Source: Vibrio quintilis (GTDB taxonomy: Bacteria; Pseudomonadota; Gammaproteobacteria; Enterobacterales; Vibrionaceae). From it: a stretch of DNA of 64,000 bases. Below are positions 1-64,000 of the stretch, one piece after another. The notes under the pieces were generated by a model that saw only the letters and a list, made by a program, of their open reading frames with translations, made no database searches and was not told where the DNA came from. How positions within the stretch are numbered: position 1 is the first letter of the stretch; each line of letters opens with the position of its first letter. The stretch is from contig NZ_AP024898.1 of NCBI RefSeq assembly GCF_024529975.1, positions 744,001 through 808,000 on the forward strand, given 5' to 3'. Made by a program: the position numbers and the translations under genes.

Positions 1-2
1 CC

Positions 3-3000
3 GCAAAAGCCAAAGGTGCAAAAGTTGATACCGTTGAAATTGCCGGAGACCTCAGAAGTATCCTGAAAGAGAAGGGTCACAATGTTGTCGGTGATGATTT
101 CATAGCGTTCAACGGTAAAGACTACGATCGCATCATCATGAACCCTCCGTTTAGCAAAGACATGGATATCGATCATGTCCGTCATGCATATGACATGCTA
201 AAGCCCGGTGGCCGGTTGGTTGCAATCGTCAGTGGTATGGCCGGTGATCGTAGCAATAAAAAGAATCAGGAATTCAGGGATTGGTTAGATGCTCATGATG
301 CTGTTGAAGAAGCGGATACGGAGGGGCTGTTTAAAGATTCTCTGAATAAAACCAGTGTCCGGACAAAAACAATTACGATTGATAAGCCGGATATCAGGTA
401 CTCCCGTGAGGGAGTATCAACTGAACCGGTCACTCACCGGGGAATGACCGTTAAAAATGCTCAGCTGGCTGCAGATGAGTTTTTAAAACAGTACAACGGC
501 GGTGCCGGTGTAAAAATCTCTGTTGTGAAAACACAACCTGAAGCCGAAAAGGTGATGGGGGCAAAATTCCCTCCGGGTACTGTTGTTCATGCGCTGTATT
601 CAGACCGAACCGGCGAGACCGTTGTGGTTGCTGACAATATCGAAAACGCCCGCGAACTGCGTAAAAAACTGAGACATGAGGTTTTGGTTCACCATGGGCT
701 AAAAGCTGTTGTCGGTGATAGCGAATATCAAAAAATCCTTGAGCGAATGATGCGCGGGAAAGATTCAAAGTACCTCAAAGACTATTGGGATCACGTACAA
801 AACAATTATCCGGGTGAAACTCTGGGAAATCAGGTTGAAGAAGTGTTGGCTCATGCTGCAGAAATGGAACGGGGTAAACTCGGCCAATGGTATGACAGAG
901 TAATTGAAGCAATATCTACAGCCCTGAAAAGAGTCGGATTGATGCGCCACTCTGATATGACGAAAGCAGAGATGAACAACATCATTCAGACACTAATTGA
1001 TCGCACAAAGTCGGTTAACCAGTGGCATGACCTTAATGATAATTTCACAAAGGGGCGCGATTCAAAGCTGTCCCAGATTAAGTTCTCAAAAGTTCAGGCA
1101 AAGACGCTGGATGAGGCTCTGGCGATGCCAACGCCGGAAGAGCGATTCGGTGGCGTGCTGCAGACTTTAGGCAGAAAAATCAATGAATCAAAGTTGGCTG
1201 GAGCGGTTAAGGGTGAAGTAGGGCTTGGCTTTGTTACGCTTCGCCAACTCTCTGATTTGGCTAAAGATAAGCTTCCCCAAGTCGGCCAGTATGTTGATAC
1301 AGTTCACCGGATGCTGAGCCGCAGAAACCAGTTAGCCTTTGACGCGCACGAAATGGCTGATTCAATTCGCAAATGGATGGCAAGAAATCGCAAGTCAGCT
1401 GATGAAATGTTTGATGTCGCACATTGGGCAACTGTTGAAGGCGTTGACCCGGACCTGGAATTCAAGTCAGCGAAAGAAGCAATAGAGAAACGAATTCAGC
1501 ACCTGGAGAATGTAAACGAAGGAAGTCACAAAACCAATGAGCAAATGAGTGAGTTGAAAGAACTCCGCAATATGCTGGCCGGAGAACCCCGTCGTCAGCA
1601 AAAACATGCAGCGCTAAAGCGTCGTTTTGACAAACTGCCGGAAGAGGCCAAACAGCATTACCGGAACATGAGGGATAAGTATAAGGACCGGCATGATTTA
1701 TATAAAAAACTGTTGGAAGAGCAGATCGCTAATGCTGCGATTGACGGTCGGCTGAAAAAAGCCCGGATTGCAGATTTGCGTTCTCAGTTTGAGCTGCAGG
1801 AGGTAATGGCTCCATATTTCCCGTTATCCCGGTTTGGCGATTACTGGGTGAGTGTCCCAGATGAAAACGGCGAAAAACGGTTCCTGATGTTTGAGACGGA
1901 AAAAGAGCAGCAAGCGACTCTTCGGAAATTGAAAGATCAGGGGTTTGAACCGTTCTCCGGTTACAAACTGGATAAAGACCCGAAAGTTGAAGGTGCAAGT
2001 CTCGGGTTTGTTGTGGATCTGATGAGTAAAGTTGAGGAGTCCAAACTCAACGACCTGAAAAAAGGGGAGATCAAGGACGTCATCTATCAAATGTATCTGC
2101 AGTCTCTGCCAAGCCGCTCTATGCGGAAACAATTTATGCACCGGCAGAAAGTAAAAGGCTGGAGTAATGACGCTTTGAGGGCTTTGGCTGAAAATATGAT
2201 CAAAGGATCGTACCAGCTTGCCCGGTTAGAGTTCTCTGATGAATTAACCAAGCTGGCCTCAGATACCGCAAAGGCCGCTGGTGTGAGTGGAGATAACCAG
2301 GCGGCACGGTATTCAAATGAGCTGATGAAACGTCACGAATGGGTGATGAATCCGAAACACAATAAGATTGCTCAAAAACTCACATCAATGGGCTTTACAT
2401 GGATGCTGGGCTTTTCACCGGCTGCAGCTGCAATCAACGTCTCTCAAAACTTTGTTGTCGCACTGCCGATGATGGCCAGTAAATTCGGGGCAGGCAATGC
2501 GGCGTCAGAGCTGACAAAAACAACCAAAGAATTTGTTGCCTCAAAAGGGGATATCAAATCTAAGCTCACCAACTTCGAAGAAAAGGCAGCATTCGATCAC
2601 TGGTATGATTCTGGCCTGCTGGATTCAACCAATGCGCACGATTTAGCAGGGATGGCAGAAGGACAGAGCTGGAAATATAACCCGGCATTTGAGAAATATA
2701 ATGAGTGGATGTCGAAATTATTCCACAAAGCTGAAGTATTTAACCGGGAAACTACAGCTTTAGCGACATACCGGTTAGCCAGAAAGAACGGCATGGAACA
2801 TGAAGCTGCGACAAAGCTTGCTGAAAAACTGACGTGGGATGCGCATTTTGATTACTCAAACGTAAACCGCGCCCGGTACATGCAGAATCCGGTGATGAAG
2901 GTGGCGACTCAGTTCAAGCAGTATTCGCAAAACATGACGTATTTTTTGCTGAGAAATGCCTATCAGTCCATAAAAGGGGCAACTAAAGAAGAGCAAATTG

Positions 3001-3851
3001 AGGCCCGTAAGCAATTGATTGGCTCGCTGGGAATGACTGCATTAATGGGCGGCATGTCTGCACTACCACTGAGTGCCGCTTATGGAATAGCTAACGCTCT
3101 TTCTGCAGTTTTTGGTGATGATGACAAGCCCTGGGATGCAGAGACAGAATTCAGATCGTATCTTGCTGATGCATTTGGTGAAGATTTGGCAGACGGTATT
3201 TTATATGGAGCTGGCGGCGCTGGTATTTCTCCCCGGATTTCCATGGATAATATGTGGTTCCAGACCCCCAATGATGACGTTGATGGGGAAGGTTCGTGGG
3301 ATTTTTATGCGAAGCAAGCTGCCGGGCCGGTTCTGGGTGGGATTTTTGTTCAGGGACTCCGGTCGTTAGACCGTATTAATGATGGCGATTATTTCCGGGG
3401 TATTGAAGGGATGATGCCTAAGATTGTGAAAGATGCAATGAAAGCGTACAGGTACGCAGATGAAGGAGCTTTGAATAGCCGGGGAGATGCGTACAAAGAT
3501 GATTTCAAATGGATTGAAATCATGGGGCAATCAGTCGGATTTACACCGGGTGATTTATCCAAGCAGTACCAGGTGAACAATGCCCGGAAGCAATACGAGC
3601 AGCACGTCCTTGATCGCCGCTCTCATCTCATGAAAGCCTATTATCTCGCATGGAAGCAGCATGATGAGCGACTGATGTTTGACACTCAAAAGGCCATGTC
3701 TCAGTTTAACCGGAAGTATCCACAACTTGCTCTGACTTCACAGTCGATCAGACAGGCAATTAAAACCCGGATGCGTTACAGCAGCCAGAGTTCAAATGGA
3801 GTGAATCTGAATAAGAAACTCCGGGGAATAGAGAACGCTGTCGGTTGGTGA
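3..3851 (+). CDS. Large polyvalent phage protein (PLxRFG type), 5' end outside window
   Basis: The frame is open from the first bases, so the gene starts outside the window; 1282 codons are visible. Counting from the edge, an N6-adenine methyltransferase motif NPPF lies near codon 47, after a Rossmann-like stretch. A zincin-like HEVLVHH motif lies near codon 225. The phrase PLSRFG near codon 607 is the signature of the PLxRFG family of very large phage virion or injected proteins. Long charged helical stretches follow, with an Ala/Gly-rich hydrophobic segment near codons 1010-1037 that could insert in membrane. Such proteins bundle several enzymatic domains and are thought to enter the host with phage DNA. 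The first in-frame ATG inside the window (138) lies within the methyltransferase motif, so it is not the true start. The prophage assignment is solid; the exact role is inferred. Confidence 0.8.
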   Translation, partial: AKAKGAKVDTVEIAGDLRSILKEKGHNVVGDDFIAFNGKDYDRIIMNPPFSKDMDIDHVRHAYDMLKPGGRLVAIVSGMAGDRSNKKNQEFRDWLDAHDAVEEADTEGLFKDSLNKTSVRTKTITIDKPDIRYSREGVSTEPVTHRGMTVKNAQLAADEFLKQYNGGAGVKISVVKTQPEAEKVMGAKFPPGTVVHALYSDRTGETVVVADNIENARELRKKLRHEVLVHHGLKAVVGDSEYQKILERMMRGKDSKYLKDYWDHVQNNYPGETLGNQVEEVLAHAAEMERGKLGQWYDRVIEAISTALKRVGLMRHSDMTKAEMNNIIQTLIDRTKSVNQWHDLNDNFTKGRDSKLSQIKFSKVQAKTLDEALAMPTPEERFGGVLQTLGRKINESKLAGAVKGEVGLGFVTLRQLSDLAKDKLPQVGQYVDTVHRMLSRRNQLAFDAHEMADSIRKWMARNRKSADEMFDVAHWATVEGVDPDLEFKSAKEAIEKRIQHLENVNEGSHKTNEQMSELKELRNMLAGEPRRQQKHAALKRRFDKLPEEAKQHYRNMRDKYKDRHDLYKKLLEEQIANAAIDGRLKKARIADLRSQFELQEVMAPYFPLSRFGDYWVSVPDENGEKRFLMFETEKEQQATLRKLKDQGFEPFSGYKLDKDPKVEGASLGFVVDLMSKVEESKLNDLKKGEIKDVIYQMYLQSLPSRSMRKQFMHRQKVKGWSNDALRALAENMIKGSYQLARLEFSDELTKLASDTAKAAGVSGDNQAARYSNELMKRHEWVMNPKHNKIAQKLTSMGFTWMLGFSPAAAAINVSQNFVVALPMMASKFGAGNAASELTKTTKEFVASKGDIKSKLTNFEEKAAFDHWYDSGLLDSTNAHDLAGMAEGQSWKYNPAFEKYNEWMSKLFHKAEVFNRETTALATYRLARKNGMEHEAATKLAEKLTWDAHFDYSNVNRARYMQNPVMKVATQFKQYSQNMTYFLLRNAYQSIKGATKEEQIEARKQLIGSLGMTALMGGMSALPLSAAYGIANALSAVFGDDDKPWDAETEFRSYLADAFGEDLADGILYGAGGAGISPRISMDNMWFQTPNDDVDGEGSWDFYAKQAAGPVLGGIFVQGLRSLDRINDGDYFRGIEGMMPKIVKDAMKAYRYADEGALNSRGDAYKDDFKWIEIMGQSVGFTPGDLSKQYQVNNARKQYEQHVLDRRSHLMKAYYLAWKQHDERLMFDTQKAMSQFNRKYPQLALTSQSIRQAIKTRMRYSSQSSNGVNLNKKLRGIENAVGW

Positions 3852-3855
3852 TTTT

Positions 3856-3874
3856 AGCGCGGGTTAACCGCGCT
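3856..3874. terminator. Hairpin at the end of the phage protein gene
   Basis: Stem AGCGCGG/CCGCGCT around GTTAA sits just after the stop of the large phage gene and overlaps the last codons of the convergent repressor gene. The T-run is weak, so it is a possible rather than a certain terminator. Confidence 0.4.
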
Positions 3875-4175
3875 TCTCCTTCTTTGCTTCGCTATCCATA
3901 ACTACCATTAGTGATAATAATGCATGTTTGGAACGAGGAGACATCTTGTTCCAAATACTAATGTACTCAGATGTGCGAATATCAGCAGAAACGCTAAATT
4001 CTGAAATGCTCAGTGCTGCAAAAAGCTGATCTCTGTCTTCAAGCGTCATCTTCTGATGACCAGACATAATACGTTTGATGCGTGAGAGCCCTATGCCGGA
4101 CATCTCAGACAATTTTGAGTATGAAATGCTTCTGCTGTTTATTGTATTCCGAATCATAACTACAGTCGGATGCAT
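3864..4175 (-). CDS. Phage-type helix-turn-helix transcriptional regulator
   Basis: A 103-aa protein with an XRE/Cro-CI-like helix-turn-helix at about residues 18-50 (core KLSEMSGIGLSRIKRIMSG), followed by a short helical region. It is convergent with the large phage gene and divergent from a small plus-strand ORF at 4369. The intergenic space holds a perfect 19-bp palindrome (4238-4256), the expected kind of operator for autoregulation. The fold is clear from the sequence; the repressor role is inferred from size and position. It resembles small prophage regulators rather than a global regulator. Confidence 0.7.
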   Translation of the reverse strand: MHPTVVMIRNTINSRSISYSKLSEMSGIGLSRIKRIMSGHQKMTLEDRDQLFAALSISEFSVSADIRTSEYISIWNKMSPRSKHALLSLMVVMDSEAKKEKRG

Positions 4176-4237
4176 AAAACCTCATTGTTTTTAATAATAT
4201 TTTTATCATTATAGCTAATGGTTTGACGCTGTCATTC

Positions 4238-4256
4238 TGGTTCGAATTTCGAACCA
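4238..4256. promoter_or_regulatory. Perfect palindromic operator candidate
   Basis: TGGTTCGAA-T-TTCGAACCA is a perfect inverted repeat of 9-bp arms. It lies 63 bp upstream of the HTH regulator start and 113 bp upstream of the divergent ORF. A partial half-site (TTTTGAAC) follows near 4274. Likely binding site of the adjacent regulator. Confidence 0.6.
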
Positions 4257-4368
4257 TTTCGCCTATTTGGGCTGAATTTTGAACTACGTGCAATAAATTG
4301 GTAGAAAATCAACCAATGGATATTGCATTATCATTATTCCGTAAAAAAAACGTCAAGAGGCTGTAAAT

Positions 4369-4548
4369 ATGAAAGATAAAATCAATGACTTAGAGTCAAT
4401 TATAGACGAGACAGAGCTTGCAATATTAGCACTGAGTTCAACGATGCTTTGCGAATACGTGGGGATATGCGCGTTGCAAAACCTCCTCGCAGATGTTGGT
4501 CAGAAGGCCAAGCGTTTGCTTGAACTGGAAAACAAAAACCGATTTTAA
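4369..4548 (+). CDS. Small unknown phage-associated protein (59 aa)
   Basis: The ORF starts with ATG after an AAGAGG ribosome binding site at 4355-4360 and ends in TAA just before a strong hairpin terminator. The product begins MKDKINDLESIIDE and is largely alpha-helical: an acidic N-terminal helix, a hydrophobic middle (LAILALSSTMLCEYVGICAL) and a basic end. It is divergent from the HTH regulator across the palindromic operator, as expected for a regulated early phage gene. No family was recognised. Confidence 0.5.
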   Translation: MKDKINDLESIIDETELAILALSSTMLCEYVGICALQNLLADVGQKAKRLLELENKNRF

Positions 4549-4557
4549 GAAAATAAA

Positions 4558-4575
4558 AAGGCCCGTTTGGGCCTT
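4558..4575. terminator. Bidirectional hairpin terminator
   Basis: AAGGCCC-GTTT-GGGCCTT, preceded by an A-rich run and followed by TTATTTG. It serves the small ORF ending at 4548, and on the other strand it overlaps the stop codon of the endonuclease gene. Confidence 0.65.
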
Positions 4576-5266
4576 ATTTGCAATGCTTTGTAACAAACTT
4601 ATTATCATTTCCCTGAACAGCTGCTATCCGTTTATTCCTCTTACACTCCCACTTAGTTACAGGATCTGTCTTGTCCCATGCACTCATGAGTCTTTTCTGA
4701 CTTTTTGATAATCTGATCTTGTACCGGTCGGACATGTATAAATAGGTTCTTGCGATATTGCCGCGAACACTTGCAGGAGGCATAGCGGATCGCTTCTTAA
4801 AATCAATCTGCATAGGGCATTGACCATATGTTGCACCATGCGTTCCTGACCATTGCGTGAACCTGTAGTTACTGCGATTTCCGTTCACCTCTCCGATAGC
4901 CGGGACAAGATTATGTAGATCCGATTCCATCTTTTTAAAAGCAGGGAACTTGTGGCAATTTTTGCGGCCACCTTCCTGCCAGCATTTCATCTGATGTCCA
5001 AACTGCCAGGCCGGCATGATGTGCTCCCATTCAATTCGGTTTGCACGCTTCTTCTCTTTTCTTATTTTATAGCCACATGATTTGAGATCAGGTTTACCGG
5101 CCCCTTTTTTACCTTTGAAGTTGAAGTCACAACCACAGTAAAACGTTTTGGTGTGGTCCTGATAGATTTTAACGGCCTCTTTTTTGGCTCGTGAAAAATT
5201 TGCAGGGTGGGCGGAAACTGACAAAGCTGGCACAAACAATAGTGCGATTACGAGTTTCTTATACAT
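4574..5266 (-). CDS. Secreted/periplasmic endonuclease I (EndA/Dns family)
   Basis: A 230-aa protein with an N-terminal signal peptide ([20 protein letters not shown]) and the endonuclease I core. The metal-binding catalytic motif [10 protein letters not shown] is at about residues 97-106, followed by the conserved [18 protein letters not shown] block. Several Cys residues are consistent with the disulfides of this family. These enzymes non-specifically degrade double-stranded DNA in the periplasm or medium; Vibrio Dns homologues limit uptake and use external DNA. Length matches the family. It lies directly beside prophage genes, so it may be an accessory copy rather than the core dns gene. 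Family assignment is confident; symbol left open. Confidence 0.9.
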
Positions 5267-5494
5267 TGAGTCTACTTACTGATTTTGCTTATGAGTATAT
5301 TTGAAGTTAGCAGAGATGATGTCAAGTTTTCATTTCCCCATTGAGTACTTAAATTTATGTAGAACTCATCGTAATGTTCCCCTTTATTTCCATATTAAAT
5401 CAAGAGAGTATGATGGCTAAAAAAAGCACTGTATAAACTACTGTATTCCTCCACGTTAACTCCACAATTAATCCACGCCCCAAATTTCAGGCAT

Positions 5495-5525
5495 AAAAAA
5501 AGGCACAAAATTTGTGCCTTTTTTT
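5495..5525. terminator. Bidirectional terminator after the phnA-like gene
   Basis: AAAGGCACAAA/TTTGTGCCTTT is a near-perfect inverted repeat with long A and T flanks on both sides. It lies 27 bp past the stop of the minus-strand phnA-like gene. The rest of 5267-5494, upstream of the endonuclease gene, shows no ORF or clear structure. Confidence 0.75.
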
Positions 5526-5551
5526 ACTGTTTCAAACTGTCTTTTTTAAGC

Positions 5552-6121
5552 TTACTTTTTCCGCGAAAACTCACAGCGCAACCAGATAGATTGCCCTTCA
5601 ACTTTACCGGAGAACAGATCCGGGTCATCCTGCGCGAGGCCAATGTTTCTGACCACTGTGCCTTGTTTGACGACCATGCTGGAACCTTTTACCGGCAGGT
5701 CTTTGATGATTGTGACATCGTCACCTTTCTTCAGTTCTGCACCGTTGCAATCGACGTGCTTCTGGCCGTCTTCATCCATGCCGATCTCTGCCCATTTGGC
5801 GACATCTTCTTCCATGTACATCATGTCCAGCAGGTCCTGAGCCCAGCCTTCAGATTCAGACAGACGTTTTAGCTGACGCCATGCGGTCACCTGTACTGGT
5901 GGCACCTGACTCCACATGCTGTCATTCAGGCAGCGCCAGTGGTTTGCATCTGCGGTTTCCGGGTTCTCGACCTGTTGGCGGCAGGTATCACACAACATGA
6001 TCGCGTGATCAACGGTAACCTGAGTATGTGGTGCCACAACATAGGGTTGAAGCGGAGACGTTGCTGAGCACAGCTCACAAGCTGAACCACAGCGTTCCAG
6101 TAAAGTTGCTTCTGTAGACAT
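5552..6121 (-). CDS. phnA: PhnA/YjdM-domain zinc protein
   Basis: A 189-aa protein with an N-terminal zinc-ribbon-like region (CGSACELC at about residues 10-17 and CDTCRQQ near 45) and the C-terminal PhnA domain (DCNGAELKKGDDVTIIKDLPVKG ending in IWLRCEFSRKK). The family was named from the phosphonate operon, but its biochemical role is poorly defined and it is not a demonstrated phosphonoacetate hydrolase here. The longer frame starts at 6163, but ATG at 6121 (MSTEATLLERC) matches the usual start of the family and has AGGA upstream. It is divergent from the thioesterase gene. Confidence 0.85.
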   Translation of the reverse strand: MSTEATLLERCGSACELCSATSPLQPYVVAPHTQVTVDHAIMLCDTCRQQVENPETADANHWRCLNDSMWSQVPPVQVTAWRQLKRLSESEGWAQDLLDMMYMEEDVAKWAEIGMDEDGQKHVDCNGAELKKGDDVTIIKDLPVKGSSMVVKQGTVVRNIGLAQDDPDLFSGKVEGQSIWLRCEFSRKK

Positions 6122-6366
6122 CGCATCTTGATCCTGTCTGAAAATTGAGGGGGTATTATCCATTCTGTGGCGCGAAATGAAAGGACTAATCGATAAATAA
6201 TATGCGATAAGCCGCTTTCATGAGACTCATGATAGACTGGACCGGTAAATTGTAAGTGGTGCTGATGTCGTGGCACAAACTAAAAAAGGGCAGGGAAGTC
6301 TGAAGCGGTTGTGAAACGACATCTGTGTTAACAGACTATGGAACGTCGGGCAAAAAGAGGAACAGC

Positions 6367-6801
6367 ATGAAGATCTGGAAAAAACCGATTGATGTGGATG
6401 TATTGAACCAGACATCACCGAATACCCTGATTGAACACTTGAATATTGTTTACAGTGAAGTCACGGACAACACGATCTCTGCCACCATGCCTGTGTGCAG
6501 TTTTACCCATCAGCCACTGGGAATGCTGCACGGCGGGGCATCTGTCGTGCTGGCTGAAACGCTTGGCTCAGTGGCAGCGAATTTCTGTGTGGATGATAAC
6601 CATTATGCGGTCGGGCTGGATATCAATGCCAACCATATTCGTGCCATGTGTAAAGGTGAAGTGACCGGCACGGCCGGGCCGGTGCATCTGGGTGTTTCGA
6701 CTCAGGTATGGCAAATCAATATCACCGATGAGCGTGACCGGCTGGTTTGTCAGAGTCGCTTAACGGTGATGGTGAAGAAAAAGCGTGAGCGCCACAGCTA
6801 A
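6367..6801 (+). CDS. Hotdog-fold acyl-CoA thioesterase (YdiI/EntH-like)
   Basis: A 144-aa PaaI/YbgC-type hotdog thioesterase. The helix-start motif PLGMLHGGASVVLAET, with the HGG core and the Glu typical of hotdog active sites, lies at about residues 43-58. The usual strand pattern follows (GLDINANHIR, GEVTGTAGPVH). ATG at 6367 is chosen because AGAGGA lies 6-11 bases upstream; the frame extends back to 6325 without a ribosome site. The closest well-known relatives hydrolyse DHNA-CoA (YdiI/MenI) or proofread the enterobactin synthase (EntH). Its own substrate cannot be read from sequence. It is far from the NRPS cluster and is probably housekeeping. Confidence 0.85.
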   Translation: MKIWKKPIDVDVLNQTSPNTLIEHLNIVYSEVTDNTISATMPVCSFTHQPLGMLHGGASVVLAETLGSVAANFCVDDNHYAVGLDINANHIRAMCKGEVTGTAGPVHLGVSTQVWQINITDERDRLVCQSRLTVMVKKKRERHS

Positions 6802-6879
6802 ATCCATGAAAGCATTTGCAACAGGGTGCTGAAATGGGGAAAATGATTTTATTCTTATTCCGGGTGAAATTTCCTCTTT

Positions 6880-8580
6880 ATGAGCAGTCCAAGATTACGG
6901 GTTCAGTTCGAAACATTATTTGAATACTTTAACGGGCAAAATACCAGCATCCGGCTGGAAGATGTGACCGGCATTTTGTTCTGTACCCGGCGTAATGCCC
7001 GGATTGTTCTGAATAAAATGGAAGAAGAGGGCTGGATTGAATGGCATCCGGCGGCTGGCCGGGGCAAGTTATCTGAGCTGATCTTTAAAAGAAGCCGCTC
7101 CGATGTCAGTGAAAATCTTGCCCGGCGCTATCTCGAAGAAGGCAAAATCAGTCAGGCTTTGTCGGTGCTGGATCAGGATGCGGGCAAACTCACCCAGGTG
7201 ATCCAGAATTATCTCGGTGTGCAGCATCAGGAAGGTTTACAGGTGGTACGTCTGCCTTATTACCGGCCTTTGTCAATGCTCAATCCGCGCAAAAAAATGC
7301 GCCGCTCTGAGCAGCATATTGCCCGGCAGATTTTCAGCGGCCTGACCACACTGGATGAACGGGATGAAGTACAGGCCGATCTGGCCCACAGCTGGGAAAA
7401 TATCTCGCCGTGCCACTGGCGGTTTTACCTGCGTCCGGGCGTTCGTTTTCATAACGGCGAACAGCTGGTCTCTGAACTGGTGGCCAGAAATCTGCTCGAC
7501 TTACGCCGGTTCCGGCTGTTTGAACATATCGAATCGGTGACGTCTCCCTGTGGTTATGTGGTTGATATCTTTTTGAAAAAGCCGGATTACCATCTGCCTG
7601 TTTTGTTGGCTGAAACCTGTGCCAAGATCATTGCTGATGACGTAAATAGCAGCGACCCTGATTTAATGCCGGTCGGCACCGGCCCATATAAAGTGGTGCT
7701 GAATGATGATAAACGCCTGATTCTTCAGGCATTTGACGGCTATTTTGGTTATCGTCCGCTACTGGATAAGATCGAAGTGTATGTGATTGATGAAACCCAC
7801 TCCTGCCTGATTTTTCCGACATTGGATACCCCGATTAAAAACAGGCAAAGAAACCGGCTGACAGAGGAAGTCGATCTGGATCCGGGCTGTATTTATTTAC
7901 AGCTGAACCGCAAAGATGGTGTTGCGCAGGATGAAAACTGGGCCGATTATCTGACTCAGAAGCTGAATGCCCTGAACTTTTTCAGCCGTTGCCCGGAAGA
8001 AACGATTGTTGAATGGGGCATTTTACCAGCACACGGCCTGAAGCCGGGCTGGTATCATCATAGCCCACAGCAGCAGGCTGAACCCCCCGGCTGTGCGACA
8101 CTGACAGTTGCCTATCATGCCCGTCATCCGATGTTTCCGCATTTAAAGAAAATTATTCAGGCGGTGCTCACTGAAGATGGTATTCAGGTTGAGTTTGTCA
8201 CTTACGAACATACAATTGAAGATATGTCTGGTGTGGATATCTGGATTAAAGCGATGGGGATTTCAAACCGCCGTGATGATGCGCTGGCCGGATGGCTGCT
8301 GGATTATTCCGATTTGAGTGAAATGAGTCAGGATCAAGACTTTGCGGCATGGCAACAGCGAATTGATGACTGGCGGTCTGAGATAAATCAGCCTTTTCCG
8401 GCAGCGGAAATAGGCAAATCTTTGATTGAACGGCATCAGATTGTCCCGCTTTTCCATTGCTGGCTGGGGGTGAATCATGATCAGTGTGGTGCCTTACAAA
8501 ATGCGCAGTGTAATGCGTTAGGATGGTTTGATTTTTGCCGGGTGTGGGTTAAACCCGATTTGCACGCATCCGGTCATTAA
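6880..8580 (+). CDS. SgrR-family transcriptional regulator
   Basis: A 566-aa protein with an N-terminal winged-helix domain (residues 1-110; VTGILFCTRRNARIVLNKMEEEGWIEW, then AGRGKLSEL) fused to a periplasmic-solute-binding-protein-type domain (from about residue 160, with the GVRFHNG and PVGTGPYKV motifs of SBP family 5). This architecture defines SgrR/YbaE regulators, which sense a small ligand with the binding-protein domain; E. coli SgrR controls sgrS under sugar-phosphate stress. Which ligand is bound here is unknown. The next gene, a LysR regulator, starts 13 bp downstream, so the two are probably co-transcribed. Confidence 0.85.
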   Translation: MSSPRLRVQFETLFEYFNGQNTSIRLEDVTGILFCTRRNARIVLNKMEEEGWIEWHPAAGRGKLSELIFKRSRSDVSENLARRYLEEGKISQALSVLDQDAGKLTQVIQNYLGVQHQEGLQVVRLPYYRPLSMLNPRKKMRRSEQHIARQIFSGLTTLDERDEVQADLAHSWENISPCHWRFYLRPGVRFHNGEQLVSELVARNLLDLRRFRLFEHIESVTSPCGYVVDIFLKKPDYHLPVLLAETCAKIIADDVNSSDPDLMPVGTGPYKVVLNDDKRLILQAFDGYFGYRPLLDKIEVYVIDETHSCLIFPTLDTPIKNRQRNRLTEEVDLDPGCIYLQLNRKDGVAQDENWADYLTQKLNALNFFSRCPEETIVEWGILPAHGLKPGWYHHSPQQQAEPPGCATLTVAYHARHPMFPHLKKIIQAVLTEDGIQVEFVTYEHTIEDMSGVDIWIKAMGISNRRDDALAGWLLDYSDLSEMSQDQDFAAWQQRIDDWRSEINQPFPAAEIGKSLIERHQIVPLFHCWLGVNHDQCGALQNAQCNALGWFDFCRVWVKPDLHASGH

Positions 8581-8592
8581 AGGAAATTTGTT

Positions 8593-9480
8593 GTGCATAG
8601 TCCGATTACATTAGAGGCATTATATATACTTGATGCCATTGAGCGGCGGGGAAGCTTTGCTGCTGCCGCCCATGAACTGAACCGTGCGCCCAGTTCTCTG
8701 AGCTATCAGATTCAGAAGCTGGAGCAGGAACTTGATATCATCATTTTTGACCGGTCAGGGCATAAAGCGAATTTTACCGATTCCGGCCGGTTACTGCTGG
8801 ATCAGGGGCGGCTGATTTTGTCGGCCACAGATAAACTGGTCAATGATGCGACTGTGCTGGCGAATGGCTGGGAGCTGGATTTAACCATCGCTTATGACGG
8901 CATTATTCCGGTCAATAACTTTTTCCCGATGGTGTCTTCGCTTGGAGATATCAGTAAAACGCGGGTGCGGTTGCAGGAAGAGATTCTGGCCGGCTGCTGG
9001 GAGTCGCTGGCGACAGACCGGGCCGATTTGCTGATTTGTCCACGGCTGGATACGCTGCCGCACGATGTCAAAGTGGAAACGCTGGGTTCGATTTCATTTG
9101 TCTGGGTGGCGGCAACAGAACATTATGTGCATAAACGCCGGGGGGTGTTTGATGAAGAAGCCCGGCAAAAATACCGGATTATCGCAATTTCAGATACCGC
9201 CCGGGAACAGCCGCCGCTGAGTGTGAACATTCTGCATAAACAGCCCCGGATGACCGTGACCACCATGGCTGCAAAATGTGAAGCTTTGATTGATGGTCTG
9301 GGTATCGGGACTTTACCGAAACAGGTGGCGGATGCTTATATTGCGCAGGGGAAACTCAGGTTGATTGACGGCACGGACATGACCACATCTGAGCTGGTAC
9401 TGGCCTGGCGGCGCAATAAAATGGGAGAGGCGAAATCCTGGTGTATCCAGTACCTGAAAAAGCACTGGAAGATGATCTGA
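8593..9480 (+). CDS. LysR-family transcriptional regulator
   Basis: A 295-aa protein with the classic N-terminal LysR helix-turn-helix (residues 5-65; RGSFAAAAHELNRAPSSLSYQIQKLEQELDIIIFDR) and a C-terminal ligand-binding domain. The start is GTG with AGGA 8 bases upstream, directly after the sgrR-like stop. It is convergent with the acetyltransferase gene across a strong terminator, so that gene is not an obvious divergent target. Effector and regulon are unknown. Confidence 0.9.
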   Translation: MHSPITLEALYILDAIERRGSFAAAAHELNRAPSSLSYQIQKLEQELDIIIFDRSGHKANFTDSGRLLLDQGRLILSATDKLVNDATVLANGWELDLTIAYDGIIPVNNFFPMVSSLGDISKTRVRLQEEILAGCWESLATDRADLLICPRLDTLPHDVKVETLGSISFVWVAATEHYVHKRRGVFDEEARQKYRIIAISDTAREQPPLSVNILHKQPRMTVTTMAAKCEALIDGLGIGTLPKQVADAYIAQGKLRLIDGTDMTTSELVLAWRRNKMGEAKSWCIQYLKKHWKMI

Positions 9481-9495
9481 ACATCCTCTTCACGG

Positions 9496-9517
9496 GCCGG
9501 TCACTGACCGGCTTTTT
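9496..9517 (+). terminator. Rho-independent terminator
   Basis: GCCGGTC-ACT-GACCGGC followed by TTTTT, 15 bp after the LysR stop. It ends the sgrR-like/lysR operon and lies in the gap between convergent genes. Confidence 0.85.
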
Positions 9518-9523
9518 ATGTTC

Positions 9524-12205
9524 TTATTGCAGGCTCAGTTGCATTTCTGCTGTGCCATCCTCAAAATCAATTTCAGTGCTGAATCCCAGGGCGCGGCTCA
9601 GTGACAGCATGCCCTGATTTGTTGGCATCGTCATGCCTGATATTTGTTGTGTGCCTTTTGCCCGGCAATAACCGATAATTTTTCTCATCAGAATTTTCCC
9701 AAGTCCCATGCCTTTGAGATCGGTCCGGATCAAAATGGCAAATTCTGCGTTACTGTTGTCCGGTGAGATCAATGCCCGGGAAACACCTAATATCTCTGGT
9801 TCGTCAGACTGACGTACTGCCACGAATGCCATTTCCCGGTCATAATCGATTTGTGTCAGATTTGCCAGCGTTTCATGACTAAACTCACCGACTTCGGTAA
9901 AAAAGCGTTTATACAAATCTTCTTTAGAGACTTTATGAATGAAAGCGGCGTGATGAGGTTCATCTTCCGGCAGGATCGGACGAATTAAAATATCTTCCTG
10001 CGTTTTTTGAATGGTGATCATTTCTTCCAGCTCCGCCGGATAGGGGCGAATCGCTAACCGGCCCTGAGCATCACCGCTGTAATGTTTCAGGGTTAAATCT
10101 GCATCCAGAATGGTGAATTGATCACCGTTGATCAACAACGGATGAATGTCAATTTCATGGACCTCCGGGCAGGACTCAATGAGTTGTGACAGACGGACGA
10201 GAAACTCAGCCAGCCCGTCGAGATGAACCGGGTCGGGCTGGCGCTGGAAGCGGATCTTGTTATTTTTCAGTGCATTGGCGATAAAGTAATGCGCCAGCGC
10301 CATATTTAATGGCGGCAGGGCTGCTTCTGCTTCAGTCGTTTCCTGCCATTCAGAGCCGCCCTGGCCAAGCAAAATCACCGGACCGAAAGTGTCATCATGT
10401 TTTACTTTAATACGTAACTCTTCTCCTCCGGCCCGCCTTGCCATTGCCTGTACCGCCAAACCATGAATGTTTGCGGACGGATAAAAAAGGTGTGTCCGGT
10501 CTAGTATCGCCTGTGCGGCACTGCTGACTTCATGCCGGTTACGCAGATTCAGCATCACGCCCTGAACATCGGATTTATGGGCAATATCGGGTGATCTGAG
10601 TTTGACTGCCACTGGGTAGCCAAGGTTTTCAGCAACGTGAATCGCTTCCGAACTGTCCTGCACCATCCAGGTCGGCAGGACATGAAAACCGAAATAGCGC
10701 AGAAACTCTCCGGCAAGGTGGGTATCAAACTGAATTGTCTCCACGGTATTCAGCCGTTTTTCAATCCACAGGTTCGCCTGATCAATTTGTGTGTGTGGCA
10801 GCGCATCCGCCGTTGTCGGTGTTTCCATCAACTGTTGCTGGTTTCTTTTGTAATTGACCATGTGCATAAATGCAATCACTGCGCTTTCCGGTGTCCGGTA
10901 AGTCGGGATGCCAGCCTGAGAAAGGCTTTGCCGGGCTGGCCTTGCGGTTTGCTCTCCTGACCAGTTGGTCAGAATATTGAACTGCCGCGTCCGGGGGTGC
11001 TTTTTCAACGCGTCGATCACTGCTTGTGCGGTTTGATCTGATTCAGCAACGGCGGAAGGGCTGTGCATAATCAAAATCGCATCGGCAATATCCGCATCAA
11101 GCAGGATATTCAGTGCCGCCACATAGCGTTGATGTCCGGCATCACCCACTAAATCAACCGGATTGGCCCGGGACCAGCTGGCAGGTAAAATCTGATCGAG
11201 TTGTTGCTTTAACTCATCAGTTAATTCTGCCAGTGTGCCGCCCCGTTCCAGCAAAGTATCAATCGCCATGATTGCCGGACCGCCACCGTTGGTCATAATT
11301 GCCAGCCGTTCCCCCCGCAGCGGCAGGGGGTGCGTCAGGGTTTCTACGGCGGCAAACAGTTCATGGGTATTGTGTACCCGTAGCATACCGCTGCGCCGGA
11401 TCGCTGAGTCATAGATAATGTCGAGCGTATCGGTCCCGCCGGTATGTAACTGTGCAGCTTTACGGCCCTCACTGGTACGCCCTGCTTTTAATACCAGTAT
11501 TCTCCGGTTGCGAGAAGCAGCTCTGGCTGCGGAAATAAAACGGCGCGCATCCCGGATAGTATCGATATAAAGCAAGATCGCATCTGTGTGTCTGTCGGTG
11601 CTGAAATAATCGAGTAAGTCACTGAAATTGATGTCGGACGCATTCCCCAGAGAAATAAAGGCAGAGAATCCGATCTGTGATTCATTCGCCCAGTCCAGCA
11701 CTGTAGTACACAGCGCCGCAGACTGGGAGAAAAAGGCAATATTTCCTTTGATTGCCGCCACCGGAGAAAATGACGCATTGAAATTGAGCCATGGCAGAAT
11801 AATGCCCAAGCTGTTCGGGCCAATCACCCGGATGCCCGCATTGCGGGCAATATCCATACATTGTGCCTGAATTTGATTGCCCTGATCGTCTTCACTGTAC
11901 ATATCTGATGAAAGGACAATCACTGCGGGGACTTTTTTCGCGGCTAGTTGTTGAAATAAAGCGACATTTCTGGAAGCATGCGTACACAGAACTGCGATAT
12001 CAGGTATGATAGGCAGTGCGTCGATGGATTGGTATGACAGGACACCGCAAACAGATGTATAGCCGGGTGTGACGGGCATGATGGTTCCGTTAAATCCGCC
12101 CTGCAGCAGGTTTTTCATCACGACATGTCCGGCGCGAAGCGGGCGGTTGGATGCGCCAATCACAGCTACGCTCCGGGGATTCAGAAAATGGGACAGATCA
12201 TTCAT
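9524..12205 (-). CDS. Protein lysine acetyltransferase, acyl-CoA synthetase (ADP-forming)/GNAT fusion
   Basis: An 893-aa protein with the Pat/YfiQ (PatZ) architecture. An N-terminal CoA-binding Rossmann domain (SVAVIGASNRPLRAGHVVMKNLL) is followed by the succinyl-CoA-ligase-like flavodoxin part (TNGGGPAIMAIDTL near 310), an ATP-grasp-like region (GYPVAVKLRSPDIAHKSDVQGV near 530) and a C-terminal GNAT domain (about 735-890; IRTDLKGMGLGKILMRKII acetyl-CoA site). Such proteins acetylate lysines of metabolic enzymes, classically acetyl-CoA synthetase. ATG at 12205 (MNDLSHFL) is preferred over an in-frame GTG at 12217. Family and domain order are clear. Confidence 0.9.
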   Translation of the reverse strand: MNDLSHFLNPRSVAVIGASNRPLRAGHVVMKNLLQGGFNGTIMPVTPGYTSVCGVLSYQSIDALPIIPDIAVLCTHASRNVALFQQLAAKKVPAVIVLSSDMYSEDDQGNQIQAQCMDIARNAGIRVIGPNSLGIILPWLNFNASFSPVAAIKGNIAFFSQSAALCTTVLDWANESQIGFSAFISLGNASDINFSDLLDYFSTDRHTDAILLYIDTIRDARRFISAARAASRNRRILVLKAGRTSEGRKAAQLHTGGTDTLDIIYDSAIRRSGMLRVHNTHELFAAVETLTHPLPLRGERLAIMTNGGGPAIMAIDTLLERGGTLAELTDELKQQLDQILPASWSRANPVDLVGDAGHQRYVAALNILLDADIADAILIMHSPSAVAESDQTAQAVIDALKKHPRTRQFNILTNWSGEQTARPARQSLSQAGIPTYRTPESAVIAFMHMVNYKRNQQQLMETPTTADALPHTQIDQANLWIEKRLNTVETIQFDTHLAGEFLRYFGFHVLPTWMVQDSSEAIHVAENLGYPVAVKLRSPDIAHKSDVQGVMLNLRNRHEVSSAAQAILDRTHLFYPSANIHGLAVQAMARRAGGEELRIKVKHDDTFGPVILLGQGGSEWQETTEAEAALPPLNMALAHYFIANALKNNKIRFQRQPDPVHLDGLAEFLVRLSQLIESCPEVHEIDIHPLLINGDQFTILDADLTLKHYSGDAQGRLAIRPYPAELEEMITIQKTQEDILIRPILPEDEPHHAAFIHKVSKEDLYKRFFTEVGEFSHETLANLTQIDYDREMAFVAVRQSDEPEILGVSRALISPDNSNAEFAILIRTDLKGMGLGKILMRKIIGYCRAKGTQQISGMTMPTNQGMLSLSRALGFSTEIDFEDGTAEMQLSLQ

Positions 12206-12419
12206 TTGGAGTCTCACATCTGCAAGGATATTGATTTGATTATATAATCAGACAGGGGATTCACCGAGCAACAAGGGGAAAACTTGTCGTTCAGGCTAAA
12301 CTTGTTTAATACTTTGTGTTTAATATCACAGGTTATCCGGTCGAATTGACTACTCAAACTTGATTCCAGAGACAGCTATGGGCATGATTGATATACTTTT
12401 TATGAAAGGCATAAATACT

Positions 12420-13019
12420 ATGGAAAAAAGAATCATTGTCGGAATGTCTACTTTACTTTTGGCGGCATGTTCCACTGGCTCTTATGTCAGTGATGTGACC
12501 GTTGATACACATAAAGAAGATTATCCGGCAGCAACAGTACAGAAGCCTGTGGTTTCTCAGAATGGTTCGATGAATGGTGTGACAGAAGAACCGGTTGTCG
12601 CGTCATCGATGCAAGAGATGAATACAGCGCCGATGTCGGAATCTGCACCGGTAATGGCTGAATCCAAACCGGCAAAAACAGAGCCGTCGGTTGTGATTAC
12701 TGCACCTACCAGGAAAGATATCGCTCATCAGCCACACCGGTTTGGTTACACCATTCAGGTGATCGCAGTTGGCAATCAGTCAAAAGTTGACATGTTTGCT
12801 TCGAAACTGCCTAAAAATGGCCAGCCAGTCTGGGAAAACTATAAAGTCGTCAACGGCACAAAATGGTATACGATTCTGTTTGGCGATTTTGCAACCCGCG
12901 CAGATGCGAAAAAAGCGATCCGGACGCTGCCACAAGATTTTATTCACCTGAAACCTTTTGTTAAAAGCCTGGATGCAATCAAGAATTCTGAATATCCGAC
13001 ATTAAATAAGCTAAATTAA
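12420..13019 (+). CDS. SPOR-domain lipoprotein
   Basis: A 199-aa protein with a lipoprotein signal peptide and lipobox (LLLAAC, Cys near residue 17). A low-complexity linker rich in Ser/Pro/Val/Met covers about residues 30-95. A C-terminal SPOR domain (about 105-185; YTIQVIAVGN, WYTILFGDFATRADAKKAI) follows. SPOR domains bind denuded peptidoglycan glycan at division septa. ATG at 12420 has AAAGG about 12 bases upstream; the open frame reaches back to 12360 but lacks a ribosome site there. It probably sits in the outer membrane facing the wall. It precedes ddl, another wall gene, with a hairpin between. Confidence 0.85.
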   Translation: MEKRIIVGMSTLLLAACSTGSYVSDVTVDTHKEDYPAATVQKPVVSQNGSMNGVTEEPVVASSMQEMNTAPMSESAPVMAESKPAKTEPSVVITAPTRKDIAHQPHRFGYTIQVIAVGNQSKVDMFASKLPKNGQPVWENYKVVNGTKWYTILFGDFATRADAKKAIRTLPQDFIHLKPFVKSLDAIKNSEYPTLNKLN

Positions 13020-13028
13020 TGAAATAAG

Positions 13029-13050
13029 AGAAGGGGCGTTTGCCCCTTCT
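13029..13050 (+). terminator. Hairpin between the SPOR lipoprotein and ddl genes
   Basis: AGAAGGGGC-GTTT-GCCCCTTCT is a perfect 9-bp stem, 10 bp after the lipoprotein stop. No T-run follows, so it may only partly terminate or may protect mRNA 3' ends. Confidence 0.5.
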
Positions 13051-13090
13051 GCTCTCAGACAGCTTAAAAATAAAGGACAATACACTTCGA

Positions 13091-14095
13091 ATGAATCGGA
13101 AAAATATCTTACTCCTTTGCGGGGGAGGTTCTTCAGAGCATGAAGTATCTGTGGTGTCGGCAGATTATATTCAGGCTCAGCTGGAGCTTGATGACAACTA
13201 TCGTGTTGAGCGTATCGAAATGAAAAAAAATGGCTGGTTTTCAGACAATGGTGAACTGGTCTTTCTTGATATCAATTCCGCGATACTGCATTCAGAAACC
13301 TCACAAAAGAAAATTGATTTTGTCGTGCCTTGTATCCACGGTTATCCGGGAGAGACCGGCGATATTCAGTCGATGCTTGAACTGGCCGGAATCCCTTATT
13401 TAGGATGCGGTCCGGAAGCCAGTACCAACAGCTTTAATAAAATTACATCCAAGCTATGGTACGACGCGCTGGAAATTCCCAATACGCCTTATTTGTTTCT
13501 TTCAACACTGAATGGTGAAGCGCTCGAAAAAGCACAACAGGCTTTCGAACAATGGGGAGCCGTATTTGTGAAAGCGGCGCGGCAGGGGTCTTCCGTTGGG
13601 TGTTATAGTGTCACTGATTCATCACAACTTCGTGAGTCCATTGAAGCCGCGTTCCGATATTCAGATCAGGTCTTGCTGGAAAAGTCGCTCAAACCAAGAG
13701 AGCTCGAAGTCGCAGCCTATGAAATGGACGGAGAACTGCATATTTCAAAACCGGGTGAAGTGATTGCACCGGAAGATAAGTTCTATACTTATGAGGAGAA
13801 ATATAGTCAGGACAGTCACTCTCATACTCAGGTTGAGGCGCAGAACCTGTCACAGGAACAACTGACTCTGATACATGAGTATTGTGAGAAAGTATTCCGG
13901 CATATGAAATTACGCCATCTGGCCAGAATCGATTTTTTTCTGACACCGGAAGGAAATATTTACCTGAATGAAGTGAATACCTTTCCGGGGATGACGCCGA
14001 TTTCAATGTTTCCTAAAATGCTGGAGCACAATGGGCACCGGTTTAGTCAGTTTTTGCATAACTGTATCGAACGAAGTATTACTTCCAGGGTTTAA
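13091..14095 (+). CDS. ddl: D-alanine--D-alanine ligase
   Basis: A 334-aa ATP-grasp ligase that joins two D-Ala for peptidoglycan precursors in the cytosol. Visible motifs are the N-terminal LCGGGSSEHEVSVVSA, the HGYPGETGDIQSMLELAGIPYLGCG block, the ATP-binding VFVKAARQGSSVGC, and the C-terminal RIDFFLTPEGNIYLNEVNTFPGMT with metal-binding Asp/Glu/Asn. ATG at 13091 is chosen because the product then begins MNRKNILLLCGGGSSEHEVS like the family; AAGGA lies further upstream than usual. Its 3' end overlaps the convergent recombinase gene by 17 bp. It could be a DdlA- or DdlB-type paralogue; it is not next to murC/ftsQ as ddlB usually is. Confidence 0.92.
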   Translation: MNRKNILLLCGGGSSEHEVSVVSADYIQAQLELDDNYRVERIEMKKNGWFSDNGELVFLDINSAILHSETSQKKIDFVVPCIHGYPGETGDIQSMLELAGIPYLGCGPEASTNSFNKITSKLWYDALEIPNTPYLFLSTLNGEALEKAQQAFEQWGAVFVKAARQGSSVGCYSVTDSSQLRESIEAAFRYSDQVLLEKSLKPRELEVAAYEMDGELHISKPGEVIAPEDKFYTYEEKYSQDSHSHTQVEAQNLSQEQLTLIHEYCEKVFRHMKLRHLARIDFFLTPEGNIYLNEVNTFPGMTPISMFPKMLEHNGHRFSQFLHNCIERSITSRV

Positions 14096-15044
14096 ACGAT
14101 TTGTAACGAAGCATCATGGTCTCAGCACTGTGAGTGTCCCCAACATACTGAGCGGGCATCACAGGGCTGTGCCAGCGGCCAAAAGACTGAATTTCCCTGA
14201 CTTTCATCCCTTGTTTGTGTAACTCCCTGACTGCGCCAATCCGGGTTGACTGTCCGGAAAATTTTAAATGTTTCATCCCCAGTCTCTCGCCGGCATGCCT
14301 TAATATGCGGTAAATAGAGGAGTCATTCAGTTTATTGGCGGCAATATTTTGATGCCGGTCGATAGATCGAAACAGATAAGGACTGTCACTGATATCAATC
14401 AGGTCCCGCCATTTCTCAATCGCCTGTGTTGCTTCTGCAGACAGCCCGTAAGTCTCATGGTGCAGGGCAACATGCAGATGTTGCGGATTATGATCGAGCA
14501 GCTGGCTGGTCTGAAAGTCTCTGAGTTCGGCCCGTTTCAAGGCGCATTCAAACATCAGAAAGTAAATTGCCAGATCCCGGATATCCCGTTTATTTTTTGA
14601 GTGTTGCATGCGCTTATTCAGCATCTGCAGATGAGTCAGATCAAAAGCGTCGGCTTGTTTGTTATCGCCTTTCTTTTCCTGTCTGAGCGACATCAGCAGT
14701 AATCTGACATCGGTGCTGCGGATTGGATCCGGACAGGAAAGGAATTTATGAATGACTGTTATAGTGACGGTGTAGCGTCTGATGGTTGAAAATTTCCGCT
14801 CCTGACTCTCTTTTTCTATAAACTGACGAACAGTGGTGGAGGTTGCTGGTAATGGGCATAATTGACGACTCAGGCAAAATTCAGTAAACAAATTCCAGTC
14901 TTTCGTCATGGCCAGTAGTGAGCTATGAGCATATTGATGCTGGGTCAATTCTGCCAGCTGTTCTGTTGTCACTGTTTTGCTTAAAATTTCTTTATACTTA
15001 TTAAGTTCATCTTTTTTTGTGAGGTTCGTTCGTCTTTTTAACAT
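14079..15044 (-). CDS. Tyrosine recombinase (site-specific integrase)
   Basis: A 321-aa protein with an N-terminal core-binding domain (about 20-125) and a C-terminal catalytic domain. Recognisable catalytic elements are Arg in LKRAELRDF (box I), Arg in SGQSTRIGA (box II, where the usual first His is Gln), Trp in FGRWHS and the putative nucleophile Tyr in PAQYVGD near residue 300. This clade is typical of integrases on genomic islands and small mobile elements. The gene lies just left of the biosynthetic cluster, separated only by two short genes and a palindromic repeat. Its last 17 bp overlap the end of ddl. Whether it mobilised the cluster is not shown; no att repeats were identified. Confidence 0.8.
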   Translation of the reverse strand: MLKRRTNLTKKDELNKYKEILSKTVTTEQLAELTQHQYAHSSLLAMTKDWNLFTEFCLSRQLCPLPATSTTVRQFIEKESQERKFSTIRRYTVTITVIHKFLSCPDPIRSTDVRLLLMSLRQEKKGDNKQADAFDLTHLQMLNKRMQHSKNKRDIRDLAIYFLMFECALKRAELRDFQTSQLLDHNPQHLHVALHHETYGLSAEATQAIEKWRDLIDISDSPYLFRSIDRHQNIAANKLNDSSIYRILRHAGERLGMKHLKFSGQSTRIGAVRELHKQGMKVREIQSFGRWHSPVMPAQYVGDTHSAETMMLRYKSFKPWK

Positions 15045-15061
15045 TTTAACGCACTATAACT

Positions 15062-15085
15062 AAGTATATTGGTGTAAATATACTT
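15062..15085. promoter_or_regulatory. Inverted repeat in a divergent promoter region
   Basis: AAGTATATT-(6)-AATATACTT is a perfect 9-bp inverted repeat in the 100-bp space between the divergently transcribed integrase and the 15145 gene. A transcription factor could use it as operator. The 8-mer AAGTATAT recurs at 16839 near the start of the biosynthetic cluster. Confidence 0.45.
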
Positions 15086-15144
15086 GATAACTATGGAATT
15101 ACAATTAATACTACTAAAAAAATGCTACGGAGGCTTACCAGAAT

Positions 15145-15519
15145 ATGGCAGTTGCAAGCTATCGGGGTATGGAATTGAAAACTGTGGGCCAGTCAACTGA
15201 CGTCTGGCAGGTAAAGATCAAAAACCGGGTTTTGACCGGAAGTATGGTCGCTGTCAAAAAAAGTGTCGACTGGTGGTGTGAATCAGCCTCCATTATTGAT
15301 CCAAAGGAATTTGAATCGTTAGCCACTAAACATGAAACTGGCGATGGGATGCAGGAGCAGTTTGCCGGATTTACGTTGAAAAATGATACGGGCAATCCGG
15401 GTGACTGGTACTGTATGTTTAATGGCCGTCTGATCAAAGGTTCTAAATTAGGACTTCAAAAACATATTGAAAAAACTATTATAGAGCTACGACAGGCAAG
15501 CCAGGCAAAGAAAGAATAG
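15145..15519 (+). CDS. Small conserved protein, possibly DUF3319 family
   Basis: A 124-aa soluble protein without signal peptide or membrane segment. Strong ribosome binding site GGAGG lies upstream of the ATG. The sequence has an early beta-rich part (YRGMELKTVGQSTDVWQVKIKNRVLTGS) and a near-repeat later (WYCMFNGRLIKGSKLGLQKHIEKTI), so it may be an internally duplicated fold. It resembles short conserved proteins of vibrios annotated as DUF3319, recalled rather than searched. The next gene, yciH, starts 1 nt after its stop, so the two are an operon. Function unknown. Confidence 0.65.
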   Translation: MAVASYRGMELKTVGQSTDVWQVKIKNRVLTGSMVAVKKSVDWWCESASIIDPKEFESLATKHETGDGMQEQFAGFTLKNDTGNPGDWYCMFNGRLIKGSKLGLQKHIEKTIIELRQASQAKKE

Positions 15520-15520
15520 T

Positions 15521-15832
15521 ATGTCATTAGTTTATTCAACCGAAACAGGCCGGATTAAACAGGAAGAAGAAAAGCCTTCCCGTCCTCAGGGGGATGGTAT
15601 TGTCCGGATCCAGCGGCAGACCAAAGGCCGTAAAGGAAAAGGGGTGTGCATCATTACTGGTGTTGATCTGGATGATGCACCATTAAAGCTTCTTGCTGCT
15701 GAACTGAAAAAACACTGCGGATGTGGCGGTTCAGTGAAAGAGGGTACGATAGAAATCCAGGGAGATGCCAGAGATAAAATGAAATCATTTCTGGAGAAAA
15801 AAGGATTTACGGTAAAACTCGCCGGTGGATAA
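15521..15832 (+). CDS. yciH: SUI1/eIF1-family translation factor YciH
   Basis: A 103-aa protein with the SUI1 fold. After a disordered basic start come VRIQRQTKGRKGKGVCIITGVDL, then LKLLAAELKKHCGCGGSVKEGTIEIQGD and a final helix with GFTVKLAGG, all hallmark segments. Bacterial YciH binds the small ribosomal subunit and influences initiation fidelity. Length is normal. It is tightly coupled to the upstream small gene and followed by a palindromic repeat and a strong terminator. Confidence 0.92.
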   Translation: MSLVYSTETGRIKQEEEKPSRPQGDGIVRIQRQTKGRKGKGVCIITGVDLDDAPLKLLAAELKKHCGCGGSVKEGTIEIQGDARDKMKSFLEKKGFTVKLAGG

Positions 15833-15861
15833 TCGTTTTTATCAGGACTGAATTACAGATG

Positions 15862-15959
15862 TATACCCAAACAACCTGAAGATGCAGGGTTCAGTGAGAT
15901 TTGTCTCAAAGCCAGACAAACTCACCCGAAGGGCGTGAGCTGAATCATGCTTGGGTATA
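15862..15959. repeat. Palindromic intergenic repeat (Vibrio-type, MITE/BIME-like)
   Basis: The element is bounded by TATACCCAA and TTGGGTATA inverted ends. It contains an inner inverted pair (TGAGATTTGTCT with AGACAAACTCA) plus CGAAGGGCGTGAGCTGAATCATGC, giving a long imperfect hairpin of about 98 bp. Similar palindromic units are scattered in Vibrio genomes, as recalled and not searched. It lies between yciH and the first cluster gene. Confidence 0.65.
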
Positions 15960-15960
15960 A

Positions 15961-15993
15961 GAGCCATCAAATGATTTGATGGCTCTTTTTTCT
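15961..15993 (+). terminator. Rho-independent terminator downstream of yciH
   Basis: GAGCCATCAAAT/ATTTGATGGCTC-type stem followed by TTTTTTCTTTT. It ends transcription of the yciH operon before the convergent type II thioesterase gene. Confidence 0.85.
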
Positions 15994-16023
15994 TTTGACT
16001 ATTCGATCAGTTTGACTGTTCGA

Positions 16024-16734
16024 TCAGGATGCATGCTGAATTATCGCAGGTGCCAATAACTGGTTGGTCACAGTGCAAAGCAGCTGGCAGTGGTCAAATA
16101 TAAAAAAGTGTTTGCCCGGAAAACTCTGTAAATGAACAGGTTCTGTCGTGACCTGTTGCCAGGCTGAAGCGGTTTCGAAACTGACATTTTCCTGATCTCC
16201 GTACCAGACCGTCACCGGACAATTCAAAGGACGACAGGGTTGCCATTGCCAGGTTTCTGCCGCGGTAAAATCTGCCCGGAGAATCTGTTCAAAATAGTTT
16301 CTCAGTTTGAGATCATGCATCAGTTCGTCTGGAATTCCGCCCATAGCTGACAGCGCCTGCCAGAAATCATCTGAATTCATCAGATGTTTTCTTCCTGTCA
16401 ATTGGACGGTGGGGGAACTTCTGCCCGAGACAATCATGTGACTGGGTGGACGGTATCCATGAGCGGCTGCGATCCGGGCAACCAGATACGAAACCAGCGC
16501 TCCCATACTATGCCCGTAAAATACATATTCCGAGTTGAAGAGATTCGCCTGCCGTAATTCATGAAACAACAGTTCTGCAATCGCTTCAAGCTCATACATG
16601 AGAGGTTCATGACTTTTAATACCATGCCCCGGATACTCCATACACTGTACGTGAATGTCTCTGTTCAGTCTGCTGAACAGGTCACTGTAAGCCCGGCTGC
16701 TTCCGCCTGCATATGGAAAACAAATCAGTTGCAA
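16024..16734 (-). CDS. Type II thioesterase
   Basis: A 236-aa alpha/beta hydrolase of the editing thioesterase family (GrsT/SrfAD-like), which clears mis-primed or stalled acyl groups from carrier proteins in the cytosol. It starts with the typical LICFPYAGGSSRAY and has the nucleophile elbow YGHSMGA near residue 86. An Asp follows in VWYGDQENV near 188 and a His in FPGKHFFI near 212. The start codon is TTG, with AAGGA 7 bases upstream on the minus strand. The gene is divergent from the serine hydrolase gene across a regulatory-looking 379-bp gap and marks the left edge of the cluster. Confidence 0.9.
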   Translation of the reverse strand: MQLICFPYAGGSSRAYSDLFSRLNRDIHVQCMEYPGHGIKSHEPLMYELEAIAELLFHELRQANLFNSEYVFYGHSMGALVSYLVARIAAAHGYRPPSHMIVSGRSSPTVQLTGRKHLMNSDDFWQALSAMGGIPDELMHDLKLRNYFEQILRADFTAAETWQWQPCRPLNCPVTVWYGDQENVSFETASAWQQVTTEPVHLQSFPGKHFFIFDHCQLLCTVTNQLLAPAIIQHAS

Positions 16735-17113
16735 GAGATATTCCTTTTGTTTAATACCTGATTAAGCATAGCGCTTTATATTTATACCTAAGGCGCCTAT
16801 ACCTTAAGTTACAGTACTTAAAGTATCTGTACTTAAATAAGTATATCCACTCAATTCATATTCATAAAAGATCATTCTGCTGACTTAATTATCATATTGC
16901 AACACCACTTGCTTTTACTGTGACTGGATTCTGTATTGATTAACAACACTTCAATCTATCAGATATTTTCCCCGGTGATACTTTTCCATTATGGCTGATG
17001 TTTCATAGACATCTGCAATACTAAAATGCATTTAAATCCATAGCTACTATATTTATATCGATAAATCATCATATTCAAATTAAGACAACGTCATTACGGC
17101 CGGAGAGATCAGG
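16735..17113. promoter_or_regulatory. Divergent promoter region at the cluster left end, with direct repeats
   Basis: A 379-bp AT-rich gap between the type II thioesterase and serine hydrolase genes, without an ORF. It contains two GTACTTAAA repeats at 16814-16822 and 16829-16837, a 15-bp period. Just before are ACCTTAAG-like elements, and just after (16839) is AAGTATAT, also found near the integrase. These may be operator sites for an unlinked regulator. No firm -35/-10 pair is claimed. Confidence 0.4.
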
Positions 17114-19267
17114 ATGAAATGCAAATTACGCTTATTTACTTACGTCTGTATGCTGTTTGCTATGCCAGCATATAGTCTGGATAGCGCACAGATTGCGACA
17201 ATTGCTCAGGTGGCTTTGGATATTGAGCAGGATGAGTCAACCATACCAGGCGCAGTCACCGCGATAGCTGATGACACTTCGGTGATATGGACAGGCAAAA
17301 GTAACTGTGATGCGCAGTATGAATCGTCAGGATTTCCGTGTCCGGACTCCGTGGTCAATACTACTGATCAGTTCCGGATTGGCAGTGAGACCAAAACCTA
17401 TACGGGAACGGTGATCTTAAAGATGATTGAAGACGGGTATCTGAATTTAACTGATACACTGGATTCTCTGGCACCGTTTCTCGATATTCCAAATGCCGAA
17501 TCAATTACGGTCGAAAATCTGTTACAGATGACCAGCACCATCCCGGATTATCTGAATGCTCCGGCACTTTATTACGGTTCAGACACTGATTTAACCATCA
17601 ATGATCAATACGTCATTCAGTACGGGCAATTAGAAATCACGCCGCCGGATGCCTATATCATGGCAACCAACAGTCAGGACAGAACATCCGGTATGAGCTA
17701 TTCGAATACCAACTTTGCCATTCTGGCGCTGATTGCCCAGCAAAAATCCTGTGAAATTCCGGACTTTACCAGTTGCCAGACCATCGAACAGCTCATTTCT
17801 CACTACGTTTTTGAACCATTATCACTTGGCAGTACCATTTTTCCGGAAGATGACCAGTTCTCTCAGGCCCATGCAAAAGGGTATGTCATGATTGAATCAG
17901 GCAAAGAAATCACCGGCACTGCATCGCTGGAAAGTAATGATGCCAATGAGCTGATCGACTCTTTTACCTACTTAAATCCCAAACTCCCGTGGGCTGCCGG
18001 GGCGATTATTTCTGTGCTTAACGAGCAAATTACCTGGGCCCGCCAATTGGTGAAAAATGATCAAAATCTGCTTTCAGCATCGATGCAGACTCAACGTCTG
18101 AATGATACCGCAGCCGGAAGCGTTGCCGGTATTCCGGCCCGCTACGGACTGGCGGTTTATCACATGAATTCATTCTATAACGGTTCGAATTTTACCGGCC
18201 ATTCCGGTGCTATTTTTGGCTTCACCAGTTCTTTATTTTATAACCAGGAAACGGACCTGTTTTATGCTGTTGATGTGAATCAGTATCCGGCCTGGCAGAC
18301 CGCACGGGACTTTATGTGGCAAATAGACAAAGGCGTGCGTTTCTCACAGGATCAAAACGGTAACTGTACCGGTTCACCCCAGCCGGTGCCATCAACCTGC
18401 ACCGGTCTGAGTGTCAGAACGTCTTCATTTACGGTCCCGACAGGTAATTCGCTGACCATCGAGCCCTCTCAGGTGATTTACACCGGTTATGACACCAGTG
18501 ATTGTTCCACTGATTCGACAACCGGAGCTATGACCTGTACTGCAATGAACAATACCGCCCCCACACTGGTGTTTTACGGGCATGATCTGGAAGGAATTCA
18601 AATTGATTCCGGTACACTGACTCTGGAATCCGGTGCAATTTTGCAGTGCAGCGGACGGCATTGCAGCGCGATTGCAACAACCGGCTCACCCGTACTGAAT
18701 ATCTATGGCACCATTACCACGGAAGGGACAGGCAGTCAGGCCATCAAAGGCAGCAGCGGTAACGAAACTGTCAAACTATATTCAGGTGCGTCAGTCAGCG
18801 GCGATATTGATTTAGGAACAGGAAGTAACGAGCTGAATCTGGAAGAGGGTGCTTCCTTTACCGGGAATATGGTTCTGAGCACGCCTGATGTGAAGTTATC
18901 CAGTGGTTCTCAATATTTATCGGTCAGCGTTGATAATAATCAGGTCATGGTGAAGGATGCAGCGAATCGCAGCATGTCTTATGCTCAGGATGACAGCCTG
19001 ACACAAGTCACAATCGATAATGAGACAGTTTCTTCTGATTCATTGTTGATTCCCATCGATCTTGATGACAACGGTCAGTATGACCTTGTTGTCTATCAAA
19101 GTGATGATTTGAATCAGCTGACCTTAAAAGTCAGCACAGCGCTGTTTGATACCAACTTCTCTTTTGCATCCGCCAAAAGCTCCGGTGCATCCGGGCCGTT
19201 TTTCTTCGTCATCCTGTTGTTGAGCGGACTGTTCAGGGAGGGATTATTCAAATACCGGAGACGATAG
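17114..19267 (+). CDS. Exported beta-lactamase-fold serine hydrolase with C-terminal membrane anchor
   Basis: A 717-aa protein with a signal peptide (cleavage near residue 21) and an S12/class C beta-lactamase-like domain to about residue 420. The catalytic SxxK is S91-E-T-K94, the YxN equivalent is Y196-S-N198, and the third motif is the GHSGAIFGF segment near 365. A Cys/Ser/Thr-rich beta-repeat region follows (about 430-680) that resembles passenger-type beta-helix repeats. The end is a hydrophobic helix (FFFVILLLSGLF) with a basic tail, which would anchor it or act as a sorting tail. It should act outside the cytoplasm. Peptidases of this fold (ClbP, ZmaM, XcnG) remove prodrug caps in NRPS pathways; a D-Ala carboxypeptidase or esterase role is equally possible. 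It opens the plus-strand gene series. Confidence 0.75.
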   Translation: MKCKLRLFTYVCMLFAMPAYSLDSAQIATIAQVALDIEQDESTIPGAVTAIADDTSVIWTGKSNCDAQYESSGFPCPDSVVNTTDQFRIGSETKTYTGTVILKMIEDGYLNLTDTLDSLAPFLDIPNAESITVENLLQMTSTIPDYLNAPALYYGSDTDLTINDQYVIQYGQLEITPPDAYIMATNSQDRTSGMSYSNTNFAILALIAQQKSCEIPDFTSCQTIEQLISHYVFEPLSLGSTIFPEDDQFSQAHAKGYVMIESGKEITGTASLESNDANELIDSFTYLNPKLPWAAGAIISVLNEQITWARQLVKNDQNLLSASMQTQRLNDTAAGSVAGIPARYGLAVYHMNSFYNGSNFTGHSGAIFGFTSSLFYNQETDLFYAVDVNQYPAWQTARDFMWQIDKGVRFSQDQNGNCTGSPQPVPSTCTGLSVRTSSFTVPTGNSLTIEPSQVIYTGYDTSDCSTDSTTGAMTCTAMNNTAPTLVFYGHDLEGIQIDSGTLTLESGAILQCSGRHCSAIATTGSPVLNIYGTITTEGTGSQAIKGSSGNETVKLYSGASVSGDIDLGTGSNELNLEEGASFTGNMVLSTPDVKLSSGSQYLSVSVDNNQVMVKDAANRSMSYAQDDSLTQVTIDNETVSSDSLLIPIDLDDNGQYDLVVYQSDDLNQLTLKVSTALFDTNFSFASAKSSGASGPFFFVILLLSGLFREGLFKYRRR

Positions 19268-19503
19268 TTTCATAAAAAATAAATATAGAAAATTACCACT
19301 TATATCATGCATATACTAATATGGTTTAATATGATCCCAAGGGCGTCCAGCCCTTGATGAATGCTCTAATATGAAAAGTTCTGTCCTTTATGACATTTCC
19401 AGGCATGACGTACCGCTTGTTGAATGCCAGTAGTTATTGCTGACGGAGAATCAGTGGCTATGGAATCGTCTTCCTGAAAAGGTGAGATGAATGGAAATAA
19501 TTC

Positions 19504-22500
19504 ATGATGGAACTCAGCAAGAATAATATTGAAGATATCCTTCCGCTTACACCACTTCAGGCCGGCATGCTTTATCACGACCTGTTGGAGAAAGAAAGCC
19601 ATCATCATGTCTCTTATAACCAGCAGGTCAGATTCCGCCTGACCGGCACACTGAATGTGGAGGCTTTCCGGCAGGCATGGCAATGCTTAATCAATCGCCA
19701 TGCAGCGCTCCGGGTGGTGTTCAAACATGATAAATCTGCCGAACCGATTCAGATCGTTCTGAAAGAAAGGGATTTTGTCGTCCGGTTTATGGATTTAACC
19801 CCGTTGAGTGACAGCGAAAAAATGCGACAACTGGAAGGTTTTATTGAATCTGATAAACGCCAGACATTTTCACTGGAACGGGATATTCCGATGCGGGTGT
19901 CTCTGCTGAAATCCGGGCCGGAAGAGCATTGGTTTGTCTGGTCATTTCATCATATCTGCCTTGACGGGTGGTGTGTTGCTTCTCTTCAGCAGGAGCTGTT
20001 TACCGTTTACCAGCAGTTGATCAATAACCGTCCGGTTGACTTGCCGCCGGCACCTTCATTCAGCCGTTATATTAAGTGGTACAAAGGTCAGGAGTCTCAT
20101 CAGGATTTCTGGCGTCAGTATCTGGACGGATACACGCTGACGACATCGCCGCCGCTGCCAACCTTACACCACGATGATGAAGAAAGCGGTATGGCGTCAA
20201 GTCATCATGAATACGGGACGGAAATTCGCCTGATCGACGGCCCGCAATGGCAGGCATTCAATGAACTGAGTATCCGGACAGGCGCAACGCCAAGTACTTT
20301 GTTTCATTGTCTGTGGGGGTTATTTCTGGCAAAGGTGAATGAAACCAGTGATGTGGTGTTTGGCAGTGTTCAGTCGATTCGCCCGCTGGCAAATTCGCAG
20401 TTTGAACGTCTGATTGGCTTATGCATTAATACCATGCCATTCCGGGTTCGCTTTTCGGCGCAGGACAGCCTGAAAGAGATTGCATCTAAGTTACAGCTTG
20501 GTCAGCTTGGTTGTCTGGAACATGCAACCATGTCTGTCAGCGAAATTCAGGCCCAGTGCAGCCAGACAGGTAAACTGTTTGATCATTTTATTGCCTTTGA
20601 AAACTATCCAGTAACCGACAATGAAGACTGCGGGAAAGAAAAGCTGACAGAAGGGTTGTATGCTGATGAGTTTCGCGAATACATGCCGACCTCTTATCCT
20701 TTTCATATTGCTGTCTTACCCATAAAGAAATCGCCTGCAAAACAAGCATTACAGATTCTGTTTAAATATGTGCCGAGAAAAGTAGAGAAGGACAATGTCC
20801 GGGCGGTTGCCGATACTTTTTGCCGCTTTGTTGAAGATTGCCTTTCTGCACCGGATGCTCCGGTTGCTGACTTCAATTTAACCAGCCCGTCCGGGCTGCT
20901 TTCAACCGGACAACCGATGGCATTACCGGCAGAACATTTAACCGGATTTTATCAGCAACATGCCTGTGATCAACAAACTGCATTGATTGAAGGCAACAGA
21001 CATCTGACGCATCAACAGCTTCGGCAAGCCAGTATTGCTCTGGCATGTCAGATAAAGGCGAAACTGAAAATCTGTTCTTCGGAAGCGCATACTTCACAAA
21101 CAAACCATGCAAAAACAGTTGCTTTATATGACACAGCCGGGAGTGAGATGCTGGTTGCGATCTTTGCCTGCTTCCACCTCGGTATTCCTTATGTGCCAAT
21201 GGATCCGGCTAATCCGCTGGCGATCTCAAAATCGATCCTGAAGCAGGCAAAAGCCGGGCTGATTATCACCACAGAGCAGCAAACTGATTTACTGACGATG
21301 GATTCCGGCATTGAGTGCCTGAGGGTCGATCTGGCTCAGATCATGTCGTCGCTGTCTGATGTTTCTGCTGGCCCGGTGACAGATGATGCTTCATTCCTTG
21401 TTCAGGCCGGTGCAGACAGTACCGCGTATATTATTTTTACCTCCGGTACGACCGGCGAGCCCAAAGGGGTGCCGGTGACTCACCGGTCACTGATCAACTA
21501 TGTGTGTTGGTGTCGCGACCGGTTTGATTTCTCGGCCTCTGACAGTAGTTTATTGCTGACGTCCTTCAATTTTGATCTGGGCTATACGGCAATCTTTGGC
21601 AGTTTACTTTCCGGTGGCACATTACATATTGCCAGTGAAGCGCAGCGGCGTGATCCCCGGTGGGTCGCTGATTATATCAGGGACAGTCATATCAGTTTCC
21701 TCAAACTGACACCTTCCTATCTGCATATGTTGCTCGAAGTGCTGGGCCCACAGGTATTTAATGATTGCGAACTGAGCCGTCTGATAATGGGCGGTGAACC
21801 GCTGAATTACGCCGATCTCAAACAGCTGCATCAGTGCAATCCGGCATTGCGTCTGTTCAATCATTATGGCCCGACTGAAAATACAATCGGATGCTGTGCT
21901 AATGCGATTACTACCCATGATATCTCCGGTCATTATCAGAATATCGGGCAACCAGCGCATAATACCCGGGCGTACATACTAAACCGGCAAATGGGTGTGT
22001 GTCCGCCGTATGTTGAAGGCGAATTATGCCTGTCCGGTAACCAGCTCATGCGCGCTTATCTGAATCCGGATCATAATCACAACCGTCTGATGGCTCTCAA
22101 TGATCAACCCATTTACCGGACCGGTGACAGAGCTTACCGCACACTGCAGGGGGACATTGTCTTTCTTGGCCGTGAGCAGCAATCCGTCAAGATCGATGGC
22201 TACCGGGTCGATTTAAACGCAGTTCAGCGGGTGATTCAAAAATACAGCGCGATTAAGGACTGCCTGGTTGACAGCTTCCGGCGTGACGATGACTCAGTGA
22301 TTATTGTTGCACTGGTGATTCCGGCGGATGATGGTGAGATTAATCTGCATGAATTACGTCACTGGCTGGGAGAACAACTGCCACACTATATGCATCCGTC
22401 TGATTTTATTGAAGTCTCGCGTTTTCCGATCACCACCAATGGCAAACTGGATCGGAAAACATTGCTGCAGTTCTGGAAAAACCGCCTGAATACCACATCC

Positions 22501-23613
22501 GGAGCGACCTGTCAGGCGCCCCGGACAGAAACAGAAAAGAGACTGGTCAGCATCTGGGAAAAGATTTTTCTCAGACAGCAAATCAGCGTCACAACCAGCT
22601 TTTTTGAATTAGGTGGTCACTCGATCAAAGCGATTATCTGTACCAGTGAAATACGTAAGCAGTTTGGTATCACAATGCCGGTCACGCAGGTGTTTACTCA
22701 TCCGACAATTGTGGCCCTTGCATCAGTCATCGACCATTATCTGGCAGGTGAGAATGAAGCACATCAGGCGGCAAAACCTTTGATGACCGAAGCAAGTCAG
22801 CGGATTCTGCCGCTTTATACCTCCAATTCAAATGGCGCGATACCCGCTCAGGCGGACGACCTGGTGTACTGCTTACCGGCAATTTTAGGGACTTCAACCG
22901 TTTATAAAGAAATTTTTGAAGCGCTGAAAATGCCGGTGCAGGCTTTCGGGTTTCAGTGTGGTGGTTTTGTCTCTGAGCCATTGTCAGAGGATTTACTGCA
23001 ACTGGCCGATCTGGCAGCAAATTGTATTGCTCAGCATTATCAAACCATCACAGGCCGGCCCCGCATGATGCTTTTCGGCTACTCTTTCGGCGCGATTCTG
23101 GCACTGGAAGTGGCGCAACGTCTGGAAAAGCTGGGATATTCCGTTGCTTTACTATTGCTGGATTCAAATTTGAATATGCAGCATGACGGTATTGAACAAA
23201 CCCTGAGTGAAATGCGTCATATCCGCTACTGGGACAAAATTATTTCTTTGTTTGAGAAACATCTGAATCAGACCGAGCTCAGACAGATCGAAGCGGGGGT
23301 GATTCATCATCAGCGCATACTTCGCCGCTACCTGAACCAGCAACAAATAAACAGTCACTTATTAAATTCAGAAATGATCTGTATCGAGAGCTGCCAAAAC
23401 TCAGATCAGGGTTATATGCGCTGTTTCGGCCAGAAAACAGCAGGCCATTGCCGGGTCATGTCCACCTCCGGTGATCATTACAGTATGTTCCAGCCGCCAC
23501 ACTTCACCGGATTACTCAGCAACATCCGTGATGCAATCACGCTTTTAATGCATCCGGAACAGAAGAAAACCGGTCAGCGGGGGCAGGTGCACAGCAAAGT
23601 GGAATTGAATTAA
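19504..23613 (+). CDS. NRPS, C-A-PCP-TE (predicted Asp module, terminal)
   Basis: A 1369-aa termination module. The condensation domain (about 10-440) opens with EDILPLTPLQAGMLYH and has HHICLDGW near 149, the start style of domains that accept a D-residue or another protein's chain. The adenylation domain spans about 465-990 (FTSGTTGEPKGV near 642, TTNGKLDRK near 978). Hand-read pocket residues are D-L-T-K-I-G-H-I-G-K, close to known Asp codes. The carrier site is LGGHS with Ser1040. The thioesterase spans about 1115-1350 (GYSFGA with Ser1194, Asp in LLDSN, His in GDHYSM). Although encoded first, it should act last, after the protein at 44066, which ends in an epimerase domain and a short acidic tail. 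A 7-bp hairpin lies upstream at 19338-19356. Confidence 0.88.
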   Translation: MMELSKNNIEDILPLTPLQAGMLYHDLLEKESHHHVSYNQQVRFRLTGTLNVEAFRQAWQCLINRHAALRVVFKHDKSAEPIQIVLKERDFVVRFMDLTPLSDSEKMRQLEGFIESDKRQTFSLERDIPMRVSLLKSGPEEHWFVWSFHHICLDGWCVASLQQELFTVYQQLINNRPVDLPPAPSFSRYIKWYKGQESHQDFWRQYLDGYTLTTSPPLPTLHHDDEESGMASSHHEYGTEIRLIDGPQWQAFNELSIRTGATPSTLFHCLWGLFLAKVNETSDVVFGSVQSIRPLANSQFERLIGLCINTMPFRVRFSAQDSLKEIASKLQLGQLGCLEHATMSVSEIQAQCSQTGKLFDHFIAFENYPVTDNEDCGKEKLTEGLYADEFREYMPTSYPFHIAVLPIKKSPAKQALQILFKYVPRKVEKDNVRAVADTFCRFVEDCLSAPDAPVADFNLTSPSGLLSTGQPMALPAEHLTGFYQQHACDQQTALIEGNRHLTHQQLRQASIALACQIKAKLKICSSEAHTSQTNHAKTVALYDTAGSEMLVAIFACFHLGIPYVPMDPANPLAISKSILKQAKAGLIITTEQQTDLLTMDSGIECLRVDLAQIMSSLSDVSAGPVTDDASFLVQAGADSTAYIIFTSGTTGEPKGVPVTHRSLINYVCWCRDRFDFSASDSSLLLTSFNFDLGYTAIFGSLLSGGTLHIASEAQRRDPRWVADYIRDSHISFLKLTPSYLHMLLEVLGPQVFNDCELSRLIMGGEPLNYADLKQLHQCNPALRLFNHYGPTENTIGCCANAITTHDISGHYQNIGQPAHNTRAYILNRQMGVCPPYVEGELCLSGNQLMRAYLNPDHNHNRLMALNDQPIYRTGDRAYRTLQGDIVFLGREQQSVKIDGYRVDLNAVQRVIQKYSAIKDCLVDSFRRDDDSVIIVALVIPADDGEINLHELRHWLGEQLPHYMHPSDFIEVSRFPITTNGKLDRKTLLQFWKNRLNTTSGATCQAPRTETEKRLVSIWEKIFLRQQISVTTSFFELGGHSIKAIICTSEIRKQFGITMPVTQVFTHPTIVALASVIDHYLAGENEAHQAAKPLMTEASQRILPLYTSNSNGAIPAQADDLVYCLPAILGTSTVYKEIFEALKMPVQAFGFQCGGFVSEPLSEDLLQLADLAANCIAQHYQTITGRPRMMLFGYSFGAILALEVAQRLEKLGYSVALLLLDSNLNMQHDGIEQTLSEMRHIRYWDKIISLFEKHLNQTELRQIEAGVIHHQRILRRYLNQQQINSHLLNSEMICIESCQNSDQGYMRCFGQKTAGHCRVMSTSGDHYSMFQPPHFTGLLSNIRDAITLLMHPEQKKTGQRGQVHSKVELN

Positions 23614-23651
23614 TCATGTTTAAACCTAACCGTTGATAAATGGAGACAGTG

Positions 23652-24260
23652 ATGAGAGAACCACAAAAGAAAACCACCGCCCAGGAGGAGAAAGCTGCTG
23701 CAGCGACTCCTGAGAAAGAAGCGGCGGCCGGGCCGGCAGAAGAGGTCACGGAACAACCACCCGTTGATCTGGAAGCCTGCAAAGCGAAAGCGGAAAAAAT
23801 TGTTGAGAAGTACAGCAAATGGTCACTGGCAACCGGACTGATTCCGGCGCCTGCGATTGATTTGGTTGCGCTGACCGCCGTTCAAATCAAAATGGCTTCT
23901 GAAATCTGTAAGGCGTTTGAGCAATCCTTCAGTGAGCACAAGCTGAAGTCAATTTTAGTGCCACTGCTTGGTGCTGCATTGCCGCAGGCACTGACGACCG
24001 GCGGCGTCAGCTCAACCGTGAAAGCCATTCCCGTCTATGGCACCCTGGTTGGTTTATCCACCATGCCACTGCTGTCTGCCGGTGCCAGCTATGCGATTGG
24101 CAGTGCATTTATCAGTCACTTTGCCAATGGCGGAACACTGCTCAGTCTGAATGTCAGTTCTATGACTGATGCTGTGAAAGAGAATGTTCAAAAATACAAA
24201 AATAAAAACAAAAGTGATGAGGATGTATCCGTGGCGGATGAAGAGACCGCAAAAGCATAA
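23652..24260 (+). CDS. DUF697-like membrane-associated protein
   Basis: A 202-aa protein. The first 40 residues are disordered and Ala/Glu/Lys-rich. Then comes a helical domain with KAEKIVEKYSKWSLATGLIPAPAIDLVALTAVQIKMASEI, the pattern of DUF697 (YcjF-like) domains, followed by amphipathic or hydrophobic helices (ILVPLLGAALPQAL, AIPVYGTLVGLSTMPLLSAG) and a charged tail. The domain is usually tied to membranes, often with GTPases or stress proteins. ATG at 23652 has GGAGA 7 bases upstream; an earlier in-frame ATG at 23640 lacks one. It lies between the TE module and the exporter genes. No enzymatic motif was seen; a structural or membrane role with the exporter is inferred. Confidence 0.65.
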   Translation: MREPQKKTTAQEEKAAAATPEKEAAAGPAEEVTEQPPVDLEACKAKAEKIVEKYSKWSLATGLIPAPAIDLVALTAVQIKMASEICKAFEQSFSEHKLKSILVPLLGAALPQALTTGGVSSTVKAIPVYGTLVGLSTMPLLSAGASYAIGSAFISHFANGGTLLSLNVSSMTDAVKENVQKYKNKNKSDEDVSVADEETAKA

Positions 24261-24343
24261 TCATAAAACCGGTGAAACTTTAACCTTTCCGCTTCCGGGA
24301 GGTGAGGAATAAAGTTTCACCATTATTCGTCAGCAGGTTTTTA

Positions 24344-24538
24344 ATGAATATTTATATTTTAATTATATATTTTTTTGCCAGTGTATTGGTTGGTTATATG
24401 GGACGTAACACGTTTGCCGGTGCAGTTGGTTATTTTCTGTTGTCTTGTATTTTCTCACCTCCGATTGCGTTGTTCTTCCTGATTGTGACAAATAAAAAAA
24501 CACGCATTGATATGAATAAAAAGAATAATGATTTATGA
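24344..24538 (+). CDS. Small two-helix membrane protein
   Basis: A 64-aa protein made almost entirely of two hydrophobic helices (MNIYILIIYFFASVLVGYMG and VGYFLLSCIFSPPIALFFLIVT) and a basic tail. ATG at 24344 follows a CAGG-type site; a GTG at 24302 is a less likely start. Its last codons overlap the exporter start (ATGA at 24535-24538), so translation is probably coupled and the protein may be a small partner of the ABC exporter. No family was recognised. Confidence 0.6.
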   Translation: MNIYILIIYFFASVLVGYMGRNTFAGAVGYFLLSCIFSPPIALFFLIVTNKKTRIDMNKKNNDL

Positions 24539-26178
24539 ATGTTTTTCGTTTAATTGATCGCGAATTAAAAATTAATAAAAGAAAGTTTTTATCTTTTGCC
24601 GGAATATCAGGTTTTGCCAATGCTGCGATTCTTGCTGTAATTAATGTTTCAGCAGAGCATGTTTCGAATAAAGAGGACACCATCTATTATCTGGCGTTAT
24701 TTATTGTCGTCAGTGCGATGTATGCCGTTGCCCAGAAACAGCTGATGATGGAAGCCACAACCCATGTGGAAAAATCTATTAACAGCCTGAGGATTAAACT
24801 GGTAAAAGATATCCTGCACAGTGAATTAAGTACCATTGAGACCATTGGCAAAGAAAAAATTTACACCATTGTCAGTAAAGAGCTGCAAACCATGTCTCAG
24901 GCTTCGGCGTTGTTTGTCATCTGTGGACAGGCTGCCATCCTGCTGTTTTTTACCATTTTGTATGTGGCCTGGTTATCACCGGTGGCATTCTTTCTGACTT
25001 TCATCTTTTTAGCGATTGGCAGTGGCTGGCACATTCTTCGTTCAAAAGAGGTCAAAGAAAAACTGAAACAAGCATTTGATATTGAGAATGTTCTTGTCAC
25101 CCGGTTATCTGATCTTCTGGGCGGGTTTAAAGAAGTTAAACTGAACTCAGATCGCTCATCTGAGCTGGAAAAACGAATTCTTGATTTGTCCGATGATGTG
25201 ACGGAAACCAAAATTTCCACCCAGAAAATATACGCAGTTGATTTTGTGATTTCACAGCTCACTTTCTTTATTCTGACCGGTGCGATGGTGTTTCTTGTCC
25301 CCATACTGTCCAGTGTTTATCCGGATGTGGTGATGAAAGTTACCACGGCTTCATTATTTTTGATCGGGCCAATTTCCAATATTGTCGGTGGTGTGCCGAT
25401 TTTTTCAAATGCGAACGCTGCGATTCAAAATGTACTGGAACTTGAACAAATGTTGCAGGACGGTAAGTCTGCTTTCATTCCGGAAAATCCAACAGACAAT
25501 TTTGCAGACGGATTTAACAAAATTGAAATGACCGGGCTTTATTTCAGTCACTCAAATGGAGATGATGAAAAACCATTTACTGTCGGCCCGGTTAATTTAG
25601 TTATTAACCGCGGTGAAACTATATTTATTACCGGTGGTAACGGCAGCGGTAAAACAACCTTTATGCGTTTAATGACGACTTTATATCAGGCCAGTGGCGG
25701 GATGATTAAAGTTGATGGCCGGATCATCGATAAAAATAATTGCATGGCCTACCGGAATTTATTCTCCTCTGTATTCGCTGACTTTCATTTATTTCAGGAA
25801 ATATATGGCATCAGTGAGGAAGATGAAGCCGTTTATTCAGAATGGCTGGAATACATCGGTATGTCCCACAAAGTCAAAATCCGGGATAAACAGTTCAGCA
25901 CGATTAAGTTATCGACCGGCCAGCGAAAACGACTGGCACTAATGGTTAGTGCACTGGAAAACCGGCCGATTTGTATTTTTGACGAATGGGCTGCCGATCA
26001 GGATCCGACCTTCAGAGAAAAATTCTATTCAGAAATTCTTCCGCGACTGAAAGCCAATCACCAGACCGTTATTGCTGTCACGCATGACGATATGTATTTC
26101 GACCGGGCTGACCGGCAGCTGAAAATGGTGGATGGTCAGATCATCGAACATCACAGTCATATGGAGTCACCGCTTTGA
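24535..26178 (+). CDS. Cyclic-peptide-type ABC exporter (SyrD/PvdE-like half transporter)
   Basis: A 547-aa ABC half transporter: transmembrane domain with about six helices (residues 15-300), then a nucleotide-binding domain with Walker A GGNGSGKTT (about 369-377), signature LSTGQRKRL (near 460) and Walker B ICIFDEWAADQD (near 480), then the H-loop VTHDD. The DEWAADQDP wording and the compact size match the SyrD/PvdE/MdsA-like group that exports NRPS peptides to the periplasm. It should work as a dimer in the inner membrane and move the lipopeptide out. The gene overlaps the genes on both sides by 4 bp. Confidence 0.9.
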   Translation: MNVFRLIDRELKINKRKFLSFAGISGFANAAILAVINVSAEHVSNKEDTIYYLALFIVVSAMYAVAQKQLMMEATTHVEKSINSLRIKLVKDILHSELSTIETIGKEKIYTIVSKELQTMSQASALFVICGQAAILLFFTILYVAWLSPVAFFLTFIFLAIGSGWHILRSKEVKEKLKQAFDIENVLVTRLSDLLGGFKEVKLNSDRSSELEKRILDLSDDVTETKISTQKIYAVDFVISQLTFFILTGAMVFLVPILSSVYPDVVMKVTTASLFLIGPISNIVGGVPIFSNANAAIQNVLELEQMLQDGKSAFIPENPTDNFADGFNKIEMTGLYFSHSNGDDEKPFTVGPVNLVINRGETIFITGGNGSGKTTFMRLMTTLYQASGGMIKVDGRIIDKNNCMAYRNLFSSVFADFHLFQEIYGISEEDEAVYSEWLEYIGMSHKVKIRDKQFSTIKLSTGQRKRLALMVSALENRPICIFDEWAADQDPTFREKFYSEILPRLKANHQTVIAVTHDDMYFDRADRQLKMVDGQIIEHHSHMESPL

Positions 26179-27440
26179 GTATTATTATTCCAATCTGGCT
26201 GTTGCCATCAATATTATTGAGCCTGATTACCCTGACAGGCATGTATCTCTTTGTCGCGAAAAATTATCCGGAGCGCTTCCTGGTCGTCCGTTTCATCAGA
26301 AAGAACCGGATTCAGCTGGCGCTGACCGGGCTGTTTTTTATTTTCATTTTATTAGCCGTCGGGCCGAAAGTGCTGATTCCGGTGCCTTATGGTCATGCCG
26401 GTGTAATCTGGAAACGGTTTGCGGGCGGTACTGATTTGGATGAGACATTGCATGAAGGTACAGCACTGGTCATGCCGTGGAACCGGATTTATATCTATTC
26501 AACCAAATACCAGACGATTACCCACGAATTTGAAGCGGTGACGAAAAATGGTCTGGCGACCAAAGTTTATGTGATCCTCCGTTTCAGGGTCATCCGCAAA
26601 ACCCTGCCGTACCTGCATGTCAATGCCGGTGTTCACTATATCGAACGGATGCTGTTGCCGGAGATCGGCTCATGGTCACGTCTGGTCATTGCCCGCCACT
26701 CTGCGGAAGAAGTCTACTCCACCAATCGTCTTGAAGTTCAGAAAGAAATTTTCTCTTTACTGAGAGGGGAAGTGGAAACGATGGAAAGTGATGAAGGACA
26801 CAGCTGTGAATTAACCGCCGACGATGGCGACGGCCATTACAGCAACATCCACTGTAGTGCCAAAGATTACTTCGAAATTCAGGACTTTCTGATTCAGAGC
26901 ATTGATCTGCCAAAAGGCATCCGGGAAGCCATTGTACGGAAAATTGAACAGACACACCTGGCAGATGAATATGACTGGCGGATTACCGTGGCGGAAAAAG
27001 AAGCGGTCCGTAAAGAGAAAGAAGCGGAAGGGATTGCGAAGTTTCAGAGTATTGTCACCGGCGGAATATCAGACACTTATCTGCGCTGGCGTGGTATTGA
27101 AGCCACGCTGGAACTGGCAAAATCAGACAATAGCAAAGTGGTGGTGATTGGCGGCGGCAAAGACGGACTACCGATCATTCTGAATACCGCCGGGGATGCC
27201 AAAAGTGGTGTTTCAGAGAAAGGTGACTCTGAAGAAGCCCGGTCCGATACATTTATATCCGTTAAACCGGATGAGCTGAAAAAAGAAGAGCATGTTGTAG
27301 TGAATGGCTCTACCCGGTGCGTCAATGGATGTGACGTGGATAAAACCAAAAACAAAGATAATTCCAGGCAGAAAGAACAGACTCTGGCTTCTTCCGGTGC
27401 GCCGGAGAAAAAGACTGTTCCGGAGAAAACTAACCCATGA
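26175..27440 (+). CDS. SPFH/band-7 (prohibitin-like) membrane protein
   Basis: A 421-aa protein with two N-terminal membrane helices (about 4-26 and 45-63). An SPFH/band-7 domain follows (VPYGHAGVIWKRFAGG through YDWRITVAEKEAVRKEKEAEG, about 70-305). The end is a long charged tail rich in Lys/Glu/Ser. The helix AVRKEKEAEGIAKFQSIV is typical of stomatin/prohibitin coiled coils that form ring-like scaffolds in the inner membrane. The start codon is TTG, overlapping the exporter stop as TTGA, with GGAG 8 bases upstream. The end overlaps the giant synthase start as ATGA. Such a protein inside an NRPS operon is unusual; anchoring the synthase or exporter to a membrane domain is an inference. Confidence 0.8.
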   Translation: MSIIIPIWLLPSILLSLITLTGMYLFVAKNYPERFLVVRFIRKNRIQLALTGLFFIFILLAVGPKVLIPVPYGHAGVIWKRFAGGTDLDETLHEGTALVMPWNRIYIYSTKYQTITHEFEAVTKNGLATKVYVILRFRVIRKTLPYLHVNAGVHYIERMLLPEIGSWSRLVIARHSAEEVYSTNRLEVQKEIFSLLRGEVETMESDEGHSCELTADDGDGHYSNIHCSAKDYFEIQDFLIQSIDLPKGIREAIVRKIEQTHLADEYDWRITVAEKEAVRKEKEAEGIAKFQSIVTGGISDTYLRWRGIEATLELAKSDNSKVVVIGGGKDGLPIILNTAGDAKSGVSEKGDSEEARSDTFISVKPDELKKEEHVVVNGSTRCVNGCDVDKTKNKDNSRQKEQTLASSGAPEKKTVPEKTNP

Positions 27441-30400
27441 TGCGTATCAGTTATCCAGATGTGGTATCGGCAATTTTGTCGCATAAAGATTCAGACATCA
27501 GTATTGAATTCATCCGGTGTAAGAATGAATCAGAAGTTACTGATTATAAAAATTTTATTTCGCAGGCTTATGCTTTGGGGCGGCAAATGTCAGCCAGCGG
27601 TGTTCAACCCGGAGATGAACTGGTGATTGTCTCTGATGATGTGGCGTTCTTTGCCCGTACTTTTGTGGCCGCGATGTTGTTTTCGGTGGTTCCGGTGCCA
27701 GTAAGCTTTCCGGCCAGTGAGTCTTCCCGGCAGAAGATTCTGGCGATATGGAAACAACTGCGCAATCCGTGGATTATTTCTGATCAGCCACTCGATACCC
27801 TCTTCGCCCAGTATACGGATGAGCATGCGATGCACTTGCTGACCCGGGTGCTGACGCCCACATCAGCCGAAGCTCCACAAACGCCTGACAGCATTCCGGA
27901 CGCTCAAATGACAGTGCCTGTCCCCGATAGTCTGGCATTCATTCAGTACAGTTCCGGCTCAACCGGCGATCCGAAAGGGGTAAAAGTTACCCATAAAATG
28001 CTGATCGCCAATTGTGACCTTGCCGTCAACATCCACAAAATTACCGCTCAGGATTCTTTTCTGAGCTGGATGCCATTGAGCCATGATTTCGGGTTGATCT
28101 ATTTTATGTTGTTCCCGCTGATCTGCGGACTGAGATTTACCCTGATACCAACCCGGATATTTGCCCGCAACCCGGTGTTATGGCTCGAACAGATGAACCG
28201 TTGCCAGGCAACGATTTCCGGTGCCCCGAATTATGCCTTTGAACATGTGATGAAAATGTTCCGCTCTGATGCTGCAGCTGGCTGGGATCTGAGTTGTATC
28301 CGCTACATTATCAACGGCGCAGAACCGATCAATGCTCAAATATGTCACCGCTTTGAAGAGACATTTGCACCTTACGGTTTCACTTCCGGAGTGATTACAC
28401 CCTGCTACGGACTGGCTGAAGCCACTCTGCTGGTTTCCTCGGCAACTCTCGGGGAAACACCGGTGATTTACCGTTGTAACCGCGACAATCTGAAACCGGG
28501 AGATAAGGTTCAGTATCAGGCCAACGGCTGTGAATTTGTCGATGTCGGTTATCCCGGTAACCATGTCCGGTGGCGGATCGCCGATGAAAACAATCAGCGG
28601 GTTGAAGCAGAGCATATTGGCCGGATTCAGCTTCAGGGAGACATCATCACTCCGGGATATTATTTCGCGCCGAACCGTACCGAGGCATTATTTACTACAG
28701 ATGGCTGGCTTGATACCGGCGATCTGGGGTTTCTCCGGGAAGACAGACTGGTGATTACCGGACGCAGTAAAGACATTATCATTATCAATGGTAAAAACTT
28801 CTATCCTCAGGATATTGAAACCGTTTGCTGTGAGTTACCAGAGCTCGGGCTGAATAAAGTGGTGGCGGTTTCTGCGCAGGACCAGAGCGGACAGCCGGTG
28901 TTTATTGTCTTCCTGTTGTTCCGCCACAAACCTGAAGCCTTTGTACCGCTGATCAAAAAAACACAGGAACGCCTCATCCGGGAACTGGGGATCAAACCCG
29001 ACTATTGCCTGCCGGTCAAACATATTCCCAAAACCACCAGTGGCAAGCTGAAACGGTTTGATCTGGTCCGGCAATTTGAGCAGGGTGATTTTGATACCGT
29101 GATCCGTCAGTTGAAAGCGACGGAATCTGCCGCAGGTCTTCATCCGATGAAATGGGCGATTCTCAGTGGCGATCACAGCGAAATTATCAACCAGCTGAAA
29201 TTACTGATTCAGCCGCTATTTCCTCAGCACGATCCGGAGCAACAAAACCCGGCACAGCCAACCCTGGATATTCACCAGCCACTCATGGAGCAGGGGCTGC
29301 AATCGGTGCATTTAACTGAAATCGTTTCCCGCATCAACGACGTATCCGGTCATCACTATCCGGTTGGGGTGATGTTTGACTACCCGACGGTTCAGGCGCT
29401 GGCTGACATGCTGGCCGCACAGAGTCAGCAACTGACCACTGAATCCGGCCCAACCGGCCGCTATCAGCAAAGCGGTGCAGCTTTGATTGGGATCAGCTGT
29501 TATTTTCCCGGCAACGTCAATGACCCGCAAACATTCTGGCAGCAATTAATGGCGGAAACCGATTTCGTCAGTGACATTCCGGCCGATCGTAAACCGGTTA
29601 ATCCTGAACGCCTGAGTCAGTATCCGGGCCTGAATAAAGGGCACTTTATCGATGATCCCTGGTGTTTTGACCATCAGTTTTTCCGGATCTCTCCGGCAGA
29701 AGCTTTAACGATGGACCCGCAGCAACGTCTGTTGCTGCAAGCCTGTTGGCATGCATTTGAAGATGCCGGGATTGACCCGCAACAGTGGCGTGGTAAAAAA
29801 GCCGGGGTTTATCTCGGCCTGTCAAATATCGATTATGACCATATCCTGCAACGCTCCGGCGACCCACAGGCACTGAATGCGTACCGGCTGACCGGCAATT
29901 CTCCCAGCATCGCTGCCGGACGAATCGCGTACAGCTTTAACTTTAACGGCCCGGTCATGACCATCGACACGGCCTGTTCTTCATCACTGGTTGCCATTCA
30001 TTATGCCTTGCAGGATCTGCGCTCCGGTGCCTGTGATCTGGCCATTGTCGGCGGTGTCAACCTGATGCTGGACGGCAGTACATCAGCCGCTTTAACCAGT
30101 ATGCAGGCATTATCCGGATCCGGGCAGAGCAAAACCTTTTCCGCGCAGGCCGATGGTTACGGCCGGGGCGAAGGATGCGCAGTCATCATTCTCCGCCGTG
30201 AAGCCGAAGCGGAAACAGACAGCAACCGGATCCGGGCTGTGATTCAGGGCAGCGCGGTCAACCATGATGGTGCCAGTAACGGGCTGACCGCGCCCAGCGG
30301 CAAAGCCCAGCAGGAAGTGCTGCAACAGGCGCTGAACGATGCAGGCTGTCAGCCGCAGGACGTTGCGTTTATTGAAACCCACGGCACCGGCACCGTACTG

Positions 30401-33400
30401 GGTGATCCGATTGAGGTGAATGCCATCAGTCAGGTCTATGCCGGGCGGAATCCAGACGCGTTTCCGCTCTGTCTGGGTTCGGTGAAAACCAATATCGGCC
30501 ATCTGGAAGCCGCCGCCGGGATTGCCGGGGTGATTAAGTCGGCGCTGGCGCTGGCACATCAGCAACTTCCGGCGACCCTGCATTGTGATGATCTCAATCC
30601 GCATATTGACTGGTCGTCTGTCCCGGCAACCATCGCAAACCATACACAAATGCTGCCGGCAGAGCCCTGTTACGCCGGGGTCAGCGCGTTTGGTCTGAGC
30701 GGCACTAATTGTCATGTGATTTTAAAAAGCCACCGGGTCGAACAGGAAACGGCAACAGAGCCGGATACTGCATCCCGCCGACAAACGGAAGGATTCCTGC
30801 TGCCACTCAGTGCGGCATCACCGGAAAGTCTGTCGGCATTGCAGACGCAGTGGCAAAAACTGATAGCAAATGAAAATGAAGCAACACTGGCTGCCTGTTG
30901 TGCCGCCAATGCCATTCACCGGGCGCATCTGCCTTACCGGACCTGTTTTTACGGTACTGACAAGCTGGATCTCAGCCAGCAATTAGCCGGATTCTCACCA
31001 CACTCACTCACATTTCACCGGGAGAAACCGGCGCTGGCATTCGTGTTCAGCGGGCAGGGCTGCCAGTATCCGGCGATGGCAGCGGCGCTTTACACCCGTT
31101 TTCCCGTTTTTAAAGCCAGTATCGATGAAATGGCTGCCGTGCTGGCGCCGGTGTGGCCTTATAATCTGATTGATGTCATGACCAGTGAGCAAACCCCGCA
31201 GGAGACACTGAATAATACCGCAGTGACTCAGGTAATCGTTGTGGCTTACCAGATTGCACTCGCAAAATTGTGGCAGGATTCCGGACTCACACCAGCGTAT
31301 TGCGTTGGTCACTCGATCGGAGAAATTGCGGCGGCGGCGGTGTGCGAAAGCCTTTCTGTCAAAGACGCTGTCTTACTGGCAGCCAGCCGGGGACAACTGA
31401 TTGCAGCTTTACCGGCCGGTGGCGCGATGGCGGCGGTGATGGCTGATCCGGATTCGGTTCAGTCAGCGCTGGATCATCTGGACGATGGCAGCAAACTGGT
31501 GATTGCGGCATATAACTCGCCGGGAAGTGTCACGATTTCCGGTGAAAGTGAGTTACTGGAACAGGCGCTGAACGATTTGCAGGCTGCCGGTATCCGGGTG
31601 AAGAAACTGGATATTTCTCATGCGTTTCACAGCCCGTTACTACAGCCGGTGATGGCTGACTTTGCCGCCATTGTCAGTAAAATTGCTTTTAAGTCACCCA
31701 AATATCCTGTGATTTCAACCGTGACCGGAGAAAAACTGCATCCGGATGACTGGCAACGTCCGGAATACTGGGTGGATCACCTGACACATCCGGTCTTGTT
31801 CCATCAGGCTATGACATGTTTACCGCAGCGGGAAAACCTGCTGATCCTGGAAATCTCGCCCAGACCAACCCTGATGCTGCCGGGAAAACAGTGTTGTCCG
31901 CAAAATCACTGGATATGCAGCCAGCAATCCAAAGAGATGCTGACTTCATTTTATCAGGCGCTCAACGAACTCTATCAGGCCGGTATGGATTTTAACTGGT
32001 CACCACTGTTTGAACCGGTTCTCTCTGCTACGCGAATTGCGGCGAGCCGTCTGCCACTGTATCCGTTTCAGACTCACCAGCACCGGCCAAAAACGCTGGC
32101 TCTGCCTGCATCATCACCTGCAGAAACGGCTGAGAACCAAACCGCAGCCTTATCCCAGGCCTGCGCAGAACCGTCTTCTGCGATTCATGTTGAGCCGCCG
32201 GCACATACAGCGTCCGCATCTTCTTCTGTTTCTTCTCAGATACGGGTCGACCGACAGGCTGAAGTGCAGCAATTGATCGCGTCAGTCACCGGCCTGCAAT
32301 TGTCGCAGCTGGACGAGGGAGCAAACTGGTTTGCGCTCGGACTGGATTCCCTGGTGATCGTTCAGATCCAGCAGGCAGTAATGAAACATTTCGGGATTGA
32401 GTTTGAACTGGCGACACTGATGGGAGCGCTTGATACCTGCCAGAAACTGGCAGAGAAAATAGGGGAGCTGGTTCCTGAAGAAGCATTGCCGGCAGAAGCA
32501 ATCAATGAACAAATCATATCTGACAGCGCGCCGATTCAGATGACAAACGATAACACATTATCTGCGACAACCGGATCTGCGACAACCAGTGCAGCGGGAT
32601 CTCTGGAATCACTTTGTCAACAGCAAATGGTGGCGATGAATCAGCTGTTTCAATCTCAGCTGAGTGCCTTTTCCGGACAGATATCATCAGGCAGCCGTGC
32701 TGAAAATATCACGCCGTCAGTGCCGGAGACTCATCAACAAGCGCCACATCCGAAAGTAAACCAGCCCCGCAAGGAAATCAAAGGGTTATATCAGTCGCTG
32801 AAAACGGAGAAAAATAATGCCCTGTCCAGACAGCAGCTGGCTCACCTGAGCTGGCTGCAACAACAGCTGAATCAGCGCACCTCTGCTTCTAAAGCTTACA
32901 CGGCACAACACCGGACCCACTACGCAAACAGCCGCAGTATTCTGGGCTTTAAACCGGAAACCAAAGAGATGACGTATCCGGTTCATGTCGACAAAGCCGA
33001 GGGGATTTATCTGTGGGATATGGACGGTAACCGCTACATTGATATCACCATGGGGTTCGGTTCGATTCTGTTTGGCCACAATCCGGATTTCATTAAAAAT
33101 CCGTTATCAGAGGTGCTTGCGCTGGGCGCCCCGGTCGGCCCGCAGAATCTTCAGGCCGCAACTGCGGCTGAAAAGCTGTGCCGTCTGACCGGTCATGAAC
33201 GGGCCAGCTTTTTCACCAGTGGCACAGAAGCGATTATGGTTGGTGTGCGGATTGCCCGGAGTGTGACCCGGCGCAAGAAAATTGTGATTTTCCACGGCGC
33301 TTTTCACGGCAGCTTTGACAGTGTACTGGCTTCCGGCTGGCTGGAAGACGGGCAACCCCAAACCGTCCCGCTGACCGATGGTTCCCCGCAGGGGCTGGTT

Positions 33401-36400
33401 GATGACACCATTGTGCTGACATATGGCGAAGCCCGCTCGCTGGATGTGATCCGGGAACATGCCGGTGACATTGCTGCGGTGATTATTGAACCGGTACAAA
33501 GCCGCAATCCGGTACTCCAACCGGTTGAGTTTGTCCGGGAATTGCGTGAACTGACACAAGCGCAGGATATTGCGCTGATTTGTGATGACATCATTCTCGG
33601 CTTCCGTTACGCGCTGGATGGCAGCCGCAGCTGGCTGGGGATTACGCCGGATCTGGTGACCTACGGTAAAGTACTGGGCGGCGGGCAACCTATTGGTGTA
33701 CTGGCCGGATGTTGTAAGTATATGGATGCTGTTGATGGCGGTAACTGGCGCTATGGTGATGACTCGGTGCCACAGAGCAGAACGGCTTTTGTTGCCGGGA
33801 CGTTCAACAGCCATCCGCTGGCGATGACCGCTGCCAATGCCGTATTAGATAAGCTGCTTGCGGAAGGGGAAGACTTACTGGTAACGCTGAACCGGAAAAC
33901 CGAAGCGATGTGCCTGCAGCTCAATACATGGTTTGAGGACAACCAGATACCGGTCCGGATGGTCTGGTTTGGTTCCCTGTTCCGGTTTGAATATTCGCCG
34001 CAGACTGAACTGCTGAATTTCCATCTGCTGAAAAATGGTTTATACGTCTGGGAAGGCCGTAACTGTTTTCTGGGTTGCGCGCATACCGATGACGATATCC
34101 GTCAGATCATTGAGATTGTCAAACGCAGTGCCTGGGAACTGGTCAACGGCGGCTGGACCGACGGGTTGACCTGCGAAAATCAGTCGCTGATGCTGCCGCT
34201 GACTCACGGTCAGCAGGCGATGTATTCTCTGCTGGAATCTCAACCGGATAACGCAACGGCTTACACCGAAATGATGGCGCTTGAGTTTGAGCATTCGCCG
34301 GATCATTCGATTCTGCAACAGGCATGGGGCCAGGTGCTGGCCCGTCACGATTCACTGAGAATCAGCCGGATTAGTGCCGCGGGTCAGTATATTTCGGCGA
34401 CGATGCAGCCCGTCATCACAGTAAAACAGGCCACCGAATCCCAACGTGCAGCCATGCGGTGTCAGTTACTCAATCAGCCTTTTGATACCGAATACGGTCC
34501 GTTCTGGCGGATTCAGCTGATCTGCACCCCACAGGGAAGTGATTTACTGTGCTGCTTCAGCCATCTGATTGTTGACGGCTGGTCCATGGGCATTGTGGTT
34601 GACGAACTGGCAACCACTTATCAGGCGCTGAAAGCGGGTCAGATACCGGCACCGGAGCCGGTGATTCCGCTGCTGCAATGGCTGGCCCGGGATACCGCGA
34701 AAGAAAATCAGCCACCAGTGAGCGCCCCTGAGCCTGAAGCAGATTACCTGCTGCCGCTGTACATTGCCGGAGACAGCAAACTCTACGCTCCGGCAACCGG
34801 GCAAGGGACCCGGATTCAAACCCTGTTTGCGCCGGATTTATTTGCCCGGGTTAAAAGACAAGCTCAACAGCTGCAGGTCAGCTCTTTCAGCCTGCTGATG
34901 GGCGCATGGGCGCTTTTACTGAACCGGCTGAGCGCCCGGGCCCGTTTTGTGATTGGCATGCCGGTTGCCGGACATAACGGGATGGGTGCAGGCCATCTGG
35001 TTGGTTACGCCTCTGAAGTCAGAGCCGTGCAGATCGACATTGCGCTACAGCAGACCACCGGCGAATGGGTCCATCAGCTGAGCGGGCGGATTCGGCAGGC
35101 ACAACAGGATGAGATAACAGCACAAATTCCGGTGTCCTGTCTGTTTAATGTTGACCGGGGAATTTCACTCACCATGGATACCCGGCCGCGCTGGGGACAT
35201 GTGCCTGTCAGTTGTGTCAAACAGCCGCTGTTTCTGAATATTCTTGAGTTTAACGATCAGCTCTATGTCGATTTTGACTTTGATACCTCGATCGCTACAG
35301 CGGAAACCGGGCAGTGCTGGCTGACCCATTATATGACCATTGTGCAGCAGCTATGCGGTGATACACAGCAGACCATTGAGCAGCTCATGGAAAGCATTGA
35401 CCCGTATCAGGGCGTGTTAACCGATGAGCAGGGGATTCCGCTGTTTGCCGGAGCCTGTGGCTGGCATCACGACCCGCATCAGGATAAAAACTGGCTTGCC
35501 CGGCTGACATCTGACAGCCGGATTCAAAAGCTGACACCGGATACCTGTCCGCTGAGCCTGCACGGGCAACCTGTTTATACGGAAGCACTGCTTGAGTTAC
35601 TGGATATGCCGCCGGAAGGCGTCCGGATTGAGGTGTGGCAGGGACAGATTTCCCTGAAGGTTGAAAGTCCGCTGCATCCGCTGGTATCTCTCCCGTTGCC
35701 GGTACTGGCAGAGAAGATCACGCAATCTGTCGCTGCGCCCTGGCAGCCGGTGTATATCTATCTGCCGGACGCTTCCGGTTATGTACTGATTCATGCGCAG
35801 AAACCGGCCACAACGGCGCAGGAAAAGGCCATTGCCCGGTTATGGGCGGAGACACTCGGACTGAAAGAATTCCCCCCGGTGAATAGATCCTTTATTCAGC
35901 TGGGTGGCAATAGTCTGGCGGCGCTGAATGTGATTCATAAGATGCAGACGCAGTTGCAGTTTTCCGTCAGTCTCAGTGATTTTCTTCAGGCATCCGGTAT
36001 TGACCAGCTGATTGAGTATGCTGTATCTGCTGAAACACACACCGCCGGGCCGGAGATTGTTCCGCTGCATCAGAAACCTTTACATCCGGGAGAACCGGAA
36101 CTGATCACCTGTTCTAATAATCAGCAGCGCCTGCTGTTTCTGCAGGTATTAGAACCACAGTTTTATGCCTACAACGTCGGTTTCTCAATGTCTCTGCCAT
36201 TCCGGATTGATACAGCCTTACTGGCACAGGCACTTCAGCCCGTTATGACGGCGAATCCGGTGTTACGCTGCTGGTTCCCGCAACCGGAAACGGCCCTGGT
36301 GATTGATATTGATCCCCGGCAATTGATAAGCAGTGCTTCTTTTGCCACCGCAGAAGAAGCGATGGCCGATGCGCAGCAGGAAGTGGAAACGCCATTTATG

Positions 36401-39400
36401 CCGGAAAGTCAGCCCGGATGGCGGATTCGTTTGCAGCAGGTTGCTGAGCAAAGCACGCTGATTGTCACCATGCATCATGTGATTTGTGACCTCTGGTCGG
36501 TTGAGCTGTTCTGCCATGAACTGGCCGGTAAACTGCAACAATTACAGTACGGCTATCAGCTCCCGGCATCCTCTGCGACGCTCAGTTATCACGACTATGC
36601 AGTCGCCATGAATGATTATCAGGCATCTGCCCGCTATGACAGCGATCTGGAGGCTTATCTGAACTGTCTGCAACCGTTGCCGCAACCTGTTGACCTGGCC
36701 CCGGACAAACCGCGCATGAACCCCCGGAGCCTGGCAGGAGACAGTGAATTTATCCGCCTCAGCCAGAGATTAACTCAGCAACTCTATCAGTTATCCGGGC
36801 AGCGGGGCTATAGCTTACATGCCATTACCTCTGCGGCACTGGCGCTGCTGATTCATCAACAACAGGGCGCACGGCAGATGATTATCGGTGCCATCAGTGC
36901 CCAGCGGGAATATACAGGCCTTGAAAACGTACTGGGATTTTTCGCCAATACCGTGCCGGTCCGTTTTGAACTGACCACAAACATGACTATCGATGATTTC
37001 ATCCGGGATTGTGCGGCGAAGATGACGCACATGATGCAGTATGGGCATCTGACGCTGGATACCATTATCGATAAACTGAATCATGTTACCGGCAAACAGC
37101 ATGTCAGCCGGGATCATGAACGTCAGCCGCTGCTGGATATTGTTCTGGTGATGGATGACCGGGAAACCCTCAACCGTATCGCACAAAGCCACAATCTCGG
37201 CTTTGAAGAGATTCCGGTCAGGCAAAACCAGTTCGACTTCACCCTGTATGTCAGTTATTCCCGCCAGGGGATACGACTGCATGCCCTGTATAACAGTGAC
37301 TTATACAGCCGCCAGCGGGTCAGTGAATTATTGTCTGCGCTGGAACAGATTCTTGCGCAGATAATCGCCGGACCTGACGCGCTTTTACCGGTCAGTCAGT
37401 GCTATGCACTGACTGCTCAGCAAAAACGATTATGGTTCGTCGATGCGTTTGAAAATGGATCTCTCTATGATGCTGCACCGGTGTATTACAACATGCCGTA
37501 TCAGGTCATGCCGGATACCGGTCCGGTTGATACAGAAAGGCTGCAACAGGCTATTCAGCAGGTTGTCGCACAACAGGTCATTCCGGGTTATTGCTTAAGT
37601 CAATCTGCACAGGACTCAGAACAGAGTGCCAGCTGGGTCCCGGTCCAGAGACAGACACTTAAGCTGTCAGTGATTGATTGTGAACCGGAGCATCTGATGC
37701 AACAGCTCGAAGCACTGAACTTTGCTCCCTTTGATCTTTCTGAGGATTTACTGCTCAGGGCGGTGCTGGCCCGCTGCACGGATGGCCGGATAATCTTTCA
37801 GGTCACTGCGCATCACATCATTGCCGATAAATCTGCATTGCGCCGCTTTGTTGCCGCTGTGCTGGCCTGTTATGAAGGCGCACATCAATCCGTCGTCACC
37901 GGTACTGATCCTGCAGAGCTGAGTGCCATGACCGATCGCTTTTTCACACCGCAGCTGATTTCCGCACCAGAAAAAGCGCAGCAACTCAGTTACTGGAAAC
38001 AACAACTGGCTCAGTTTACTCCGTTACAGCTGCCGGAAGATATTCCCCGCAAAGCCATTCACATCTATCAGGGCGAACAGCAAACCACGACACTCACCGG
38101 ACTGGGAGAGCTGGCTGAACACCTTGGTTGCAGCCAGGAAGCCGTCGCACTGACGCTGTTGCATGAACTGCTGCACCGGTATTCCCGCCAGCAGGATATT
38201 GTGACCGGGATGGTGCTCACTGCCGACAGCCGGAAGCCGGACGGGCAGTCTCTGAACGAACAGTACCTGCGGGCTGACGATAATCTGGTTGTGATCCGCA
38301 GCCGGCATGATCCGCAGCGCCGCTTTGCTGAGTGGGCTGAAATGATAGAGACAACCATTGCTGACGCCCGCCGCCACGGCGATGTACCGTTTGATGAGGT
38401 GGTGCTGGCGGTGAACCCGGACAATGATATGAGCCGGACCGCTTTATTTGATGTGTTGTTTGTCTTTGAGCAACCTCAGACAGACCTCGATCTGACACTG
38501 GCTGACCGGATGCTGGTCAACGCGCAGGGCTGGGGAAAATATGATTTGGTCTTTTGTCTGACCTCTGCCGATAACCCTGAAGATATCAGCCAGATGGCGG
38601 TATGTTTTAACAATACGATTTATCACGGCCGGAAAATTGCGCAAATGATGACCGGATTGACGTTATTACTCAATTCTGTGTTAGCCGATACAGCGGCTTT
38701 ATGTTGTGACCTTCATCTGCTGACCGGTGAAACCGCCCGGCAGCTCACAGAACAAAGCTGCCATTTCTCCGGGTTCGGCCAGACACAAACCATCGTGTCA
38801 GTGATTGATACCGTGACGGCGCAATATCCGGACTTTGTGGCTTTGGATGACGGTTACAGTCAGCTGACTTACGCCCGGCTCAGTCAACTGACCTGTGATC
38901 TGGCAGCGGTTCTGGTTCAGCAGGGGGTACAAAGGGAAAGTGTGGTTGCGGTGTATATGGAACGGGGGCTGTTGCAGTCACTGGTTATTCTGGCAATTCT
39001 CAAAGCGGGCGGGGCTTATCTGGCTCTGGATAAAAAACATCCGCCAGCGCGGCTCAAAGCCATTGCCGAAGATGCCGCCGCCTGTTTACTCATCACTGCC
39101 GAAGTTGATGATGCCGGGGTCTGTCCGGCAAGCGCAACGGTTTTGGTGACCGGGTTATCCGGATTACAGCTGATGACAAACGGGCAAGTCGCTGTAATAC
39201 CGGAGCCGGTGCAACTGCCGGAAATTGAGCCGGATCAGCTGGCGTATCTGATTTATACCTCGGGCTCAACCGGACAGCCGAAAGGCGTGCAGGTAGAACA
39301 CCGCCATGTGGTGCAGTTAATCCTGCCGCAGGAGAGCCGGTTTGAGTTTCAGGCAGGCGATCGCTGGTCGCTTTATCACGCCTATGCGTTTGACTTCTCC

Positions 39401-42079
39401 GTCTGGGAAACATTTGGCGCATGGATGACGGGCGGGACGGTTTATGTGGTACCGCCGGAAGCGATTATCGACAGCCGGCAGTTTTTACGCTGTATTCAGG
39501 ACAATCAGGTCTCCGTGCTCAGTCAGACCCCGGGTGCTTTCTATGCCTTACTGGAACAACTGGAAGCGCAACACTGGCCGGAATTATCGTTGCAGATGAT
39601 CGTCTTCGGCGGGGAAGCGCTGCAACCAGCCCGCTTAACCGCATTCCGGCAGCATTACCCGCAGGTCCGGTTAATCAATATGTACGGCATTACCGAAACC
39701 ACCGTACATGTCACATACAAAGAAATTGATGATGCGGCGTGTGAATCCGGGCAAAGCAACATCGGCCGGCCTTTGCCGAACAACGGTATTTTACTGGTTG
39801 ACGATCAGTTATATCCATGTACACCGGGTACCCCGGGAGAAATGGTGGTTACAGGTTACGGCGTCACGCGGGGTTATCTGAACCGGCCGGAATTGAATGA
39901 AAAGGCCTTCATTGACCTGCCGGGGATTACGGGTAAAGCCTTCCGCAGTGGTGATTTGGCCCGCCAGACACCGGACGGTGATCTGATTTATCTCGGCCGG
40001 AAGGATGCACAGGTTCAGTTGCGGGGCTTCAGAATTGAAACCGGAGAAATTGAGCAGGTCTTACTGCATTATCCCGGCATCCGCAATGCGGCAGTTGTGT
40101 TGGTTACGGATGAGGTCGCCCAGGGCGTTTCCGGCGATGATGCAGCGATTGTCGCCTGGCTGGTTCAGGAACCCGGACAACAGGATTTCAGCCATGAGCA
40201 GCTGCTTTCGTGGCTGGGTGACCGGCTGCCGGAGTATATGATTCCGTCCGGTTTCTATTTTGCTGCTGATATTCCGCTCAACCATAACGGAAAAGTCGAT
40301 AAAAAAGCCCTGATGAACTGCCGGGGGAAACCACTGAAATCACTGGCAGCCGCTCAGCTTCAGGCTGATGAGATTGATTCCGTTACTGATCGGGAATTAC
40401 GCCATATCTGGTGTGAAGTACTCGGGGTTTCACAGGTGAATCATGACGACAATTTCTTTGAAACCGGCGGACACAGTCTGAAAGCCAACAGCGCATTGCT
40501 TCGCATCCGCGAGCGATTGTGTCCGTCCATGACGCTGAAAGATTTCTTCAGTCATCCCCATTTTCTGGTTCAGGCATCCTTTATTGATCAACTGATTGCT
40601 GCCGATCAGGATGACGCACTGCCCAAACTATTGCCGCAACCGGCAGGGGAAACCTGGCTACCGTCCTTCTCTCAGCAGCGGCTGTGGCTGACGCAGCAAC
40701 AAAACCCACAGGATACCTCTTATAATTCTGTCGGTGTGTTTACACTGTGCCGGACGACGAAAACTCCGGACTTTGAGAGCCTGTTTGAGGCTCTCAGTGC
40801 GGCATTCCGGCAGATTATCGGGCGCCATGAGGTACTGCGGTGTAACTATGTATTACAGAGCGGTACGTTGAATGTGGTGCTTCAGTCACATACGGAAACC
40901 ATACTGACGAAAGTCACAGGCGCAGAAGCAGACCTCAACTTTCTGAAACAGCGTGAGTTGAATCATTCGTTTGATTTAGCGCATGACGGGCTGTTCCGGG
41001 CTTTTCTGATTGAACCTGAGACAACGGCCGGTGAGGATGCCGGTTATCTGCTGATCAATATGCATCATATCGTCAGTGACGGCGCATCCGTGGTGGTGCT
41101 GATGAAAGAGCTGGCAGCATTCTATCAACATCACTTCGACCCGCAGACAGCATTACCGGCACCGCTGGCCATTCAGTTCCGTGACTTCGCTGCATGGCAG
41201 CAACAACGCCACCGCAGCGGCGGGCTGGATCAACAGATTAACTATTGGCAACAGGTATTCGCAGATGATATTCCACAGCTGAACCTGCCCACTGACCGGC
41301 CACGTCAAACGCAGCCGGATCATCAGGGTGCGATGCATATCTGCCATTTGGGAGAGCCGCTGTCGCAGGCGTTACGCCAACTGGCACAACAGCAGCAATG
41401 TACCTTGTTTATGGTGCTCAGCACCGTCTCACAACTGATGCTTTACCGTTACAGCCGACAGGGTGATATGGTGCTCGGTACACCGGTTGTCGGGCGTGAT
41501 GATATCGCACTGGAACCGCTGATTGGGTTCTTCCTGAATGTCTTGCCTTTGCGGTTACAGTGTCACGATAAACAGCTGTTTTCCCGGTTACTGGAACAGA
41601 ACCGTCACCTGATTACCGAAGCATTCGCCAATCAGCAACTGGCATTTGATCAGCTGGCAGAAGCCGTGGGTTATCAGAAACAACCCGGAAGACATGCGTT
41701 GTTTGATGTGCAGATTATTTTGCAAAACAACCCGCAGTTACAGCTGGATTTCGGCAACACATCGCTGACCATGCATCAGGAAGAAACAGTCAGTGCCAAA
41801 TTTGATCTGAATATTATGTTCAGTGATGACGATGATATTGAACTGCAACTGGAATACGCCACCGCACTGTTTGAGCCATCAACCACGAAAATGATGATGG
41901 AAGACATGGTGGCAATCGCTCACTGCATGACACAACAGCAGGGGGCGCAGGTGCTTACGGTTGAAGAGATTCTGGCATCCTGCCGGGACAATGAGGTTGT
42001 ACAACCAGCCCTTAGTGTGACGGCGTCACAAACAGACCCGTCACTGATTCATAATCAGATTGAAGAAGAGGATTGGTAA
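27437..42079 (+). CDS. Giant hybrid PKS-NRPS, FAAL-ACP-KS-AT-ACP-AMT-C-(A remnant)-PCP-C-C-A-PCP-C
   Basis: A 4880-aa loading and extension protein. FAAL 10-575 (YSSGSTGDPKGV near 170) activates a fatty acid. ACP1 has Ser623 in an unusual GLQS motif. KS 680-1100 carries Cys847, His982 and His1022. AT 1200-1490 has Ser1293 in GHSIGE, and the HAFH motif indicates malonyl-CoA. ACP2 uses Ser1638. The class III PLP aminotransferase 1815-2235 has Lys2078 in TYGKVLGGG and turns the beta-keto acyl into a beta-amino acyl. C1 (SHLIVDGW near 2376) is followed by about 130 residues that look like an eroded adenylation tail, then a carrier (Ser2826). Two condensation domains in tandem follow (His pairs 3013 and 3459). 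The A domain 3770-4300 has code D-F-W-S-V-G-M-V-H-K, probably Thr. Then come a carrier (Ser4347) and C4 (HHIVSDG near 4543), which hands over to the 44066 protein. The start region matches mycosubtilin/iturin synthases. Confidence 0.9.
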   Translation: MMRISYPDVVSAILSHKDSDISIEFIRCKNESEVTDYKNFISQAYALGRQMSASGVQPGDELVIVSDDVAFFARTFVAAMLFSVVPVPVSFPASESSRQKILAIWKQLRNPWIISDQPLDTLFAQYTDEHAMHLLTRVLTPTSAEAPQTPDSIPDAQMTVPVPDSLAFIQYSSGSTGDPKGVKVTHKMLIANCDLAVNIHKITAQDSFLSWMPLSHDFGLIYFMLFPLICGLRFTLIPTRIFARNPVLWLEQMNRCQATISGAPNYAFEHVMKMFRSDAAAGWDLSCIRYIINGAEPINAQICHRFEETFAPYGFTSGVITPCYGLAEATLLVSSATLGETPVIYRCNRDNLKPGDKVQYQANGCEFVDVGYPGNHVRWRIADENNQRVEAEHIGRIQLQGDIITPGYYFAPNRTEALFTTDGWLDTGDLGFLREDRLVITGRSKDIIIINGKNFYPQDIETVCCELPELGLNKVVAVSAQDQSGQPVFIVFLLFRHKPEAFVPLIKKTQERLIRELGIKPDYCLPVKHIPKTTSGKLKRFDLVRQFEQGDFDTVIRQLKATESAAGLHPMKWAILSGDHSEIINQLKLLIQPLFPQHDPEQQNPAQPTLDIHQPLMEQGLQSVHLTEIVSRINDVSGHHYPVGVMFDYPTVQALADMLAAQSQQLTTESGPTGRYQQSGAALIGISCYFPGNVNDPQTFWQQLMAETDFVSDIPADRKPVNPERLSQYPGLNKGHFIDDPWCFDHQFFRISPAEALTMDPQQRLLLQACWHAFEDAGIDPQQWRGKKAGVYLGLSNIDYDHILQRSGDPQALNAYRLTGNSPSIAAGRIAYSFNFNGPVMTIDTACSSSLVAIHYALQDLRSGACDLAIVGGVNLMLDGSTSAALTSMQALSGSGQSKTFSAQADGYGRGEGCAVIILRREAEAETDSNRIRAVIQGSAVNHDGASNGLTAPSGKAQQEVLQQALNDAGCQPQDVAFIETHGTGTVLGDPIEVNAISQVYAGRNPDAFPLCLGSVKTNIGHLEAAAGIAGVIKSALALAHQQLPATLHCDDLNPHIDWSSVPATIANHTQMLPAEPCYAGVSAFGLSGTNCHVILKSHRVEQETATEPDTASRRQTEGFLLPLSAASPESLSALQTQWQKLIANENEATLAACCAANAIHRAHLPYRTCFYGTDKLDLSQQLAGFSPHSLTFHREKPALAFVFSGQGCQYPAMAAALYTRFPVFKASIDEMAAVLAPVWPYNLIDVMTSEQTPQETLNNTAVTQVIVVAYQIALAKLWQDSGLTPAYCVGHSIGEIAAAAVCESLSVKDAVLLAASRGQLIAALPAGGAMAAVMADPDSVQSALDHLDDGSKLVIAAYNSPGSVTISGESELLEQALNDLQAAGIRVKKLDISHAFHSPLLQPVMADFAAIVSKIAFKSPKYPVISTVTGEKLHPDDWQRPEYWVDHLTHPVLFHQAMTCLPQRENLLILEISPRPTLMLPGKQCCPQNHWICSQQSKEMLTSFYQALNELYQAGMDFNWSPLFEPVLSATRIAASRLPLYPFQTHQHRPKTLALPASSPAETAENQTAALSQACAEPSSAIHVEPPAHTASASSSVSSQIRVDRQAEVQQLIASVTGLQLSQLDEGANWFALGLDSLVIVQIQQAVMKHFGIEFELATLMGALDTCQKLAEKIGELVPEEALPAEAINEQIISDSAPIQMTNDNTLSATTGSATTSAAGSLESLCQQQMVAMNQLFQSQLSAFSGQISSGSRAENITPSVPETHQQAPHPKVNQPRKEIKGLYQSLKTEKNNALSRQQLAHLSWLQQQLNQRTSASKAYTAQHRTHYANSRSILGFKPETKEMTYPVHVDKAEGIYLWDMDGNRYIDITMGFGSILFGHNPDFIKNPLSEVLALGAPVGPQNLQAATAAEKLCRLTGHERASFFTSGTEAIMVGVRIARSVTRRKKIVIFHGAFHGSFDSVLASGWLEDGQPQTVPLTDGSPQGLVDDTIVLTYGEARSLDVIREHAGDIAAVIIEPVQSRNPVLQPVEFVRELRELTQAQDIALICDDIILGFRYALDGSRSWLGITPDLVTYGKVLGGGQPIGVLAGCCKYMDAVDGGNWRYGDDSVPQSRTAFVAGTFNSHPLAMTAANAVLDKLLAEGEDLLVTLNRKTEAMCLQLNTWFEDNQIPVRMVWFGSLFRFEYSPQTELLNFHLLKNGLYVWEGRNCFLGCAHTDDDIRQIIEIVKRSAWELVNGGWTDGLTCENQSLMLPLTHGQQAMYSLLESQPDNATAYTEMMALEFEHSPDHSILQQAWGQVLARHDSLRISRISAAGQYISATMQPVITVKQATESQRAAMRCQLLNQPFDTEYGPFWRIQLICTPQGSDLLCCFSHLIVDGWSMGIVVDELATTYQALKAGQIPAPEPVIPLLQWLARDTAKENQPPVSAPEPEADYLLPLYIAGDSKLYAPATGQGTRIQTLFAPDLFARVKRQAQQLQVSSFSLLMGAWALLLNRLSARARFVIGMPVAGHNGMGAGHLVGYASEVRAVQIDIALQQTTGEWVHQLSGRIRQAQQDEITAQIPVSCLFNVDRGISLTMDTRPRWGHVPVSCVKQPLFLNILEFNDQLYVDFDFDTSIATAETGQCWLTHYMTIVQQLCGDTQQTIEQLMESIDPYQGVLTDEQGIPLFAGACGWHHDPHQDKNWLARLTSDSRIQKLTPDTCPLSLHGQPVYTEALLELLDMPPEGVRIEVWQGQISLKVESPLHPLVSLPLPVLAEKITQSVAAPWQPVYIYLPDASGYVLIHAQKPATTAQEKAIARLWAETLGLKEFPPVNRSFIQLGGNSLAALNVIHKMQTQLQFSVSLSDFLQASGIDQLIEYAVSAETHTAGPEIVPLHQKPLHPGEPELITCSNNQQRLLFLQVLEPQFYAYNVGFSMSLPFRIDTALLAQALQPVMTANPVLRCWFPQPETALVIDIDPRQLISSASFATAEEAMADAQQEVETPFMPESQPGWRIRLQQVAEQSTLIVTMHHVICDLWSVELFCHELAGKLQQLQYGYQLPASSATLSYHDYAVAMNDYQASARYDSDLEAYLNCLQPLPQPVDLAPDKPRMNPRSLAGDSEFIRLSQRLTQQLYQLSGQRGYSLHAITSAALALLIHQQQGARQMIIGAISAQREYTGLENVLGFFANTVPVRFELTTNMTIDDFIRDCAAKMTHMMQYGHLTLDTIIDKLNHVTGKQHVSRDHERQPLLDIVLVMDDRETLNRIAQSHNLGFEEIPVRQNQFDFTLYVSYSRQGIRLHALYNSDLYSRQRVSELLSALEQILAQIIAGPDALLPVSQCYALTAQQKRLWFVDAFENGSLYDAAPVYYNMPYQVMPDTGPVDTERLQQAIQQVVAQQVIPGYCLSQSAQDSEQSASWVPVQRQTLKLSVIDCEPEHLMQQLEALNFAPFDLSEDLLLRAVLARCTDGRIIFQVTAHHIIADKSALRRFVAAVLACYEGAHQSVVTGTDPAELSAMTDRFFTPQLISAPEKAQQLSYWKQQLAQFTPLQLPEDIPRKAIHIYQGEQQTTTLTGLGELAEHLGCSQEAVALTLLHELLHRYSRQQDIVTGMVLTADSRKPDGQSLNEQYLRADDNLVVIRSRHDPQRRFAEWAEMIETTIADARRHGDVPFDEVVLAVNPDNDMSRTALFDVLFVFEQPQTDLDLTLADRMLVNAQGWGKYDLVFCLTSADNPEDISQMAVCFNNTIYHGRKIAQMMTGLTLLLNSVLADTAALCCDLHLLTGETARQLTEQSCHFSGFGQTQTIVSVIDTVTAQYPDFVALDDGYSQLTYARLSQLTCDLAAVLVQQGVQRESVVAVYMERGLLQSLVILAILKAGGAYLALDKKHPPARLKAIAEDAAACLLITAEVDDAGVCPASATVLVTGLSGLQLMTNGQVAVIPEPVQLPEIEPDQLAYLIYTSGSTGQPKGVQVEHRHVVQLILPQESRFEFQAGDRWSLYHAYAFDFSVWETFGAWMTGGTVYVVPPEAIIDSRQFLRCIQDNQVSVLSQTPGAFYALLEQLEAQHWPELSLQMIVFGGEALQPARLTAFRQHYPQVRLINMYGITETTVHVTYKEIDDAACESGQSNIGRPLPNNGILLVDDQLYPCTPGTPGEMVVTGYGVTRGYLNRPELNEKAFIDLPGITGKAFRSGDLARQTPDGDLIYLGRKDAQVQLRGFRIETGEIEQVLLHYPGIRNAAVVLVTDEVAQGVSGDDAAIVAWLVQEPGQQDFSHEQLLSWLGDRLPEYMIPSGFYFAADIPLNHNGKVDKKALMNCRGKPLKSLAAAQLQADEIDSVTDRELRHIWCEVLGVSQVNHDDNFFETGGHSLKANSALLRIRERLCPSMTLKDFFSHPHFLVQASFIDQLIAADQDDALPKLLPQPAGETWLPSFSQQRLWLTQQQNPQDTSYNSVGVFTLCRTTKTPDFESLFEALSAAFRQIIGRHEVLRCNYVLQSGTLNVVLQSHTETILTKVTGAEADLNFLKQRELNHSFDLAHDGLFRAFLIEPETTAGEDAGYLLINMHHIVSDGASVVVLMKELAAFYQHHFDPQTALPAPLAIQFRDFAAWQQQRHRSGGLDQQINYWQQVFADDIPQLNLPTDRPRQTQPDHQGAMHICHLGEPLSQALRQLAQQQQCTLFMVLSTVSQLMLYRYSRQGDMVLGTPVVGRDDIALEPLIGFFLNVLPLRLQCHDKQLFSRLLEQNRHLITEAFANQQLAFDQLAEAVGYQKQPGRHALFDVQIILQNNPQLQLDFGNTSLTMHQEETVSAKFDLNIMFSDDDDIELQLEYATALFEPSTTKMMMEDMVAIAHCMTQQQGAQVLTVEEILASCRDNEVVQPALSVTASQTDPSLIHNQIEEEDW

Positions 42080-43960
42080 ATGTGTGGAATCGCAGGCATC
42101 TACTCGCCGGAAATCAGCCCGGCCGGTGACGTCAGTTTACAACTGCTGCAAACGATGGCGGAAACCATCCGTCACCGGGGACCGGATGATGACGGGTTTC
42201 ATTGCGGTCCCGGAATCGGGCTGGCATTCCGCCGGTTATCGATTGTTGATATCCGGCACGGACAGCAACCGGTCTGTAATCAAAGTGAAAGCGTGATTGC
42301 AGTGATTAATGGTGAAATTTATAACCATCAGGCGTTAAGAGAACAGCTGGCAGATCAGGGTGTCACATTGCAAAACCACTGTGATGTGGCGGTGATTCCC
42401 CACCTGTACGAACTGTATGGGGATAACTTTGTCAGTCAGTTAAAGGGGCAGTTTGCTATCGCACTGTATGACCGGCAGGCTCATAAGCTGCTGTTAGCCA
42501 GAGACGGCGCCGGAATTGCGCCGCTGTTCTGGACCCGCCAGAACGGACAAATTGCATTTGGTTCTGAAATCAGAACGATTCTGTGTGTGCCGGGGGTTAA
42601 GAAGCAGGTCAATATGACGGCGGTTGATCAGTTGCTGACCTTTCCGGGCAGTGTCAGCCCGCATACCTTCTTTGACGGTATTTTCAGCCTCCGGCCGGGA
42701 CACAGTCTGGTGTTTCATCCGCAGGGATATGATGAGCGCTGTTTCCGCGATTTGAATTATCCGGCGCAAATCAATGAACAACCCCTGACGGAAACCGGAT
42801 TAAAAACATGTATCGATCAACTTGATACCCGCTTGTGTGAGGCGGTTGAAAAACGCTTGCAGGGCGATGTACCCATTGGCGTTTACCTCTCAGGCGGGCT
42901 GGACAGTTCACTGATTGCTGCGGTGCTGAAGAAAGTATCTCCGGACCGGATACGGGATAGTTTTTCGATTACTTTTCCTTCATCGGCCATTGATGAAAGC
43001 CGCTACCAGCAGATGATGGTTAATCATTTAGGCACCCGGCACCATCAGTTTGAGGTCAGGCCCGCTCATATTGCAGACCACCTGCACCAGATCGTGAACC
43101 GGGCTGAAACGCCATTACGGGAATCTTATAATGCCTGTTCGCTGATTCTTTCCGGCCTTGTCAGGGCTGAAGGGATTAAAGCGGTGGTCAGTGGTGAGGG
43201 TGCCGATGAATTATTTGCCGGTTATGTCGGCTATCGTTTGCAGGATCAGCGCTTACAGGGACAGGCGGATACGCTTGAGCTGATGCTGGAAGATGAACTC
43301 AGGCAGAAGCTCTGGGATGACCCGCAGCTGTTTTACGAGAAAAACTACTATGCGCACCGGGAACAAAAAATCTGCCTGTACAGTGAAGCCGTTCAGCAAC
43401 GGCATCAACAGTTTGATTGTCTTCTGTATCCTTTACTGGATACCGGTAAAATCAAAGGCCGTCATCCGGTTCATCAGCGTTCTTATCTCGACTTTAAACT
43501 CAGAATCGCCGATCACCTGCTGGCTGATCATGGCGACCGGGTGGCCTTTGCCAACTCGGTTGAAGGACGGTATCCGTTTCTGGATGAAGATTTGATTGAT
43601 GATGTCACCCGGATTCCGCCTCACTGGCTGACTCATCAGGGCGAAGAAAAGTACCTGCTGAAACAACTGGCGCAGCGTTATTTGCCCGGAGCCATTATTC
43701 AACGGCAGAAATTCAGTTTTGTCGCACCTTCGAGTGCTTATCTGCTGCGGGATTATCCGGAGTTAACCGGCGATATTCTGGCCCCGGAACGTATCCGGAG
43801 GCAGGGATACTTTGACCCGGACACAGTGGAATATCTGCGCCAGAGCTATTTACAGCCGGATCATCATTTAAATCAGACATTTGAAGATGATTTGCTGATG
43901 ATCGTGCTGACTTTCGGCATCTGGCTGGATGAATTCGGCATGCCGGATTACGCCGCCTGA
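42080..43960 (+). CDS. asnB: Asparagine synthetase (glutamine-hydrolysing), AsnB type
   Basis: A 626-aa two-domain enzyme. The N-terminal glutaminase starts with the nucleophile Cys2 (MCGIAGIYSP) and has RHRGPDDDG and the NGEIYNH motif. The C-terminal synthetase has the ATP pyrophosphatase loop YLSGGLDSSLI near residue 272 and SGEGADELFAGY. All main catalytic positions look intact. It would make Asn from Asp, Gln and ATP, or amidate another carboxylate of the pathway. The ATG follows directly after the TAA of the giant gene, with AGAGG just upstream, so the two are coupled. Its place between megasynthase genes suggests pathway use: supplying Asn or amidating an Asp-derived side chain. Confidence 0.9.
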   Translation: MCGIAGIYSPEISPAGDVSLQLLQTMAETIRHRGPDDDGFHCGPGIGLAFRRLSIVDIRHGQQPVCNQSESVIAVINGEIYNHQALREQLADQGVTLQNHCDVAVIPHLYELYGDNFVSQLKGQFAIALYDRQAHKLLLARDGAGIAPLFWTRQNGQIAFGSEIRTILCVPGVKKQVNMTAVDQLLTFPGSVSPHTFFDGIFSLRPGHSLVFHPQGYDERCFRDLNYPAQINEQPLTETGLKTCIDQLDTRLCEAVEKRLQGDVPIGVYLSGGLDSSLIAAVLKKVSPDRIRDSFSITFPSSAIDESRYQQMMVNHLGTRHHQFEVRPAHIADHLHQIVNRAETPLRESYNACSLILSGLVRAEGIKAVVSGEGADELFAGYVGYRLQDQRLQGQADTLELMLEDELRQKLWDDPQLFYEKNYYAHREQKICLYSEAVQQRHQQFDCLLYPLLDTGKIKGRHPVHQRSYLDFKLRIADHLLADHGDRVAFANSVEGRYPFLDEDLIDDVTRIPPHWLTHQGEEKYLLKQLAQRYLPGAIIQRQKFSFVAPSSAYLLRDYPELTGDILAPERIRRQGYFDPDTVEYLRQSYLQPDHHLNQTFEDDLLMIVLTFGIWLDEFGMPDYAA

Positions 43961-44065
43961 CAGGTAGATCAATGATCTGACCGGCGTCAGATTAAAACAA
44001 GACAACCAGAGCAGCTGTCGGTTTGTCACCGGACGATTACAAGAATATTCTGGGGAAACAACGTC

Positions 44066-47000
44066 ATGTCACGTCACGCTTATTTTGAACAGTTTGAAGA
44101 TCAGGTGAGCCGCCATCCTGAACACATCGCACTCAACACCGGAACACAGAATTTTACCTACCGCCAGCTGAACCGCTGGAGTAATACGATTGCCCGGCAA
44201 CTCACAGCACCGCAGCTGTCTTTTCATTCCGGTATTCTGATTGACAGTGAAGCCGCTTATGTTGCAGCGATGCTTGGTTGTGGTAAAGCCGGGAAATGTT
44301 TTGTGCCGCTTGATACGCGCCTGCCGGAAGACCGGTTGAAGTATTTACTGGAAAAAGCACAGATCAACACTGTGCTGTACGCCGGAGATAAGGCGGTTTT
44401 ACCGGCAAACTATCCGGGCCTTTTCACCCTTGATGCCAATTATGATGACACAAAATGTCAGCAGCCGGAGTTCGATAAAAACCCGGGGATTGCCGTCAAA
44501 GGGGCTGATCCCTGCTATATCATGTTTACCTCCGGCTCAACCGGTTTACCCAAAGCGGTAACCGGACAACATAAAGGGCTGGCACATTTTCTCAAATGGG
44601 AAAGAGAGACTTTCGCCTTCGGGCCAGAAGATGTCTGTTCCTGGCTCGCACCGATCACCTTCGATGTTAGTTTGCGGGATATCCTGTTACCACTGACATC
44701 CGGTGGCACAGTCGCAGTGCCAACCGAAGAAATCCGCCGGCAGGTACACCGGTTACTGGACTGGTTCGGACAGGCCGGTGTCACCCATGTTCACTGTGTT
44801 CCTTCGGTGTTCAGGTTGATGACAGAAGCACTCCGGCAGCAGGACATACCGGCAACACACCACCAGAAACTACCGGCATTAAAACGCATCCTGCTGGCAG
44901 GTGAACCTTTGTATTATGAGGATGTTTCCGCCTGGCGTGAGGCTGGCGGTGCCCATATTTCTCTGGTCAATCTTTACGGCCCGACGGAAACAACCCTGGC
45001 GAAGGTATTTCATGTCATTGATCAGAATGAAAAAGGCGAGGGTATGGTGGCTATCGGGCAGCCGTTACCGCAAACCAATGTACTGATTATCAGCGGGCAG
45101 CAGTTGTGCGGGCCCGGTTCTATCGGTGAAATTTATATCCGGACGCCTTACCGCAGTCTGGGGTATTTACAGGATGAAGCCGCCACCAGAGCAGTGTTTG
45201 TGCAAAACCCGCTGCAACATGAACTGCCCGATATTTTATACAAAACCGGTGATTTAGGTCGCTATCTCGACAATGACGAGATCATGTGTCTGGGGCGGCT
45301 GGATAATCAGGTCAAGGTGAATGGCGTCCGGATTGAGCTGGGTGAGGTCGAAGCGGCCTGTCGCAGTATTGACGGACTCAATCAGGTGGCAGTCAAAGCG
45401 ATTGAAAAAGATCACCAGAAAACCCTGTGTTGTTATTACAACTGCAAAGAAAACCTGCCGGAAACGATGACGGCAGCTGAGATTCGTCAGGCATTATCCG
45501 CCCGGCTTGGTGAGGCGCTAATCCCGGCGCATTTCGTGCATTTACCGCAGTTTCCGACCCTGATCAATGGCAAGATTAACCGCAAAGCACTGCCGGAACC
45601 GGAAGCGATGCTTTATGCCAGTCAGGATATTGTTGCACCACAAACACCGGCTGAAGAAAAGCTCTCTCAGATCTGGTCTGAAATTCTGGGACTGAGAAAC
45701 GTGTGTGTCGCCACTGAATTCTTTGATCTTGGCGGTGACTCTTTCAAGATGATGCGGGTTCTGTCAGCCATTTATAAAGCATTCGGGCAGGAAATCAGTA
45801 TCAAACAATGGCTGGCCGACTCCCGGATTCAGGCCATTGCCGCGCTGTTATCGCAGCAGGAGCAACAGGCTTATGTCACCATTCCACCGGCACCAGAGCA
45901 GGAGGCTTACCCGGCAACTGCGGCGCAGGAGCGGTTATGGACATTGCATAAAATGTATCCGGGGATTCATGTGTACAACCTGCCCGAAGAGTATCTGGTT
46001 GAAGGCACAATTGATATTTCGGCCCTCAATCAGGCCTGTCAGCGCTTGATTGACCGCCATGAATCGCTCCGGACGGTGTTCTTTGAAAAAGAGGGAAAAG
46101 TCTGGCAGCGGGTTCAGCCGCAAATGGCATTTCAGGTTGAGCATCATCCCTATGATCAACTCAGCGACACCGTGATTCAGCAGCTCAGTGATGAGAATCA
46201 GCATCTGAGTTTTGACCTGCAGCAGGGGCCATTAATCCGGGTGGCCGTCTGCAGCTGTCTGCAATCCGGTCAGCAGCTGTTCTTATTTAACATCCATCAT
46301 ATTATTTGTGATGGCTGGTCACTGACAAACTTCATCAAAGAACTGGCTGATGAATATCAGGCGTGTCGTCATCAGCAACCGGCAACCAACGAGCCGCTCC
46401 GGTTACAGTTTAAAGATTATGTGGTCTGGCAGCAGCATCAGATGCAGGCAACATCCGGGCAGGAAAGCAGGGCATGGTGGTTAAATCATCTGGCAGCACC
46501 GTTACCGGTGCTGGAACTGCCGAGGGATTATCCGCGCCCGGCCATGCGGACATTCAGCGGGAAAACCGAACGGGTTTCACTGTCACCCTTATTGAGTGAT
46601 GGTCTGAACCGGCTGGCGAAACAGCACAAAGTCAGCCTGTTTACGTTGCTGATGCTGGCAGTCAGAACCCTGATGTATCGTTATTCCGGTCAGAAAGACG
46701 TGGTGATTGGTTCACCGGTGGCCGGACGCCTGCATCCGGAGCTGAATGAACAGATTGGCTATTATGTGAATACGCTGGCGCTGCGCCAGACCCTTGATCC
46801 GCAGGCGCCGGTTACAAAAGCGATTGAAGAGACCGCGAATTGTATTAATGAAGCACTTGCACATCAGCAGTATCCTTATGAAGCGCTGATTGAGGATTTA
46901 GATATTTCCGGCGATATTTCCCGCTCTTCAGTCTTTGACGTCATGTTGGTGATGCAAAACTTTGAGGTCGCTGCGCCCCGTCTGGGTGATACCGCGTTGA

Positions 47001-50000
47001 TTCCGGTCGAAAAGAGCAGCCAGTGGGACATCAGCCGGTGTGATTTACTCTTCCATATTCAGGAAGATGAGCAGGGATTATTACTCGACATTAACTACAA
47101 CAGCGATATCTTTTCCCCGGGCCGTATACAGCGCTACGGCGCGCACTTTGCACAGGTCATTGAAGGGATGATTCAGTATTCCGGCCAGGACAAAGATACC
47201 GGGCAGGCGTTAAGCAATCTGAATATTTTACCGGCAGATGAGTTACGTCAACTCCGGCAGTGGAGCACCGGGCCGGTGATTTCCCGGACACCGCATTCCA
47301 TTCCGTCTCTGCTGACTGAAGTCAGTCAGCAGTTTCCTTCCGCAATTGCACTCAGTGATGGCAGTCAGAAAATCACATACCAGCAGTTAGTCACCACCGC
47401 TCAGTATCAGGCTCAGGGACTATTGGCGGGCGGATGCCAGCCCGGCGATGTCGTTGCCGTGGCTTATAACCGCCACACATCCAGTATTGTTGCCATGTTG
47501 GGCACGCTCATGGCGGGCTGTGTGTATATGCCGCTGGATATGGCGCTGCCGCAGGAGCGAATCTGTTATCAGCTGAATCACAGCGGCTGCTGCAAGGTTA
47601 TCTGCACAGAAGCTTCATTTTGTGCGCTGTTACCTGCGGAGATCGGCTGTTTTTCCCCGGACGAGTTGAGTCGTGACATCAATCATAGCATCACCAGTGA
47701 CGCTGTCACATCCTCAATCCCTTTGCCTGCAATCGATCCGGAGGCGCCGGCCTACATCATTTACACTTCAGGTTCCACCGGCACACCGAAAGGCGTTCAG
47801 CTCGCCCATCACGGTTTTGTGAACATGTCTCTGGCCCAGATCGAGGCGTTTCAGGTGACTCCTGAGAGCCGGGTACTACAGTTTGCATCTTTATCGTTTG
47901 ATGCATCGCTGGCAAATATCTTTATGGCGCTGTTCAGCGGCGCACGGCTGGTTCTGATTGATCAGCAGACCATCGAACAGCCACAGCGTTTTCTGCAATA
48001 TCTCCGGGACCAGCAAATCAGCACCGTCACACTGCCACCGGTTTATCTCAAGGCGTTAAATCAACCGGATTTATCCGGACTGCAAACCCTGATTACAGCC
48101 GGAGAAGCCGCTGACGCAAAAGACATGCTGCATTACAGTCAGTCGCTCGATGTCTTCAATGCTTACGGGCCGACTGAAATTTCAGTCTGTGCGAGCATTG
48201 AAGCGGTTTCTGCACAGCAGATTAATCAGGAATCGGTGGTATCTATCGGCCAGCCGGTTGCCAATACTGAATTGTGGATTGTCACTGATGATCTCTGTTT
48301 AGCACCGGTTGGTGTTCCCGGTGAAATCTGGATTGCCGGCGAAGGGCTGGCGCTATGTTATCTCAATGATGCCCGGGCGACATCACTGGCATTTGTTGAT
48401 GTACCGACGTCTTTACAACCTTTTACCGGACAAACCCGGATGTATAAAACCGGCGATTTGGCTTACCGGGATCGGGAAGGACGACTGATTTATACCGGAC
48501 GAAATGATCATCAGGTGAAGATTAATGCCTTCAGGATTGATACCAGTGAGGTTGAGAGCCATCTTCTGGCACATCATGACATTGCTGCAGCACATGTGGC
48601 CGGTTATCAGGCCGGGGAAAGCACAAAACTGGCCGCCTGGGTGATTCCCGAACAACAGCCGGAACTGTGGCCTTCGGTGGCTGAATTTTATGTTTATGAT
48701 GATGTATTGTATGGCGCAATGGCGAATGATGAAGCCCGGAATGCTGTCTATCTATCCGCATTCCGCCGCTATCTGAAAGATAAAATTGTGCTGGAAATCG
48801 GACCGGGATCAGAAGCCATTTTATCCCGGCTGGCACTTCAGGCAGGCGCAAAAAAAGTGTATGCAATTGAATTGCTCGAAGACACCTACCGGAAGGCGAC
48901 AGAGAAAGTTCGCTCACTGGGGCTGGAAGATAAGATTGAGATCATCCACGCGGATATCCGGCAGGCAGTTTTGCCTGAAACAGCAGACTGGTGTATTTCT
49001 GAAATTATCGGCGGGATCGGCGGCTCTGAAGGGTCCGCGAAGCTGATTAACAGCTGTCGTCATCTGCTGAAAGATCCGTCTCATATGCTGCCGGTGCGAA
49101 CCCTGACATCCCTGGCGGCTGTTTCTCTGGATCACGATGCGCTGTATGCCGGGTTTTCCTCAATTGCGGCACACTATATCGGGCAGATCTTTGAAGCGAA
49201 CGGGCAACCATTTGATTTACGTCTGTGTATTAAAAACTTACCACAACAGGCGGTTATCAGCGATTATGGCGTGTTTGAAGATCTGGATTACACCCGACCT
49301 GTCGAACCGGAAGCTATGCATGAAACGCGGCTGTCGATCACCCGCCCGGCACTGTTATCCGGGTTAGTCTGCTGGTTGCAATTGTACGTCGATCAGGATA
49401 ATTATCTGGATTCACTCTTCGCGGATAAAAGCTGGCTGCCGGTGTATATTCCGTTGTTTGACGGACAGACGAAAACCGTGCAACCCGGCGATGTATTGAT
49501 TTTACAGATCGAGCGACGATTGTGTGACAACGGGCTGAATCCGGATTTTTACATCACCGGTGAACTACGACAGGAAAGTGGTGAAACAACGGCAATCTGT
49601 TGTCATTCATTACATCAGAGTCATCACTTCCGGGACAGTGAATTTTACCGGCAGGTTTTTCCGCAACATCCGGATGGTTTGATTGCGCAAAAACCGGAGC
49701 TGAAAGCGGGCAATATCAGGGAATACCTGACCGACCGCTTGCCGCATTACGCAGTGCCACATTTGATCAATCTGGTTGATGCATTCCCGCTGACGGTCAA
49801 CGGAAAAGTTGACCAGAGTAAATTACCGCTTCCCGAAGTAACCGTTTCTGAACAGGTGCCGCTTTCTACTGCCATAGAACAGGATATCGCCCGTGTCTGG
49901 CAGCAGGTGCTTTCCATTTCTCAGGTGAGTGCCGAAGATAATTTCTTCGCACTGGGCGGCGATTCAATCAGTGCGATTCGGGTTGTAGCGGGCTTATCAG

Positions 50001-51463
50001 ATATCAATATCAGCCTGGATACACGGGATATATTTCTCAATCCGACCATTCCACAGCTGGCACTCGTTGCTGAAAAACACAAATGTGCAGCAATTGATCA
50101 GGGAAAAATCTCAGGTGAATTTCCGCTGAGTCCGGTTCAGCGCTGGGCTTTCTCCACATTTGGCGACAAGGCGTTCTGGTTTAATCAGAACTGTATGCTG
50201 CATGCCACTGGCCGCATGAATGAAGGCAGAATCACACAGGCATTTATGCACCTGCTGGAACACCATGACTTATTACGGGCGCAGATTCATGCTCAGGATA
50301 GCGGGTATGTATACCGAATCAGTGAAGAGGTGACATTCAGGCTTGAAATTGCCAGCCAGCCGGAACTGACTTCGGTGCATGAGATGGCACTACAGCAGTT
50401 CAATACATGGCAATCCGGCTTTAACACAGATCAGCCGTTATTCCGGGTGATTCTGATCCGCCTGAAAGATCATGATGTATTACTGATGCTGGCAAGTCAC
50501 CTGTTGATTGATACGGTGTCATGGCGGATTATTCTGGAGGACTTAAATGTACTGCTGGCCGATCCGCAGGCGCAATTGCCACCGAAAACGGAGTCATATG
50601 GTCAGTGGAGCCAACACCTGACGCAGTTAAAATCTGACCCTGCAATCTTGCATCACTTACATCACGCGCATTGGAAATCTCTGGCGGAAGAGGGGGATTC
50701 CGTCACAAATATGAACGCCGGCAGAACCGTCCGGACCAGCCGGAATCAGACTTTTTGTATTGACAATCAGCTGGTCGAATCTTTAACGGAACAACTGACT
50801 CAAACACCTTATCAAATTGAGCATGTTTATCTGACGGCACTTGGGCGGGCTTTGCAGGTACTGACCGGCCGTCAGGAACATCTGATTACCATGGAAGGGC
50901 ACGGCAGAAACCGGCTGCCTGCTGACAAAGCCCGGCTGAATATCAGCCGGACTGTCGGCTGGTTTACCTGTTTCTATCCATTTTGTCTGAAGAGTCAGCC
51001 TGAGGATGAAGCGACTCTGCAACAAGTTACCGCAGAGGCCGGAGAAATTACAGAGCCGGGGCTGGCTTATATGCTGTCCCGCTGGGGCAATAATGATGCG
51101 CAGTATCAGTTCTCTCCCCAGGTGAGCTTTAATTACCTGGGTGATTTTTCTGAGCATCAGTCACCTGAGTCTGGTGAATTCCGGCTGGATCTGGATGTAC
51201 CGGGACTGGCACAACATCCGGATATGCTTTGCGAGCACGAACTGGACTGGCTGATGTTGCGGGAAGCCGGAGGATTGATGGTCACCGTCAGTTGCGATCA
51301 GCAACAATATAATGAGATTCAGATTCAACACATGATCGGGCAGTTTAAAGACAGTCTGATACAGCTGACGGACTATCTGGCCCGGTATCATAAAGCCCGC
51401 TCTGAAACCGGGGCGTTTGATATTGATATGACCAATGAAGAGCTGGATTCGATATTTGACTGA
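44066..51463 (+). CDS. NRPS, A-PCP-C-A(MT)-PCP-E with PRMT-like methyltransferase insert
   Basis: A 2465-aa protein starting directly with an adenylation domain (10-520; FTSGSTGLPKAV near 155), which takes the preceding condensation domain from the giant protein. Its code reads roughly D-V-R-H-L-A-L-L-A-K, with no confident match. Carrier Ser559 follows, then a condensation domain (612-1040, IHHIICDGW near 745). The second adenylation domain starts near 1075 (YTSGSTGTPKGV near 1230; code D-A-A-T-I-A-A-V-C-K, aromatic-like). It is interrupted between motifs A8 and A9 by about 330 residues containing VLEIGPGSEA (near 1575) and SEIIGGIGGSEG (near 1645), as in protein-arginine-type methyltransferases. 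A10 TVNGKVD is near 1913. Carrier Ser1967 and an epimerase domain (2015-2450; SHLLIDTVSW near 2145, RTVGWFT, FNYLGDF) follow. The end ELDSIFD looks like a docking tail for the 19504 protein. Confidence 0.88.
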   Translation: MSRHAYFEQFEDQVSRHPEHIALNTGTQNFTYRQLNRWSNTIARQLTAPQLSFHSGILIDSEAAYVAAMLGCGKAGKCFVPLDTRLPEDRLKYLLEKAQINTVLYAGDKAVLPANYPGLFTLDANYDDTKCQQPEFDKNPGIAVKGADPCYIMFTSGSTGLPKAVTGQHKGLAHFLKWERETFAFGPEDVCSWLAPITFDVSLRDILLPLTSGGTVAVPTEEIRRQVHRLLDWFGQAGVTHVHCVPSVFRLMTEALRQQDIPATHHQKLPALKRILLAGEPLYYEDVSAWREAGGAHISLVNLYGPTETTLAKVFHVIDQNEKGEGMVAIGQPLPQTNVLIISGQQLCGPGSIGEIYIRTPYRSLGYLQDEAATRAVFVQNPLQHELPDILYKTGDLGRYLDNDEIMCLGRLDNQVKVNGVRIELGEVEAACRSIDGLNQVAVKAIEKDHQKTLCCYYNCKENLPETMTAAEIRQALSARLGEALIPAHFVHLPQFPTLINGKINRKALPEPEAMLYASQDIVAPQTPAEEKLSQIWSEILGLRNVCVATEFFDLGGDSFKMMRVLSAIYKAFGQEISIKQWLADSRIQAIAALLSQQEQQAYVTIPPAPEQEAYPATAAQERLWTLHKMYPGIHVYNLPEEYLVEGTIDISALNQACQRLIDRHESLRTVFFEKEGKVWQRVQPQMAFQVEHHPYDQLSDTVIQQLSDENQHLSFDLQQGPLIRVAVCSCLQSGQQLFLFNIHHIICDGWSLTNFIKELADEYQACRHQQPATNEPLRLQFKDYVVWQQHQMQATSGQESRAWWLNHLAAPLPVLELPRDYPRPAMRTFSGKTERVSLSPLLSDGLNRLAKQHKVSLFTLLMLAVRTLMYRYSGQKDVVIGSPVAGRLHPELNEQIGYYVNTLALRQTLDPQAPVTKAIEETANCINEALAHQQYPYEALIEDLDISGDISRSSVFDVMLVMQNFEVAAPRLGDTALIPVEKSSQWDISRCDLLFHIQEDEQGLLLDINYNSDIFSPGRIQRYGAHFAQVIEGMIQYSGQDKDTGQALSNLNILPADELRQLRQWSTGPVISRTPHSIPSLLTEVSQQFPSAIALSDGSQKITYQQLVTTAQYQAQGLLAGGCQPGDVVAVAYNRHTSSIVAMLGTLMAGCVYMPLDMALPQERICYQLNHSGCCKVICTEASFCALLPAEIGCFSPDELSRDINHSITSDAVTSSIPLPAIDPEAPAYIIYTSGSTGTPKGVQLAHHGFVNMSLAQIEAFQVTPESRVLQFASLSFDASLANIFMALFSGARLVLIDQQTIEQPQRFLQYLRDQQISTVTLPPVYLKALNQPDLSGLQTLITAGEAADAKDMLHYSQSLDVFNAYGPTEISVCASIEAVSAQQINQESVVSIGQPVANTELWIVTDDLCLAPVGVPGEIWIAGEGLALCYLNDARATSLAFVDVPTSLQPFTGQTRMYKTGDLAYRDREGRLIYTGRNDHQVKINAFRIDTSEVESHLLAHHDIAAAHVAGYQAGESTKLAAWVIPEQQPELWPSVAEFYVYDDVLYGAMANDEARNAVYLSAFRRYLKDKIVLEIGPGSEAILSRLALQAGAKKVYAIELLEDTYRKATEKVRSLGLEDKIEIIHADIRQAVLPETADWCISEIIGGIGGSEGSAKLINSCRHLLKDPSHMLPVRTLTSLAAVSLDHDALYAGFSSIAAHYIGQIFEANGQPFDLRLCIKNLPQQAVISDYGVFEDLDYTRPVEPEAMHETRLSITRPALLSGLVCWLQLYVDQDNYLDSLFADKSWLPVYIPLFDGQTKTVQPGDVLILQIERRLCDNGLNPDFYITGELRQESGETTAICCHSLHQSHHFRDSEFYRQVFPQHPDGLIAQKPELKAGNIREYLTDRLPHYAVPHLINLVDAFPLTVNGKVDQSKLPLPEVTVSEQVPLSTAIEQDIARVWQQVLSISQVSAEDNFFALGGDSISAIRVVAGLSDINISLDTRDIFLNPTIPQLALVAEKHKCAAIDQGKISGEFPLSPVQRWAFSTFGDKAFWFNQNCMLHATGRMNEGRITQAFMHLLEHHDLLRAQIHAQDSGYVYRISEEVTFRLEIASQPELTSVHEMALQQFNTWQSGFNTDQPLFRVILIRLKDHDVLLMLASHLLIDTVSWRIILEDLNVLLADPQAQLPPKTESYGQWSQHLTQLKSDPAILHHLHHAHWKSLAEEGDSVTNMNAGRTVRTSRNQTFCIDNQLVESLTEQLTQTPYQIEHVYLTALGRALQVLTGRQEHLITMEGHGRNRLPADKARLNISRTVGWFTCFYPFCLKSQPEDEATLQQVTAEAGEITEPGLAYMLSRWGNNDAQYQFSPQVSFNYLGDFSEHQSPESGEFRLDLDVPGLAQHPDMLCEHELDWLMLREAGGLMVTVSCDQQQYNEIQIQHMIGQFKDSLIQLTDYLARYHKARSETGAFDIDMTNEELDSIFD

Positions 51464-51489
51464 AATAAAATAGATTCTTAGATATAACG

Positions 51490-51518
51490 AAAAGGTCGCA
51501 TCATTGATGCGGCCTTTT
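51490..51518. terminator. Terminator at the convergence of the two cluster arms
   Basis: AAAAGGTCGCATC-ATT-GATGCGGCCTTTT, a long stem with one G-T pair, 27 bp after the 44066 gene stop. It has T-runs on both strands and ends the plus-strand operon. Confidence 0.75.
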
Positions 51519-51630
51519 CCACTGTTAAGATTGAATTTGTTTCAATACAATCAATATACTGTGAAACCTGTCCGGATAAAAAATATGAAAGAGGTTCTGT
51601 CTGGCATCAGGCCGCGGGGGAAGTGCAGCT

Positions 51631-51662
51631 AAAGCGTGCATAGCCGAAACCGTGCACGCTTT
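51631..51662. terminator. Second hairpin, downstream of the minus-strand arm
   Basis: AAAGCGTGCA/TGCACGCTTT is a perfect 10-bp stem with a 12-nt loop, 17 bp past the hydrolase stop. T content downstream on the minus strand is modest. It is a probable terminator for the minus-strand operon. Confidence 0.5.
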
Positions 51663-51678
51663 ATCATTGGTGATGGGG

Positions 51679-52809
51679 CTAATCTGAGGTGAGTTCCGGT
51701 TGCTGCATTTTGTTTACAGCAGGGACTTCTGTTTTGCCACCATGTAAAAGACGATCGGCGAACCAGTCGGCAACCAATGCACAAGCTTCTGCATTTTCGT
51801 TATGTGCATTATGTTCCGCGCCTCTGAAGTAGACTTGTTGTTTATCGGTTGAAGCCGCTTCCTCATAAATCCGTTTGACATTCGATGACGGAATTAAAAA
51901 GTCCGGACGGTTATGAATAATCAACAGCGGACATTCGACCGTCGCAGACAGAGTATCCATACTAAAACGGCTCAGATATGCAGGCATATCACCGATCGGC
52001 AAACCGCCGCGATAGGAAAAAATATCATTGAAGCCCGGATGCTCTTTCACCGGATTGACAAGCTCATAGCCGCCGCCCATGCTGACACAGGCAGCAACCT
52101 TGTCGTGGTGAACCACGGCAGTCCGGGCAACCAGCAGACCACCCATACATAAACCATAAACCCCGATCGTATTGCCGACATCCTGCCTTTGCAGCAGGTA
52201 ATCAATAATGACACCGTGGGCATTTTCTGATTCAGGTTCCAGCGTGATACCGTGCTGATAGAAACTTTCTCCCTGTCCGGGGCCATCAATATTCAGTACC
52301 GCCATGCCACGCGCCAGAAAATGCGTGATCACATAGTGAACTTCCTCTTTAAACCCCGTAATCCCGCCGGTTGCGATGATCACCGGAATATCATTACCAG
52401 CATGAACCGGCTTCATTAACCATCCGGCCAGTTTTCCCTGCTGATAAGGCACTTCAACTCTTTCTGCGGTGAAACGCTTATCCAGTTCAAGTGCACGGGC
52501 AAAAATTTTCAACTCTGTCTGATAGAGTGCTTCTTTTTCATCATCAAACCGGAGTAAACCGTAATGAGAAATCCGGTATAACGCCGCTGCCTTATAAGAC
52601 AACTGGCAGGCGCTGAGTAAATGTCCGGTTGATAATTTGTCACGGGCGACGTCATCCAGATGAGCCGCAAGAGAGCGGCACACTTCGACGGCATCTTCGC
52701 CACGCCGGTTGATCCGGTAATCAATCTTCTGATAATCAGAAAAATCAATCCCTCTGGCATTCAGGCGGGCAGGTGTCTGTCCTTTGGGTAAAGTACGTTG
52801 AGCAGTCAT
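51679..52809 (-). CDS. Alpha/beta hydrolase with apparent Cys nucleophile (FrsA/DUF1100-like)
   Basis: A 376-aa protein with a helical N-terminal cap (1-125) and an alpha/beta hydrolase core. The nucleophile elbow reads YGLCMGGLLV (Cys near residue 220) where most relatives have Ser. An Asp in HNRPDFLIP and a His in GAEHNAHNENAEA complete a plausible Cys-Asp-His triad. The oxyanion region is IIATGGITGFKEE. Overall shape resembles FrsA/DUF1100 esterases and C-C hydrolases. ATG at 52809 has AAGGAG 7 bases upstream; the ATG two codons earlier is too close to it. It lies 12 bp after the KS-ACP-TE gene and is probably co-expressed. It could hydrolyse or cyclise the product of that short line; Cys-nucleophile relatives include Dieckmann-type cyclases and dienelactone hydrolases. 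Confidence 0.8.
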   Translation of the reverse strand: MTAQRTLPKGQTPARLNARGIDFSDYQKIDYRINRRGEDAVEVCRSLAAHLDDVARDKLSTGHLLSACQLSYKAAALYRISHYGLLRFDDEKEALYQTELKIFARALELDKRFTAERVEVPYQQGKLAGWLMKPVHAGNDIPVIIATGGITGFKEEVHYVITHFLARGMAVLNIDGPGQGESFYQHGITLEPESENAHGVIIDYLLQRQDVGNTIGVYGLCMGGLLVARTAVVHHDKVAACVSMGGGYELVNPVKEHPGFNDIFSYRGGLPIGDMPAYLSRFSMDTLSATVECPLLIIHNRPDFLIPSSNVKRIYEEAASTDKQQVYFRGAEHNAHNENAEACALVADWFADRLLHGGKTEVPAVNKMQQPELTSD

Positions 52810-52821
52810 GAACATTCTCCT

Positions 52822-55800
52822 TTATGCTTCAGCAGGTACTGCCAGTAACTGGTTCAGATGGGCGGATATCGCACCAACATTTTCTTTTTCCAGCATGGTG
52901 TAATGTGTTCCCGGAACGACAAATTCCTGAATCATGGACTGTGCAAAGCGTTGCCATTGAGCCAGCTCGGTTCCTTCGATTAATGAGATATTGAGCACAT
53001 CCAGAATTTCCTGTGGCTGGAATACTTCCGCTTTAAAGAACACCAGGTTGGCATTAATTTTATCTTCCGGCATGTGAGTACGTAACGTATTGTGATTACT
53101 GCGCCACAACTCGTAGTAAAGCTTGAATTCTTCAATATTGAATCCCCAGGGAATCCAGCCTTTCTCTTTGAGATAGTCCACAACTTCTTCGAGGGTGTTA
53201 TTTTTCATGTCAGCCAAAGGGGCTTTGGTATTAAATAACATGCCGCAAATGACAGGGAACGAATCCAGAAACTGTTGTTCACTGAAGACTGTATTTGAGA
53301 AATAAGCCTGAGGCGGGTGACTGTCAAACATGATCACATGTTCAATCGTCCGGCCTGCTTTTTCAAATTGTAATGCCATTTCCAGTGCCGCGTTACCACC
53401 AAATGAGTGACCTCCGAGGATCAGGTTTCCTTCAGGGCAGAGTGCAGAGATTTTTTCATTGTAATAACGGGCCAGATCAACCATCGACAGGATATCATTG
53501 CCTTCATCCCGGAAAGGATACTGAATACCGTAGACCGGATAACCTTCCGGGAAATTACGGGCCAGCTCTTTACATCCCATAACGGTTCCGCCTGCGGGAT
53601 GGATCAGGAAGACCGGCGTCAAATGGCCTTCTTCACGGAAACATACAATATGCTCATCCAGTGTTGATTCTGACCCGGTATGTTTGAGGTCATGGATCAC
53701 ACGGGCCAGCTTGTCCAGGGTATTTTTTTCAATAAAGGTTTTGTTGGATAAGGCGATTTCATAATAATCTTCTAATTCAACATTCATTTGCAGTGCAGAA
53801 AAAGAATCTCCACATAGTTCATAAATATCTGCATCTTCCGAAGGAATTTCTTCGCCTAAATCATCAAGCCATAATGTCCGGATTTTCTCTTTAATGCTTT
53901 CTAACGTCAGCGCTGTTTCTGCTGGCTGCCCGGCCTGAGGGAGCGTTTCAGCACTAAATTCCCGGTTGAAATGGGGTTCAATTTCAAATGTCGTTGTATC
54001 GAACACATAACCAGGTAGTGACACCTTAGATGCCGGCAGTCCGGCACAGATGCTTTTCCAGTCGACGTCCAGACCGTTTTCCCATAACCAGCCGAGCAGA
54101 TTCTGAACATCCTGATGAGATAAACAGGAAATATCGAAGTCGGTTTCAGCAACTTTTTTACCGGCGGCTGAATAGCCATGAATCATGACTTTATCAATAA
54201 ACTCATTGGTATAAACCATGTCGATATCCAGTTGCCCCGGGATAAGCTTCATCAATAAACCGGGTAAGAAGTGCTGACCTTCAAGAGAGGGAGCAAGATT
54301 TACGAAATCGCTCTCTGTGATAAATTCATCCGGCAGACTCAGCTCCTGACGCTGGTAGATCTTGATTCGATTAATTTTTACCGGATCATTCGCCATGGAT
54401 TGGGACAACGACTGAAGGCTCTGACTGAGCTGTTCTGCATCCGTCGCCCGAATCAGTTTCCTGTACTCAAAGTGATGCCTTCCCACAGCCAGGGTGTAGG
54501 CAACATCGGCCAGATTTTCCTCCGGGCGCTGCCGGATTGCGGAGACAATCTGGTTACTGTTATTGATTAAATCCGGTCCGGTCCGGCCGGAAAATAAGAA
54601 TAACTGTGAGGTGTGTGATTCACTTCTGACCGGTTGTTGCCGGTAAATATCAGCGGATTCCAGGATCATATGGGCATTTGTACCTCCCAGACCAAAAGAG
54701 CTGACTGCGGCATAACGGGGGATGTCCGTATCTTCCCAATCTCTCAGACGGGTATTCACTTCCAGCTGGCTATGCTCCAGCCCGAGCAGTGGATTCGGCT
54801 GATTAAAATTAATCTGAGGTAACAAGACCCGGTGTTTGAGCATCAGTGCCACTTTGATCAACCCGGTCACACCAGACGCCGTATCGGTGTGGCCAATATT
54901 CGCTTTCACCGCTCCCAACTGAACCTTCTGACCACGGCTCCCGTGATAGATATCTTTCAACCCGTTGATTTCAATTGGATCACCAAGTTTTGTACCGGTG
55001 CCGTGAGTTTCTACGTACGCAACATGATCAGCATCAATACCGGATAAATGAATCGCATCTGCCATCGCCCGGGATTGTCCGGAAGCGCTGGGTGATGTAA
55101 AGCCCATCTTATCCTGACCATCATTGTTAATTGCGGAGCCTTTAATCACGCAGTAAATCTGATCGCGGTCTCTGATTGCATCTTCCAGTAATTTTAAAAC
55201 CACAATGCCACAGCCATCGCTGACAACGGTTCCGCAGGCATCCTGATCAAACGGACGACAATAACCATCTGGTGATAAAATACCGCCATCCTGGTATTTA
55301 TAACCGGACTTTTTCGGAAACCGGATAGTAATTCCACCCGCCATTGCCATATCGCATTCGCCGTTCAACAGACTCTGACAGGCCATGTGGACAGCGACGA
55401 GAGAGGTTGAACATCCGGTCTGAATCGTCATGGATGGACCTTTAAGGTTCAGCGCATGAGAAACCCGGGTACACAGAAAATCTTTTTCGTTCCCCAACAC
55501 AACCGGATACTGGCCAATTTCCTGAAAATACTCAGAATTAAAAATATGATGGGTCAGATAAGTATTGGAACTGCTGCCGCCATACAAAGCGATCTCACCT
55601 TCATAGTCCAAAGGATCACAGCCTGCATCCTCCAGCGCATGCCAGGCTGTTTGTAAAAAGACCCGTTGCTGAGGATCAACCAACAGCGCTTCCCGGTTCG
55701 GAATGTTAAAGAATTTATTGTCAAATCCGGTTGAATTATCAATAATCCCGGCGCGTTTCACATAGTCAGATTTAGGTGAATAAAATGGATCACACTGTTT

Positions 55801-55935
55801 GAGTTCTTCATCCGTAAATGTGCTTAAACACTCTTTTCCCTGTTTCAGGTTCTCAAAAAATGCATCAATATTACCTGCCTGCGGATACTTACCAGCCATA
55901 CCGACGATGGCTATTTCTATACCGTTTTTGTCCAT
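52822..55935 (-). CDS. PKS module KS-ACP-TE lacking an AT domain
   Basis: A 1037-aa protein. The ketosynthase covers about 5-430, with catalytic Cys in TGCSTSLVAVH (near 175) and His in VETHGTGT and NIGHTDTAS. The usual post-KS linker follows, but only about 110-150 residues remain where an acyltransferase would be, with no GHSxG or other AT motif; the post-AT linker (WLWENGLDVDW through LPGYVFD) is kept. The carrier has Ser in CGDSFSAL near 709. The thioesterase has GGHSFGG near 844 and His in GTHYTML. Malonyl must come from a separate AT, for instance that of the giant protein or the fatty-acid MAT. ATG at 55935 has GAGG 6 bases upstream, inside the end of the preceding NRPS gene. It should extend the Thr unit of that NRPS by malonate and release it. 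Confidence 0.88.
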   Translation of the reverse strand: MDKNGIEIAIVGMAGKYPQAGNIDAFFENLKQGKECLSTFTDEELKQCDPFYSPKSDYVKRAGIIDNSTGFDNKFFNIPNREALLVDPQQRVFLQTAWHALEDAGCDPLDYEGEIALYGGSSSNTYLTHHIFNSEYFQEIGQYPVVLGNEKDFLCTRVSHALNLKGPSMTIQTGCSTSLVAVHMACQSLLNGECDMAMAGGITIRFPKKSGYKYQDGGILSPDGYCRPFDQDACGTVVSDGCGIVVLKLLEDAIRDRDQIYCVIKGSAINNDGQDKMGFTSPSASGQSRAMADAIHLSGIDADHVAYVETHGTGTKLGDPIEINGLKDIYHGSRGQKVQLGAVKANIGHTDTASGVTGLIKVALMLKHRVLLPQINFNQPNPLLGLEHSQLEVNTRLRDWEDTDIPRYAAVSSFGLGGTNAHMILESADIYRQQPVRSESHTSQLFLFSGRTGPDLINNSNQIVSAIRQRPEENLADVAYTLAVGRHHFEYRKLIRATDAEQLSQSLQSLSQSMANDPVKINRIKIYQRQELSLPDEFITESDFVNLAPSLEGQHFLPGLLMKLIPGQLDIDMVYTNEFIDKVMIHGYSAAGKKVAETDFDISCLSHQDVQNLLGWLWENGLDVDWKSICAGLPASKVSLPGYVFDTTTFEIEPHFNREFSAETLPQAGQPAETALTLESIKEKIRTLWLDDLGEEIPSEDADIYELCGDSFSALQMNVELEDYYEIALSNKTFIEKNTLDKLARVIHDLKHTGSESTLDEHIVCFREEGHLTPVFLIHPAGGTVMGCKELARNFPEGYPVYGIQYPFRDEGNDILSMVDLARYYNEKISALCPEGNLILGGHSFGGNAALEMALQFEKAGRTIEHVIMFDSHPPQAYFSNTVFSEQQFLDSFPVICGMLFNTKAPLADMKNNTLEEVVDYLKEKGWIPWGFNIEEFKLYYELWRSNHNTLRTHMPEDKINANLVFFKAEVFQPQEILDVLNISLIEGTELAQWQRFAQSMIQEFVVPGTHYTMLEKENVGAISAHLNQLLAVPAEA

Positions 55936-55936
55936 T

Positions 55937-58900
55937 TTATACCTCACTTAATCGCTGAGTTCGTTGTCTTCTGGGGGTAGGTTTGTTGATTGTTCTCTTT
56001 GCTCTTGCGGAAAGCTGAACCGGAGTTTTTGCTTGTGAGCCGGTTTGGGTCCGGGATTGTTTTTCTGAAATTTTTTCTGAAATAAAACGGGCTAATGTCT
56101 GAATGTTTCTGTATCTGAACAAGTCAGCAACCGACAACAACTGTTTATATTGTTTATCCAGCGCGTTAAATACCTTCAGAATTGAGCCGGAATTCCCGCC
56201 TAAAGAGAAAAAGTCACTTTCAAGGTCGATTTCTTCCAAATCCAGGATCTGTTTCCAGACAGTCTGAACGGCAATTTCAGTCTCTGATTCTGCGGTTGTA
56301 TTCCGGACTGACGGCAATAATTTCGTTGCGCTCTGATGCAGCCGTTTCATATCAACTTTGTTATTTACCGTCAGAGGAATCTCACTTACGATATAGAAAT
56401 GTTGCGGAATCATATAATCCGGCAATTCAGAGGAGATGCTATCAATGACTTCTTCGTAAGATAACGCTTTGTTGACGAGTAAGTAGGCCAGCAGGACTGT
56501 TTCATCACCCGTCTTTTCAGTTGTGACGAAAGCATGGGAAACGCCTTCTGTCTGAGATAATTTTGATTTGATATCACCCAGTTCAATCCGGAATCCTCTG
56601 ATTTTGACCTGATTATCAATTCTTCCCAGATACTCAATTTCCTGATCATTAATAAACCGGGCCAAATCTCCGGAACGGTATAAACGCAGCGTGTCTGTAC
56701 CAAATGGTTTTTCAATGAATTTCTCGTGTGTCAGGGCTTCCCGGTTGAAGTAACCTTTGGCCAGACCTTCGCCTGCAATATACATTTCACCAGGCCAGCC
56801 AACAGGTAGCGGATGACCAAATGAATCCATCACCGTTACGCCTAAATCGGGCAGTGGAAGGCCAATCAGACTGCCTTTATTTTCAAGGCAATCTTGCTGG
56901 CTTAACCGGCGGTAGGTAACGTGCACTGTGGTTTCAGTAATACCGTACATATTGATTAAGCTGACACGCTCTCCAAAGCATTCATACCACGGCGACAATC
57001 CGGCTAAATCTAATGCTTCACCGCCAAAAACAACGGCTCTCAGGCGGGCCAGTGGTAATTTATTCCGGATACTGCTTTCACTGAAGCGGGCAAAAGCGGT
57101 TGGCGTTTGGTTGAGGATCGTCACCTGCTCCTGATCAACCAGGCGGGAAAACTCCTCAGGGCTTCGGGAAGTGACATAAGGCACGATCACTAATTTTCCG
57201 CCGTACAGAAGTGCACCGAATATTTCCCAGACGGAAAAATCAAACGCAAATGAATGGTATAACGTCCATACATCAGCGTCGTTAAAGCCAAACCCTGCAT
57301 CACTGGTGGTAAATAAACGCACCACATTTCGGTGACAGATCTGTACACCTTTGGGTTTACCGGTCGAGCCTGAGGTATAGATGATATAAGCCAGATCTTC
57401 TGCGTCCGGCCGGATGGAAGCGAGCCTGGCGGCCAATGCTTCTCTTTCCTGTCCGCAAGCATCTGTCAATGCAATCAAATCAGGGGTTATCACATTGTTC
57501 AGTAAGGGTTCAAACCGGGGCCGGATATCCGCATCAACCAAGCCGGTTGCAGGCTGGATATCGGCAAGGATATCTGTTACACGGGTATCCGGATAAGCAG
57601 GATTAATTGGCACATAACACGCGCCACACTTCAAAACGGCAAGAATGGCGACTATCATTTCAAGGCCGGGATTGAAGCACAGCGGTACTTTATCCCCGGG
57701 CTGCACGCCATACTCAATCAAATCGAGTGCAAGATGGTTAGCCAGAGAAAATAAATGACGGTAGGTCATTTCAGCCTGGTTGAACCGCAAAGCAATGTGG
57801 TCCGGATATTTTTCAGCTGTTTCATTCAGCCATTCGACTAAGGTTTTTGGTGTCGGGATCAGACTCTCTTTCAGCGGTGTCTGGTTTTTATCTGTGCTGA
57901 AAGCAAAATCAGAAATACGTTGTTCCGGGTGTTTCAGAAAAGCATCAGCAAAGTGAACGAAATTGGTAAGAATACCTGCCGAAGATTCCCGGCTGAATTT
58001 GTTATGTTTATTCAGCAGAAAAATATCAAAACCATCATTCACTTCTTCCACAACCATCATCAGGTCAAACTGGCAGTCAATCTGCTCTATATGGAGCGGG
58101 TGGAGATGAGTCTTTCCAACTGTAATATGGCTCCCCTGAGAACCATTTATTTCATGAGAACCATCTGTTCCCTGAAAACCATAGAGTAATGATGATAAAC
58201 TTCCATCGTATTTTTGAGATGTTTTCTGAAAGTTAAAACACACGTTAAATAATGGGTTCGCAGTGAAAACCCGTTCAGGAGAGCAGGATTCAACAATATT
58301 TTTCAGAGGGAGCATTGCATGGTGTAGTACTTGACGAATATTCTCACTTCCTTCATGCAGTACTGTTTTCACAATACTCTGAGGAGAAAAGTGATTCATT
58401 ACCGGCAAGACGTTAATGCCGTATCCATATCCGGTGTCAGGATATTTTTTCCTCATATTCACCGGTAAACCAATACAGAACTCATCCTGTCCGGTTAAAC
58501 GATACAGTGTGAGAGCAAAAATCTGGTACAGTAATCTGGCTGGCGTGATATCACTGATTTCACAATGTTTTTTAATCATAGAATAGAGGTCGGTTTTTAT
58601 TTGTACCTTTTCAATTCTGCCGTTAAATGATTCCTGTCGTGAAGGTTCAGGTAAAAACTCAATGATTTTTTTCTTTTGACCAAGATAATTATTCCAGAAA
58701 TCTATATCTTCATGAAAATTTTTGCCGCATAAATAATTTGATTCATTTTCATTAAGATTATTTATATTTGAAGTGAGATGAGATGATCCATTGAATAAAT
58801 CATGAATCATATTTTCAACAAAATGAAAATCAGAAATAATATGATGAACACGAATCACAATAAGGGACAGCTTGCAATTTATATGCAAATTTATCAGGCA

Positions 58901-59248
58901 GTTATCATGAGTGAGGTTAAAGCGTTGGGATAGCGTATGATGAAGGAAGTCTGCTTCACTGTCTTCATCATGATACCGGATGGCTTCATCCGGTGTTATA
59001 TCATCCAGGATATATCTGACTAAACCATTGTCCTCTTGTCTGAAATAACTTTTCAATTCTGAATGCTGATTAATAATATTGACAAATAAATGACACATTT
59101 GATCCATATTTATCTGGCTATCAATCTTAAACGCAATCCTTATTTCATTTTCGCTACTGGTTGAGTTTAATCCATCAACAAACCACATTGCTTCCTGAGC
59201 AGAGGAGGCCATGCACTGATTGAGCGCTCTTTTATTATTTATATTCAT
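55937..59248 (-). CDS. NRPS module C-A-PCP, predicted threonine
   Basis: An initiation-type module of 1103 aa. The N-terminal condensation domain (about 8-425) has VHHIISDF, where the usual Gly after Asp is Phe; with no loading module before it, it may be a lipo-initiation domain that acylates the amino acid. The adenylation domain spans about 455-955 (YTSGSTGKPKGV near 627). The hand-read code is D-F-W-N-V-G-M-V-H-K, the standard Thr pattern. In A10 the usual NGK is NNK, with Lys kept. The carrier is LGGNSGS near 1018, then a Lys/Arg/Gln-rich tail that may dock to the KS protein. ATG at 59248 follows GGAAGG; an upstream TTG at 59269 is also in frame. The stop is 1 nt from the KS gene start. 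Confidence 0.88.
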   Translation of the reverse strand: MNINNKRALNQCMASSAQEAMWFVDGLNSTSSENEIRIAFKIDSQINMDQMCHLFVNIINQHSELKSYFRQEDNGLVRYILDDITPDEAIRYHDEDSEADFLHHTLSQRFNLTHDNCLINLHINCKLSLIVIRVHHIISDFHFVENMIHDLFNGSSHLTSNINNLNENESNYLCGKNFHEDIDFWNNYLGQKKKIIEFLPEPSRQESFNGRIEKVQIKTDLYSMIKKHCEISDITPARLLYQIFALTLYRLTGQDEFCIGLPVNMRKKYPDTGYGYGINVLPVMNHFSPQSIVKTVLHEGSENIRQVLHHAMLPLKNIVESCSPERVFTANPLFNVCFNFQKTSQKYDGSLSSLLYGFQGTDGSHEINGSQGSHITVGKTHLHPLHIEQIDCQFDLMMVVEEVNDGFDIFLLNKHNKFSRESSAGILTNFVHFADAFLKHPEQRISDFAFSTDKNQTPLKESLIPTPKTLVEWLNETAEKYPDHIALRFNQAEMTYRHLFSLANHLALDLIEYGVQPGDKVPLCFNPGLEMIVAILAVLKCGACYVPINPAYPDTRVTDILADIQPATGLVDADIRPRFEPLLNNVITPDLIALTDACGQEREALAARLASIRPDAEDLAYIIYTSGSTGKPKGVQICHRNVVRLFTTSDAGFGFNDADVWTLYHSFAFDFSVWEIFGALLYGGKLVIVPYVTSRSPEEFSRLVDQEQVTILNQTPTAFARFSESSIRNKLPLARLRAVVFGGEALDLAGLSPWYECFGERVSLINMYGITETTVHVTYRRLSQQDCLENKGSLIGLPLPDLGVTVMDSFGHPLPVGWPGEMYIAGEGLAKGYFNREALTHEKFIEKPFGTDTLRLYRSGDLARFINDQEIEYLGRIDNQVKIRGFRIELGDIKSKLSQTEGVSHAFVTTEKTGDETVLLAYLLVNKALSYEEVIDSISSELPDYMIPQHFYIVSEIPLTVNNKVDMKRLHQSATKLLPSVRNTTAESETEIAVQTVWKQILDLEEIDLESDFFSLGGNSGSILKVFNALDKQYKQLLSVADLFRYRNIQTLARFISEKISEKQSRTQTGSQAKTPVQLSARAKRTINKPTPRRQRTQRLSEV

Positions 59249-59898
59249 TATCCTTCCAAATATTGACAATTTAAATACATAATTAAATTTTTAGGCAATA
59301 AAATATATTAACCAGACAAATAAATGCCTTGTTATATTCATAGTACAACTGGGATACTTGCACCAATAAAAGTTAACTAATGACAATAAAGAAAATAATT
59401 AAGCCATTTCTCCCGTATGAACTATTGATAATTATGAATTATATGAATGTAATTTCAAACATAATATTCATAGATTAACATCTTAATTATGAAAGTGAAG
59501 TGATATTTTAGAGCAGTATAATTAAAGAAAAGTTCAAAATAATATAATCATATCCGAACAACACAAAGAAGAGGCATAACGTACTGAAAAATATATCAAA
59601 TTTTATATTGAGATTTAAAATGATTAGTTGTTATATATATATAAAACATTAGTTATATATTAAATTAAAATACAGGCATACAGTTTTTTATATACAAAAT
59701 GGTTAAATTTATTAAATATACTAAATATAAAGGTTAAATTTACCGTCCTATATAAGGTAATATTTACCTGAATATATTAATTTTCAGTATATTTATTTTT
59801 ATCACTTTAAATGGAACTAAACAGAGGAGTTAAGGTCGGCTTTAGGTTTAAGCCTTGCAGAAAGATACAAGGCTTTTGAGAATTAAGAATGTTTCTGA
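59249..59898. other. Long AT-rich intergenic region at the cluster right end
   Basis: About 650 bp with no credible ORF and clearly higher AT than the flanks, including long A/T runs and TATATA tracts (around 59630-59700). It should hold the promoter of the minus-strand arm. Such AT-rich DNA is the usual target of H-NS-type silencing in vibrios, which would fit a cluster without its own regulator. Only a hairpin at its far end (59850-59877) stands out. Confidence 0.6.
59850..59877 (-). terminator. Weak hairpin after the cytochrome b561 gene
   Basis: AAGCCTTG-(10)-CAAGGCTT stem, 22 bp past the cytochrome stop on the minus strand. Only a short T stretch follows. Confidence 0.45.
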
Positions 59899-60423
59899 TT
59901 ATTTGTTTCTTTTGGAACGCTGAAGTAGCATTGGCCGGATATAGTTATGATTTGTCCAGTGAGTCATGAATACCACAGCAGAAATATGTATTGCCACAGC
60001 GATCATGGTCAGATTGGCAAAAAATTCATGGGTTTCTTCAAGCCATGATTGTCCGGTAAAAATATCCCATTGCGTTGCCCAACCGGTCAGCCCCGTCAAT
60101 AATAAGCAAGACCAAAGAGCCCAGATCATGACGGCTCCGGCAGGATTATGACCCTCATGATGATCTTGTCTGGTTTTCAAAACTTCACGGAGGTGTTGTG
60201 ATGCCAGTTTAACTGAGGGTTTAAATGCCGATAAACGGGCAGGGGATTTTACAACTACCCCCCAGAGTAACCGCAGACAAATGACTACCATAACAACATA
60301 GCCAAACCATCGATGCAGATCTCCGCCTTCTTCTGTCAGAAAATAATTAGACAAAAACAGAATGGCAGTCATCCAGTGAGTCATACGAACAAATATATCC
60401 CAGCGGTAAGCCTTTGAAGTCAT
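59899..60423 (-). CDS. Cytochrome b561-type membrane protein
   Basis: A 174-aa di-heme b-type cytochrome with four membrane helices (about 10-28, 38-55, 95-113, 137-157). Candidate heme ligands are His in RMTHWMTA, DLHRWFGY, ETHEFFAN and AIHISAVV. The N-terminal YRWDIFVRMTHW is the usual start of the CybB/hydrogenase-type cytochrome b family. It would pass electrons between quinone and periplasmic partners. A good ribosome site (GGAAA) lies upstream of the ATG. No partner subunit or diheme cytochrome c gene is adjacent. Confidence 0.88.
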   Translation of the reverse strand: MTSKAYRWDIFVRMTHWMTAILFLSNYFLTEEGGDLHRWFGYVVMVVICLRLLWGVVVKSPARLSAFKPSVKLASQHLREVLKTRQDHHEGHNPAGAVMIWALWSCLLLTGLTGWATQWDIFTGQSWLEETHEFFANLTMIAVAIHISAVVFMTHWTNHNYIRPMLLQRSKRNK

Positions 60424-60697
60424 GTTGATTTCCTTTCTTATTCAGCTTTGGTTTTGTACCAGGTGATAGAGTAAGGAAACAAACTTAAGAAAGACTTAAA
60501 GACTTTATGTAAAACTCTTATCATTTCTCCTGTTTTATATTTTGAGGTTGCCGGTTTTTGTCAGGAAAATCGTTCTTTTTTTACTCATTAAACTCCAGGA
60601 CTCAATACGATAAATGCCTTGCTGATTCGTTCTTTATAAGTATAGTTATGCGGAAATTACATTATCTGATAAATATAAAACTAAAAAGGAATAAATA

Positions 60698-61438
60698 ATG
60701 AAACTACCTTTAGGTGTTGGTGTGTGTATTCTGTCTTCTGTTTTCTTAACTGCCTGTGGTAATCAGGATGATGATGAAGCAACTGCCTCTTCTTCTTCCT
60801 CATCATCTTCTTCATTGGTATCCGGCTTTTCGAAGCATAATGGTATCTATGTCAACACAGATGATTTTGCCTTTATGCTTATTGACAGTAGCCGTACAAC
60901 ACATAATTTAATTGTTGGAGATATTGCCGGAAAAGACGTCTATCTCACGACTTCAGGTAATGTTGAAAATAACAATACCTACATAAGTAAGGGATTGACT
61001 TATTCTGATACCAACAAATTCATCTCCAGCTCTTCGACCAAGATGACAGCAGCATTTACAGACGTAGCTGCTATTTTGACCGGTACTTTTAATGATGAAA
61101 GCATTGTTTATTCGTTTAATAAAAAAGGGAGTAATTCTAAGTCATTATCCCAAATCGCCGGTACCTATACCGACTCTGATACCGGTACAGTCTGGACAAT
61201 TCAATCATCAGGAACTCTTAACATGAATGGAAGCTGTTTAGTATCCGCAAAACTCACACGTAACGATTCATACTTCAACCTGACAGATATCGCGGCCAGT
61301 AATTGTAATGACTCATCTTATGATGGCGAATATAGTGACGGTGTATTAATGACAGTGAATTATAAGAACCATGATTACCTTGCCAGTGTTATGTACAATC
61401 AGCATGCAATAATCTGGGCGCATGTCGCTATCAATTAG
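60698..61438 (+). CDS. Unknown lipoprotein with serine tract
   Basis: A 246-aa lipoprotein: signal peptide, lipobox LTAC (Cys20), an acidic patch (DDDE), then nine consecutive Ser near residues 31-39 encoded by mixed TCN codons. The rest is beta-rich with Gly/Thr/Ser/Asn turns (GTYTDSDTGTVWTIQSSGTL) and two Cys late in the protein that could pair. Ribosome site AAAAGGA lies 7 bases before the ATG. It is followed by a strong terminator and stands alone. No family recognised; an outer-membrane surface role is a guess. Confidence 0.75.
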   Translation: MKLPLGVGVCILSSVFLTACGNQDDDEATASSSSSSSSSLVSGFSKHNGIYVNTDDFAFMLIDSSRTTHNLIVGDIAGKDVYLTTSGNVENNNTYISKGLTYSDTNKFISSSSTKMTAAFTDVAAILTGTFNDESIVYSFNKKGSNSKSLSQIAGTYTDSDTGTVWTIQSSGTLNMNGSCLVSAKLTRNDSYFNLTDIAASNCNDSSYDGEYSDGVLMTVNYKNHDYLASVMYNQHAIIWAHVAIN

Positions 61439-61447
61439 AAGCTATGT

Positions 61448-61477
61448 AAAAACCCCGCTGACGGATAGCGGGGTTTT
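61448..61477 (+). terminator. Rho-independent terminator
   Basis: AAAACCCCGCT-(8)-AGCGGGGTTTT, 10 bp after the lipoprotein stop, with A and T flanks on both strands. Confidence 0.85.
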
Positions 61478-61561
61478 ATATAGGGAAGCGGATAGAACCT
61501 AATGCTTTGTACAATTCATTTAACATAACGCATAGAATCACGACTATTTAAGTTAAGCAAA

Positions 61562-61583
61562 AAACCTCTGAAATCAGAGGTTT
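61562..61583 (-). terminator. Terminator of the HTH regulator gene
   Basis: AAACCTCTG-AAAT-CAGAGGTTT stem. On the minus strand it is followed by a T-run and lies 34 bp past the regulator stop. Confidence 0.75.
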
Positions 61584-61616
61584 ATCATTGAATATACATT
61601 TCTTATTTTGAGAAGG

Positions 61617-61877
61617 TCAGGAGGCCATTAGCTTTAACAAGGCTGCTTTCGCTTTTTCATTTTTTTGCTTCTCAACTATATTAGACAAGATAATAACGTC
61701 TTCGTCTATTTCTAAAATTCTTGCTATCTTTGTCGCTGTTTCCTCGCTCATAACCTTACCATTTCGCCACCTTGATACAGCCTGATGAGAAACATTCAGA
61801 AATTTTGCAACGGCATAATCGCTATGCAAGTCAGCTTCTGCTTTTAGCATGTCCAAAAGTTCAAGACTAGTGATCAT
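61617..61877 (-). CDS. Phage-type Cro/CI-like regulator (DUF3693-like)
   Basis: An 86-aa protein with a helix-turn-helix at about residues 20-45 (DYAVAKFLNVSHQAVSRWRNG), then EETATKIARILEIDEDVII and a Lys/Glu/Ala helical tail. A perfect AGGAGG ribosome site precedes the ATG. Small regulators of this form (DUF3693, as recalled) sit beside replication genes of vibrio prophages and satellites. It is divergent from the 62101-63017 genes and probably represses them. Confidence 0.8.
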   Translation of the reverse strand: MITSLELLDMLKAEADLHSDYAVAKFLNVSHQAVSRWRNGKVMSEETATKIARILEIDEDVIILSNIVEKQKNEKAKAALLKLMAS

Positions 61878-61981
61878 ATTTGCCTCCTAAAGCCAAGGAT
61901 AAACTAGGACATGGAGCAGTGCACTACGCTATCAAGTGATTGCGTATGCAAAGTAAGTCAAATAACATCAATTCCGTGTTA

Positions 61982-62067
61982 GCTCTCTTCTCCGGATTGC
62001 AACTCTGAAACCGGGAACCATCCGAAGTCGAATCAGTGCCGGGGAAGAGAGCGCCTTCTTGGAAGGC
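61982..62067 (+). ncRNA. Structured leader or small RNA candidate upstream of the replication genes
   Basis: GCTCTCTTCTCCGG (61982-61995) can pair with CCGGGGAAGAGAGC (62039-62052): a 14-bp stem with one G-U pair enclosing 43 nt. It is followed at once by a small hairpin GCCTTC-TTG-GAAGGC (62053-62067). The structures end 33 bp before the 62101 start. They could be an attenuating leader or encode a copy-control RNA; no known family was recognised. Confidence 0.4.
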
Positions 62068-62100
62068 AACACAAGGCATTGAACACAAGGAACTAAGCGC

Positions 62101-62415
62101 ATGGTTAATAAGCGAAAATTACACGATTCTGTAAATTGTGATATCCCTCAAGAAAAGGAAGCATTTAAAAACGCTTACCGCATCATAAAAACGATCTACA
62201 AGCCAGCTCTGAAGCTCGATCCAAATCAGTTTGATGACTTTAATCATGCTGTGACCTCAGTTCTTGAACACATGCCATTCAAACACTTTGACTTCTTTGA
62301 AGCGGCTATAAAAGCATTTGAAGCAAGAGAAGACATCTATCATTCGACATCCAGACTTGAGCATTACCTGAGTCAACATGCGATCCGTGAATTGCAGGAA
62401 GAACTATCAGCATGA
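62101..62415 (+). CDS. Unknown small protein before the replication gene
   Basis: A 104-aa soluble, mostly helical protein with no clear motif (MVNKRKLHDSVNCDIPQEKE at the start, aromatic FKHFDFFEAAIKAF in the middle, acidic end). AAGGA lies 9 bases before the ATG. It overlaps the next gene by 4 bp (ATGA), so it belongs to the same operon. Likely an early phage or plasmid-like accessory protein. Confidence 0.65.
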   Translation: MVNKRKLHDSVNCDIPQEKEAFKNAYRIIKTIYKPALKLDPNQFDDFNHAVTSVLEHMPFKHFDFFEAAIKAFEAREDIYHSTSRLEHYLSQHAIRELQEELSA

Positions 62416-63017
62416 GCCTAATCAACCAGACCGGCAAACAACGTTCAGACCGCCCCTTGGCGGCGCTGAATCGTGCCGTTCTGGAAAAGGTGGCTCAGTG
62501 TCCGTCTTCTTCTTCTGCATTCACTACTGATAACGGCAGGGCGACCCGGCAATCATTTGTCCGGGACATCTGCAAGGTGATGACTGTGCTTGTCAATGAG
62601 ATGTGCTTTCGTTCAAACAAAGTCGGTGTCGCAACGGTACACGGCTTTTCACTCAGAACGTGGGGATTCATTGCAGAAGCTGCAAGGCTTCCGGTCTGGC
62701 GCGTCAAGCAGTGTGCTAAATATGCCTTTCTGAAGGGCTGGATCACCTCAAAACAGCCCAGAGAACGTTACACCGGGAAAGAAAACCGCGATCAATGGCG
62801 CGGGCTGGCATCTATCAAGCGTGTCACCGTCGAATACTTTATTGATTTAGGCATTTACGAACAGTATTTAGAAGCCCGGAAAGCCTCCAAATCATGGCTT
62901 GAGCTGCTCGCTAAACGCCTGAATCGACCGGTGAAGTACATTCAAACCCCGATTACCTTATTACGCCGACGCCGCAAAGAAGCGCGTCAGGCCGCATCAG
63001 AACCCATTCATACCTAG
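62412..63017 (+). CDS. Putative replication initiation protein of a mobile element
   Basis: A 201-aa basic protein. Residues 75-115 (HGFSLRTWGFIAEAARLPVWRVKQCAKYAFLKGWI) look like a winged-helix unit as found in Rep proteins. The tail is Arg/Lys-rich (LLRRRRKEARQ). It overlaps the preceding gene by 4 bp and ends just before a strong terminator, followed by a stretch with DnaA boxes and inverted repeats. Replication role is inferred from fold-like pattern and neighbourhood; it could instead be a transcription factor. Confidence 0.55.
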   Translation: MSLINQTGKQRSDRPLAALNRAVLEKVAQCPSSSSAFTTDNGRATRQSFVRDICKVMTVLVNEMCFRSNKVGVATVHGFSLRTWGFIAEAARLPVWRVKQCAKYAFLKGWITSKQPRERYTGKENRDQWRGLASIKRVTVEYFIDLGIYEQYLEARKASKSWLELLAKRLNRPVKYIQTPITLLRRRRKEARQAASEPIHT

Positions 63018-63035
63018 CCTTACTGACGTTGTTTT

Positions 63036-63058
63036 GCCCCTTCACTGGGGCTTTTTTT
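63036..63058 (+). terminator. Strong Rho-independent terminator
   Basis: GCCCC-TTCACT-GGGGC followed by seven T, 18 bp past the putative replication gene. Confidence 0.85.
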
Positions 63059-63125
63059 GTGCCTGTCGTTTTTTATTGTTCACTTAACAACCAACTGTAA
63101 ACAGGTGAGGGGGAATTTAGATCCT

Positions 63126-63400
63126 TTATCCACATTGCAGATCCTTTTCACTGTTCATTATTTGCCCGTTTTTTTATCCACATGTGGATAAGCCTATGTA
63201 TAGGTAACTAAAACTACTCCCGGTTCACCGGCCCGGTTCACAGCCCCTGTAACCTGCACTCATAGTCTAAAGACTAGAATAGATACCCTTAAGGGTATAA
63301 AGAGTTTTATTTCCTTATCCCCGGAAAACCGGGGATAAAAATACCTCCCATTAAATCGCCTTGGACAACTTGCCTATCAACACTGCATCAGGCGATTTAA
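63126..63400. other. Origin-like region: DnaA boxes and serial inverted repeats
   Basis: Within 275 bp there are three perfect DnaA boxes TTATCCACA (63126-63134, 63174-63182, and reversed 63183-63191, the last two forming one palindrome). Two CCCGGTTCAC direct repeats lie 13 bp apart (63219, 63232). Perfect inverted repeats are TAGTCT-AA-AGACTA (63263-63276), ATACCCTTAAGGGTAT (63283-63298), TTATCCCCGG-AAAA-CCGGGGATAA (63315-63338) and TTAAATCGCC-(30)-GGCGATTTAA (63351-63400). The rest of 63059-63583 has no convincing gene; a minus-strand frame at 63377-63601 is not supported. The pattern suggests a replication origin of the element. Confidence 0.55.
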
Positions 63401-63583
63401 CGGGCCCCAGAACGAGACTCTTTCAACACAGTCGATCAGCTTCATCATGCGCTTGAGTGACAGGGGCCGTTTCTGTCGCTTCGCGACGGGCTTAGCAGAA
63501 GAGAGGGCGGAAATTTTGACATTTAATATGCACACATATACAGTATGCGTGACTTTGGGTGCGTTCTTATTCATAGGTATCAA

Positions 63584-63871
63584 ATGAATATGAGCCAACA
63601 AAATATATCTTCTTCACTTCACGAACAGTTCACGAACAATCTGAACGATATCATCACAGCACGTAACCGGCTTGAAGCCGAATCCCCAAACTGGTCTAAA
63701 GTATCCGTCTATAAACTTGTCGGTGTAGTAAAAGACTATGTGATCAAGAACTTCACCAGTGCAAACCGGATCTTTGATCGCTTTGTTGATCTGTTCCGCA
63801 ATCATCAGGAGCAAATCGACGAGCTGAACCGCAAGTTCTCTTTACTGGATGAGGCCCGGCAGCATGGATAA
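63584..63871 (+). CDS. Unknown small helical protein of the mobile element
   Basis: A 95-aa protein beginning MNMSQQNISSSLHEQF, with helices SLHEQFTNNLNDIITARNRLEAE and HQEQIDELNRKFSLLDEA that look like coiled coil. The frame extends upstream to 63545, but ATG at 63584 (AGGT just before) or 63590 fits better. It overlaps the next gene by 8 bp. Function unknown; typical of small filamentous-phage, satellite or plasmid genes. Confidence 0.55.
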   Translation: MNMSQQNISSSLHEQFTNNLNDIITARNRLEAESPNWSKVSVYKLVGVVKDYVIKNFTSANRIFDRFVDLFRNHQEQIDELNRKFSLLDEARQHG

Positions 63872-64000
63872 AGACGAAAAAGAAATCCTCGGGTATGTCA
63901 AATGCACGACCCCCGGATGTGATCAGCCGATGGCCGTCACCCGATGCAGCGGAAAAAGAGCTAACTTTCTGATGGGCCGGTGCGAGTGCTGCGGCACAGA
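63864..64000 (+). CDS. Cys-rich zinc-finger-like protein, cut by the window end
   Basis: Starts ATG GAT AAA inside the end of the preceding gene and stays open to the edge (45 codons). The visible part has CTTPGCDQPM and, later, GRCECCG, that is two Cys pairs typical of a small zinc ribbon. Overlap with the previous gene indicates translational coupling. Likely a small phage or plasmid DNA-associated protein; the rest is outside the window. Confidence 0.55.
   Translation, partial: MDKDEKEILGYVKCTTPGCDQPMAVTRCSGKRANFLMGRCECCGT

Follow-up and report, generated by a model that had tools for sequence, protein, structure and literature searches.

A recurrent gene module of prohibitin-like SPFH, DUF697 and micro proteins linked to cyclic peptide exporters or periplasmic receptors in Proteobacteria, possibly a membrane device for assembly-line products

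In a 64,000-nucleotide stretch of the Vibrio quintilis genome (the window) we found four consecutive genes ahead of a 4880-residue megasynthase gene, encoding a DUF697 protein, a two-helix micro protein, a cyclic (lipo)peptide ABC exporter and a prohibitin-like SPFH protein, that make up a seemingly almost undescribed module. The linkage of these genes is conserved, the genes overlap and their families can be named; the module recurs in distant bacteria, where it probably either helps in exporting the product or shields the membrane of the producing cell. We consider it evenly poised whether the four genes specify one dedicated inner-membrane device, in which a prohibitin-like cage, the DUF697 protein and the micro protein surround the exporter with a membrane patch. 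It is poorly understood how Gram-negative producers release large peptide and polyketide products without self-harm, and we know of no established role for most bacterial SPFH proteins; because the module is small, conserved, open to deletion and linked to an exporter, it brings both product exit and SPFH roles within reach of tests, and it also offers a genome-mining marker for new clusters.

Genes of the module in the window

The genes given with coordinates here lie on the + strand. The DUF697 gene (23652-24260) encodes a 202-residue, stand-alone protein of the short type (PF05128, 38.4 bits against a cut-off of 27.7), and is followed by genes for the 64-residue, two-helix micro protein (24344-24538), a 547-residue exporter of the SyrD/YojI type (24535-26178; Pfam ABC_tran and ABC_membrane, TIGR01194) and a 421-residue SPFH protein with N-terminal membrane segments (26175-27440; TTG start; PF01145). 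These coordinates and family matches bear out the initial annotation, which had the four genes consecutive and joined by three 4-bp overlaps: ATGA between the micro and exporter genes, TTGA between the exporter and SPFH genes, and ATGA between the SPFH gene and the 4880-residue synthase (27437-42079). The TTG start of the SPFH gene is supported by a GGAG upstream of it and by the SPFH gene of locus L099, from another family of the same order, which has an ATG start at the identical 4-bp overlap.

By Pfam, the megasynthase combines PKS, aminotransferase and NRPS parts (two AMP-binding domains, a ketoacyl synthase, an acyltransferase, a class-III aminotransferase, four Condensation domains and four PP-binding stretches) with what we take to be a FAAL. 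Upstream of the module are a C-A-T-TE NRPS gene (19504-23613) and a gene for a beta-lactamase-family (PF00144) protein with a signal peptide judged by eye (17114-19267), a possible periplasmic maturation enzyme; in L099, too, the gene immediately ahead of the module encodes a PF00144 protein. Between the DUF697 and micro genes is a 12-bp perfect inverted repeat (24271-24282 and 24310-24321, spanning 24271-24321) with an RNA fold z-score of -3.36, its stability being equalled by none of 200 shuffles; this stem may serve unequal expression. An integrase gene lies near the cluster.

Recurrence in other genomes

Searches with the SPFH profile gave 39 matches outside the window's own genome, for which 38 stretches were taken and 37 counted. 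Since seven seed loci (the window, L009 and L011-L015) built the SPFH, DUF697 and exporter profiles, the 37 other loci give the fairer count, and these include near kin (e.g., L085 of L015; L051, L053 and L055; L092 and L093). L084 and L015 are one and the same pTM3 locus; Caballeronia L016 is in alignment A1 and outside the 44-locus table; G599, at a contig edge with DUF697 beside SPFH, was left out of the examined stretches; and the lipoprotein-like outlier L061 was retained in the counts. Some SPFH frames contain stop codons and were used as they stand. Six of 19 plasmid records were examined (H1, H9 and H16-H19), four of these also as wider stretches.

Among the 37 further loci, all in Proteobacteria, DUF697 was found in 26, the exporter in 17 and an NRPS/PKS gene in 18, within stretches of at most ~10 kb on each side of the SPFH gene; 11 stretches were without DUF697 and 20 without the exporter. 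The initial annotation would have been refuted had the genes not been conserved together; the four components do occur as a set elsewhere, but no NRPS/PKS gene was seen in 19 of the 37 stretches. In wider stretches no clear megasynthase was found at L014, L059, L061, L062, L064, L067, L069 or L086, L091 had a lone AMP-binding match, and 50 kb around one Azospirillum brasilense copy gave no megasynthase match; the A. brasilense copy at L011 is NRPS-linked. Genome-wide, DUF697 was within 10 kb of 28 of 40 SPFH genes of the module type, against 0.4 expected under an even spread. In 20 of 38 matched genomes, hand-chosen and rich in positives, DUF697 was near 21 of 22 module-type genes and none of 66 other Band_7 genes, which rejects DUF697 as a general SPFH partner; recurrence elsewhere likewise rejects a one-off gathering of genes.

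The order DUF697-micro-exporter-SPFH is identical in the window, L009, L015, L085 and L099, and this exact order occurs in Algicola (of another family in the window's taxonomic order), in Tistrella pTM3 and in a genome of that genus. For Tistrella mobilis strain L17, mutants with genes knocked out are on record (PMC10811503). Gene order and overlap are kept across classes at roughly 30-50% protein identity, and L099, together with 10 of 24 exporter loci, has the exact 4-bp exporter/SPFH overlap. SPFH distances are correlated with exporter distances (r 0.57, n=18, with host kinship uncorrected). Only the window's own genome was positive among 150 genomes of its family and among 118 of its genus. 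Departures include L059, where a gene for a C39-peptidase exporter replaces the SyrD-type gene between DUF697 and SPFH, and Caballeronia L016, which has an NRPS gene and the micro protein with neither DUF697 nor exporter near its SPFH gene.

The module has two versions. In the exporter-linked one, by which we mean the 22 rows that the tree places outside the receptor-linked group (these may not be one clade), the exporter is present in 20 rows (13 of 15 once the seven seeds are set aside), and in 17 of the 22 it lies within ~500 bp directly upstream of the SPFH gene on the same strand. In the receptor-linked one a gene for a periplasmic-binding protein is near the SPFH gene in 21 of 22 loci, as detected with a profile seeded from four loci (L056, L063, L064 and L067), and the SyrD-type exporter is missing from the examined stretch in 18 of 22. 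The SBP3 label given to L014, L048 and L099 comes from a profile to which two of these loci themselves contributed the sequences, and Pfam gives no match for the protein of L099.

Family and predicted topology of the module proteins

The SPFH protein of the window matches Band_7 (PF01145) at 71.1 bits (cut-off 23.6), and among solved structures profile A1 of the module SPFH proteins is nearest to prohibitin-2 (2.4e-22), ahead of HflC (3e-6) and erlin-1 (3e-4). A tree sets the module proteins apart from six of seven own-genome paralogues; the remaining one has a very long branch and groups with the module rows. This separation led us to reject ordinary HflK/HflC as their identity. A C-terminal motif, approximately SxNxKVVVIGxGxDGLPLIL, is present in 36 of 45 module SPFH rows and in none of the seven own-genome paralogues. 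In 37 of 44 loci, by a simple hydropathy and charge rule (which in L087 and L090 picked a later segment), more Lys/Arg residues flank the last N-terminal membrane segment on its N-terminal side than on its C-terminal side; on this basis a periplasmic SPFH domain is predicted, as in HflK/C. The module proteins have in common with HflK/HflC-FtsH and the mitochondrial prohibitins the SPFH domain, the N-terminal anchor and a non-cytoplasmic domain, the last predicted; unlike those systems, the module has one SPFH gene per examined stretch, its own C-terminal motif, and an exporter or receptor gene as partner.

Like YcjF and other DUF697 proteins, the DUF697 protein of the window exceeds the PF05128 cut-off, but it is short, neighbours SPFH and micro genes, and has no fused GTPase domain by Pfam, which finds DUF697 alone in its 202 residues. 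An AF2 model from an alignment of three sequences is all-helical (mean pLDDT 64.2), and the DUF697 profile matched no solved structure with an E value of 1 or below. A third conserved component of the module is the micro protein. Pfam gives no match for it with an E value of 0.1 or below, but an iterated profile search seeded from three loci (the window, L009 and L011) found it in 30 of 44 loci, in 21 of these 30 at 20-190 bp from a DUF697 gene, and did not find it in control DNA amounting to 361 kb (best control score 7.9 bits). Its core motif, read by eye from the profile matches, is approximately GRNxxxGxxGxFLxSxxLTP. The exporter scored 337.5 bits against the cyclic peptide exporter family TIGR01194 (cut-off 286.2) and 345.8 bits against PRK10522, below the cut-off of 604; SyrD and YojI, after which the type is named here, are members or kin of TIGR01194. 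In contrast to other cyclic peptide exporters passing this cut-off, that of the module is coupled to an SPFH gene.

Precedents and proposed function

Next to an NRPS/PKS cluster, an island of Thalassobaculum sp. OXR-137 described in 2025 has a cyclic peptide exporter gene and, after it, a prohibitin-family gene, as in the module, and its authors suggest that prohibitins may interact with the cluster (PMC12016528). To the knowledge of the initial annotation, such a gene set had not been described in an NRPS cluster; the exporter-prohibitin pair is on record, whereas the passages describing that single case have no DUF697 or micro protein, no recurrence and no receptor-linked version (PMC12016528). 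Among the entries listed by our literature searches on SPFH, prohibitin or flotillin proteins with DUF697 or with NRPS/PKS clusters, PMC12016528 and PMC11960670 were the relevant ones, and we found none naming DUF697 or the recurrence. For the balhimycin exporter Tba, proximity labelling placed a paraslipin nearby (PMC11960670), so that for one natural-product exporter an SPFH neighbour is known by experiment; the paraslipin is from an actinomycete, and the passages concerned are silent on its encoding in the cluster (PMC11960670).

In the device we propose, the SPFH protein would assemble into a dome-shaped cage facing the periplasm, probably as a homo-oligomer judging by its family and topology, and would have two small partners in the membrane, the helical DUF697 protein and the two-helix micro protein. 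Translational coupling would match synthesis of the exporter to that of the SPFH protein; the exporter would sit in or beside the patch and flip product out inside a locally organised, curved membrane, where the product might be handed on or matured while the rest of the producer's membrane stays undisturbed. Linkage, gene order, overlaps, the distance correlation, the predicted periplasmic SPFH domain, the receptor-linked version, the absence of DUF697 near other Band_7 genes and the HflK/C and Tba precedents speak for such a device. Against it stand the loci that lack DUF697, exporter or NRPS/PKS genes, most receptor-linked loci being short of the SyrD-type exporter, and the exporter-linked rows may not be one clade; moreover, operon neighbours need not touch each other. 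We give a roughly even chance that there is an unnamed, widespread class of such devices in Proteobacteria, with a periplasm-facing SPFH cage, DUF697 and micro protein coupled to an exporter or a periplasmic receptor and serving, largely for assembly-line natural products, as an export or handling compartment. If true, bacteria build a special compartment for these products. The exporter-coupled version is likely in the didemnin cluster too, and the module may apply to that clinically studied compound.

The exporter-coupled version tilts the balance, without deciding it, towards export or maturation rather than protection of the producer. A self-immunity or membrane-stress device we consider possible yet doubtful: here SPFH, DUF697 and micro protein would stabilise the inner membrane against the cell's own amphiphilic product, whatever its export route. 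The core does occur without a SyrD-type exporter in many loci and, once (L059), with a C39-peptidase exporter gene instead; the E. coli DUF697 protein YcjF adjoins the phage-shock operon, and the SPFH operon yqeZ-yqfAB of B. subtilis confers resistance to sublancin. Tight exporter-SPFH coupling, as in 17 of 22 loci, would however be unneeded, and the receptor-linked loci suggest ligand handling. The initial annotation suggested, as an alternative to protection of the producer membrane, that SPFH may tie the synthase to the exporter in a microdomain; the module is coherent, its exporter and SPFH genes are translationally coupled, and it is often near NRPS/PKS genes, but a direct tie is unlikely with the SPFH domain predicted periplasmic (37 of 44 loci) and the synthase cytoplasmic, so that contact would have to be made by DUF697, the exporter or the short tail at the N-terminus of the SPFH protein. 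An SPFH platform docking the megasynthase to the exporter is thus improbable, even with the overlap of SPFH stop and synthase start in the window, the frequency of megasynthases as neighbours and the synthase-exporter microdomain proposed by the Tba authors (PMC11960670); among 24 exporter loci tabled, a megasynthase gene overlaps SPFH downstream in the window alone.

A cage governing turnover of the exporter or of product-damaged membrane proteins would fit the kinship of the module SPFH with prohibitin and HflC, as HflK/C assemblies surround and hold the AAA protease FtsH, reaching into the periplasm (PMC12048511). We regard such quality control as quite improbable, there being no protease among the four genes, though a general one could be shared. 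Passive linkage, in which the genes travel with clusters on islands and have no common function, would account for the patchy spread (1/150 family and 1/118 genus genomes, the own genome each time) and the integrase gene near the cluster; it is very improbable given an order and overlap kept between classes at roughly 30-50% protein identity.

Organization of the module and its cluster

The initial annotation had described four consecutive genes with three 4-bp overlaps, and this was borne out on the sequence: a DUF697 protein (23652-24260), a 64-aa micro protein (24344-24538), an exporter (24535-26178) and an SPFH protein (26175-27440) lead directly into a 4880-aa synthase (27437-42079). Pfam and an exporter-family match assigned three of them to DUF697, the cyclic-peptide exporters and Band_7 (the SPFH domain); the micro proteins of the window and of L099, a locus in another family of the same order, matched no Pfam family. 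GGAG occurs 5' of the DUF697, SPFH and synthase starts, whereas the micro and exporter starts have a weaker ribosome-site signal or none that is clear. The gap between the DUF697 and micro genes contains a perfect 12-bp inverted repeat (24271-24321), with a weak T-rich stretch after it.

Upstream of the module is a C-A-T-TE NRPS; downstream are the synthase, an asparagine-synthase-like gene and one more NRPS gene, and a second assembly line with an esterase-like gene lies on the minus strand (51679-59269). The cluster's first gene is seemingly a thioesterase (16024-16734), and a tyrosine recombinase (Phage_integrase) gene (14079-15044, minus strand) is located near the cluster edge. ARAGORN found no tRNA in the window. 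The genome (5.85 Mb) has three contigs, and the window is part of the second, which measures 1.69 Mb.

Linkage of the module genes

Across the examined stretches of all 44 loci, several of which stop at contig ends, we found DUF697 in 33, the exporter in 24 and an NRPS/PKS gene in 21; leaving out the seven seed loci gave 26/37, 17/37 and 18/37, respectively. Wider stretches added NRPS or PKS genes for L011, L013 and L085, showed no clear NRPS/PKS in L014, L059, L061, L062, L064, L067, L069 and L086, and in L091 yielded nothing beyond a 501-aa protein that matched AMP-binding. A genome-wide PF05128 search of all 38 genomes with hits placed a DUF697 gene no more than 10 kb from 28 of the 40 SPFH genes, where an even spread would predict 0.4. 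In a control set of 20 of these 38 genomes, author-picked and rich in positives, DUF697 was near 21/22 module SPFH genes versus 0/66 other Band_7 genes. Directly next to the module in Algicola lie another DUF697 gene and one for a MACPF-hemopexin protein (L009:7590-9698, minus strand).

An iterated profile from three seed members identified the micro protein in 30 of the 44 loci and did not find it in the other 14; 21 of the 30 had the gene 20-190 bp from a DUF697 gene, and 361 kb of control DNA gave no match above 8 bits.

The open-access papers that we searched (subscription papers were mostly outside our scope) yielded no description of a DUF697-SPFH pairing or of the recurrent set. Going by the accessible portions of these papers, an exporter and a prohibitin adjoining one NRPS/PKS cluster have been described once (PMC12016528), a paraslipin was found close to an exporter (PMC11960670), and a 2026 study of nine SPFH proteins in Pseudomonas aeruginosa mentions neither NRPS nor secondary metabolism (PMC13086221).

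Conserved order and the two versions

The order DUF697-micro-exporter-SPFH is common to the window, L009, L015 (Tistrella mobilis pTM3), L099 and L085, whose genome (G1113) shares its genus with G1196 and which we take as Tistrella. L099 has an NRPS and a TauD gene upstream, and a PF00144 protein ahead of its module. The window cluster encodes a 717-aa PF00144 protein (17114-19267, plus strand), with a signal peptide recognized by eye and a hydrophobic, basic C-terminal tail; together, these two proteins hint at periplasmic maturation.

In the SPFH tree, where bootstrap is not fully settled, the window, Algicola and three more loci formed a supported set of five (97/96), and 22 loci formed a supported group (99/99). 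In this receptor-linked group of 22 a Peripla_BP_6-type gene lay within 10 kb of SPFH in 21 loci, at about 110 bp or less or overlapping in 18 of them, and a module-type exporter was present in 4; in contrast, 20 of the remaining 22 had the exporter, and these with L099 gave binding-protein matches in 4/23, three by a weakly founded profile and one weak. Pfam confirmed the receptor family in 6/6 loci submitted. L059 has a C39-peptidase ABC exporter gene (4570-7293, plus strand) placed between its DUF697 and SPFH genes and may represent a form of the module for ribosomal peptides.

Membrane side and mechanism

Lys/Arg were richer before than after the last N-terminal membrane segment in 37 of 44 SPFH proteins; by this simple charge rule the SPFH domain is predicted to lie outside the cytoplasm, and the receptor partner agrees. 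From these two points and kinship with prohibitins, the nearest solved relatives of the module SPFH, the exporter's exit side is the module's most likely site of action. We favor a prohibitin-like cage that, with two small membrane partners, would surround the exporter; the chief rival is that the module confers immunity. FtsH-HflK/C complexes are described, in the accessible part of PMC12048511, as curving the membrane and increasing lipid scrambling, and by analogy such effects of a cage around the exporter would suit amphiphilic peptide export. A DUF697 model from three sequences was all-helical, with middling confidence (mean pLDDT 64.2).

Distribution of the SPFH type

A P0004 (single query protein) search of 150 family genomes (E up to 1e-15) matched only the window's own genome, and a P0004 scan of genome contigs confirmed one locus, in Algicola. 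Profile A1, built from module SPFH proteins, was run at E up to 1e-40 on overlapping genome sets centered on matched genomes. It matched 1/118 genomes in the genus (the window's own), 2/247 in the window's order (that genome and G1586), 11/369 in the class and 17/397 in the phylum. The SPFH type occurred in 19 of 72,556 plasmid records, which add Azospirillum, Tistrella, Skermanella, a Rhodobacteraceae strain and Caballeronia.

In pTM3, which we take to be the carrier of the didemnin cluster, a thioesterase gene (PF00975, 261 aa) immediately follows SPFH on the opposite strand, and two NRPS genes, one of them C-A-KR-T, start ~5 kb upstream of DUF697. Background on didemnin in Tistrella is given in the accessible part of PMC5577590. 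For the didemnin cluster, the available sections of PMC10811503 name didJ, a putative type II thioesterase, and list eight transporters and eight hypothetical proteins among 19 flanking ORFs; the word "prohibitin" is absent from that paper's main text. Set against this description, the thioesterase and NRPS genes make it likely that the pTM3 locus is the didemnin cluster.

Around other matched genomes, A1 matched 1/150 genomes in the order of G680 (G680 itself), 15/338 in the class of G878 and 33/45 in the genus of G878. Many genomes of that genus had two SPFH-type matches, and some of the frames contained internal stop codons.
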